A stretch of DNA of 35,286 bases. It comes from Anaeromyxobacter soli. Its GTDB lineage: Bacteria > Myxococcota > Myxococcia > Myxococcales > Anaeromyxobacteraceae. The notes beneath the pieces are model-generated. The model was not told the origin of the DNA and searched no databases. It was given only the letters and a program-made list of their open reading frames with translations. Below are positions 1 to 35,286 of the stretch, piece after piece; positions within the stretch are counted from its first letter, which is position 1, and every line of letters begins with the position of its first letter. The stretch spans positions 1 through 35,286 of the forward strand of contig NZ_JAKZLF010000044.1 of NCBI RefSeq assembly GCF_022808855.1, given 5' to 3'. The position numbers were made by a program, and so were the translations under genes.

Positions 1-4
1 GGTT

Positions 5-120
5 TGCGGTGGCTATTTCGGTGGGGTCACACCCGTTCCCATCCCGAACACGGTAGTTAAGCCCACCAGAGCCGATGGTACTGCACCGGAAGCGGTGTGG
101 GAGAGTAGGTCGCTGCCGCA
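5..120 (+). rRNA. rrf: 5S ribosomal RNA
   Basis: The segment matches the bacterial 5S consensus. It contains the conserved CCCGAACACGG block at about 43-53, GCCGATGGTACTG at about 71-83 and GAGAGTAGGTCG at about 101-112. The 5' end (TGCGGTGGC from 5) pairs with the 3' end (GCTGCCGCA up to 120) to form the terminal helix, which sets the ends at about 116 nt. It is followed at once by a hairpin terminator, so it is the last gene of an rRNA operon whose 16S and 23S genes lie left of the window. Confidence 0.96.
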
Positions 121-131
121 TTTTTTTCTTG

Positions 132-170
132 GCCCGCTGGCGCAATTCGCGCCGGCGGGCTTTTTTCTTT
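132..170 (+). terminator. Intrinsic terminator of the rRNA operon
   Basis: A 12-bp stem (132-143 with 149-160, one G-T pair) has a 5-base loop and is followed by a T-rich run (TTTTTTCTTT, 161-170). A second T run lies just before the stem (121-129). The position, 11 bases after the 5S gene, fits the end of an rRNA transcript. Confidence 0.93.
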
Positions 171-277
171 TGTCGCGCTTGCGCACCGACACGGGCGTCG
201 GATCGCGCGGCCGAGGCGCTCGCGCCGGCACCCGGGCGCCTCGTTCCGGTACACTGGCGCCTCTCTGGAGGTCAGCG

Positions 278-1156
278 ATGAGTCGGGTCGTGGTCGGAGT
301 CATCGGCGGGACGGGGCTCGGTGAGGCGCTCGGGGCGCTCGGGGCAGGCGAGCAGCGTGAGATCGACACGCCCTTCGGGCGCCCCTCCGGACCGATCACG
401 CTCACGGAGGTGGCCGGCGTCCCGGTGGCCCTCCTGTCGCGCCACGGCGACGGGCACATGCGGAACCCGTCGGCCGTGCCCTACCGCGCGAACATCTGGG
501 CGCTCAAGTCGCTCGGCGTGACCCACGTGCTCGCGAGCGGCGCGTGCGGGAGCCTCCGCGAGGAGGTCGCGCCGAAGCACCTCGTCATCCCGGACCAGGT
601 GATCGACCGGACCTTCCGGCGGGCGGGCACGTTCTTCGACGAGCTGGCCGTCCACGTGGAGCTCGCGGCGCCGTTCTGCAACACGCTCCGCAACGTCCTC
701 GTGAAGGCGGGCACCGGGTTCCCGGCGCGCGTCCACCAGGGCGGCACGTACGTGTGCATGGAGGGGCCGCAGTTCTCGACCCGGGCCGAGAGCGAGCTGC
801 ACCGGAGCTGGGGCGCCTCGCTCATCGGGATGACGCTGATGCCCGAGGCGAAGCTCGCCCGGGAGGCGGAGCTCTGCTACGCGGCCGTCGCCCTCCCCAC
901 CGACTACGACTGCTGGAAGCCGCACCCGGCGACCCTCGACCAGGCGAAGCTCATCGAGGAGATCCTCGGGAACGTGAAGGTCGCGACGCAGAACGCGCTC
1001 GAGCTCATCCGGCGCGCGATCCCGCAGGTCGCCGCCATCGAGAAGCCGTGCGCGTGTCAGTCCGCGCTCGCGCTCGCGATCTGGTCCGACCGGTCGCGGC
1101 TCTCCCCGGAGGTCCGCCAGAAGCTCGGGCTGCTCCTCGGCAAGTACCTCGGCTAG
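278..1156 (+). CDS. mtnP: S-methyl-5'-thioadenosine phosphorylase
   Basis: A 292-residue protein of the PNP/MTAP family, of normal length. It should split 5'-methylthioadenosine with phosphate into adenine and 5-methylthioribose-1-phosphate, a cytosolic step of methionine salvage. Visible motifs are the phosphate-binding GGTG loop (10-13), SRHGDGH (54-60), ASGACGSL (86-93), GGTYVCMEGPQFSTRAE (155-171) and TDYDCW (208-213). The aspartates of the last motif select 6-aminopurines and separate MTAP from purine nucleoside phosphorylases, which have Asn there. The ATG at 278 is preceded by GGAGG (267-271). The open frame extends left to 95, but that would overlap the 5S gene and terminator, so it is rejected. 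A related methylthioinosine phosphorylase activity is possible but less likely. No other methionine-salvage gene lies nearby. Confidence 0.93.
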   Translation: MSRVVVGVIGGTGLGEALGALGAGEQREIDTPFGRPSGPITLTEVAGVPVALLSRHGDGHMRNPSAVPYRANIWALKSLGVTHVLASGACGSLREEVAPKHLVIPDQVIDRTFRRAGTFFDELAVHVELAAPFCNTLRNVLVKAGTGFPARVHQGGTYVCMEGPQFSTRAESELHRSWGASLIGMTLMPEAKLAREAELCYAAVALPTDYDCWKPHPATLDQAKLIEEILGNVKVATQNALELIRRAIPQVAAIEKPCACQSALALAIWSDRSRLSPEVRQKLGLLLGKYLG

Positions 1157-1218
1157 GAGGGCGGCGCGAACCACGGCCCGGCCCGGCGACCCCGCAGGTC
1201 CGGTGGTATGAAGTCGCG

Positions 1219-3177
1219 GTGACGCTCCTCCACGCCGCCTCGCTCCGGCTCGCCTTCGGCAGCCGCACCGTCTTCGACGGGCTCACGCTCACCCTCGAGG
1301 AGGGCGAGCGCGTCGGGCTCGTGGGCGTGAACGGCTCGGGGAAGTCGTCGCTCATGCGCATGCTCGCGCGCGCGGCGGAGCCGGACGCCGGCGAGGTGCA
1401 GCTCCGGCGCGGCGCGCTCGTCACCTACCTGCCGCAGGAGCCCACGTTCCCCGCCGGGGCGACCGTCGCGTCCGAGCTCGAGGTCGCGCGCGCGCCGCTC
1501 CGCGCGGCGATCGACGCGCACGCGGCGCTCTCGGCGCGCCTCTCGGCCGAGCGCGACGTCGCCGCCCACGATCGCCTCCTCGTGGAGCTCGCGCAGCTCT
1601 CGGATCGCATCGACCAGCTCGGCGGGTGGGACACGGCGCACGAGGCGCGGCGGCTGCTCGACCGGCTCGGCGTGAAGGAGTGGGACCGCCCCGTGGCGGA
1701 GCTCTCGGGCGGCACGCGCAAGCGCGTCGCGCTCGCGCGGGCGCTGCTCACGCACCCCGATCTGCTCCTCCTGGACGAGCCGACGAACCACCTCGATGCC
1801 GACACCGTCGACTGGCTCGAGGAGGAGCTCGACCGGCTGAAGGGCGCGCTCCTCCTCGTCACCCACGATCGCTACTTCCTCGACGACCTCGTGGATCGCA
1901 TCGTCGAGATCGCGCCGGGCGCCGGCGTCACGAGCTACCCGGGGAACTACGAGGCCTACCTCGAGCAGAAGCTCGTGGCCGAGGAGCAGGGGGCGCTCGC
2001 GGGGCACAAGCGCGAGCGCTGGATCGCGCAGGAGGTCGCCTGGCTCCGCCGCGGGGTGGAGGCGCGGCGGACGAAGTCGAAGGCGCGCATCGAGCGGGCG
2101 CGGCGCCTCATGGCCGAGCGCGGGGCGGAGCGCCCGCGCGTCCCGGAGCTGCAGCTCGCGGCGACGCCGCGCCTGTCGCAGACGGTCCTCGAGGGGCACG
2201 ACCTCGTGAAGCGCTTCGGCGAGCGGCAGGTCCTCGCGGGCGTGAGCCTCACCGTGCAGCGCGGCGAGCGGATCGGCATCGTCGGTCCGAACGGCGCGGG
2301 CAAGACGACGTTCCTGCGGGTCCTGCTCGGCGAGCTGGCCGCCGACGGCGGGCGCGTGGTGGTCGGCGCGCGCACGCGGGTGGCGTACCACGATCAGGGG
2401 CGCGAGGCCCTCGATCCGGAGCAGACGGTCTACGAGGCCGCCGGCGGGAGCCGGGACGGCACGCGCGGCGAGGACTTCGTGGAGCTCGGGGGCCGGCGGG
2501 TCGCCCTCCGCGACTACCTCGACGACCTCCTCTTCCCGCCCACCGTCCAGCGCATGCAGGTGAAGGCGCTCTCGGGCGGCGAGCGGAACCGGCTGCTCCT
2601 CGCGCGCGCCTTCCTCGCCGGCGCGAACGTCCTCGTGCTGGACGAGCCCACGAACGACCTCGACCTCGTCACGCTCAACGTGCTCGAGCGGCTCCTCCTC
2701 GCGTTCGACGGCGCCGTCCTCCTCGTCACCCACGATCGCTACTTCCTCGACAAGGTCGCGACCGCGATCCTGGCGTTCGAGGGGGAGGGGAGGGCGGTCC
2801 GCTACGAGGGCAACTACGAGACCTATCGCACGTTGAAGGGGCAGGCCGAGGCGGCCGCGCGCGCGGAGGCCGGACCCGCCCGCCCAGAGGTCCGCGCCGC
2901 GGGGCCGCAGGCCCGCACGGCGGCGCCGGCGGAGCGCGCGCGCCGGCCGGGGAAGCTCTCGTTCAAGGAGCAGCGGGAGCTCGAGGGCATGGAGGCCGCG
3001 ATCCTCGCGGCCGAGGAGCGGAAGGCCGCGCTGGAGGCCGCGCTCTCGGACCCCGCCACCTACCAGAAGGACGGCGCCGCGGTCGGCGGCATGCGCGACG
3101 CGCTCGCCGCCGCAGGCGTCGAGGTCGAGCGGCTCTACGCGCGCTGGCAGGAGCTCGAGGCGCTGCGCGGCGCGTGA
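1219..3177 (+). CDS. uup: ABC-F family ATPase, Uup type
   Basis: A 652-residue soluble protein with two ABC ATPase domains and no membrane segment, the ABC-F layout. Domain 1 has Walker A GVNGSGKSS (36-44), signature LSGGTRKR (162-169), Walker B LLLLDEP (182-188) and THDRYFLD. Domain 2 has GPNGAGKTT (356-364), LSGGERNR (about 451) and VLDEPTND. A charged linker between them, rich in Arg and Lys, is the ribosome-interacting arm region. The C-terminus starts at KLSFKEQRELE and continues as a coiled coil, the hallmark of Uup rather than EttA. Uup-type proteins act on ribosomes or branched DNA. The start is a GTG at 1219, the first that gives the normal N-terminus (TLLHAASLRLAFG); the frame upstream runs antisense-like through mtnP. 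No clear ribosome site is visible. It is convergent with the CotH gene. Confidence 0.9.
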   Translation: MTLLHAASLRLAFGSRTVFDGLTLTLEEGERVGLVGVNGSGKSSLMRMLARAAEPDAGEVQLRRGALVTYLPQEPTFPAGATVASELEVARAPLRAAIDAHAALSARLSAERDVAAHDRLLVELAQLSDRIDQLGGWDTAHEARRLLDRLGVKEWDRPVAELSGGTRKRVALARALLTHPDLLLLDEPTNHLDADTVDWLEEELDRLKGALLLVTHDRYFLDDLVDRIVEIAPGAGVTSYPGNYEAYLEQKLVAEEQGALAGHKRERWIAQEVAWLRRGVEARRTKSKARIERARRLMAERGAERPRVPELQLAATPRLSQTVLEGHDLVKRFGERQVLAGVSLTVQRGERIGIVGPNGAGKTTFLRVLLGELAADGGRVVVGARTRVAYHDQGREALDPEQTVYEAAGGSRDGTRGEDFVELGGRRVALRDYLDDLLFPPTVQRMQVKALSGGERNRLLLARAFLAGANVLVLDEPTNDLDLVTLNVLERLLLAFDGAVLLVTHDRYFLDKVATAILAFEGEGRAVRYEGNYETYRTLKGQAEAAARAEAGPARPEVRAAGPQARTAAPAERARRPGKLSFKEQRELEGMEAAILAAEERKAALEAALSDPATYQKDGAAVGGMRDALAAAGVEVERLYARWQELEALRGA

Positions 3178-3315
3178 TGCCGGGCCTGCGGCGGGCGTCC
3201 TCGCTCCTCGCGCCCGCAGCGCTCCTCTGCTTCGAGCCGCGCACTGCGGCGACCTGGCCGTGGGCCTCGCGCGCGTCGCTGCGGCCTCGGCGCCGGTCTC
3301 CTGCGCCTTGCGCGC

Positions 3316-5001
3316 CTATCTCCAGCCCCACGCCTCCGCGCCGTCCGGGATCCTCGCGTACGTCCTGCCGCCGAGCGGCGCGTAGAACGTCGCGTCGAGC
3401 GGCAGCTGGGTGGTCGCGTCGAAGACGCCGACCTCGCCCCCATCCGCGCCGGCAGTGAAGGGCACGGTGACCTTCCCGTGCGCCGGCACGACCGTGCCGG
3501 CGGGGAGCGCGCTCTGCAGCCGATCGCGGAGGTCGGAGGTGAGGGTGAGGCCCGCGAGATCGCGCGGCGCGTCCTCGCGGTTGTAGAGCTCGAGGAACCC
3601 CGGCCCGATCGCGTTCACGACGAGGCCGCCCTCCCCACGGTGCCGCTCCCTGGGGATCTCGCCCCGGAGGAACCCGGTGCGGCGCGTGACGTACTCCTCG
3701 AGGAACCGCACCGACGCGGCGGCGAGCTCCTGATCCACCCAGGGATCCCGCTGCAGCGGTCCGGCGATGAGGGCGTGGAGCGCCTCGATGCGCGGGAACG
3801 CCTGCGCCTCCGAGAACACGCCGTCGAGCATCTTCTCGACCTCGTCGAGCACCCGGTTGCGGAGCGCGGGCGCGTCCCACAGGCGCTGGAACAGCACCAC
3901 GAAGGGCGGATGCGCGCTGACGCCGTAGCGCTGCGACTTGTCGGCCGCGACCCCCAGGGTGGCGGGATCGTAGAGCGTGTAGGTCGGGATCGCGTCGTGC
4001 CAGTTCGGCGTCGCCGTCGGACTGAGCCCGCGCCAGTACACGATCCGCGCGTTGTTGAGATCCCACGGCACGAAGGACCACTTGCCCGTCGCGGCGTCGT
4101 GGACGAGGTAGCTGCCCGAGTCGTCGATCCCCGACCAGCTGACGAGGATCGCGACCGCGTACATGCGGACCAGGCGATCGACGTCGAAGTGCCCCGCGAG
4201 CCAGGCGGGGAACTCGTGCTCCGGCGTCCGGTTGAGCTCGCGGAGGAACGTCCAGAGGTCGTCCCACGGCTGCGTCTCGTTCGTCTCCTTCTCCCACTGG
4301 CCCTGGTACGAGGCGGGAGGCGAGAGCTTCATCTCGCAGTCGCGGAGGCCGCAGCGGTAGGTCGTGGAGTCCGCGTCGAAGCCGTGATCGCGGAGGAAGT
4401 GCTTGTCGTCCGCCTCCTGCACCTCGACGTAGACGCCCTGGTGCTCCCCGTTCACGTCGAGCGTGATGAAGCGCCACCGCGGCGAGCGGACGCCGGCGCC
4501 CAGCAGGAGGCCGTAGCAGAACGGGTCGGAGAGGTAGCCGCCGTCGAGGTACTCGGCGAGGTAGTTGCGCGTCCGGGTGGGCCAGGATCCCGTCCCGGGC
4601 GCGCCGTCGTGGGTCTCGCCGCTCGTGGGGTGGCGCGTCTTCCAGCTGTGCTTCGGGTGCTCGCGCGCGCCGTCTCCGCGCTGCCGCAGCTCGACGTCGT
4701 ACCAGGTGCCGCCGAGGTACAGCCGCCCCGGCGCGTACACCTTGCTCCACAGCTGGTAGACGATGTCCGCCGTCGACTGCGGGAACGTGATCGCGAGCGG
4801 CTCGACCTTCTGCTGGAGGTCCGGCCAGCTCACCACCTCGGGGACGCGGTCCGTCGGGGTGCCGGGCGTGCCGCAGTCGTTGCACGTCGGCGGGGGCGGA
4901 TCTCCAGGAGGGGGATCCACCTTCGGGAGGGGCGGGGCGTCGGCGTTGCAGGCGAGGAGCACCGTGGCGAGGAACGCCACGAGGGCGAAGCGAGAGCTCA
5001 T
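3316..5001 (-). CDS. CotH-kinase-family lipoprotein with C-terminal lamin-tail domain
   Basis: A 561-residue protein starting at ATG 5001. A lipoprotein signal ends in LLAC with Cys18; +2 is Asn, so outer-membrane sorting is plausible. A proline-rich linker follows. The body (about 70-420) resembles CotH, an atypical protein kinase first known from spore coats: YDVELRQRGDG and HPKHSWK in the N-lobe, CGLRDCEMK, and the WDLNNAR motif (Asp about 314) in the place of the metal-binding aspartate. The last about 110 residues (GFLELYNRED, DLAGLTLTSD) look like a lamin-tail domain, common in secreted bacterial proteins. Two CxxC or CxnC pairs suggest disulfides or metal binding. It lies 148 bases after the phosphatase gene and is probably co-transcribed with it. 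CotH genes often sit near VTC and DUF4956 genes, which occur across the divergent promoter here. Its phosphorylation target is unknown. Confidence 0.83.
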   Translation of the reverse strand: MSSRFALVAFLATVLLACNADAPPLPKVDPPPGDPPPPTCNDCGTPGTPTDRVPEVVSWPDLQQKVEPLAITFPQSTADIVYQLWSKVYAPGRLYLGGTWYDVELRQRGDGAREHPKHSWKTRHPTSGETHDGAPGTGSWPTRTRNYLAEYLDGGYLSDPFCYGLLLGAGVRSPRWRFITLDVNGEHQGVYVEVQEADDKHFLRDHGFDADSTTYRCGLRDCEMKLSPPASYQGQWEKETNETQPWDDLWTFLRELNRTPEHEFPAWLAGHFDVDRLVRMYAVAILVSWSGIDDSGSYLVHDAATGKWSFVPWDLNNARIVYWRGLSPTATPNWHDAIPTYTLYDPATLGVAADKSQRYGVSAHPPFVVLFQRLWDAPALRNRVLDEVEKMLDGVFSEAQAFPRIEALHALIAGPLQRDPWVDQELAAASVRFLEEYVTRRTGFLRGEIPRERHRGEGGLVVNAIGPGFLELYNREDAPRDLAGLTLTSDLRDRLQSALPAGTVVPAHGKVTVPFTAGADGGEVGVFDATTQLPLDATFYAPLGGRTYARIPDGAEAWGWR

Positions 5002-5149
5002 GCCCAAGGGGCGCTGCAACGCGCGCGCCCCGAGCGCCGGCGTCACGGGCCCGAGTCGCGACCGGGGCTCGAGCGTCGCCCGGCGCAGCCGCGAACGGGG
5101 CCGGCCCCGCCCCTCGCGCGACGCGCGTCGAGCGCCACCGGAAGAGGCC

Positions 5150-6499
5150 TCAGCGCGCGCGCCGGCGCAGACGCCGGAGCGTCTCGCTCACGGCGAGGGC
5201 GGCGAACGCGGCGAGCCCGGCGCCCCCGCCGGCGCTGGCGCAGCCACCACCGCGGACGACCGGCCCGCCGGACTGCCAGCTCGAGCCGCCACCTCCGCCC
5301 CCGCCGGTTCCGGCGGGCGCCGGCGCGACGTCCTTCGCGATCGTGAACTCGTCGTGGACGACGCCGTCGTGGCGAACGGACTCCACGTGCATCGAGCCGC
5401 CGTCGACCGTCACCACCACGTGCTGACCGACCTTCTCCCGGTACGCGGTGAACGGCGCCACCGGCTTCTCGAAGTCGTAGAGCCAGTCGCCCCCGCCGCC
5501 GGTCGTCACGTACACCGGCGCGCCGGGGCGATCGTACGCGCCCTCCCCGGTCTTCACCGGCGCGCCGTCGCGCGAGGGCCAGGTGCGCTCGTACAGGTGG
5601 TTGTGTCCCTGGAAGACGACGTCCACGCCGTACTCCTGGAAGAGCGGCTCGAGCGCGCTCGCCACCTCCGGGAAGGAGCCGTACTTGCCGGTGGCGAGCA
5701 CCGGGCGGTGGAGCAGCGCGAGCTTCCACGGCGCCTGGGTGGCCGCGAGGTCTTCGCGCAGCCAGGTGACCATCGAGTCCCGCGTGCAGCCCGCGGTCGC
5801 GGCGTCCATCGGCGAGAGGCAGTTCGAGTCGAGCGCGACGACGTGCACGTCGCCCCAGTCAAAGGAGTAATAGCGCTCGCCGTCGGGCCCCTCCGGCAGC
5901 TCGAGCGCGTCGAGGTAAGGCTGGGCGTAGGGCAGCCGGTACTCGTGGTCGCCCGGCACCGGCCAGAACGTGGTCGAGGCGAGGAGCGCCGCCATCGGGC
6001 GGAACACCGCCGGATCCCAGTCCTCCGCCTTCCCGTCGGGATAGGCGTTGTCGCCCACGGTGAGCACCGCCGACACGCCGCGCGCGAGCAGCGCCGCCGT
6101 GTTTCCGGCCTGGATCGGGCCCTGGGTGCCGTAGTCGCCGATGACCCCGAGCACCGTCCGCTGGCCCTCGGCCGTGTCGGGCTCGCCGGGCGTGCGGAGG
6201 GTGCCCGTGGCGCGAACCGCTCCCTCGAGCTCGACGCGGTAGGAGACGACGCTCGCGGCGGGCAGGCCTTCGAGCCTGACCACGTGGTGCGCCGTGCCGG
6301 CGCTCTCCCCCACCACCGTCCCGCCGGCCCCGAGCTCCGCGACCACGCGCACGGCCGCCGGCACGTCGGTGTTCAGCACGACGAGCGAGGCGTGCGGCGC
6401 GGTCTGCTGCAGGAAGGGACCGCGCGTGATCGCGGCGGCCGACGCGAGGCCCGGCAGCACGAGCAGGGTGGAGAGGATCAGCCGGGCGAGCTGGCGCAA
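5150..6499 (-). CDS. Secreted purple-acid-phosphatase-like metallophosphoesterase with MYXO-CTERM-like tail
   Basis: A 449-residue exported enzyme. After the signal peptide (1-21) comes a fibronectin-like N-terminal domain (about 25-103), then a calcineurin-type core with all metal motifs: GD (121-122), GDNAY (149-153), GDHE (183-186), LLHRP with His264, and GHNH (298-301). This is the order of purple acid phosphatases. The tail is a Gly-rich spacer, a Gly-Gly-Cys motif near 418, a hydrophobic stretch and an Arg-rich end (RRLRRRAR), as in MYXO-CTERM or GlyGly-CTERM surface-sorting signals. I chose the TTG at 6499 because GAGGAG lies about 6 bases upstream and a clean signal peptide follows directly. 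An ATG at 6577 would add 26 charged residues. It likely releases phosphate from esters at the cell surface and fits the phosphate theme of the divergent operon. Confidence 0.88.
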   Translation of the reverse strand: MRQLARLILSTLLVLPGLASAAAITRGPFLQQTAPHASLVVLNTDVPAAVRVVAELGAGGTVVGESAGTAHHVVRLEGLPAASVVSYRVELEGAVRATGTLRTPGEPDTAEGQRTVLGVIGDYGTQGPIQAGNTAALLARGVSAVLTVGDNAYPDGKAEDWDPAVFRPMAALLASTTFWPVPGDHEYRLPYAQPYLDALELPEGPDGERYYSFDWGDVHVVALDSNCLSPMDAATAGCTRDSMVTWLREDLAATQAPWKLALLHRPVLATGKYGSFPEVASALEPLFQEYGVDVVFQGHNHLYERTWPSRDGAPVKTGEGAYDRPGAPVYVTTGGGGDWLYDFEKPVAPFTAYREKVGQHVVVTVDGGSMHVESVRHDGVVHDEFTIAKDVAPAPAGTGGGGGGGSSWQSGGPVVRGGGCASAGGGAGLAAFAALAVSETLRRLRRRAR

Positions 6500-6626
6500 G
6501 CAGGTCTCCTCGTCGGCCCCTTTGCGGCGCCGCGACGTTCGAGTGGGTGGGAGGACCTGGGGAAACAGGGAGGGCACCGCGATCCATCCCGACCCCGCGA
6601 GACAGGGCCATGGCGTTCAGCCGATG

Positions 6627-6640
6627 GGAAAAGCGTTTCC
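6627..6640. promoter_or_regulatory. Inverted repeat in the divergent intergenic region
   Basis: GGAAA and TTTCC arms flank a 4-base centre (AGCG). The repeat stands out as A/T-rich in a G+C-rich region. It lies between the divergent phosphatase and porin genes, about 80 bases upstream of the sigma-54-like element, where an enhancer-binding activator could sit. It could also be a LacI-type operator or chance. Confidence 0.3.
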
Positions 6641-6693
6641 ACTCAGCGGAACGTCCTGGGACCGCGCGGCCGCATGCCCGGGCGTCGAGCGGT

Positions 6694-6709
6694 GGGCACC
6701 CCCGTTGCA
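6694..6709 (+). promoter_or_regulatory. Sigma-54-like promoter of the VTC/DUF4956 operon
   Basis: GGGCAC (6694-6699), five bases, then TTGCA (6705-6709) match the -24/-12 consensus TGGCAC-N5-TTGCA at all but the first base. The key GG and GC are exactly ten bases apart. Transcription would begin near 6720, almost at the GTG start at 6723, so the message would be leaderless, or the true start lies slightly inside. Myxobacteria use many sigma-54 promoters. In such G+C-rich DNA a chance match remains possible. Confidence 0.45.
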
Positions 6710-6722
6710 CCGTGAGCGGTCC

Positions 6723-8012
6723 GTGAAACCGTTCCGTCACTCGCTCGTCACGGTCGCGCTCGCCCTCGCGGCCACCCTGGGGCTCCCCGGCGGCGCGTCC
6801 GCGGAGGAGCCCGCACCCCAGCCGGACCCCGCCGCGGGCGCGCCCGACGATGGGCGCGTGGACGCGCCGGCGACCCGCGGGGAGGTGGGCCCGGCGATGG
6901 AGCAGGCTTCGGCCACGCCGCCGAGCGAGCAGGCGCCCGCCGGCGGTGCGGAGGCCGTGCCCGGTCCCTCCGTCGTGCCCGCGAGCACCGCCGCCGCCCG
7001 GCCCGCGCGCGCGAGGCCGGTGCCGCTCGCGAGCGTGCCGCGCTCGCCGCCGACGCCGCCCGCGGCCGCGCCGCCTCCCGCCCAGACTCCCGCCGAGCCG
7101 GCGCGGGGGACGCGCATCACGGTGCCGCTCGACGTCGAGGTGCACGGGCGGCTCTACATGGGCGTCGCGGCCGACGAGCGCGACGACTGGACGCGCCGGC
7201 TCGACATGTCCTCCGCCCGCATCGGCATCGAGGCGCGCCTGCCCGGCGTGCTCACGGTGCTCGAGGCGGACGTCGCGTCGAAGACGCCCATCAAGGACGC
7301 GTACGCGCGCCTCGACGGACCGTTCTCGACGCGCCTGCAGGCCGGGCGCTTCAAGGCGCCGTTCTCGGCCAGGCAGCTCGAGTCGAGCTGGAAGCTGCCG
7401 CTCGTCGATCGCGGCCTCGTGAACGGCTACCTCGTGAAGGACAACGAGCTCGGAGGTCGCCGGCTCGGCGCGACCGCCGGGATCCGCCCCTGGCGCGGCC
7501 GGGTCGAGCTCGCCGGCGGGGTGTTCGCCGGCGAGCGGAGCGCGTTCGGCGGGGAGAACCGCGCGCAGGACCTCGCCGGTCGCGCGTCCGCGCGCCCCTG
7601 GAAGCCCCTCGAGCTGGGCGTGACCGCGTACCGCGCAGGCTCGAGCGATCCGCTCGTGCCGGTGCGCCAGGCCGCGAGCGCGTACGCGCAGCTCTCCGGC
7701 GGGCCGCTCGACGCGAGCGTCGAGGGCTTCGGCGGGAAGCTCGACGCCGGCGCCTTCACGGCGGGGACCGCGCTCGTCGGCTGGACCTTCAAGCTCGGGG
7801 AGGCGAGGCGGCTGCGGGTGACCCCCGTCGCGGGCGCGGAGGTGCTCGAGCTGCGCGGGACGACCCGCGGGGTCGGGTACTCCGCCATCGCAGGGGCGGT
7901 GCTGGCGTGGACCGAGGGACTCAAGGTGAAGGTTCAGGGAGAGCGCGCGCGCCGTCCCGGCGACGAGGTGCCCGGGAACGCGCTGGCGATGCAGATCGCC
8001 ACGAGGTTCTGA
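6723..8012 (+). CDS. Outer-membrane beta-barrel, phosphate-selective-porin (OprO/P)-like
   Basis: A 429-residue protein that opens the five-gene operon. A signal peptide (KPFRHSLV, hydrophobic core, GGASA, cleavage near 27) is followed by a disordered Pro/Ala-rich segment to about residue 130. The last about 300 residues alternate polar and hydrophobic positions as beta strands and end in Phe, the usual signal of an outer-membrane barrel. The motif AGRFKAPFSARQ (about 207-218), followed by LVDRGLVN, is typical of the OprO/OprP porin family, and the preceding strand (DAYARLDG) fits too. The GTG at 6723 has no clear ribosome site and lies next to a sigma-54-like promoter. The long Pro/Ala linker is unusual for this family. 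It may pass phosphate or polyphosphate through the outer membrane. The substrate is inferred, not shown. Confidence 0.75.
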   Translation: MKPFRHSLVTVALALAATLGLPGGASAEEPAPQPDPAAGAPDDGRVDAPATRGEVGPAMEQASATPPSEQAPAGGAEAVPGPSVVPASTAAARPARARPVPLASVPRSPPTPPAAAPPPAQTPAEPARGTRITVPLDVEVHGRLYMGVAADERDDWTRRLDMSSARIGIEARLPGVLTVLEADVASKTPIKDAYARLDGPFSTRLQAGRFKAPFSARQLESSWKLPLVDRGLVNGYLVKDNELGGRRLGATAGIRPWRGRVELAGGVFAGERSAFGGENRAQDLAGRASARPWKPLELGVTAYRAGSSDPLVPVRQAASAYAQLSGGPLDASVEGFGGKLDAGAFTAGTALVGWTFKLGEARRLRVTPVAGAEVLELRGTTRGVGYSAIAGAVLAWTEGLKVKVQGERARRPGDEVPGNALAMQIATRF

Positions 8013-8019
8013 GGACCCG

Positions 8020-8706
8020 ATGATCAACCAGGCGTTCGCCGAGACCGGCATCACGAACCTTCGCAGGGAGGTCAAGCTCCTGCTCGACCCGGACGAGGCC
8101 GAGTCGGTCGCCGGCGCGCTCGCGCGGTACGTCGCCCCGCTGGAGAGCCGCGTCGTGTCGGTCTACTTCGACTCGCCGCGCGGGACGCTCGCGCTGCGCG
8201 CCGCGGCCTCCCCGGACGACTGCGTGAAGGTCCGCGCCAAGGCGTACGCGCCCGATCGGAGCGACGCCCCCGGGCGCGTGGTGCTCGAGGTGAAGCGGGA
8301 GCGCGCCGGGATCACGAGCAAGGAGCGGATCTGGCTCCCCCGCGGCGAGGTGCGCAGGGTGGTCGCCCGCTCGCTCGCCTCCGCGTTCGGGGCGCTCTCG
8401 CCCGTGGTCGCGACGTCGTACCGGCGCCGCGTGTACCAGGCCACCGCGCACTGGCGGGTGACGCTCGACGACGCCCTCACGTTCCACGCGGCGAGCTGGT
8501 CGCTCTTCTCGGCGGAGGCCCCGCCCTGGCACGGCACCCTCGGACCCGCGTTCGGGGCCGAGCCGCGCGTCGTGGTCGAGCTGAAGTTCGGGCCGGAGGG
8601 GCTGCCGCGGTGGCTCGCTCACCTCGGCCGGGCGCGCGGCACGACCTACTCGAAGTTCGCGGCGGCGATCGGGCGCGGCGCCGACGACCGCTCCACGGGG
8701 GCATGA
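8020..8706 (+). CDS. VTC-domain polyphosphate polymerase-like protein
   Basis: A 228-residue soluble protein that is essentially one VTC domain, the tunnel fold of yeast Vtc4, which makes polyphosphate from ATP on the cytosolic side of a membrane. The basic and acidic residues expected to line the tunnel are present in order: ExK (E17, K19), SVYFD (47-51), KVRAK (70-74), LEVKRE (89-94), K101/R103, SYRRR (133-137), RVTLDD (146-151), VELKF (186-190) and YSKF (210-213). No SPX domain or membrane segment is present, so membrane attachment would come from a partner, probably the DUF4956 protein. ATG 8020 follows GAGGA (8011-8015) and lies 7 bases after the porin stop. The stop is 3 bases before the next start. 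Family assignment is firm; the enzyme activity is inferred. Confidence 0.85.
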   Translation: MINQAFAETGITNLRREVKLLLDPDEAESVAGALARYVAPLESRVVSVYFDSPRGTLALRAAASPDDCVKVRAKAYAPDRSDAPGRVVLEVKRERAGITSKERIWLPRGEVRRVVARSLASAFGALSPVVATSYRRRVYQATAHWRVTLDDALTFHAASWSLFSAEAPPWHGTLGPAFGAEPRVVVELKFGPEGLPRWLAHLGRARGTTYSKFAAAIGRGADDRSTGA

Positions 8707-8709
8707 CGG

Positions 8710-10413
8710 GTGTTCGTCTCTTTCGAAGGCATCGACGGCAGCGGCAAGACCACCCTCTCGAACCTGGTCTGCGAGCGGCTGCGGGCGGCCGGTCACGAGG
8801 TCCTGCACGCGCGCGAGAAGGGGGTGCTCGCGTCCGGCGTGGCGCGGCGCGTCCGCGAGCTGACGCGGGACGCGCGCCTGCTCGAGATGTCGGCCCGGAC
8901 CGAGCTCTTCCTGAACCTCGCGCGGGAGACGCAGCAGCTCGACGAGATCGTGCGGCCCGCGCTCGTGGACGGCCGGCTCGTCGTCGCCGACCGCAGCCTC
9001 CACTCGCTCGTCGCGCTCTCCGCGGCGGGGCGTGGGCTGCCGCGGGACGAGGTCGAGGCGGCGGTGCGCGTCGGCGCGGGCGGCACGTGGCCGGATCTCG
9101 TCGTGCTCGTCGACGTCGATCCGGACCTGGCGCGGCTCCGCAAGCGCATCGGCAAGATCCTCGAGGGCCGCGACGGCGACGCCGAGTCGCGGAAGGGGCT
9201 CGCCGGCGCTGGCCTGCAGGTGCGCGTCCGGCGGCACCTCCGGGCGGAGGCCGAGCACGACCCGGCGCGCTGGATCGTGGCGTCCAACGAGGGGCGGCCG
9301 CTCGCGGCGCTGGCCGACGAGGTGACGGACGCGATCCTCGCGCGCCTCGCGCCGAGGACCACGCACGCCGCGCGGGCGCGCCGGGCCTCGGCCGGCGCCC
9401 GTGCCGCCGCGCTCGAGGCGGAGGCCTCGCCGGAGCGCGTCGGCGAGCGGTTCCGCGCCGCGATCGCCGCGCTCGCCGGGCCGGAGCCGCACCTCGCCGC
9501 GTTCCTCCTCGCCGGCATCCCGGGCGCCGCGGAGCACGCGCTGCGCGTGTCGCTCGCGGCGCGCGCGCCCCGCCTCGTCGCGCGGAGCCTCCAGGGGCTC
9601 GCCGATCCCGGCGCCTTCGCGCTCCGGCGCGCGCTCGCCGGAGAGGCTCCCGGCGACGTCCTCGCGAGCCTCGGCGACGACCCTTCTCCGGAGGCGATGG
9701 CGCTCCGCGAGCTCCTGTTCGAGGCCGCGCCCGAGGCGGCCCTGGCCGGGCTCGCCCGGAACGGCACGCCGGCCGCCTGGGAGCTGCGGGAGCGCGGGCT
9801 CGAGCGCGGCGCGCTCGGCGCGGTCCTCGACGGGCTCGGCGCCGTGGACGATCCCGACGCCTGGGCGCTCCGCGGGGAGGGGCTGCGCCGCGAGCTCGTG
9901 CTCCCCGTCGCGCGGAGCCTCGCCGGGCTCGCCGGCCCGCGCGCCGACGCGCTCCGGGTCGCGCTCGCCGACCGCGATCGGCTGGCCGCGCTGCGCTCCA
10001 CGGCGGAGGTGGACGGCCCGGTGTCGCGCGAGCTGCGGGAGCGGCTCTTCGAGCACGCCGCGAAGCGCGTGCTGCGCTCGCTCACCGGGATCGACGCACC
10101 GTACGCGTGGGCGCTGCGCGAGCGGGCGCTGCCCGCGACGAAGGAGGCGCTCGACTCGGTGGACGGCATGGACCATCCGCGCGCCTGGGCGCTCCGGGAG
10201 GCCGGCGCGGAGCTGTGGCCCACGACCGCGGTGTCCTCGCTGCGCGAGCTCGCGCTCCGCGAGCGGGGCCGCGCGCTCGTGGCGCGGGCGCTCCGCGCGG
10301 CGCCCGCGAGCCTCCCGGTGCTGCGCAACGCGCACGCGGCGTTCTCCCGCGCGGCGCTCGCCGCCGCGGCGGCGGCACCGGTGGGGCAGGAGGAGGCGGC
10401 ATGTTCGATCTGA
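8710..10413 (+). CDS. Thymidylate-kinase-like P-loop enzyme fused to nine ~27-residue repeats
   Basis: A 567-residue fusion. Residues 1-225 resemble dTMP kinase: P-loop GIDGSGKTT (7-15), DRSLHS (94-99) where TMK has DRY, LVDVDP (133-138), and an Arg-rich lid (about 142-163). The TMK dTMP-binding motif REPG is changed to REKG (35-38), so the substrate may differ. PPK2 polyphosphate kinases share this P-loop fold, which makes a polyphosphate-linked nucleotide kinase plausible here. Residues 269-511 hold nine degenerate units with the core DP-x-AWALRE-x-AL, probably helical hairpins; I know no named family for them. GTG 8710 has a G-rich site about 8 bases upstream and follows the VTC stop by 3 bases. 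The 3' end overlaps the DUF4956 gene by 13 bases, implying coupled translation. At about 200 residues, a housekeeping Tmk would lack the repeat half, so this is probably not the housekeeping Tmk. Confidence 0.82.
   Translation: MFVSFEGIDGSGKTTLSNLVCERLRAAGHEVLHAREKGVLASGVARRVRELTRDARLLEMSARTELFLNLARETQQLDEIVRPALVDGRLVVADRSLHSLVALSAAGRGLPRDEVEAAVRVGAGGTWPDLVVLVDVDPDLARLRKRIGKILEGRDGDAESRKGLAGAGLQVRVRRHLRAEAEHDPARWIVASNEGRPLAALADEVTDAILARLAPRTTHAARARRASAGARAAALEAEASPERVGERFRAAIAALAGPEPHLAAFLLAGIPGAAEHALRVSLAARAPRLVARSLQGLADPGAFALRRALAGEAPGDVLASLGDDPSPEAMALRELLFEAAPEAALAGLARNGTPAAWELRERGLERGALGAVLDGLGAVDDPDAWALRGEGLRRELVLPVARSLAGLAGPRADALRVALADRDRLAALRSTAEVDGPVSRELRERLFEHAAKRVLRSLTGIDAPYAWALRERALPATKEALDSVDGMDHPRAWALREAGAELWPTTAVSSLRELALRERGRALVARALRAAPASLPVLRNAHAAFSRAALAAAAAAPVGQEEAACSI
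9514..10242 (+). repeat. Nine tandem ~27-codon repeats in the kinase fusion
   Basis: At protein level the units begin at GIPGAAEHALR, GLADPGAFALR, GDDPSPEAMALR, ARNGTPAAWELR, GAVDDPDAWALR, GLAGPRADALR, TAEVDGPVSRELR, GIDAPYAWALR and GMDHPRAWALR. Each continues with a charged stretch and a hydrophobic VLxSL-like helix. The units have diverged in DNA, so they are old repeats rather than recent duplications. They cover residues 269-511 of the gene at 8710-10413. Confidence 0.75.
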
Positions 10414-10922
10414 CCACGGCGTCCGCGGAGGTGGACCTCGCCGCGCTGCAGGTGGGCGAGCTCGCGCCGCGGTTCGCCGCCGCGCTCCTCATCGGCTCGG
10501 TGCTCGCGCTGCGCCCGTGGCGTTACCTCATGGGCCGGCGGCCGCCGCGCCCGGAGATGGCGCAGGCGCAGATCCTGCTCTGCGTCGCCGCCACGATCAT
10601 CACCATCGTCATCGGCAACAGCCTCGCGAAGGCGTTCGGGCTCGTCGGGCTCGGGAGCTTCGTGCGGTTCCGCTCCGGCCTCAAGGACCCGCGCGACGCG
10701 GCCGTCCTCTTCCTCGTCATCGGGCTCGGCATGGCGTGCGGTCACGGCAGCCTCCCGCTCGCCTTCTCCGGCGCGGCGTTCGCCTGCGTGCTCCTCGCCG
10801 GGCTCGATCTGTTCAAGGTCCCCGACGCGCCGGCGGCCCCCGAGGCCGACGCGCGCCGATCCGAGGCGCCGCTCGAGATCCGGCCCGCCCCGGCGCCCGC
10901 ACCCTCCAAGGAGATCGCCTGA
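10401..10922 (+). CDS. DUF4956 membrane protein
   Basis: A 173-residue inner-membrane protein with three to four hydrophobic segments. These are near residues 26-42, 54-77, 93-113 and 115-135. Between the second and third lies the family signature GLVGLGSFVRFRSGLKDPRD, followed by FLVIGLGMACG. DUF4956 genes are recurrent neighbours of bacterial VTC-domain genes, so I infer that it anchors the polymerase or forms the path for the growing polyphosphate chain. The Arg/Lys-rich RFR...KDPRD loop suits an anionic polymer. The C-terminal tail (from about 140) is Pro/Ala-rich and soluble. ATG 10401 has AGGAGG a few bases upstream inside the 3' end of the kinase gene. The stop shares its last base with the next ATG (10922). 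Confidence 0.88.
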   Translation: MFDLTTASAEVDLAALQVGELAPRFAAALLIGSVLALRPWRYLMGRRPPRPEMAQAQILLCVAATIITIVIGNSLAKAFGLVGLGSFVRFRSGLKDPRDAAVLFLVIGLGMACGHGSLPLAFSGAAFACVLLAGLDLFKVPDAPAAPEADARRSEAPLEIRPAPAPAPSKEIA

Positions 10923-11590
10923 TGCCTCGCCGCCTGCTCCCCCTCGCCGCCGCCGTCGCGCTCGCCGCCTGCGGCGGGGGCGCCATCACGAACGACCCGA
11001 CGCCGACCCCCTCCGGACAGAAGAACCTCGCGCCGCTCGCCACCGGAGCGAGCTGGCGGTACCGCGTCACCGATCCGCTCCGCGACGCGCCGTTCGAGAA
11101 GACGGTCCAGGTCGTCGGCCCGCAGCAGGTGCCCGGGTCCACCGCGTCGGCGATCCTGGTGGTCGACACCGAGCCCACGCAGGAGGAGCGCGGCTGGCTC
11201 GTCGAGAAGGACGGCTTCGTCCTGCGCGCCCGCGAGGAGGACCGGAAGGCTGGCCTGCTCGTGCGCACCACCACCTGGTCCCCCGCCGCGCCGAAGACCC
11301 TCTCCGCGTCGGCGCCGGTCGGCTCGGTGTACGAGGCGACCGTGCTCGAGCACGAGGAGCACGCGGACGGGACCTTCACGGAGAAGAACCAGACCTACCG
11401 GTTCACGGTGATCGCGAAGGACGTGCAGGTGACCGTGCCTGCGGGCACCTTCACCTGCCTGCAGGTCGCGCGCGTCCGCCTGGACAAGATCGGCAGCGAC
11501 CGCACCTACTGGCTCGCACCCGACGTCGGGAAGGTCCGCGAGGAGGGCGAGCGCACCGAGGAGCTCGTCGCCTACACGCCCGCGCCGTGA
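10922..11590 (+). CDS. Predicted lipoprotein, last gene of the VTC operon
   Basis: A 222-residue protein with a short lipoprotein signal ending at ALAAC (Cys17); the +2 Gly suits outer-membrane sorting. The mature part begins with a low-complexity Thr/Pro/Ser stretch, then a beta-rich domain with GASWRYRVTDP, VPAGTFTCLQVARV and a WLAPDVGKVREE motif near the C-terminus. This pattern recurs in periplasmic or surface proteins of unknown function with a DUF3108-like fold; I do not recognise a specific family. ATG 10922 overlaps the DUF4956 stop by one base (TGATG), so translation is coupled and the protein probably belongs to the same envelope complex. Confidence 0.8.
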   Translation: MPRRLLPLAAAVALAACGGGAITNDPTPTPSGQKNLAPLATGASWRYRVTDPLRDAPFEKTVQVVGPQQVPGSTASAILVVDTEPTQEERGWLVEKDGFVLRAREEDRKAGLLVRTTTWSPAAPKTLSASAPVGSVYEATVLEHEEHADGTFTEKNQTYRFTVIAKDVQVTVPAGTFTCLQVARVRLDKIGSDRTYWLAPDVGKVREEGERTEELVAYTPAP

Positions 11591-11791
11591 GGGCGTGCAC
11601 GCCTCGCGAATCCTCACTCCGCGACGACGCCTCAAGGACGAAAGACCTCGCTCGAGCGGTCGTCGTCCAGGGGAGCTCGAGTCGAGGGAACGGGACGCCG
11701 AGCGCCGCGTCGCGGCGGCGATACGCGCCGATATCGCGGCGCCGATGTAGGCAACCGCCCGTAAGGGCTGGGAATTCTGGCGGTAGTAACG
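11591..11791. other. Intergenic region before the gltI promoter
   Basis: No gene is seen here. It holds a 12-bp perfect palindrome directly after the operon stop (GGCGTGCACGCC, 11592-11603), a near-perfect inverted repeat (CGCCGCG/CGCGGCG, 11703-11717) and a short GCCC-GTAA-GGGC hairpin (11757-11768). None is followed by a T run, so none is a clear intrinsic terminator. The region becomes less G+C-rich toward the promoter at 11792. Confidence 0.5.
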
Positions 11792-11821
11792 TTGACCCCC
11801 TCGCGAGGCGAGCCCTATACT
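11792..11821 (+). promoter_or_regulatory. Sigma-70-type promoter of gltI
   Basis: TTGACC (-35, 11792-11797), an 18-base spacer and TATACT (-10, 11816-11821) form a near-consensus promoter in otherwise very G+C-rich DNA. Transcription would begin near 11828, giving a leader of about 45 bases before the TTG start at 11873. A naive reading would take the TTG of this -35 box as the start codon of the gene. Confidence 0.72.
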
Positions 11822-11872
11822 TCCGGGCCGTCGGCGCTTTCCCGGGCCCTCCTCTCGCCGAGCGTACCCACC

Positions 11873-14800
11873 TTGAGCGCATCCTCCCTGGACGAGCAGA
11901 TCCGGTCGCACCTCGAGACGCTGGAGGCCGCGCCCGGCGATCCCGCCGCGTTCGAGGCGCTCGAGGCGCTCTACGAGCAGGACGCCCGCTGGGAGGACCT
12001 CGTCTCGCTGTACGAGGGGCGAGCGCGCCTCGTCCCCGAGCCCGGCGCGCCGCTCCTCGCCAAGGCGGCGGCGCTCGCGACGACGAAGCTCCGGAACGTG
12101 GCCCGGGCGGAGGAGCTCTACCAGCAGCTCCTCCGGGCCGATCCGGCCGAGCCGGGGGCGCTCGCCGCGCTCACCCAGCTCCTCGAGGATCGCCAGGACT
12201 GGCCGGCCCTCGCCGCGGTCCTCGAGCGCGCCGCCGGGGCGGCGGAGCCCGCCGAGGCGGCGCGGCTCACCCTGCGCCTCGGCGTGCTGCACGAGGAGCG
12301 GCTCGGGCGGAGAGATCGCGCGGCGCTCCTGTACGCGCGCGCCTGTCGCCAGGACCCGCGGCTGGCCGAGGCGCGCGCCCGGGGCGTCGCTGGCTTCGCG
12401 GCGCTCCGCCACTTCGCGCAGGCGAAGCGGCTCCTCGACGAGGCGCGGGACGCGGGCGCGGACGGGCCGACGCTCGCCGCGGAGTACGCGCTCCTCGCCG
12501 CGCGGCTCGTGGACGAGCCCCTCGAGCACGGCCTCGCCACCGACGCGGTCATCGAGGCGATGGCGCTCGACCGGGCCGCGCCCGGCGGGCCGGAGATCCG
12601 CGAGCGCCTGCGGGCCTTCCCGCGCGCGTGGCGCGACGAGGCGCGCACGCTGGAGGCGCGCGTCCCGAAGGCGCGCGATCGCCGCGAGGCGGCCGCGCTC
12701 CAGCTCCGCCTGGCCCAGCTCCACCTCGCCTACGATCCCGAGGGCGTGAAGCGCGCGCTCGAGCGGCTCGACCGCGCCTGGGCGCTCCTGCCGGGCGATC
12801 CCGCCGCCCTCGACCTCCTCGCCCGCGTGCACGCCGAGAAGGGCGATCACCGCGCGCACGCCGACGCCCTCGCGCGGCTCGCGACCAAGACCCGCGACCG
12901 CGCCGCCCTGGTGGCGCTGCACCTCGAGATGGCGCGCGTGGATGTGATCCGCTTCGCCGACGCGGAGAGCGCGCTCGACGCGCTCGGGAAGGCGCTCGCG
13001 CTCGATCCCGCCTGCGAGGCGGCCGCGCTCCAGGCCTTCGAGCACCACGCCGACGCAGGCCGGTTCGAGGAGGCGCTCGCGACCCTCGAACGGCACCTCG
13101 CCGCCGCGCCGCCGAAGGCCGCGCACGCGCCGCTGCGGGTCCGCGCGGCGCAGCTCGCCCGCGAGCGGCTCGAGGATCCGGCCCGCGCCCGCCGCCACCT
13201 CGAGGCGGCGCTCCGCGCCGATCCCGGCCACGCGCCCGCTGCCGCGGCGCTCGCGCCGCTGCTCGCGGACGCGGGGGAGTGGACCGCGCTCGCCCAGGTG
13301 CTCGAGGCCTCCGTGGGCCTGGAGCGCGATCGCGCCGAGCGGATCCGGCTGCTCGAGCGCCTCGCCGACGTCCAGCAGGAGCGGCTCGGCCGGCCGAAGG
13401 ACGCCCTCCGGACGCTCTCGCGCGCGCTCGCGCTCGACCCGTCGCGGGCCGCGACGCGCAAGGCGATGGAGGGCGCCGCCGCGCGCGCCGACGCCTACCT
13501 CGACCTCGTGCGCGCCTACCGCGCCGCCGCCAGCGCGGTGCAGGACGACCTCCGCGCGCGGAAGACCCTGCTCCGCCGCGTGGCGGAGATCCTCGATCGC
13601 GACCTCGGCAAGCCCGAGGAGGCGGTGGGGGCCTGGCGCGCGCTCTCGGAGCTCGACCTCGAGGACCGCGGGGCGACCGCCGCGCTCGAGGCCTGCATGG
13701 CGCGCGCGGGCCAGCAGGTGGAGCTCGCGCAGGAGCTCGAGCAGCGCCGCGACGCGGCGGCGGGCGACGAGCGGCGCGCGCTCTCGGCGCGGCTCGGCGC
13801 GCTGTGGCTCGACGCCGCCCAGCCCGAGCGAGCCGCGGCGGCCTGGCGCGACGCGCTCGCCGCCGGCGAGGACGACGCGGGGCTCTGGGGCCTGCACGCG
13901 GCGCTCGAGGCGGTCGGCACCCCCGCGGCCGCGGAGGAGCGGGCCTCCGTCCTCGGCCGGCTCGCGGCGCGCAAGCAGGGCGCCGAGCGCGCCGCGCTCG
14001 AGATCGCCCGCGCCGAGCTCCTCGCGGATCCGCTCGGCAGGCACGCCGAGGCCGCGGAGGTCGCGCTCGCCGTGCTCTCGGCGGGCGGCCTCGGGCCCGC
14101 GCAGCAGGCCGACGCGATCGCGCTCCTCGAGCGCCTCCTGGAGCGGGGCGCGGAGCCGCTCCGCATCGCGCAGGCGCTCGCGCCGGCGTACGCGGCGGCC
14201 GGCGACGTCGGCCGGCAGGCGGCGGCGCTCGAGCGGATCGCGCAGGCGCTGCCCGGGACCGACTCGCGCGAGCGCGCCCGCCATCTCCTCGACGCCTCCG
14301 CGCTCCGCGCGGAGCGGCTCGGCGACGCCCGCGGGGCGCTCTCCGCGGCGCTCGCGGCCGTCCGCGCCTGCCCGCAGCACGGGGAGGCGCGCCGCCGCGC
14401 CGAGGTCCTCGCCGCCGGCGTGGGCGCGGAACGCGAGCTCTTCGAGGTGCTCGTCGAGGCCGCCGGGAAGCTCGCCGGCCGCCCCGAGGAGGAGCTGCCG
14501 CTCAGGCTGCGCGCCGCGGCGATCGCCGAGGAGGATCTCGGCGCCTTCGACGACGCCGCGCGGGAGCTCCGCCGCGCGCTCGAGCTCGCCCCGGAGGACC
14601 CCGCCGTCCTCGCCGCGCTCACCCGCGCGGCGCTCGCCGGCGAGCGCTGGACCGACGCGGCGGCGCTGCTCCAGGATCGCGCCGGGCGCGCCGCCGGGCC
14701 GGAGCGGGCGGCGCTGCTCGCGCAGCGCGCCGCGGTCCTGCACGACGGGCTCGGGGACCCTGCCGCCGCGGCCGCGGCGCTGCGCGAGGCGCTCGCCATC

Positions 14801-17800
14801 GCCCCGGAGGACGGGCGCGCGCGGCTTCTCGGCCGCCTGGCTGCCGCGCTCGGAGCCGCGGGCGACGCGGCCGGGCGCGCCGAGGCCCTCGCGGAGCTGT
14901 CGCGCACGGCGGCCGATCCGGCCGAGGCGGCGCGGGCTGCGCTGGAGAGCGCGCGGATCCAGGACGATCTCGGCGACGCCCCCGCCGCCGCGGAGCGGCT
15001 CGGCGCGGCGCTCGCGGCGAAGCCCGACGACCCGGCGATGCTCGCCGCCCTGGAGGCGCACCTCGACGGAACGAGCCCCGCGGCCGTGGCCGCCGCGGCC
15101 CGCGCGCTCGCGCGCCACCCCGACCCGCGCCGCCGCGCCCGCGCCCACGAGGCCGAGGCGCGCTTCGCCGCCGACCCCGCCGCCCGGGCCGCCGCCTGGC
15201 GCGCCGCCGCGCGGGTCCACGACCAGGAGCTGCACCAGGTCTCGCTCGCGTTCCTCGCGATGGCCGAGGCGGTGCGCGCCGCGCCCGCAGACGCCGCGCA
15301 CCGCGCCGAGCTCCGGCGCCTCGCCGCAGAGGCGCAGGAGCAGGAGGCGTGCGCCCGCGTGTACGACGCGATCGGCGAGAGCGCGCCGCCGGAGCTGCGC
15401 GCCGCGATCTTCCGCGAGCGCGCGGAGCTCGCCGACGGCCGCAAGGACCCGGACCGCGCCGCCGAGGGGTGGAGCCGCCTCCTCGCCGCCGCGCCCGGCG
15501 ATCGCGAGGCCCTCTCCGCCCTGCGCCGCCTGCACCGCTCGCGCGAGCGGTGGGGCGAGCTCGCCGACGTCTGCGCCGAGATCGCGCGCCGCGCCACCGA
15601 CCCCGCGGCGCGGGAGGACGCGCTGCGCGAGGAGGCCGCCGTCGCCGAGGGCAAGCTCGGCGACCCGGATCGCGCCGCGGCCGCCTGGAGCGGCGTGGCC
15701 GCCCTCGCCCCCGAGGACGCGGAGGCGGGCGCAGCGCTGGAGCGGCTGCACGAGCGGCTCGACCGGCCCGCGGACCTCGCCGCCGCGCTGGAGCGGCGCC
15801 TCGCGCGCGGCTTCGATCCGGAGGCCGCCGCGCGCCTCGCCGAGCTCCGCCGCACGCGCCTCGACGATCCGGCGGGGGCGCTCGAGCTGCACGGCGAGCT
15901 CCTCCGCCGCGATCCGGCCCGGATCGCCTCGCGCGACGCGATCGTCGCGCTCGCGGCGACGCCGGGCGAGGTCGGCCGGGACGCGCTCGACCTCGCGGAC
16001 GCCGCGCTCACCCAGGCCGGCGAGCACGCCCAGCGCATCGCCGCGCGCGAGGGGCGCCTCGCGGCGATCCAGGATCCCGCCGAGCGCGCCGGGCTCCTCG
16101 CCGAGATCCGCGCCGTGATGGAGCGCGATCTCGGCGAGCCCGCGATGGCCTTCGTGGCGGCCTGCCGCGCCTTCTCCGAGGGCGGCGGCGCGCGCGCGGG
16201 GGTCGCGGAGGACCTCGAGCGGCTCGCCCGCGCGACGGGGAACGAGGACGCGCTGTGCGACGTGTGGGAGGAGGCCGCCCGGTCGGAGGCTCCGGACGAG
16301 GGGCTCGCCCTGCGCCGGAAGGCCGCGCGCCTGCGCACCGAGCACGGCGGCGGCGCCCCGGCGATCCAGGCGTGGCGGGGGGTGCTCGAGTCCGTCACCG
16401 ACGACGCGGAGGCGCTCGAGGCCCTCGAGGCGCTCTACGCAGCGGCGCGCTCCGCGTCCGAGCTCCTGGAGCTCGCCCGGCGGCGCGCGGCGCTCGCCGA
16501 GGGGCCCGAGCGCGCCGAGCACCTGCTCCACGCGGCGCGCGTGGCCGAGGAGCTCGGGGATCCGGCCGCGGCGCTCGAGGCGTACCGCGCCGCCCGGGCC
16601 GAGGCGCCCGCGGACGTCGCGGCGCTGGAGGGGCTCGAGCGGCTCCTGCCGCGGGGCGACGCGGAGTGGCTCGAGGTGGTCGCCGCCCTCGCGCACGGCG
16701 CCGCCGGGGATCCCGGGCGGCGGGTGCCGCTGCTCCTGAAGCGCGCCGCGGCCCTGGAGGCCGGCGCCGACGCGCGCCCCGCCATCGAGGCGTACGCCGA
16801 CGTGCTCGCCGAGCGGCCGCGCGATCCGGGCGCGGTCGCCGGGCTCGAGCGGCTCCTCGCGCGGCCGGACGCGCGCGGCGACGCGGCGCGCGTGCTCGAG
16901 GACGTGCACCGCGCAGCCGGCGACGCGCGGAAGCTGGCGGCGCTCCTCGAGGTGCGGCTCGAGACGTCGGACGACGCCGAGCGGGTGCCGCTCCTCGCCG
17001 AGATCGCGGCGCTCCAGGAGCGGCTCGGGGACCGCGGGCGCGCCTTCGGCGCGAAGCTGCGAGAGCTGCAGGGCGCGTTGAGGCGGGGCGCGGACGCGCC
17101 CGGTGCCCGCGCCGAGCTCGAGCGGCTCGCCGCGGCGACGGGCGCCTGGGAGGAGCTCGCCGGCGCGTTCGAGGACGCGCTCGGCACGCCGGGGCTCTCC
17201 CCGCAGGTCTCGCTCGAGCTCGAGCGGCGCCTCGCGGTGATCTCCGCGGATCGGCTCGGCCGGCCCGACGCCGCGGCGCGCTGGTACGAGAAGATCGCGG
17301 AGGTCGCGCCGAGCGCCGAGGTGCTGGGCGCGCTCGCGCGCGTTTACCGGAAGCTCGGCGCGCACCGCGAGCTGGCGCGGACGCTCGGGCGGCTCGCCGA
17401 CGTCGCGCCGGCCGCGGTCGCACGCAAGGAACTCCTGCTCGAGGTGGCGAAGATCATGGCTGAGCAGCTCTCCGACCGGGACGGCGCGGTCGCCGCTTAC
17501 CGGAAGATCCTGTCGGTCGATCCCGAGGACCCGAACGCCCTGCGCCTGCTCGGAAAGCTGCTCGGCGCCGCCGAGAGGTGGGACGAGCTCGCCACCGTGC
17601 TCTCGCGCGAGGTCGCCGTCGCCGACCGGCAGCCGAACCTGGTCGCCGAGGCCGCCGAGCTGCGCTACCGGCTCGGGCGGATCCGCCACCAGCGGCTCTC
17701 GGACGCGGACGGCGCGCTCGACTGCTACCGCGCGGTGCTCGAGAAGGTGCCGCGCCACCCCGCCGCGCTCGCCGCGCTCGAGGACCTCGCCCGCGGGAGC

Positions 17801-20800
17801 GGGCCCGCCGCGGTCGAGGCGGCGATGCTCCTCGAGCCGATCTTCGCGGCCGAGGGCGAGCACGCGAAGGTGATCGAGGTGCTGGAGGCGCGCGCGGCCC
17901 ACCAGACCGAGCCCGCCGCCCGCGCGGCGCTGCTGCGCCGGGTCGCGGCCGTGTACGGCGGTCAGCTCAAGAACGCGGAGATGGCGTTCCTCGCCGCGAG
18001 CCGGGCCCTCGCCGCCGACCCCGACGCGCTCGAGTCGCTCGAGCTCGCCGCGCGGCACGCGGAGGCGGCCGGCCTCGAGGACGAGCTCGGGGCGCTGCTC
18101 CAGGAGCACGCCGATCGCGCGCTCGACCCCGCCGCGCGCGCCGAGTACCAGCGGCGCATCGCGCGGCTCGCGAACGACGATCCGCGCCGCGCCGCCGAGG
18201 CCTGGCAGCGGCTGCTCGACCTCGCGCCGGACGACCGGGAGGCGACCGCGGGGCTCGTCGCCGCCCTCCGCGAGGGGGGAGAGCCCGAGGCGCTGGCGCA
18301 GGCGCTGCGGCGCGCGATCGCCCAGGAGGAGTCGCCCGACGGCCTCGCCGCGCTCCTCGCCGAGCTCGCCGCCGTGCAGGACGAGCGGCTCGGCGACCTC
18401 GCCGGCGCGATCCAGAGCCTGCGCCGGCTGCTGGACGTCGCCCCGCACGACCGGGACGCGCTCGCGCGCATGGACCGGCTCTGCGTCCGGACCGAGCGCT
18501 GGGTGGACCTCGGCGAGGTGCTCGCGCGCGAGATCGACGCCGCGGCCGCCGCCGGCGACGACGCGGCGCTCGTGCCGCTGCGCCAGCGGCTCGCCGAGCT
18601 GAAGGAGACGCGCCTCGTGGACCGGGAGGGCGCGCTCTCCCTCTACGAGGAGGTGCTCGCGGCCCGCCCGGATCACCCGGAGGCGATCGCCCGGCTGGAG
18701 GGGATGCTCCAGAAGGATCCCGCGAACGCGCGCGCGGCGACCATCCTCGAGGGGGCGTACGGCCGCGGCGGCGACTCCGCCAAGCAGGCCGCGGTGCTCG
18801 AGCTGCGCGCCGCGGAGCGGCCGGACCCGCTCGAGCGCAAGGCGCTCTACGTGCAGCTCGCGGAGCTCCGCGAGCGGCAGCTCGGCGACCCGCAGCTCGC
18901 GTTCCTGGCGCTCTGCAAGGCGTTCCGCGAGGACCCTGCCGACGGTGCGCTGCGCGCCCGCATGGACGCGCTCGCCGAGACGAGCGGGCACGACGAGGAG
19001 CTCGCGGCGATCTACGAGGACGAGCTCGACCGGCTCCCGCCGGTGGAGACGGCCCAGGTCGCCCTCCGGCTCGGCGCGCTCTACGAGGAGAAGCTCGCCG
19101 AGCCCTCCCGCGCGGCGGGCTTCTACCGGAAGGCGGTCGCGCTCGACGAGAGCTCCGCGGCGCAGGCGCTGCCCGCCCTCGAGCGGCTCTTCCAGCGGCT
19201 CGAGCAGTGGGAGGACCTCGCCGACGTGCTCGCGCAGCGCGCCCACGTCGCGCAGGGGGCGGACCGGGTGCAGACCCTGTTCCGGCTCGGCCAGCTGTGC
19301 GAGGAGCGGCTCGCCGCGCCGGACCGCGCCGCCGAGGCCTACGAGGCCGCGGCCGCGGCCGACCCGCGCCACGTCGCCTCGCTCCGCGCCCTCGAGGAGC
19401 TCTACGAGGCGGCCGGCCGGCGCGAGGACCTCTTCCGGAACCTCGCCGCGCAGCGGGTGGCGCCCGGCGACGCCGCGGCGCGCGAGCGCGTGCTCGCCAA
19501 GATGGCCGCGCTGGCGGCCGACCTCGGCCACCTCGACGAGTCGGTCGCGCTCTGGAAGGAGCTCCTCGCCGCGCGGCCGCGCCACGACGGCGCGCTCGCC
19601 GCGCTCGAGGACCTCTACGAGCGGCTCGAGCGCTGGCAGGACCTCGCCCAGCACCTGCGCCTGCGCGTGCAGGCCACCGTGGACCGGCGGGAGATCGCCC
19701 GGCTGAACGACAAGCTCGGGGCGATCCTCGGCTCGCGCCTCGGCGACCTCGCGCAGGCGACCCAGTCGTACAAGGCGGTGCTCGACTCGGATCCGAAGAA
19801 CCGCCGGGCGCTCGAGGCGCTGCGCGACATCCACGCGGCGCAGGGCGACGTGGAGGCGCTCGCAGGCGTCTACCGCCGCCTCGTGCCGGTGCAGGAGGAC
19901 GCGGCGGGCGTGAAGCGCGTGCGCCTCGAGCTCGCCGAGGTGCTGCTCCGCGCCGGCAACAAGCGCGAGGCCATCGAGCAGGCGAAGCTCGCGTTCGACA
20001 TCGAGCCGCACGGGGCCGACGAGCTGGTGCGGATCGAGGAGGTGTTCCGGGCGGCCGGCGCAGCCGCCGAGGGCGTGCGGGCGGCGGAGGCCCGCGCGGC
20101 GCTCCTCGCCGCGCAGGGCGGGCCCGCCGAGGCGATCCCGGCCTGGCTGGCGGTGGCCGAGCTCTGGAAGCAGCAGCGTCGCCCGGACGCCGCCGCCTCG
20201 GCGCTCGACAAGGTGCTCGAGCTCGACCCGGCCAACCGGACCGCCTACGACGCGCTGCGCGCCATCCACCAGGCGGCCGGCAACTGGCGCGCGTTCACGC
20301 GGGCCTGCGACGTCTTCGCCCCCAACGTGGTCGATCCCGCCGAGAAGGTCGCGCTCCTGAAGGAGGTCGCGGGCGTCCACGAGAAGAAGCTCGGCCAGAA
20401 GGAGATGGCCTTCCTCTCCTGGTGCCGCGCGCTCGGGGAGGCGCCCGGCGACGCCGAGGCGCTCGAGGCGGCGGAGCGGCTCGCCGACGAGACCGAGGCG
20501 CACGAGGAGCTCGCCGGGGTGCTCGAGCAGGTCTCCGAGGAGGCGCGCGGGATCGTGCGCGCGCGGCTCATGCTCCGGCTCGGCAAGCTGCGCGACGAGC
20601 GGCTCGACGACCTGGAGGGCGCGGAGGCCGCCTTCCGCCGCGCGCTGGAGGCGGATCCGGCGAGCCCGGAGGCCCTCGAGGCGCTCACCGAGCTCTTCAA
20701 GCGGCGCGGCCGCGTGCGCGACCTCGTCATCACCCTCGAGCAGAAGCTCGAGGCGGCGGCGGGGCTCGAGGAGAAGAAGGCGACCCTGCTCGAGGTCGCG

Positions 20801-23800
20801 AAGATCTACGACGGCGAGCTCGGCGACGTGGACGAGGCGGTGGGCGCGCTCCGGCGCGTCCTCGAGCTGGACGGCGCGGACGCGCTCGCGCTCGAGGCGC
20901 TCTCCGGCCTCTACCGGCGCGAGCAGCGCTGGGCGGACCTCGCGGGCGTGCTCTCCCGCGCGCGCGACCTCGCGCCGGACGACGCGCAGCGGATCGCGTT
21001 CCAGCTCCAGATCGCCGCGCTCTACGAGAACGAGATCGGCGACGACGAGGCGGCGGTCGAGGCGTACCGGACCGTCCTCGGGCTCGACGACCGGAGCGCG
21101 GGCGCGCTCGCCGGCCTCGAGCGGCTCTACACGAAGCTCGACCGCTTCGCCGAGCTGAACCGGGTCTACGAGCGGCAGATCGCGCTGGCCGAGGACCCGC
21201 GCGAGCGGGTGCGGATCCTCGCGAAGAGCGCGGGGATCCACGAGGAGAAGCTGCACGACCCGCGCGCCGCCATCGAGAAGGAGGAGGCCATCCTCCGCGT
21301 GGACGGCGGCAACCTCGCCGCCGTGAAGGGGCTCGAGCGGCTCTACCGCGACGAGGGGCTCTGGGACCGGCTCATCAGCGTCATGCAGCACCACCTGTCG
21401 CTCGTGACCGACCGGCGCGAGCAGGTCGCCCTCGAGGTCGCCATCGGCGAGGTGTGGTGGAAGGAGATGTCCCGCGTCGACCGCGCGGAGGCGATCTTCA
21501 ACCACGCCCTGCAGCTCGACCCGGACTCGCGCGAGGCCGTCTCCGCGCTCGGCCGGCTGTACGAGCGGAGCGGCAACTGGAACCTGGCCCTCGACATGCT
21601 GCGCCGGGAGGCCCGCATCGCCGGCGGCGCCCGGGACGCGGTCGAGATCCACGTCCGCATCGGCGCCATCCACGAGGACATGCTCATGGACGCGGCGGGC
21701 GCGAAGGAGGCGTACGCGCGCGCGCTGCAGCTCGACCCGGGCTGCCTGCCCGCCCTCCGCGCGCTGAAGGGGATCGCCGAGCGCGAGCGGGATCGCGACC
21801 GGTTCCTGGAGATGCTCCTCGAGGAGGCCCGCTACACGCCGGACGCTGCGGAGAAGACCGGCCTCTACGCGTCGGCGGGCCGAATCTACCACGAGGAGCG
21901 CGACGACCGCGATCAGGCGGCGCGCTACTACGAGGAGGCGCTGAAGCGCACCGCGGGCTTCCCCGACGCGGCGCGGCCGCTCGCGGACATCTACGTCGCG
22001 CAGGCGCGCTGGCCGGACGCGGAGCGCGTGCTCGACGGGGTGGTGGAGGCGCTCGCGCTCGAGGGCGATCCGAAGGAGCTCTGCCGGCAGTCCTACCGCC
22101 AGGGCTACGTCGCCGAGAAGCTCGGCAAGCGCGACAAGGCGCTCGCGTGCTACCGCCGGGCCTACGAGCTCGACTCGACCTACCTGCCCGCGCTCGAGGG
22201 GCTCGGGAACCTGCTCGTCGCCGAGCAGCAGTGGGAGGAGGCGCTCCGGATCTTCACGACCGTGATCGTGCACCACCGCGACGCGCTCACCGATCTCGAG
22301 GTCGTCGAGACGCACTGGCAGATCGGCGAGATCGCCGGGAAGCTCGGGCAGACCGAGCGCGCCGCGAACGCCTACAAGAAGGCGCTCGAGATCGACGCGA
22401 ACAACGAGCCGTCGCGCAAGAGCCTCGTCGCCGCCCTGGAGGCGATGGGCGACGTGGAGGGCGCGGTGGAGCAGCGGCAGCGGCTCCTGCCCCTCCTCGA
22501 GGGACCGGCCAAGCTCGCGAACCTCGTCGCCATCGGCGAGGCCTGTCGCGACAGGCTCAAGGATCCCTACCAGGCGATCGACGCGTTCCTCGCCGCCTCG
22601 AAGCTCGATCCCACCGCGCTCCCGGTGACCGAGGCGCTCCTCGGCCTCTACCGCGAGACGCGCCAGGGCCAGAAGTCCGCCGACGTGCTCGCGCAGATCA
22701 TCGCCCGGCCGGAGGTCCAGGCCGATCCGGTCCGCGCGGCGCGGCTGCACGCCGCGCTCGCCGACGTCCTGCAGGACGAGGTGAAGGACGAGACCGCGGC
22801 GGTCGCGGAGCTCGAGAAGGCGCTCGATCGGAACCCGCGCCTCGTCCAGGCGTTCGCGAAGATCGAGGAGATCCTCACGAAGGGGAAGCGCTGGACCGAC
22901 CTCGAGCAGGCGTACGTGCGGATGATCCAGCGGCTCCCGAAGACGCCCGACGTCGCGCAGGCGCGCGTCGCGCTGTGGCGGACGCTCGGCGATCTCTACC
23001 GCGACGTGCTCCGCAACGAGGACGGCGCCCGCACCGCCTACGGCGTCGTCGCGCGCTCGGACACGGAGGACGCGGCCGCGCTCGAGGCCTACGCCGATCT
23101 CGCCGCGAAGAAGCCCGGCGAGGAGGCCGGCGCGATCGCCGCCTACCGGCAGCTCGTGAAGCTCGGGGCGAAGCCGCAGAAGGCGGCCTCCGCGCTCGTC
23201 TCGCTCCACGCCGCCCGCAAGCAGTACGACCTCGCCTACGGCGCGGCGCAGGTGCGAGTCCACCTCCTGGGCGGCGCGAGCGGCGACGAGGTCCAGGTGG
23301 TCGGCCGCCTCAAGAAGTTCGCGCGCGATCAGGCGAGCCGGCCGCTCGACGACGCGCTCTGGGCGCTCCTCCTCCACGAGCGCGTGAAGGGGCCGCTCGC
23401 CGACATCATGACGCTGCTCGCGCTGCACGCCCGCGGGATGTTCGTCCAGCGCGAGAAGGACCTCGGGATCACGCCGAAGAAGGACGAGCTCGACGTGCGC
23501 GGCTCGATGCTCTTCTTCGCGAACATGTTCAAGTACGTGGAGCGCACCCTCGGCTTCGAGGGGCGGCTGCGGCTCTTTCGCAAGGACGACGTCCCGCAGC
23601 GGCTGCAGCTCGTGCCCACGGAGCCGGCGGGCCTCGTGGCCTCGGAGGACATGTTCCGGGAGCGGCCCAAGAAGGAGCTCTGGTTCGCGATCGCGAAGGC
23701 GATGGCGTTCGCGCGCCCGGAGCTCCTGCTCGCCCGGCTCATGCCGCACGACCAGCTCGACCTCGTCTTCCAGGCGGCCTGCTCGGTGGGGAGCTCCCGG

Positions 23801-24157
23801 TTCGTCGTCACGGCGGATCCGCACCTCGTCGAGAAGCTCAAGCGCGAGCTCGAGCGCACGCTGCCCGAGAACGTCACCAAGAACACCCTGAAGCTCCTCG
23901 CCCGGAGCTACTGCGACCTGCAGCACCCGGGCGACGTCCGGGCCTACCTCGACGGCGCGGAGCTGACCTCGAACCGGGTGGCCACGCTCGTGGCGGGCGA
24001 CCTCGACGTGGTCCGCCGGGCGGTGGTCGCCGAGAAGCCCCAGGTTTCGAAGCTGAGGGAGGAGACGCGCCTCCGCGACCTCGCGGGGTTCTGCGTCTCC
24101 GAGGAGTACGGCACGCTCCGGGAGAAGCTCGGGGTGTCTTGCGTGGTGCCGGCGTGA
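11873..24157 (+). CDS. gltI: Giant TPR protein, GltI/AgmK-like gliding motility component
   Basis: One open frame of 4,094 residues with no signal peptide or membrane segment, so probably cytoplasmic. Nearly all of it is TPR-like helical hairpins with the pattern A-x-AY-x-x-AL-x-x-DP-x-x-x-AL-x-x-L-x-x-L-x-x-x-x-x-W-x-x-L. Sampled units repeat about every 72 residues, that is two TPRs. The first about 1,860 residues are very Ala/Arg-rich; later units hold more Lys and Tyr. The last about 290 residues (from about 3,800) are not TPR: a separate domain with RGSMLFFANMFKYVER and FARPELLLARL. In Myxococcus xanthus the giant TPR protein GltI (AgmK) is encoded beside GltJ (AgmX), and a GltJ homologue follows here. 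The TTG at 11873 lies downstream of the promoter; the ribosome site is weak. The symbol rests on size, architecture and neighbour. Confidence 0.78.
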   Translation: MSASSLDEQIRSHLETLEAAPGDPAAFEALEALYEQDARWEDLVSLYEGRARLVPEPGAPLLAKAAALATTKLRNVARAEELYQQLLRADPAEPGALAALTQLLEDRQDWPALAAVLERAAGAAEPAEAARLTLRLGVLHEERLGRRDRAALLYARACRQDPRLAEARARGVAGFAALRHFAQAKRLLDEARDAGADGPTLAAEYALLAARLVDEPLEHGLATDAVIEAMALDRAAPGGPEIRERLRAFPRAWRDEARTLEARVPKARDRREAAALQLRLAQLHLAYDPEGVKRALERLDRAWALLPGDPAALDLLARVHAEKGDHRAHADALARLATKTRDRAALVALHLEMARVDVIRFADAESALDALGKALALDPACEAAALQAFEHHADAGRFEEALATLERHLAAAPPKAAHAPLRVRAAQLARERLEDPARARRHLEAALRADPGHAPAAAALAPLLADAGEWTALAQVLEASVGLERDRAERIRLLERLADVQQERLGRPKDALRTLSRALALDPSRAATRKAMEGAAARADAYLDLVRAYRAAASAVQDDLRARKTLLRRVAEILDRDLGKPEEAVGAWRALSELDLEDRGATAALEACMARAGQQVELAQELEQRRDAAAGDERRALSARLGALWLDAAQPERAAAAWRDALAAGEDDAGLWGLHAALEAVGTPAAAEERASVLGRLAARKQGAERAALEIARAELLADPLGRHAEAAEVALAVLSAGGLGPAQQADAIALLERLLERGAEPLRIAQALAPAYAAAGDVGRQAAALERIAQALPGTDSRERARHLLDASALRAERLGDARGALSAALAAVRACPQHGEARRRAEVLAAGVGAERELFEVLVEAAGKLAGRPEEELPLRLRAAAIAEEDLGAFDDAARELRRALELAPEDPAVLAALTRAALAGERWTDAAALLQDRAGRAAGPERAALLAQRAAVLHDGLGDPAAAAAALREALAIAPEDGRARLLGRLAAALGAAGDAAGRAEALAELSRTAADPAEAARAALESARIQDDLGDAPAAAERLGAALAAKPDDPAMLAALEAHLDGTSPAAVAAAARALARHPDPRRRARAHEAEARFAADPAARAAAWRAAARVHDQELHQVSLAFLAMAEAVRAAPADAAHRAELRRLAAEAQEQEACARVYDAIGESAPPELRAAIFRERAELADGRKDPDRAAEGWSRLLAAAPGDREALSALRRLHRSRERWGELADVCAEIARRATDPAAREDALREEAAVAEGKLGDPDRAAAAWSGVAALAPEDAEAGAALERLHERLDRPADLAAALERRLARGFDPEAAARLAELRRTRLDDPAGALELHGELLRRDPARIASRDAIVALAATPGEVGRDALDLADAALTQAGEHAQRIAAREGRLAAIQDPAERAGLLAEIRAVMERDLGEPAMAFVAACRAFSEGGGARAGVAEDLERLARATGNEDALCDVWEEAARSEAPDEGLALRRKAARLRTEHGGGAPAIQAWRGVLESVTDDAEALEALEALYAAARSASELLELARRRAALAEGPERAEHLLHAARVAEELGDPAAALEAYRAARAEAPADVAALEGLERLLPRGDAEWLEVVAALAHGAAGDPGRRVPLLLKRAAALEAGADARPAIEAYADVLAERPRDPGAVAGLERLLARPDARGDAARVLEDVHRAAGDARKLAALLEVRLETSDDAERVPLLAEIAALQERLGDRGRAFGAKLRELQGALRRGADAPGARAELERLAAATGAWEELAGAFEDALGTPGLSPQVSLELERRLAVISADRLGRPDAAARWYEKIAEVAPSAEVLGALARVYRKLGAHRELARTLGRLADVAPAAVARKELLLEVAKIMAEQLSDRDGAVAAYRKILSVDPEDPNALRLLGKLLGAAERWDELATVLSREVAVADRQPNLVAEAAELRYRLGRIRHQRLSDADGALDCYRAVLEKVPRHPAALAALEDLARGSGPAAVEAAMLLEPIFAAEGEHAKVIEVLEARAAHQTEPAARAALLRRVAAVYGGQLKNAEMAFLAASRALAADPDALESLELAARHAEAAGLEDELGALLQEHADRALDPAARAEYQRRIARLANDDPRRAAEAWQRLLDLAPDDREATAGLVAALREGGEPEALAQALRRAIAQEESPDGLAALLAELAAVQDERLGDLAGAIQSLRRLLDVAPHDRDALARMDRLCVRTERWVDLGEVLAREIDAAAAAGDDAALVPLRQRLAELKETRLVDREGALSLYEEVLAARPDHPEAIARLEGMLQKDPANARAATILEGAYGRGGDSAKQAAVLELRAAERPDPLERKALYVQLAELRERQLGDPQLAFLALCKAFREDPADGALRARMDALAETSGHDEELAAIYEDELDRLPPVETAQVALRLGALYEEKLAEPSRAAGFYRKAVALDESSAAQALPALERLFQRLEQWEDLADVLAQRAHVAQGADRVQTLFRLGQLCEERLAAPDRAAEAYEAAAAADPRHVASLRALEELYEAAGRREDLFRNLAAQRVAPGDAAARERVLAKMAALAADLGHLDESVALWKELLAARPRHDGALAALEDLYERLERWQDLAQHLRLRVQATVDRREIARLNDKLGAILGSRLGDLAQATQSYKAVLDSDPKNRRALEALRDIHAAQGDVEALAGVYRRLVPVQEDAAGVKRVRLELAEVLLRAGNKREAIEQAKLAFDIEPHGADELVRIEEVFRAAGAAAEGVRAAEARAALLAAQGGPAEAIPAWLAVAELWKQQRRPDAAASALDKVLELDPANRTAYDALRAIHQAAGNWRAFTRACDVFAPNVVDPAEKVALLKEVAGVHEKKLGQKEMAFLSWCRALGEAPGDAEALEAAERLADETEAHEELAGVLEQVSEEARGIVRARLMLRLGKLRDERLDDLEGAEAAFRRALEADPASPEALEALTELFKRRGRVRDLVITLEQKLEAAAGLEEKKATLLEVAKIYDGELGDVDEAVGALRRVLELDGADALALEALSGLYRREQRWADLAGVLSRARDLAPDDAQRIAFQLQIAALYENEIGDDEAAVEAYRTVLGLDDRSAGALAGLERLYTKLDRFAELNRVYERQIALAEDPRERVRILAKSAGIHEEKLHDPRAAIEKEEAILRVDGGNLAAVKGLERLYRDEGLWDRLISVMQHHLSLVTDRREQVALEVAIGEVWWKEMSRVDRAEAIFNHALQLDPDSREAVSALGRLYERSGNWNLALDMLRREARIAGGARDAVEIHVRIGAIHEDMLMDAAGAKEAYARALQLDPGCLPALRALKGIAERERDRDRFLEMLLEEARYTPDAAEKTGLYASAGRIYHEERDDRDQAARYYEEALKRTAGFPDAARPLADIYVAQARWPDAERVLDGVVEALALEGDPKELCRQSYRQGYVAEKLGKRDKALACYRRAYELDSTYLPALEGLGNLLVAEQQWEEALRIFTTVIVHHRDALTDLEVVETHWQIGEIAGKLGQTERAANAYKKALEIDANNEPSRKSLVAALEAMGDVEGAVEQRQRLLPLLEGPAKLANLVAIGEACRDRLKDPYQAIDAFLAASKLDPTALPVTEALLGLYRETRQGQKSADVLAQIIARPEVQADPVRAARLHAALADVLQDEVKDETAAVAELEKALDRNPRLVQAFAKIEEILTKGKRWTDLEQAYVRMIQRLPKTPDVAQARVALWRTLGDLYRDVLRNEDGARTAYGVVARSDTEDAAALEAYADLAAKKPGEEAGAIAAYRQLVKLGAKPQKAASALVSLHAARKQYDLAYGAAQVRVHLLGGASGDEVQVVGRLKKFARDQASRPLDDALWALLLHERVKGPLADIMTLLALHARGMFVQREKDLGITPKKDELDVRGSMLFFANMFKYVERTLGFEGRLRLFRKDDVPQRLQLVPTEPAGLVASEDMFRERPKKELWFAIAKAMAFARPELLLARLMPHDQLDLVFQAACSVGSSRFVVTADPHLVEKLKRELERTLPENVTKNTLKLLARSYCDLQHPGDVRAYLDGAELTSNRVATLVAGDLDVVRRAVVAEKPQVSKLREETRLRDLAGFCVSEEYGTLREKLGVSCVVPA
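11930..23270 (+). repeat. Long array of TPR-coding units (~216-bp period)
   Basis: At protein level, units aligned on the DP-x-x-x-AL motif repeat every 72 residues in the samples I counted (for example from ALEADP to VLELDG, about 20,650-20,865, and from AVALDE to AAAADP, about 19,135-19,350). If this held throughout there would be about 50 double-TPR units; I did not count them all. DNA identity between units looks low, so the array is old. Confidence 0.7.
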
Positions 24158-24168
24158 GGTCCCGCTCC

Positions 24169-24198
24169 TTGACGCTGGACGCTACCCAAACCTAGGAT
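24169..24198 (+). promoter_or_regulatory. Possible sigma-70 promoter of gltJ
   Basis: TTGACG (24169-24174), an 18-base spacer and TAGGAT (24193-24198) lie in the 57-base gap between gltI and gltJ. Transcription would begin about 10 bases before the ATG at 24215, so the message would be nearly leaderless. The -35 and the spacing match those of the gltI promoter; the -10 is weaker. gltJ could also be read through from gltI. Confidence 0.42.
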
Positions 24199-24214
24199 CG
24201 ACGCGGGCTTACCC

Positions 24215-25954
24215 ATGAAATTCACCTGCGACAGCTGCAGCGCGCAGTACATGATCTCGGACGAGAAGGTCGGGCCGTCCGGGGTGAAGGTCCGTTGCAA
24301 GAAGTGCGGGACCGTCATCCACGTCCGCCGCCCCGCGGAGGAGCCCGCGGTCGCGCCCGCCGCGTCCGCCCCCATCCCCAGCGGCGGCCTCGACGTCGAG
24401 CTCGGCAACGCGTTCGACAACGCCTTCGGGGACGCGCCCGCGCGCAAGCCCGAGCCCGCGCCCGACCTCTCGGCCACGCAGGCGATGGGCGACGAGGACG
24501 CCGCACGCATCGCGGCGGCCCCGGCGCCCTCGACCGAGTGGTACGTCGCGATCGGGCAGGCGCAGGTCGGCCCGCTGCCGATCGCCGAGGTGAAGCGCAA
24601 GTGGGAGGGCGGCGACGTCGGCCCCGACTCGCTCGTGTGGCGTCCGGGGATGGGCGACTGGCAGCCGCTCTCCAGCGTCGCGGAGCTCGCGGCGCAGCTC
24701 GCGCCCGTGCCGCAGGGGAGGGGGTCCCGCCCCGTCGAGCCGCGCCCGGAGGCCTCGCGCGGCGACTTCGCCGCGCAGCCGGGGGCGGACGTCTCCTGGA
24801 AGCCGGTGGCGGCCTCCGCCCTGGCCGCCCTCGCGAGCGAGGAGATCGCCTCGAGCGGCGCGCCGGCGCAGAAGGCCGAGCCGAGGTCCCTCGGCGGCGT
24901 GAAGTCGCTCGTCGACGCGCTGCCGGAGGGCGGCGGGGTGGATCCGACCGGCGCGATCCCGCTCCCCATCAAGGGGCTCGAGAAGACCGAGGAGAAGAAG
25001 ATCGAGCGCCGCTCGTCGGTGGCGCGCGGCGCCGAGGAGGCGCGCAGCCGCCGCAGCATCTCGCGCGCGGTCGGGGTCGGCGTGACCGCCGTGGCGCTCC
25101 TCGTCGCGGCCGGCGCTGCCGGCGTCGTCTGGTACACGAACAAGCAGCTCGAGCGCGTCCCGGCCGTCGCGGCCGTGCCCGCTCCCTCGCCTGCGCCCGC
25201 CCCTGCGAGCGCGCAGCCCGCCTCCGTGCAGCAGCAGGCGCCCGCACCGGCCGCCCCTGCGAGCGCCGGCGCGCCCGTCGCCCCTCCGCCGGGCGCGGTG
25301 GCGAGCGCCCCGGCCCCGGCCCCCGGGCCGGCGACCGAGCCCTCCACCGCGGCCACCGTTCCGCCCCCGGCAGCGGCGCCAGCGCCGCAGAAGCCGGCCG
25401 AGCCCGCGCGCGCCGCCGCCAAGCCTCCGCGCGAGGAGCCCGCCCGCGCCGTGCGGCGCGAGCCCGCGCCGCGGCCGCGCGAGACGCGCGTCGCCCAGGC
25501 GACGCCGCCGCCCCCGGCGCCGAGCCCTGCGCCCGCACCTGCCCCGGCCCGCAAGAAGGACGTCCTCGACTTCGAGTCGAACGACGCGGCGCTCGACGAC
25601 GCGCTGGGCGGCGGCTCGGGCTCCGCCCGCCGGTCCGTCTACGTCCCGCCGCGCCCCGGCGGCGAGGTGCCCGCGAAGCTGAGCTCGGGGCAGATCAACG
25701 AGTCGGTCGCGCAGCGGATGGACGGCCTCCAGCGCTGCATGTCGGAGCAGAAGGCGCGCGACGCCGAGGCCACCGGCACGCTCAGGATGCGCTGGATCAT
25801 CAACGCGGACGGCTCGGTGCGCGAGGTGAAGTGCCTCACGCCCGAGTTCGCGAGCGGTCAGTTCGCCCAGTGCCTCGCGGGCGTCGTGAAGAGCATCAAG
25901 TTCCCGCGCTCCACGACGACCGGCCAGGAGGTCACCTTCCCGTTCCGGTTCTGA
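24215..25954 (+). CDS. gltJ: GltJ/AgmX-like gliding motility protein (zinc ribbon, GYF, TM, TonB-like C-terminus)
   Basis: A 579-residue single-pass inner-membrane protein. The N-terminus is a zinc ribbon with CxxC pairs at 5/8 and 28/31 (MJ0042/AgmX type). A GYF_2 domain follows (108-158; WYVAIGQAQVGPL, VWRPGMGDWQPL). A hydrophobic segment lies at about 285-307, then a long Pro/Ala-rich linker spans the periplasm, and a TonB-like C-terminal domain with two Cys follows (about 489-579; GTLRMRWIINADGSVREVKC, ending VTFPFRF). This is the layout of M. xanthus GltJ (AgmX). There the cytoplasmic zinc-ribbon and GYF parts are reported to meet the MglA polarity switch, while the periplasmic part links to the outer-membrane Glt complex. 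ATG 24215 starts exactly at the conserved MKFTCDSC. It follows gltI by 57 bases. The other core glt genes are not in this window. Confidence 0.88.
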   Translation: MKFTCDSCSAQYMISDEKVGPSGVKVRCKKCGTVIHVRRPAEEPAVAPAASAPIPSGGLDVELGNAFDNAFGDAPARKPEPAPDLSATQAMGDEDAARIAAAPAPSTEWYVAIGQAQVGPLPIAEVKRKWEGGDVGPDSLVWRPGMGDWQPLSSVAELAAQLAPVPQGRGSRPVEPRPEASRGDFAAQPGADVSWKPVAASALAALASEEIASSGAPAQKAEPRSLGGVKSLVDALPEGGGVDPTGAIPLPIKGLEKTEEKKIERRSSVARGAEEARSRRSISRAVGVGVTAVALLVAAGAAGVVWYTNKQLERVPAVAAVPAPSPAPAPASAQPASVQQQAPAPAAPASAGAPVAPPPGAVASAPAPAPGPATEPSTAATVPPPAAAPAPQKPAEPARAAAKPPREEPARAVRREPAPRPRETRVAQATPPPPAPSPAPAPAPARKKDVLDFESNDAALDDALGGGSGSARRSVYVPPRPGGEVPAKLSSGQINESVAQRMDGLQRCMSEQKARDAEATGTLRMRWIINADGSVREVKCLTPEFASGQFAQCLAGVVKSIKFPRSTTTGQEVTFPFRF

Positions 25955-26115
25955 TCCCGGCCCGTCGCCGCGGGCGGCGCGTCGCGCGCCCCCGCGGCAC
26001 GACGCCGCGCCGCCCACCGCGAACGAGCGGGCGGGCGATCGGACGGCCCGCCGGGTCGGCTTGACCGGAGGGCGCGCCGCTGCCACTGTCCCGCGGACCC
26101 CGAGGACGAGGAGAG

Positions 26116-27228
26116 GTGGCGTTGCACACGAAGCTCGCGCCGGTGCCGGCCGGCGGGTACCGACCTCTCGAGCGGATGGGGATCGCCGAGCTCGAGGCGC
26201 TGCGCGTGATCCTCCGCGGCGGCTCCGTCATCGACTGGCGGCGGCTCAACTTCCGTGATCGGGAGGAGGTCGAGGGCTACCTCCGCCTGAACCAGTTCGA
26301 CCACGAGGACCTCCGCGACGTGCGGCGGCTGCGCGCCATCCTCGCCCAGGCCGTCGAGTACCTCCGCTCCGTCTTCGGCTACCGCGTCGCGGTGCCCGTC
26401 GCCGAGCCCGAGGACGTCCGCGATCTGTTCCTCTTCGCCTCGGGGACGCTCGAGCCCCGGCGCTTCCGGCGGATCGCCTGCGTCGTGCTCAAGGTGATGC
26501 ACGTGATCCACCACCTCGAGGCGCGCGAGCTCCTGTTCCGCACGCCGCTCCGCGAGTCCGACCTCGCGCAGCGCGCGCACCGGCGGATCATGGCCGAGGC
26601 GGACCGGATGCGCGCGGCGGGCCTGCCCGTGATCGAGTTCGCCGGCAACTCCAAGTCGCGCGACTCGCTCGTCACGAAGCTGCTCGCCAAGAAGGAGTCC
26701 GTCGCGGCGCAGGTGTTCGACCGGGTCCGCTACCGGATCGTGACCGAGCGCACCGACCAGATCGCGCCGGTCGTGTGGCACCTCACCCAGACGCTGTTCC
26801 CGTTCAACTACGCGGTGCCCGGCCAGACGCAGAACAGCCTGGTCCGCTTCCAGGAGCTGCTCGCGAGCCACCCGCGCGGCTCGGCGATCGCCTCGGAGCT
26901 GCAGCTCCCTGCGGACCTCGAGCGGCGCGATCCCGCCGCCAAGCGCAACGAGTTCAGCGGCCGCGACTTCCGGGTGCTCAACTTCGTCGTCGACCTGCCG
27001 GTCCGGATCGACGACCTCATGCCGCCGCTCGATCCCATGGCGGACGAGCTCGGCCGGATCGTGTTCTCCCTCGTCGAGTTCCAGGTGGTGGACGCGGCGA
27101 CCGCCGCGCGGAACGAGGAGGGGGACTCGTCGCACGAGCGCTACAAGCGCCGGCAGCACCATCGCGTGCTGCGGCGGCTCTCGCGCGGGCTGGTCGTCCC
27201 GAAGAAGGGGAAGCGAGGTGGGGGATGA
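26116..27228 (+). CDS. Conserved myxobacterial protein, possible divergent RelA/SpoT-like fold
   Basis: A 370-residue soluble protein that I recall as similar to an uncharacterised deltaproteobacterial family (TIGR04552-like). No signal or membrane segment. The middle, GNSKSRDSLVTKLL to FDRVRYRIVTE (about 177-209), lines up loosely with the RelA/SpoT synthetase core, where a G-R-x-K...S...K stretch precedes FD-x-x-x-x-RI. A later E-F-x-x-RDFR stretch (about 279) could match the conserved E-x-x-IRT strand. This is a pattern match by eye and may be chance. The C-terminus is Lys/Arg-rich. The start could be GTG 26116 or TTG 26122; GGAG at 26110-26113 is better spaced for the TTG. The 3' end overlaps the next gene (ATGA), so the two are co-translated. 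A TTGACC element at 26061 may be a -35 box, but its -10 is poor. Confidence 0.72.
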   Translation: MALHTKLAPVPAGGYRPLERMGIAELEALRVILRGGSVIDWRRLNFRDREEVEGYLRLNQFDHEDLRDVRRLRAILAQAVEYLRSVFGYRVAVPVAEPEDVRDLFLFASGTLEPRRFRRIACVVLKVMHVIHHLEARELLFRTPLRESDLAQRAHRRIMAEADRMRAAGLPVIEFAGNSKSRDSLVTKLLAKKESVAAQVFDRVRYRIVTERTDQIAPVVWHLTQTLFPFNYAVPGQTQNSLVRFQELLASHPRGSAIASELQLPADLERRDPAAKRNEFSGRDFRVLNFVVDLPVRIDDLMPPLDPMADELGRIVFSLVEFQVVDAATAARNEEGDSSHERYKRRQHHRVLRRLSRGLVVPKKGKRGGG

Positions 27229-27410
27229 GGGAGACGACGAAGGAGAGCCCGTTGGACCGCGGCGAGGTGGAGCTGCCCGGCCGGTGCCAGGTCTGCGGGG
27301 CCGAGGGGAAGACCATCGCGGTGCCGTCCGCGCCGCCGCCGAACGAGTTCTGCGCGCGCTGCGCCATCGAGTACGGCGAGGCGGCCGCGGCCGACGAGGA
27401 CGAGCCGTAG
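27225..27410 (+). CDS. Small zinc-ribbon protein
   Basis: A 61-residue protein with two CxxC pairs (C21/C24 and C43/C46) 18 residues apart, the pattern of a single zinc ribbon, and a strongly acidic C-terminus (ADEDEP). The ATG overlaps the stop of the preceding gene (ATGA at 27225-27228), and a G-rich ribosome site (GAGGTGGGG) lies just upstream. The overlap implies a shared function, perhaps as an accessory or regulatory subunit. I do not recognise the family. Confidence 0.75.
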   Translation: MRETTKESPLDRGEVELPGRCQVCGAEGKTIAVPSAPPPNEFCARCAIEYGEAAAADEDEP

Positions 27411-27413
27411 GCC

Positions 27414-27439
27414 CGCGCCGGGACGAGGCCTCCGGCGCG
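27414..27439. terminator. Hairpin between convergent genes
   Basis: An 8-bp perfect stem (CGCGCCGG/CCGGCGCG) with a 10-base loop lies 4 bases after the zinc-ribbon gene and 26 bases before the end of the convergent kinase gene. There is no T run on either strand, so it would be a hairpin-only or bidirectional terminator. Confidence 0.4.
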
Positions 27440-27464
27440 CGCCGTCGCGGAGCGGCGGGAGGCG

Positions 27465-28586
27465 TCAGGTCCCCGACTCGAGCAGGGCCTCCGCCTCGAG
27501 CGGCAGCTCGACCGTGAACCGGGCTCCCTCGCCCGGCCGGCTGTAGAGGGCGATGCCGCCCCCGTGCGCCTCCGCGATCTGGCGGGCGATGAAGAGGCCC
27601 AGGCCGAGCCCGCCGTAGTTGCGCGGCGAGACCGCCCGCTCGAAGCGGCCGAAGACGCGGTCGACGTCCCCGGGGTCGATGCCGATGCCCTCGTCGCGCA
27701 CCTCGAGGCGGGCGACGCCCCCGGCCGCCGTCACGTCGACGTGGACGGGCTTGCCGGCGCCGTACTTGAGGGCGTTCGAGAGCAGGTTCGTGAGGAGCTG
27801 CTCGAGGCGGAGCCGGTCGAACCGGCCGACGACCGGGGCGGGGGCGGCGACGGACAGGACGCAGCCGGCGCGAGACGCGTCGGGCGCGAAGCGCGCGCCG
27901 AGCTCCCGCGAGAGCCGGGCGAGGTCGAGCTCCTCGCGGGAGAGGCGCATGCGTCCGGAGGCGATCCGCGACACGTCGAGGAGGCCGTCCACGAGGCCGA
28001 CCAGGCGTCCGGTCTGACGGAGCGCCGCGTCGAGCTTCCCCGCGAGCCGCGCGTCGCAGCCCTCGAGCTCGCGGCCGAGCGCCTCGAGCCGGAGCTGCAG
28101 GCTCGTGAGCGGCGTCTTGAGCTCGTGCGAGGCGACCGCCATGAACTCGTCGCGCACCCGCACCGCCTCGGCGAGCTCTCCCGCGAGGGCGTGCGCCCGC
28201 CGCTCCGCGGCGTGGGTGCGGAGCAGCGCGCGCAGGAGCGCGACGAGCTCGGCTGCCTCGAACGGCTGGACGAGGTAGGCGTCGGCGCCGGCCTCGAGCC
28301 CGTGGACCCGGTCGCCGGTCTCCACCAGCGCGGCGGAGGTGAGGAGCACGGGGATGGAGGAGGTGGCCTCGGAGCCCTTCAGCCGGCGGCAGACCTCGTA
28401 CCCGTCGATCCCCGGGAGCCGCACGTCGAGCACCACGGCGTCGAACGGCGTGGCCTCCACGGCCGCGAGGGCGTCCTCCCCCGACTCGGCCTCGTCCACC
28501 TCGAAGGCGACCGCGGAGAGCATCCGGGTGACGAGATAGCGGGCGGCGGCACGGTCGTTGACGTTGAGGATCCTGGGCGGCGGCAT
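27465..28586 (-). CDS. Receiver-histidine kinase hybrid with an atypical receiver
   Basis: A 373-residue soluble protein with an N-terminal REC domain (about 5-120) joined through a coiled coil to a HisKA domain (ASHELKTPL, His154) and an HATPase_c domain with N box (LLTNLLSNALKYG), G1 (DEGIGID) and G2 (GGLGLGLFIAR). In the receiver the phospho-accepting Asp54 and Thr83 are present. The first acidic pair is Asn10-Asp11 and the universally conserved Lys is Gln107 (LVQPF). Both changes should weaken phosphorylation-driven switching. No membrane or PAS domain, so the input probably comes through the receiver or a partner. ATG 28584-28586 starts at the normal REC N-terminus; no strong ribosome site is seen. 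No paired response regulator is adjacent. Confidence 0.9.
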   Translation of the reverse strand: MPPPRILNVNDRAAARYLVTRMLSAVAFEVDEAESGEDALAAVEATPFDAVVLDVRLPGIDGYEVCRRLKGSEATSSIPVLLTSAALVETGDRVHGLEAGADAYLVQPFEAAELVALLRALLRTHAAERRAHALAGELAEAVRVRDEFMAVASHELKTPLTSLQLRLEALGRELEGCDARLAGKLDAALRQTGRLVGLVDGLLDVSRIASGRMRLSREELDLARLSRELGARFAPDASRAGCVLSVAAPAPVVGRFDRLRLEQLLTNLLSNALKYGAGKPVHVDVTAAGGVARLEVRDEGIGIDPGDVDRVFGRFERAVSPRNYGGLGLGLFIARQIAEAHGGGIALYSRPGEGARFTVELPLEAEALLESGT

Positions 28587-28754
28587 CGAGGCGGGGGTCT
28601 CTCGCGAGGTGTCGGGGCCTCCCCGCCGCCGTGAGGCGCGCGCGAGGCGCAGTAGGACATTATGCGCGAACGACCCGGCGCGCTCGTCCGAGGCAGCGCC
28701 TTTTCACCGGGGTGCCCTCGGCGGGGCGCCCGGGCGCTCGCCCGCTCCGGCGCC

Positions 28755-29660
28755 TCAGCCGGCGGCGGCGGCGAAGCTCACCGAGTCCGTCCCGTCGGTC
28801 CACTGCGCGTAGTGGAGGAGCCGCGCGGCGCGCCCGCTCGCGCGCAGCGCCGCGTAGATGGGGGCAACCCCGCAGAGCCTCCGCCGTGCGTCCTCGCGGA
28901 CCGCGTCGCGGTGGAACCCGTCCGCGTCTCCGGCAGCGAGGTACGAGAGGGTGCGCCGGTCGGCGGCGGCGTGGGCCCCGAGCTCGGCCGCAGTGGGCGG
29001 GCGCGGGTCGCCGTAGAGCGGGCCGACGTGCGCGAGATCGGCCGCGGCGACGAAGCAGACTCGCCGGCCGGAGGTCGCGCGGGCGAGCGCCGCCAGGAAC
29101 GGCCGGGTCGCCTCGGCGGGCGCGGCGAGGTGGGAGATGCTCGAGCAGAGCACCGGCAGGACCGTGAACGGACGCCGGAGGAGGTGGCGCAGCACCACGA
29201 CCTGGAGCTCCACCGAGTGCTCGCCCGCGTGGCAGAGCTCGTCCGCGAGCACCTCCTCCGCGCCGAGGCGGGCGGCGATGGCCTCCACCGCCGCGCGATC
29301 GGTCGGCACCGCGCCGAGCGGCGTGGCGTAGTCGAGGCGGGTGAGGGTGAAGAGGTGCGGCGGCGTCGCGTGCGCCGTGCCGAAGACGACGAACAGGTCG
29401 GCGTCGGTCGCGGCGAGCGCGCGGTACGCGCGGGCGTAGCCGGCGGCGCCGCGCGGGTAGTCGATGTGCGGCGCGACGACGAGGCGGACGGGCTCGCACG
29501 GCGGGGGCGCGACCCCGTCGCGGAGCCAGCCGTCGAGCGCGCGGCGGAGCGCGATCGGGTCGTCGGGGTAGACCGCGCCCGCCCAGGCGGCAGGGCGGAA
29601 GGGGAGGGCGCGGAAGCTCGAGAGCGCGCCGGAGGTCTCGCCGTCGCTCGCGTCTCCCAC
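28755..29660 (-). CDS. amrB: AmmeMemoRadiSam system protein B (MEMO family)
   Basis: A 301-residue MEMO-like protein of normal length. Family motifs are VAPHIDYPRG (62-71, His65), FGTAHATP (93-100, His97), CHAGEHSVELQ (143-153), AADLAHVGPLYG and CGVAPIY near the end. The two His and the late Cys match the metal-binding triad of human MEMO1. Bacterial MEMO proteins often accompany an AMMECR1 protein and a radical-SAM protein; neither is in this window. GTG 29660 lies 9 bases after the ffh stop, so the gene is probably co-transcribed with ffh. The biochemical role of the family in bacteria is not settled. Confidence 0.9.
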   Translation of the reverse strand: MGDASDGETSGALSSFRALPFRPAAWAGAVYPDDPIALRRALDGWLRDGVAPPPCEPVRLVVAPHIDYPRGAAGYARAYRALAATDADLFVVFGTAHATPPHLFTLTRLDYATPLGAVPTDRAAVEAIAARLGAEEVLADELCHAGEHSVELQVVVLRHLLRRPFTVLPVLCSSISHLAAPAEATRPFLAALARATSGRRVCFVAAADLAHVGPLYGDPRPPTAAELGAHAAADRRTLSYLAAGDADGFHRDAVREDARRRLCGVAPIYAALRASGRAARLLHYAQWTDGTDSVSFAAAAG

Positions 29661-29669
29661 CGCCCGCTC

Positions 29670-31322
29670 CTACTTGCGGCCGCGCTTGCGCGCCTTCTTG
29701 CGCGCCTGGCGCTCCGCCTTGCGCTTCTTGTTGCGCGCGTCGCGGTCCTTCTTGGACTCGAGCGCGATCGGCTCGGGCGCGTAGCCCATGAGCCGCGCCC
29801 GCGCCATCGCGCCGGCGGACATGGGCGGCGTGTAGCCCTTCGGCAGCCCCATCTGCTGCGCCATCGCCGCGTCCGGCACGAGCCCGCCCGAGAGCGCGCG
29901 CTCCACCGCCTGCGCGTCGGCGCCGAGCACGTCCTCCATGCCCTTGCCCTGCAGCTTGCGCAGGCTCATGAGCTGCTTCACGCCGGGGAGGCGCGAGAGC
30001 AGGCCGGGGGCGGAGCCGATCTGCTTCATCACCCCGCGCATGGAGTTGTACTGCTTGAGGAGGTCGCGGACCTCCTTCTCTCCGCGCCCCGAGCCGCGCG
30101 CGATCCGCTTGAGGCGCGCGTCGTTGATGACGTCGGGGCGCTGGCGCTCGACCTTCGTCATCGAGTCGACCATGGCGACGATCTTGGTGAGCGCCTGGTC
30201 GTCGAACTGGAAGCCCTCCGGCAGGTCGCCGAAGAGCGGGAACTTCTCCATCAGGTCGCCGAGAGGACCCATCTTCCGGACGAGCCGGATCTGGTTCACG
30301 AAGTCCTCGAGCGTGAAGTCGCCCGAGAGGATCTTCTGCGCCTCGGCCTCCGCCGTCTCCTCGTCGACGTGCTGCTCGAAGTCCTTGACGAGCCCGACGA
30401 TGTCGCCGAACCCGAGGATGCGGGAGGCGAGCCCCTCGGGGCGGAACTCCTCGAGCCGGTCGAGCGACTCGCCCATGCCGAGGAACTTGATGGGCTTGCC
30501 GGTGACCTCCTTGATGGAGAGCGCGGCGCCGCCGCGCGCGTCGCCGTCGAGCTTCGTGAGGATGAAGCCGTCGAGCGAGAGGCGGCGGTCGAACTCGGAG
30601 GCGGTCTTCACCGCGTCCTGGCCGATCATGGCGTCGGCGACGAGGAGGATGTTCTCCGGCGCGACGTTCCGCTTGATGTCCTCGAGCTCCACCATGAGCT
30701 CCTCGTCGACGGCGAGGCGGCCCGCGGTGTCGTAGATGACGACGTTCGCCTTCTCGCGCTGCGCCGCCTCGAAGGCGTGCAGGCACATCTCCGGCGGCGA
30801 CACGCCCGGCTCGTGGAACACCGGCACGCCGAGGCGCTCGCCGAGGACCTTGAGCTGATCGACCGCGGCGGGGCGGTACACGTCGGCGGCGACGAGGAGG
30901 GGCTTCTTCCCCTCCTTGAGGAGCTTGTTCGCGATCTTGCCGGCGGTGGTCGTCTTGCCGGAGCCCTGCAGGCCGACCATCATCACGCCGGTCGGACGCC
31001 CCCGCACCGCGTCGCGGAGCGAGGTGTCGACCGGGCCCATGAGCGCCTCGAGCTCGTCGTGGCAGATCTTGACGAAGTGGTCCTGGGGCGTGACCCGAAC
31101 GACGCCCTTCTCCGTCTTGACCTTGGTCTCGACGACCTCGCCGATGGCCTTCTCGCGCACGCGCGCGACGAAGCGCTTCACGACCTCGAAGGAGACGTCC
31201 GCCTCGAGCAGCGAGACGCGGATGTCGCGCAGCGCGTCGTCGACCACCTCGGGGGTGATCTCCGTCCGCCCCTTCAGCTTGTTCCGCGCTGCCTTGAACC
31301 CCTTGGATACGGTCTCGAGCAT
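29670..31322 (-). CDS. ffh: Signal recognition particle protein SRP54
   Basis: A 550-residue SRP GTPase that binds 4.5S RNA and signal sequences and docks with FtsY to target membrane proteins. It has the N domain helical bundle (1-80), the G domain with GLQGSGKTTT (117-126), DTAGR, TKLDGDARGG and the GMGE motif, and a Met-rich M domain with the RNA-binding stretch KRIARGSGRGEKEV. It is about 100 residues longer than the E. coli protein. Most of the extra length is a C-terminal tail ending in a strongly basic stretch (about 515-550, alternating Lys/Arg with Ala). ATG 31322 has GGAG about 5 bases upstream. amrB follows by 9 bases. Confidence 0.97.
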   Translation of the reverse strand: MLETVSKGFKAARNKLKGRTEITPEVVDDALRDIRVSLLEADVSFEVVKRFVARVREKAIGEVVETKVKTEKGVVRVTPQDHFVKICHDELEALMGPVDTSLRDAVRGRPTGVMMVGLQGSGKTTTAGKIANKLLKEGKKPLLVAADVYRPAAVDQLKVLGERLGVPVFHEPGVSPPEMCLHAFEAAQREKANVVIYDTAGRLAVDEELMVELEDIKRNVAPENILLVADAMIGQDAVKTASEFDRRLSLDGFILTKLDGDARGGAALSIKEVTGKPIKFLGMGESLDRLEEFRPEGLASRILGFGDIVGLVKDFEQHVDEETAEAEAQKILSGDFTLEDFVNQIRLVRKMGPLGDLMEKFPLFGDLPEGFQFDDQALTKIVAMVDSMTKVERQRPDVINDARLKRIARGSGRGEKEVRDLLKQYNSMRGVMKQIGSAPGLLSRLPGVKQLMSLRKLQGKGMEDVLGADAQAVERALSGGLVPDAAMAQQMGLPKGYTPPMSAGAMARARLMGYAPEPIALESKKDRDARNKKRKAERQARKKARKRGRK

Positions 31323-31352
31323 GGGACTCCGGGTGCCTCCGCCAGGCCCGCG

Positions 31353-31360
31353 CTTATAAC
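31353..31360. promoter_or_regulatory. A/T-rich -10-like box between divergent ffh and DUF2203 genes
   Basis: CTTATAAC reads TATAAG leftward, about 30 bases before the ffh ATG, and TATAAC rightward, just before the DUF2203 ATG. It is the only A/T-rich block in the 44-base divergent gap. No good -35 box is visible in either direction, though one for ffh could lie inside the DUF2203 gene. Confidence 0.35.
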
Positions 31361-31366
31361 ACGGAG

Positions 31367-31825
31367 ATGTCTGGGAATCCGCCCGTGGACGAGGGTCCGC
31401 GCTTCTTCACCGTCGAGGAGGCCAACGCGCTCGTGGCCGAGCTGGAGCTCGATTTCGGGCGCCTCGCGGCCGCCCGCGCCGAGCTCGGCCCGCTCGTCGA
31501 GTCGCTCGGCGGCGCCGACGTCGCGGTGGCCCTCCTCCGGGGAGACGGCCCCCCGGAGGGCAGGGAGGCGGACGCCGCTCGGCTCGAGCGGCTGGCCGGT
31601 GAGATCACCCGCGTCATCGAGCGCGTGAACGGCATGGGCTGCCTCGTGAAGGACGTCGAGGCGGGGCTCGTGGACTTCTACGCCGTGGTCGAGGGCGAGC
31701 CGGCGTTCCTCTGCTGGCAGTTCGGCGAGCCGGCCGTGAGCCACTGGCACCCGCTCGAGGGAGGCTTCGCGGCCCGCGAGGAGATCGCCGGGGTGAGCGT
31801 CCGGCCGCCCACGTTCCGGAACTGA
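31367..31825 (+). CDS. DUF2203 family protein
   Basis: A 152-residue soluble protein with the DUF2203 pattern: RFFTVEEANALV near the start, a helical middle, then GCLVKDVEAGLVDFYA and FLCWQFGEPAVSHWHPLEGGFAAREEI. The family is widespread in bacteria and has no known function; the conserved D, C, W and H residues suggest a ligand- or metal-binding site. For the ATG at 31367 the GGAG is directly adjacent, too close for normal spacing. Either the transcript is leaderless or the GTG at 31385 is used. The gene lies 24 bases before the next one and is probably co-transcribed with it. Confidence 0.85.
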   Translation: MSGNPPVDEGPRFFTVEEANALVAELELDFGRLAAARAELGPLVESLGGADVAVALLRGDGPPEGREADAARLERLAGEITRVIERVNGMGCLVKDVEAGLVDFYAVVEGEPAFLCWQFGEPAVSHWHPLEGGFAAREEIAGVSVRPPTFRN

Positions 31826-31849
31826 GGGAGGGCGCCCCGCGCCGCCGCC

Positions 31850-32368
31850 GTGCCGTTCGCGTACTACGCGCGCCTGTCACCCCGGGAGAAGGCGATCTAC
31901 CGCGCCAGCGACGCGGTCCCGGCCATCCCGGTGCCGGGCGTCGCCTCGCTGCACCCGCAGGTCGAGGCGCTGCGGGAGGCTCTCGCGCGCGACGACGGCG
32001 AGGCGGTGGCGCGCGCCGCCTTCGCGCTGTGCGCGGGGATCTCCCGGGCGCTCGGCGCGCGCACGCCCAAGCTCGAGATCCACGCGGTCCGGCCGAGCGC
32101 GGACTTTGGCGAGCTGCACGGCCTCTACACCCCCGATCCCGACGAGCCGCCCTGCATCCGCGTCTGGATGCGCACCGCCCGCCACGCGCGCGTGGTCGCG
32201 TTCCGCACGTTCCTTCGAACGCTCCTCCACGAGCTCGTGCACCACCTCGACCTCGAGGTGCTCGGGCTCGAGTGGTCGTTCCACACCGAGGGCTTCTTCA
32301 AGCGGGAGTCGAGCCTGTTCCACCAGCTCGTGCCGGAGGCGGCCCGGGCGCCGCCGCGGCGCGCGTGA
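31850..32368 (+). CDS. Small HExxH metal-dependent hydrolase-like protein
   Basis: A 172-residue soluble protein with HELVH (His127, Glu128, His131), the zincin active-site pattern, followed by HTEGFFKRES (145-154), where Glu147 could be the third zinc ligand. The sequence before the motif (VAFRTFLRTLL) forms the expected helix. No signal peptide, so it would act in the cytosol. The architecture resembles SprT-like or other minimal gluzincins, but I do not recognise the family; a protease role is inference. GTG 31850 is the first start that gives a full domain. It follows the DUF2203 gene closely. Confidence 0.75.
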   Translation: MPFAYYARLSPREKAIYRASDAVPAIPVPGVASLHPQVEALREALARDDGEAVARAAFALCAGISRALGARTPKLEIHAVRPSADFGELHGLYTPDPDEPPCIRVWMRTARHARVVAFRTFLRTLLHELVHHLDLEVLGLEWSFHTEGFFKRESSLFHQLVPEAARAPPRRA

Positions 32369-32377
32369 GACGTCGCG

Positions 32378-32393
32378 CGCTCGTCGCCGAGCG
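32378..32393. terminator. Short hairpin between convergent genes
   Basis: CGCTCG and CGAGCG form a perfect 6-bp stem with a TCGC loop, in the 26-base gap between the HExxH gene and the response-regulator gene. There is no T run. It may act as a weak bidirectional terminator. Confidence 0.33.
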
Positions 32394-32394
32394 G

Positions 32395-32820
32395 TCAGAT
32401 CCGCTCGGCGGCGTCCGCGGAGAGCTCGGCGACCGTCGAGAGCAGATCGTCGATGCTGAACGGCTTCGGCAGGTACCGGTCCGGCTGCGCGTCGCCAGGC
32501 GGCGAGGCAGAGACGACGACCACCGGGATGCCCGCCAGGGCTGGGTCCGCGAGCTGCTCCTGGCGGAACTGCCACCCGCTCATGACGGGCATGAGGAGGT
32601 CGAGGAGGATGACATCCGGTCGCGGGCAGTCGCGCAGCACGTCGAGCGCGTCCTGCCCGTTCTCGGCGAGCGCGACGTCGTAGCCCTCGCTGCCGAGAGC
32701 CTCGGCGAGCGCCTCGCGGATGTCGGGATCGTCCTCGACGACGAGGACGGCGCCGCGCGACCGCATGCGGCGGGCGCGAGAGGACATGAGTGGGTGTGCC
32801 TGAGCTGGGATGAATGCCAT
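32395..32820 (-). CDS. Single-domain response regulator
   Basis: A 141-residue CheY-like receiver with an intact phosphorylation site: acidic pair E29-D30-D31, phospho-acceptor Asp74 (ILLDLLMP), a Ser in the switch position (VVVVSAS) and Lys119 (YLPKPF). There is no output domain, so it signals by protein contacts or relays phosphate. I chose ATG 32820 because a GGGGGA site lies about 8 bases upstream; the open frame continues to 32931 but that part looks non-coding. Another ATG at 32787 is possible. A sigma-54-like promoter lies about 107 bases upstream. The nearby receiver-kinase hybrid (27465-28586) is a possible partner, but nothing in the sequence proves it. Confidence 0.9.
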   Translation of the reverse strand: MAFIPAQAHPLMSSRARRMRSRGAVLVVEDDPDIREALAEALGSEGYDVALAENGQDALDVLRDCPRPDVILLDLLMPVMSGWQFRQEQLADPALAGIPVVVVSASPPGDAQPDRYLPKPFSIDDLLSTVAELSADAAERI

Positions 32821-32926
32821 CTTCGTGTCCCCCGCCGAGCCCGTGAACCCGCCGCCACGCCACCGTGCCGTATCGACACGGAGGACGTCGCAGGGCGTAG
32901 CCCGAGCCTCGCGAGGTCGCTGACGG

Positions 32927-32942
32927 TGCAAACGCGTTGCCT
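32927..32942 (-). promoter_or_regulatory. Sigma-54-like promoter of the response regulator
   Basis: On the minus strand AGGCAA, five bases, then TTGCA match the -24/-12 pattern, with GG and GC exactly ten bases apart. Transcription would start about 95 bases before the ATG at 32820. The element is also nearly palindromic (GCAA...TTGC), so a repressor operator is an alternative. A direct repeat, TGCCTGAA (32938-32945 and 32963-32970), overlaps and follows it. The remaining bases of the 252-base gap (32821-33072) show no gene. Confidence 0.33.
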
Positions 32943-33072
32943 GAAGCGATCGTTCCGGAAAGTGCCTGAATCTCGCGCCGCGCCACTTCTGGGACGCACT
33001 GCGTCGTTGACGGGCGTGCGAGCGGGCCTCGCGCCGATCGTCGGTGCTGCCGGATGACCGCTCGGGCGTCCG

Positions 33073-33957
33073 CTAGCGCGAGCGCAGCATGCTCTGGCCC
33101 ACCCAGTCGCTCGCGAACTGGTAGGCGATGCGCCCGCTGCGATCGCCCTTCTGATTCGACCAGGCGACGGCCGCCTCCGCCGCCTGCCGATCCCACGCCA
33201 GCTCGGCGCCCGCCCTCTCGCAGAGCTTCGTGACCCACTGCCTCGCCACGGCCACGTACTCGTCCTGTGAGAAGGCGTGGAACCCGACCCAGAGGCCGAA
33301 CCGCCCCGACAGCGAGATCTTCTCCTCGACCGCCTCGCCGTGGTGGATCTCGTTCTTGACGAGCAGCGCCCCGAGGTTGTCCGTCTCGAACTCCGGGATG
33401 AGGTGGCGCCGGTTGGAGGTGACGTAGATGAGGACGTTCTCGGGCGGCGCGTACACGGAGCCGTCGAGCGCGCTCTTCAACATCTTGTAGCTCGACTCGC
33501 CCACCTCGAACGAGACGTCGTCCGAGAAGAGGAGGAAGCGATACGGCTGCCCGGCGACCTCGTCCACGATGGCCGGGAGGCTCACCAGGTCGTCCTTGTC
33601 GACCTGGATGATGCGCAGGCCCTCGGACGCGTACGCGCGGAGGAGCGCCCGCACGAGCGACGACTTCCCGGTCCCGCGCGTCCCCCACAGCAGGACGTTG
33701 TTCGCGGGGAAGCCGGCGAGGAACTGGCGCGTGTTCGCCTCGACGATGCGCTTCTGCTCCTCGATGCCGAGCAGGTCCGAGAGCTGGATCCCCTCGACGC
33801 TCGAGACGGCCTCGAGGTAGCCGGCGAACGAGTGGCGCCTCCAGTTCGCCGCGTGGGTCCTGCCCCAGTCGATCTTCTCGATGGGCTTCGGGAGCAGGAG
33901 CTCCATCGACGAGAGGACGCGGCGCAGCTGGTCTTGGACGTCCGGGTCGAGCGGCAT
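33073..33957 (-). CDS. DUF815 family AAA+ ATPase
   Basis: A 294-residue soluble ATPase. Walker A is GTRGTGKSS (92-100), Walker B ends in LLFSDD, and the sensor-1 region reads YVTSNRRHL. The N-terminal part (HAANWRRHSFAGYLEAV, then LLGIEEQKRIVEANTRQFLAG) and the C-terminal SGRFGLWVGFHAFSQDEY are typical of DUF815, a widespread family of unknown role distantly like replication and remodelling AAA+ proteins. I chose ATG 33957, where the family N-terminus begins; the frame extends 18 codons upstream with Arg-rich, non-conserved sequence. No good ribosome site is seen. No obvious functional neighbour. Confidence 0.9.
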   Translation of the reverse strand: MPLDPDVQDQLRRVLSSMELLLPKPIEKIDWGRTHAANWRRHSFAGYLEAVSSVEGIQLSDLLGIEEQKRIVEANTRQFLAGFPANNVLLWGTRGTGKSSLVRALLRAYASEGLRIIQVDKDDLVSLPAIVDEVAGQPYRFLLFSDDVSFEVGESSYKMLKSALDGSVYAPPENVLIYVTSNRRHLIPEFETDNLGALLVKNEIHHGEAVEEKISLSGRFGLWVGFHAFSQDEYVAVARQWVTKLCERAGAELAWDRQAAEAAVAWSNQKGDRSGRIAYQFASDWVGQSMLRSR

Positions 33958-34082
33958 CGGGAAACGATAGCACCCGCGGCGCGCGCCTCGCGAGGCGTCC
34001 CCCCGGCCCACGCGCTCGAGGCGTCCGGCCGCGGTGTGACGAGCCTCGGCACGCTCGCGAGCGCCGGGCCGAACCGATGGAA

Positions 34083-34110
34083 CGGCCCCGGTGCGGGAGC
34101 GCCGGGGCCG
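34083..34110. terminator. Strong hairpin at the edge of the foreign segment
   Basis: A perfect 9-bp stem (CGGCCCCGG/CCGGGGCCG), extended by three more pairs to a GGGA tetraloop. It lies 45 bases beyond the stop of the PKD remnant and may be the terminator of that transcript, although no T run follows. It marks the visible change in base composition between the core chromosome and the lower-G+C segment. Confidence 0.45.
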
Positions 34111-34155
34111 CTGGACGGCCGGATCAGGTCAGCACGCGATCAGGCGTCGCCCGGT

Positions 34156-35159
34156 CTACGGCGACTCCATCGGTTTGGAGTAATCGCTCGCGCACAGCGG
34201 GGGCCACCCCTCGTCATACCGGAACGTCAGGCCCGACTTCTCGACGTTCGTGACGCACAGGTCGTACTCGCCGTACGGGAACGCGCGCAGGGCGAACTTC
34301 GCGATGCCCTCTCTATTGGTCGTGACCCTCTGCGTGAGCATCGTCGGGCCATACAACACCCGCCATTCGGCCGTGACGGTCGCCCTGCTCAGGTCCACAC
34401 CGGTGAAGTGGCGGATGTTGACCGCCGCCGTGTAGTTCCACAGGCGGCCGGACCGGATGGCCCCGTAAGAGAAGTCGATGAAAGCGACGTACATGTACGG
34501 TTCGGTTGACGGCGTCACGTAGGTTTCAGCCGTTCCCTGAAGGCCGCCGGCGTCGGTCGCCGCGACGGTCACCGTGTAGGACCCGGACGCGTCATAGGTG
34601 TGCGGGGGCCCCTGGCAGATGATGTCTACGTTCCCGAGGGCCTGCATTTCGGGCGTGGGGTCGGGCGTCGGGAACAGGGTCAGGACCTCGCCAGTCTCGG
34701 GGCCCCCGCCGTCGCCGTAGTCGACCGTGCACGACTCGATCGCGTCGTCATTGCTCCAGAGCGACGCAACCGCGCTCGTCTCGTAACCGACGACGGGAAG
34801 ACGAGGGTCGAGCTGAACCTCCTGGACGTGCGGAGCCTGGTTCGGCCTCACATAGACGGCGGCGTTGTCCCAGATCTCGGGCTCGGTCGCGTGGATTAGA
34901 TGCAGGCACACCGTGTAGTAGCCCTCCTGCGAGAAGGTCAGGTCCACGAAGTCGACGACGATGGAGTTGACGTTGAAGGAAGGTTCGGTGACGCCGCAGG
35001 TGCCTGATGCGTTGGGATAGGGGCCGGTGAAGGCGTCGTACCAGCCCTCCACGCTGTAGCCGGCGGGGTAGGCCGGGGTTCCGTCCTTCAAGGTTCTGAG
35101 CACGAACCTCTGCGTGGTGCCCAACACCACGGGACCCTGCTCGATACCGGCGCCGTTCG
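34156..35159 (-). pseudogene. PKD-domain protein, 5' end removed by an insertion sequence
   Basis: The frame encodes about 330 residues of a probable secreted protein with beta-rich repeats and a PKD-like domain (SCTVDYGDGGGP ... PPHTYDASGSYTVTVAATDAGGLQG). A C-terminal beta-sandwich-like part follows (AVNIRHFTGVDLSRATVTAEW). Cys residues suggest disulfides. There is no signal peptide. A GTG at 35130 could start translation, but coding-like sequence (NGAGIEQGPVV) runs on without a stop to 35159, the last base before the IS end. I therefore read it as a gene whose 5' part was cut off. The DNA is visibly poorer in G+C than its neighbours, so it was probably acquired. Whether the remnant is expressed is unknown. 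Confidence 0.7.
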
Positions 35160-35286
35160 TGACCTGCCCCCCGACTCTAGACGGCTAGCTTCGTGAGTCC
35201 GGTGATACTGCGAGCAAAGCCGTTCGGCGTCTGGTTGTCCAGCGAGCTGTGCGGCCGCACCTCGTTGTAGTCGATCCGATAGGCCT
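35160..35286 (-). mobile_element. Right end of an IS3-family insertion sequence (cut by window edge)
   Basis: From 35160 the plus strand reads TGACCTGCCCCCC, a TGA-starting end of the kind I recall for IS3-family inverted repeats, 17 bases beyond the transposase stop. The rest of the element and its other end lie beyond the window, so target duplication cannot be checked. Confidence 0.7.
35177..35286 (-). CDS. IS3-family transposase OrfB, C-terminal fragment
   Basis: Only the last 35 residues are in the window (codons up to 35284). They read AYRIDYNEVRPHSSLDNQTP and end in GLTKLAV. The DYNEVRPHSSL...TP pattern is the conserved C-terminal signature of the integrase (rve) core of IS3-family OrfB, just after the catalytic Glu. 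The catalytic DDE residues lie beyond the window. Whether the element is intact cannot be told. Confidence 0.85.
   Translation of the reverse strand, partial: AYRIDYNEVRPHSSLDNQTPNGFARSITGLTKLAV

Follow-up and report, generated by a model that had tools for sequence, protein, structure and literature searches.

What process brings a VTC-family protein, a kinase of composite architecture, a porin and secreted phosphatase- and kinase-like proteins together in one bacterial gene set is the question raised by a locus of Anaeromyxobacter soli. In the window, by which we mean the whole stretch of 35,286 nucleotides that was analysed, the open reading frame list and the sequence place seven genes at positions 3316-11590 (Table 1). 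The five plus-strand genes encode, in order, a porin, a VTC protein, a fusion of a thymidylate-kinase-like domain with a solenoid, a DUF4956 protein and a lipoprotein, and are separated by 7, 3, -13 and -1 bases. These spacings, the number of genes and the 223-base divergent region are all as given in the original prediction. The phosphatase coordinates assume a TTG start chosen from the signal peptide, as the longest open reading frame extends to 6577. The genome has one copy each of VTC and DUF4956, five CotH genes and two Metallophos_C proteins.

Table 1. Features of the locus, with positions counted from the first letter of the window
Feature	Position	Strand	Basis
CotH-family secreted kinase-like lipoprotein	3316..5001	-	lipobox VLLACNA; PF08757
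Purple-acid-phosphatase-like metallophosphoesterase, secreted	5150..6499	-	PF00149 + PF14008
Divergent intergenic region, 223 bp	6500..6722		sequence
Porin	6723..8012	+	Porin_O_P above cut-off; AlphaFold2 barrel; Foldseek OprP
VTC/triphosphate-tunnel protein, predicted polyphosphate polymerase	8020..8706	+	PF09359; profile match to Vtc4 3g3q
Kinase fusion: thymidylate-kinase-like P-loop kinase + alpha-solenoid	8710..10413	+	Pfam, AlphaFold2, VIA
DUF4956 (MgtC-like) membrane protein	10401..10922	+	PF16316
Small lipoprotein, weakly DUF3108-like	10922..11590	+	lipobox LAACG; sub-cut-off matches

Family knowledge and the neighbourhood evidence presented below lead us to favor, with a probability of roughly 0.55, a conserved cell-envelope polyphosphate or phosphate module equipped with a dedicated P-loop phosphotransferase. 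The original prediction of the module's function is supported in part. Within this reading, we infer polyphosphate as the product, its export, the docking of the components, their enzymatic activities and the acceptor of the kinase.

Conservation of the gene set

The order porin-VTC-kinase-DUF4956-lipoprotein recurs in four more members of the genus and throughout Myxococcaceae. The small lipoprotein adjoins DUF4956 in most Myxococcaceae, and its match is absent from two complete relatives within the genus (L010 and L011). The five-gene unit is a real, conserved operon. Chance clustering of the module genes is ruled out by this conservation, with the order kept in other families and the kinase adjacent to VTC. 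The expectation that all seven genes would stay together in relatives was borne out for the five-gene core and, in most Myxococcaceae, for the phosphatase, whose gene there follows the core on its own strand instead of diverging from it. It held less widely for CotH, which occupies the same divergent place in L008-L011 and otherwise accompanies the core in L058 and, some distance away, in L057; CotH is missing from most of the Myxococcaceae core clusters examined. In L008 (8243-10567), the phosphatase and CotH seemingly share one frame, and the phosphatase match is broken in two, as a frameshift or an assembly gap would produce.

Directly 3′ of the module lies a gene for a giant TPR-type repeat protein of about 4,120 residues (11792-24157, plus strand). 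It is present in eight of nine genomes of the genus and adjoins the module wherever the module is present. Three members of the genus (G003, G004 and the incomplete genome G007) carry this gene but lack the module in the upstream sequence examined, which spanned about 13 kb in G003 and only 2 kb in G007; the module is therefore patchy within the genus. In G006, the CotH-phosphatase pair sits on a 5.4-kb contig, and the absence of the core may reflect an assembly gap. Many Myxococcaceae also hold a second, diverged cluster, usually in the order VTC-porin-kinase-DUF4956 (L054, L055, L095, L097, L098, L100 and L103), and several of these second clusters have CotH upstream.

A near-constant feature of these neighborhoods is that the kinase-solenoid is accompanied by VTC. 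When 193 Myxococcota genomes were searched with a single kinase-solenoid protein, 98 loci matched, a few of them only partially, and 92 of the 98 have a VTC match within 1.34 kb (median gap 43 bp), although these counts represent related genomes rather than independent events. Among the six exceptional loci, one (G125) does have VTC by tblastn, making it the 93rd, and two others are fragments. The converse association is weaker, since the kinase-solenoid is absent nearby at 30 of 122 VTC loci. Among 84,980 species genomes scanned, 51 strong kinase-solenoid loci emerged, which come from Myxococcota and Planctomycetota, and VTC lies within the examined stretch at 46 of them, again counted over related genomes. 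The adjacency thus reaches Planctomycetota, and gene orders vary: VTC-porin-kinase-DUF4956, porin-kinase-lipoprotein-VTC-Na/Pi cotransporter, VTC-cotransporter-kinase and VTC-kinase-DUF4956-four CotH all occur. Because it survives such rearrangement, the adjacency argues for functional coupling of the kinase-solenoid with VTC.

Several observations were made along with this survey. An apparent VTC::kinase gene fusion in L108 was rejected, as the joint open reading frame is a reading-frame overlap. Two second-copy kinase-solenoid matches (G098:C4:134922-136601 and G100:C24:157092-158780) contain one in-frame TGA each. Six planctomycete VTC-kinase pairs (L093, L096, L099, L105, L106 and L118) are preceded by a conserved secreted protein of about 480-550 residues, which has no confident Pfam match and is possibly a porin equivalent.

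A predicted thymidylate-kinase fold with replaced pocket residues

The kinase fusion matches Pfam Thymidylate_kin (E 1.9e-19) and then continues for about 350 unmatched residues. Its AlphaFold2 model (pLDDT 91, pTM 0.87) has a thymidylate-kinase fold in residues 1-215 and an all-alpha solenoid in residues ~241-555, the latter composed of two-helix repeats with a 27-residue period and leading helices every 26-28 residues. Comparison with TMK 3hjn by VIA gave Z 24.8 and rmsd 1.4 over 187 aligned residues, and the structure matches for the whole fusion model were filled by thymidylate kinase. This likeness in fold and sequence, together with an NCBIfam dTMP kinase score of 83.1 bits that lies just short of the 83.25-bit cut-off, is what would be expected of an ordinary thymidylate kinase residing in the cluster by accident.

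The nucleotide pocket speaks otherwise. We compared 30 fused proteins with six canonical thymidylate kinases, using the thymine contacts named in the literature (PMC3619541, PMC10610096). The fused proteins retain the P-loop, DR motif and lid arginine, as in the thymidylate kinases 3hjn and 4edh. However, the thymine-binding arginine (Mtb Arg74/Sa Arg70) is Asp or Glu in all 30, the thymidylate-kinase glutamine is kept in none and is never Gln or Asn, and the stacking phenylalanine is Asn or Tyr in every case. In addition, the lid sequence R-[FMI]-E has become R-K-G, and invariant or near-invariant basic residues have appeared at R72, K/R145 and K/R146. A separate, higher-scoring dTMP kinase gene is present elsewhere in the genome. 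On the pocket residues and this separate tmk gene we reject an ordinary dTMP kinase; its accidental presence in the cluster, which the near-constant adjacency to VTC in two phyla also contradicts, is therefore highly improbable. Where a myxobacterial genome is annotated with two dTMP kinases, the name of the second may be wrong.

Because the thymine-contact residues are replaced, we infer an acceptor other than dTMP. Replacing the arginine by an acidic residue would favor bases that carry an exocyclic amine, such as adenine or cytosine; Asp or Glu at this site of the pocket is thus compatible with adenine, and also with cytosine or another acceptor. The basic lid (R-K-G plus R-K/R-K/R), which along with the solenoid sets the fusion apart from thymidylate kinases, would suit a polyanion. 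A link to polyphosphate is possible because thymidylate kinases share common ancestry with PPK2 polyphosphate kinases (PMC8776046), but a Pfam search of the fusion extending to E 1 reported no PPK2 family. The original prediction that the fusion links polyphosphate or nucleotides to the process is plausible, given that its domain is modelled as a P-loop kinase in which dTMP recognition is lost.

VTC, its likely membrane partner and a proposed route to the outside

The VTC protein of the window matches Pfam VTC (E 2.4e-16). A phmmer search of the PDB with this single sequence returned nothing, and a search with a VTC profile gave yeast Vtc4 (3g3q, E 3.5e-18) as the best solved match. The protein shares with Vtc4 the tunnel domain and most of the catalytic and tunnel residues, the equivalences being K200-K19, R264-R72, K281-K92, K294-K101, R361-R136, E426-E187, K428-K189 and K458-K212 (Vtc4 first). 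Across 17 aligned VTC proteins, K19 is nearly invariant and the other mapped positions are invariant, as are Y49, D51, E90, R103, R146 and D150. The tunnel residues, on whose presence the original prediction depended, are therefore largely in place, although R266 is Lys74, a conservative change, and K455 is Thr209.

This pattern bears on whether the protein makes or breaks phosphate chains. Vtc4 Lys458 is catalytic (PMC4641920), and E426-x-K428 of Vtc4 occupies the site of E-x-E in the hydrolase AtTTM3. An alternative role for the window protein would be that of a triphosphatase or phosphate-sensing tunnel protein, in which case the operon would regulate phosphate uptake and scavenging and the kinase would serve as a nucleotide-state switch. 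Related tunnel enzymes do hydrolyze tripolyphosphate (PMC4641920), R266 and K455 are changed, and the neighbors include genes for a porin, a phosphatase and a Na/Pi cotransporter, as such a role would lead one to expect. Moreover, in our own reading of the pairing, Glu17 on the first strand falls where AtTTM3 has an acidic residue (Glu4) and Vtc4 has Thr, which makes it a mixed sign for a polymerase. Nevertheless, the family shows no variation at the two positions of polymerase type, Lys428 and Lys458, and it is Vtc4, not a hydrolase, that is the best solved match. We thus regard a triphosphatase or sensor as unlikely. Searches of the open-access literature recovered no paper that measured whether a VTC protein from bacteria makes polyphosphate. 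PPK1 is encoded elsewhere in the genome, and VTC is consequently not the only possible source of polyphosphate.

Unlike Vtc4, the window protein has no fused SPX or membrane domain, and its membrane partner is likely the separate DUF4956 protein (PF16316, E 1.1e-10). At 173 residues, the latter is without the C-terminal extension of its Myxococcaceae orthologues (about 235 residues), and the alignable core is conserved. Among the 51 strong kinase-solenoid loci, 34 have DUF4956 and nine have a Na+/phosphate cotransporter (PF02690), with no stretch carrying both, in a split that follows lineage. As the two never co-occur, it is suggested, but only suggested, that they fill one membrane slot and that this slot concerns phosphate.

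The remaining proteins are those of the outer envelope. The porin scores above the cut-off for Porin_O_P (PF07396; 24.3 bits versus 20.9, E 2e-5), and its AlphaFold2 model combines a proline/alanine-rich N-terminal stretch (residues ~25-130) with a C-terminal beta-barrel from residue 137. Foldseek ranks OprP (2o4v) first and OprO among the top five for this barrel. It resembles these phosphate and polyphosphate porins in family and barrel; however, identity is at most 15% and general porins score nearly level, so that the match is weak and not specific and phosphate selectivity is a lead from a model, not a result. The phosphatase matches Metallophos (E 7e-12) and Metallophos_C (E 8e-8), and CotH matches its full domain (E 4.1e-75, model positions 1-322 of 322). 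The lipoprotein encoded at the 3′ end of the core resembles DUF3108-like families only below the Pfam cut-off.

These components could be combined into the favored envelope module as follows. Cytoplasmic VTC, together with DUF4956, would polymerize polyphosphate from ATP, and DUF4956 would carry either the chain or phosphate through the inner membrane. A Na+/phosphate cotransporter would take the place of DUF4956 in sister clusters, and its presence there points to phosphate. The porin and lipoproteins would connect the periplasm to the outside, where the secreted phosphatase and CotH may have exported phosphate, or material that is phosphorylated, as their substrates. The solenoid-kinase would be a repurposed phosphotransferase of the thymidylate-kinase fold that no longer recognizes dTMP and that most likely transfers phosphate between a nucleotide of the adenine type and either polyphosphate or the VTC reaction, and the solenoid would dock it to the VTC/membrane complex.

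Relation to known VTC-DUF4956-CotH loci

Part of this gene set has been seen before. In Gram-positive bacteria, VTC, DUF4956 and CotH occur together next to Pel genes (PMC7112168), and SIR_1592-1594 of Streptococcus intermedius form a further such trio at pel (PMC12345266). Deletion of the DUF4956-like and CotH genes there altered Pel levels and aggregation, and no change in aggregation is reported upon deletion of the VTC gene (PMC12345266), which counts against the favored module. A third paper (PMC2879425) describes a VTC-CotH set in C. perfringens NELoc-2 with a neighboring gene labelled tubulin/FtsZ, which is presumably DUF4956. In all of these, VTC, a DUF4956/MgtC-like membrane protein and a secreted CotH adjoin one another, as they do in the window and in its relatives within the genus. 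The Gram-positive loci differ in having pel or other glycan genes, and the passages describing them mention neither a kinase-solenoid nor a porin or phosphatase. The locus studied here belongs instead to a Gram-negative envelope, and in this version VTC has the kinase-solenoid as its constant partner, with CotH optional. Hence, the statement that the full set is undescribed agrees with the literature searched, but its VTC-DUF4956-CotH part was already on record. What is new is the kinase-solenoid added to the known VTC-DUF4956(-CotH) set: searches of the literature, including those for VTC with thymidylate kinase or Myxococcus, recovered no description of the fusion.

These precedents lend some weight to a different function, namely modification or regulation of a surface polymer such as exopolysaccharide or spore coat, for which VTC-DUF4956-CotH would sense or supply phosphate and polyphosphate would be at most an intermediate. 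The association of the trio with Pel and the reported deletion phenotypes are consistent with this function, and so are the recurrence of CotH and of a PPDK_N-type secreted kinase-like lipoprotein in the clusters and the four consecutive CotH genes in L111. However, of the genes close to the core that were examined in the window, none was recognized as a polysaccharide synthase; a porin, a phosphatase and a Na/Pi cotransporter suggest that phosphate is concerned, and most of the Myxococcaceae clusters inspected lack CotH. We therefore hold a surface-polymer role to be a tentative possibility. A more elaborate and quite unlikely variant of the phosphate module is that exported polyphosphate is the extracytoplasmic phosphate donor, where ATP is scarce, for secreted kinases, either CotH or, in sister clusters, the PPDK_N-type lipoproteins, with the cytoplasmic solenoid-kinase coupling nucleotide charge to synthesis. 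If true, this would constitute a polyphosphate-powered extracytoplasmic phosphorylation system.

The gene set ties bacterial VTC, whose role is unsettled, to envelope genes and to an undescribed kinase that is its near-constant partner in both phyla. It thereby opens a specific way to test for a second, membrane-coupled bacterial polyphosphate route besides PPK, and to test the role of the VTC-DUF4956-CotH trio. As a separate observation, the secreted lipoproteins with a PPDK_N domain (pyruvate-phosphate-dikinase ATP-binding), an odd place for an ATP-using domain, lie near several clusters, for example at 4357-6312 in L107 and 4493-6607 in L113, and also in L054, L059, L061, L094, L098 and L119.
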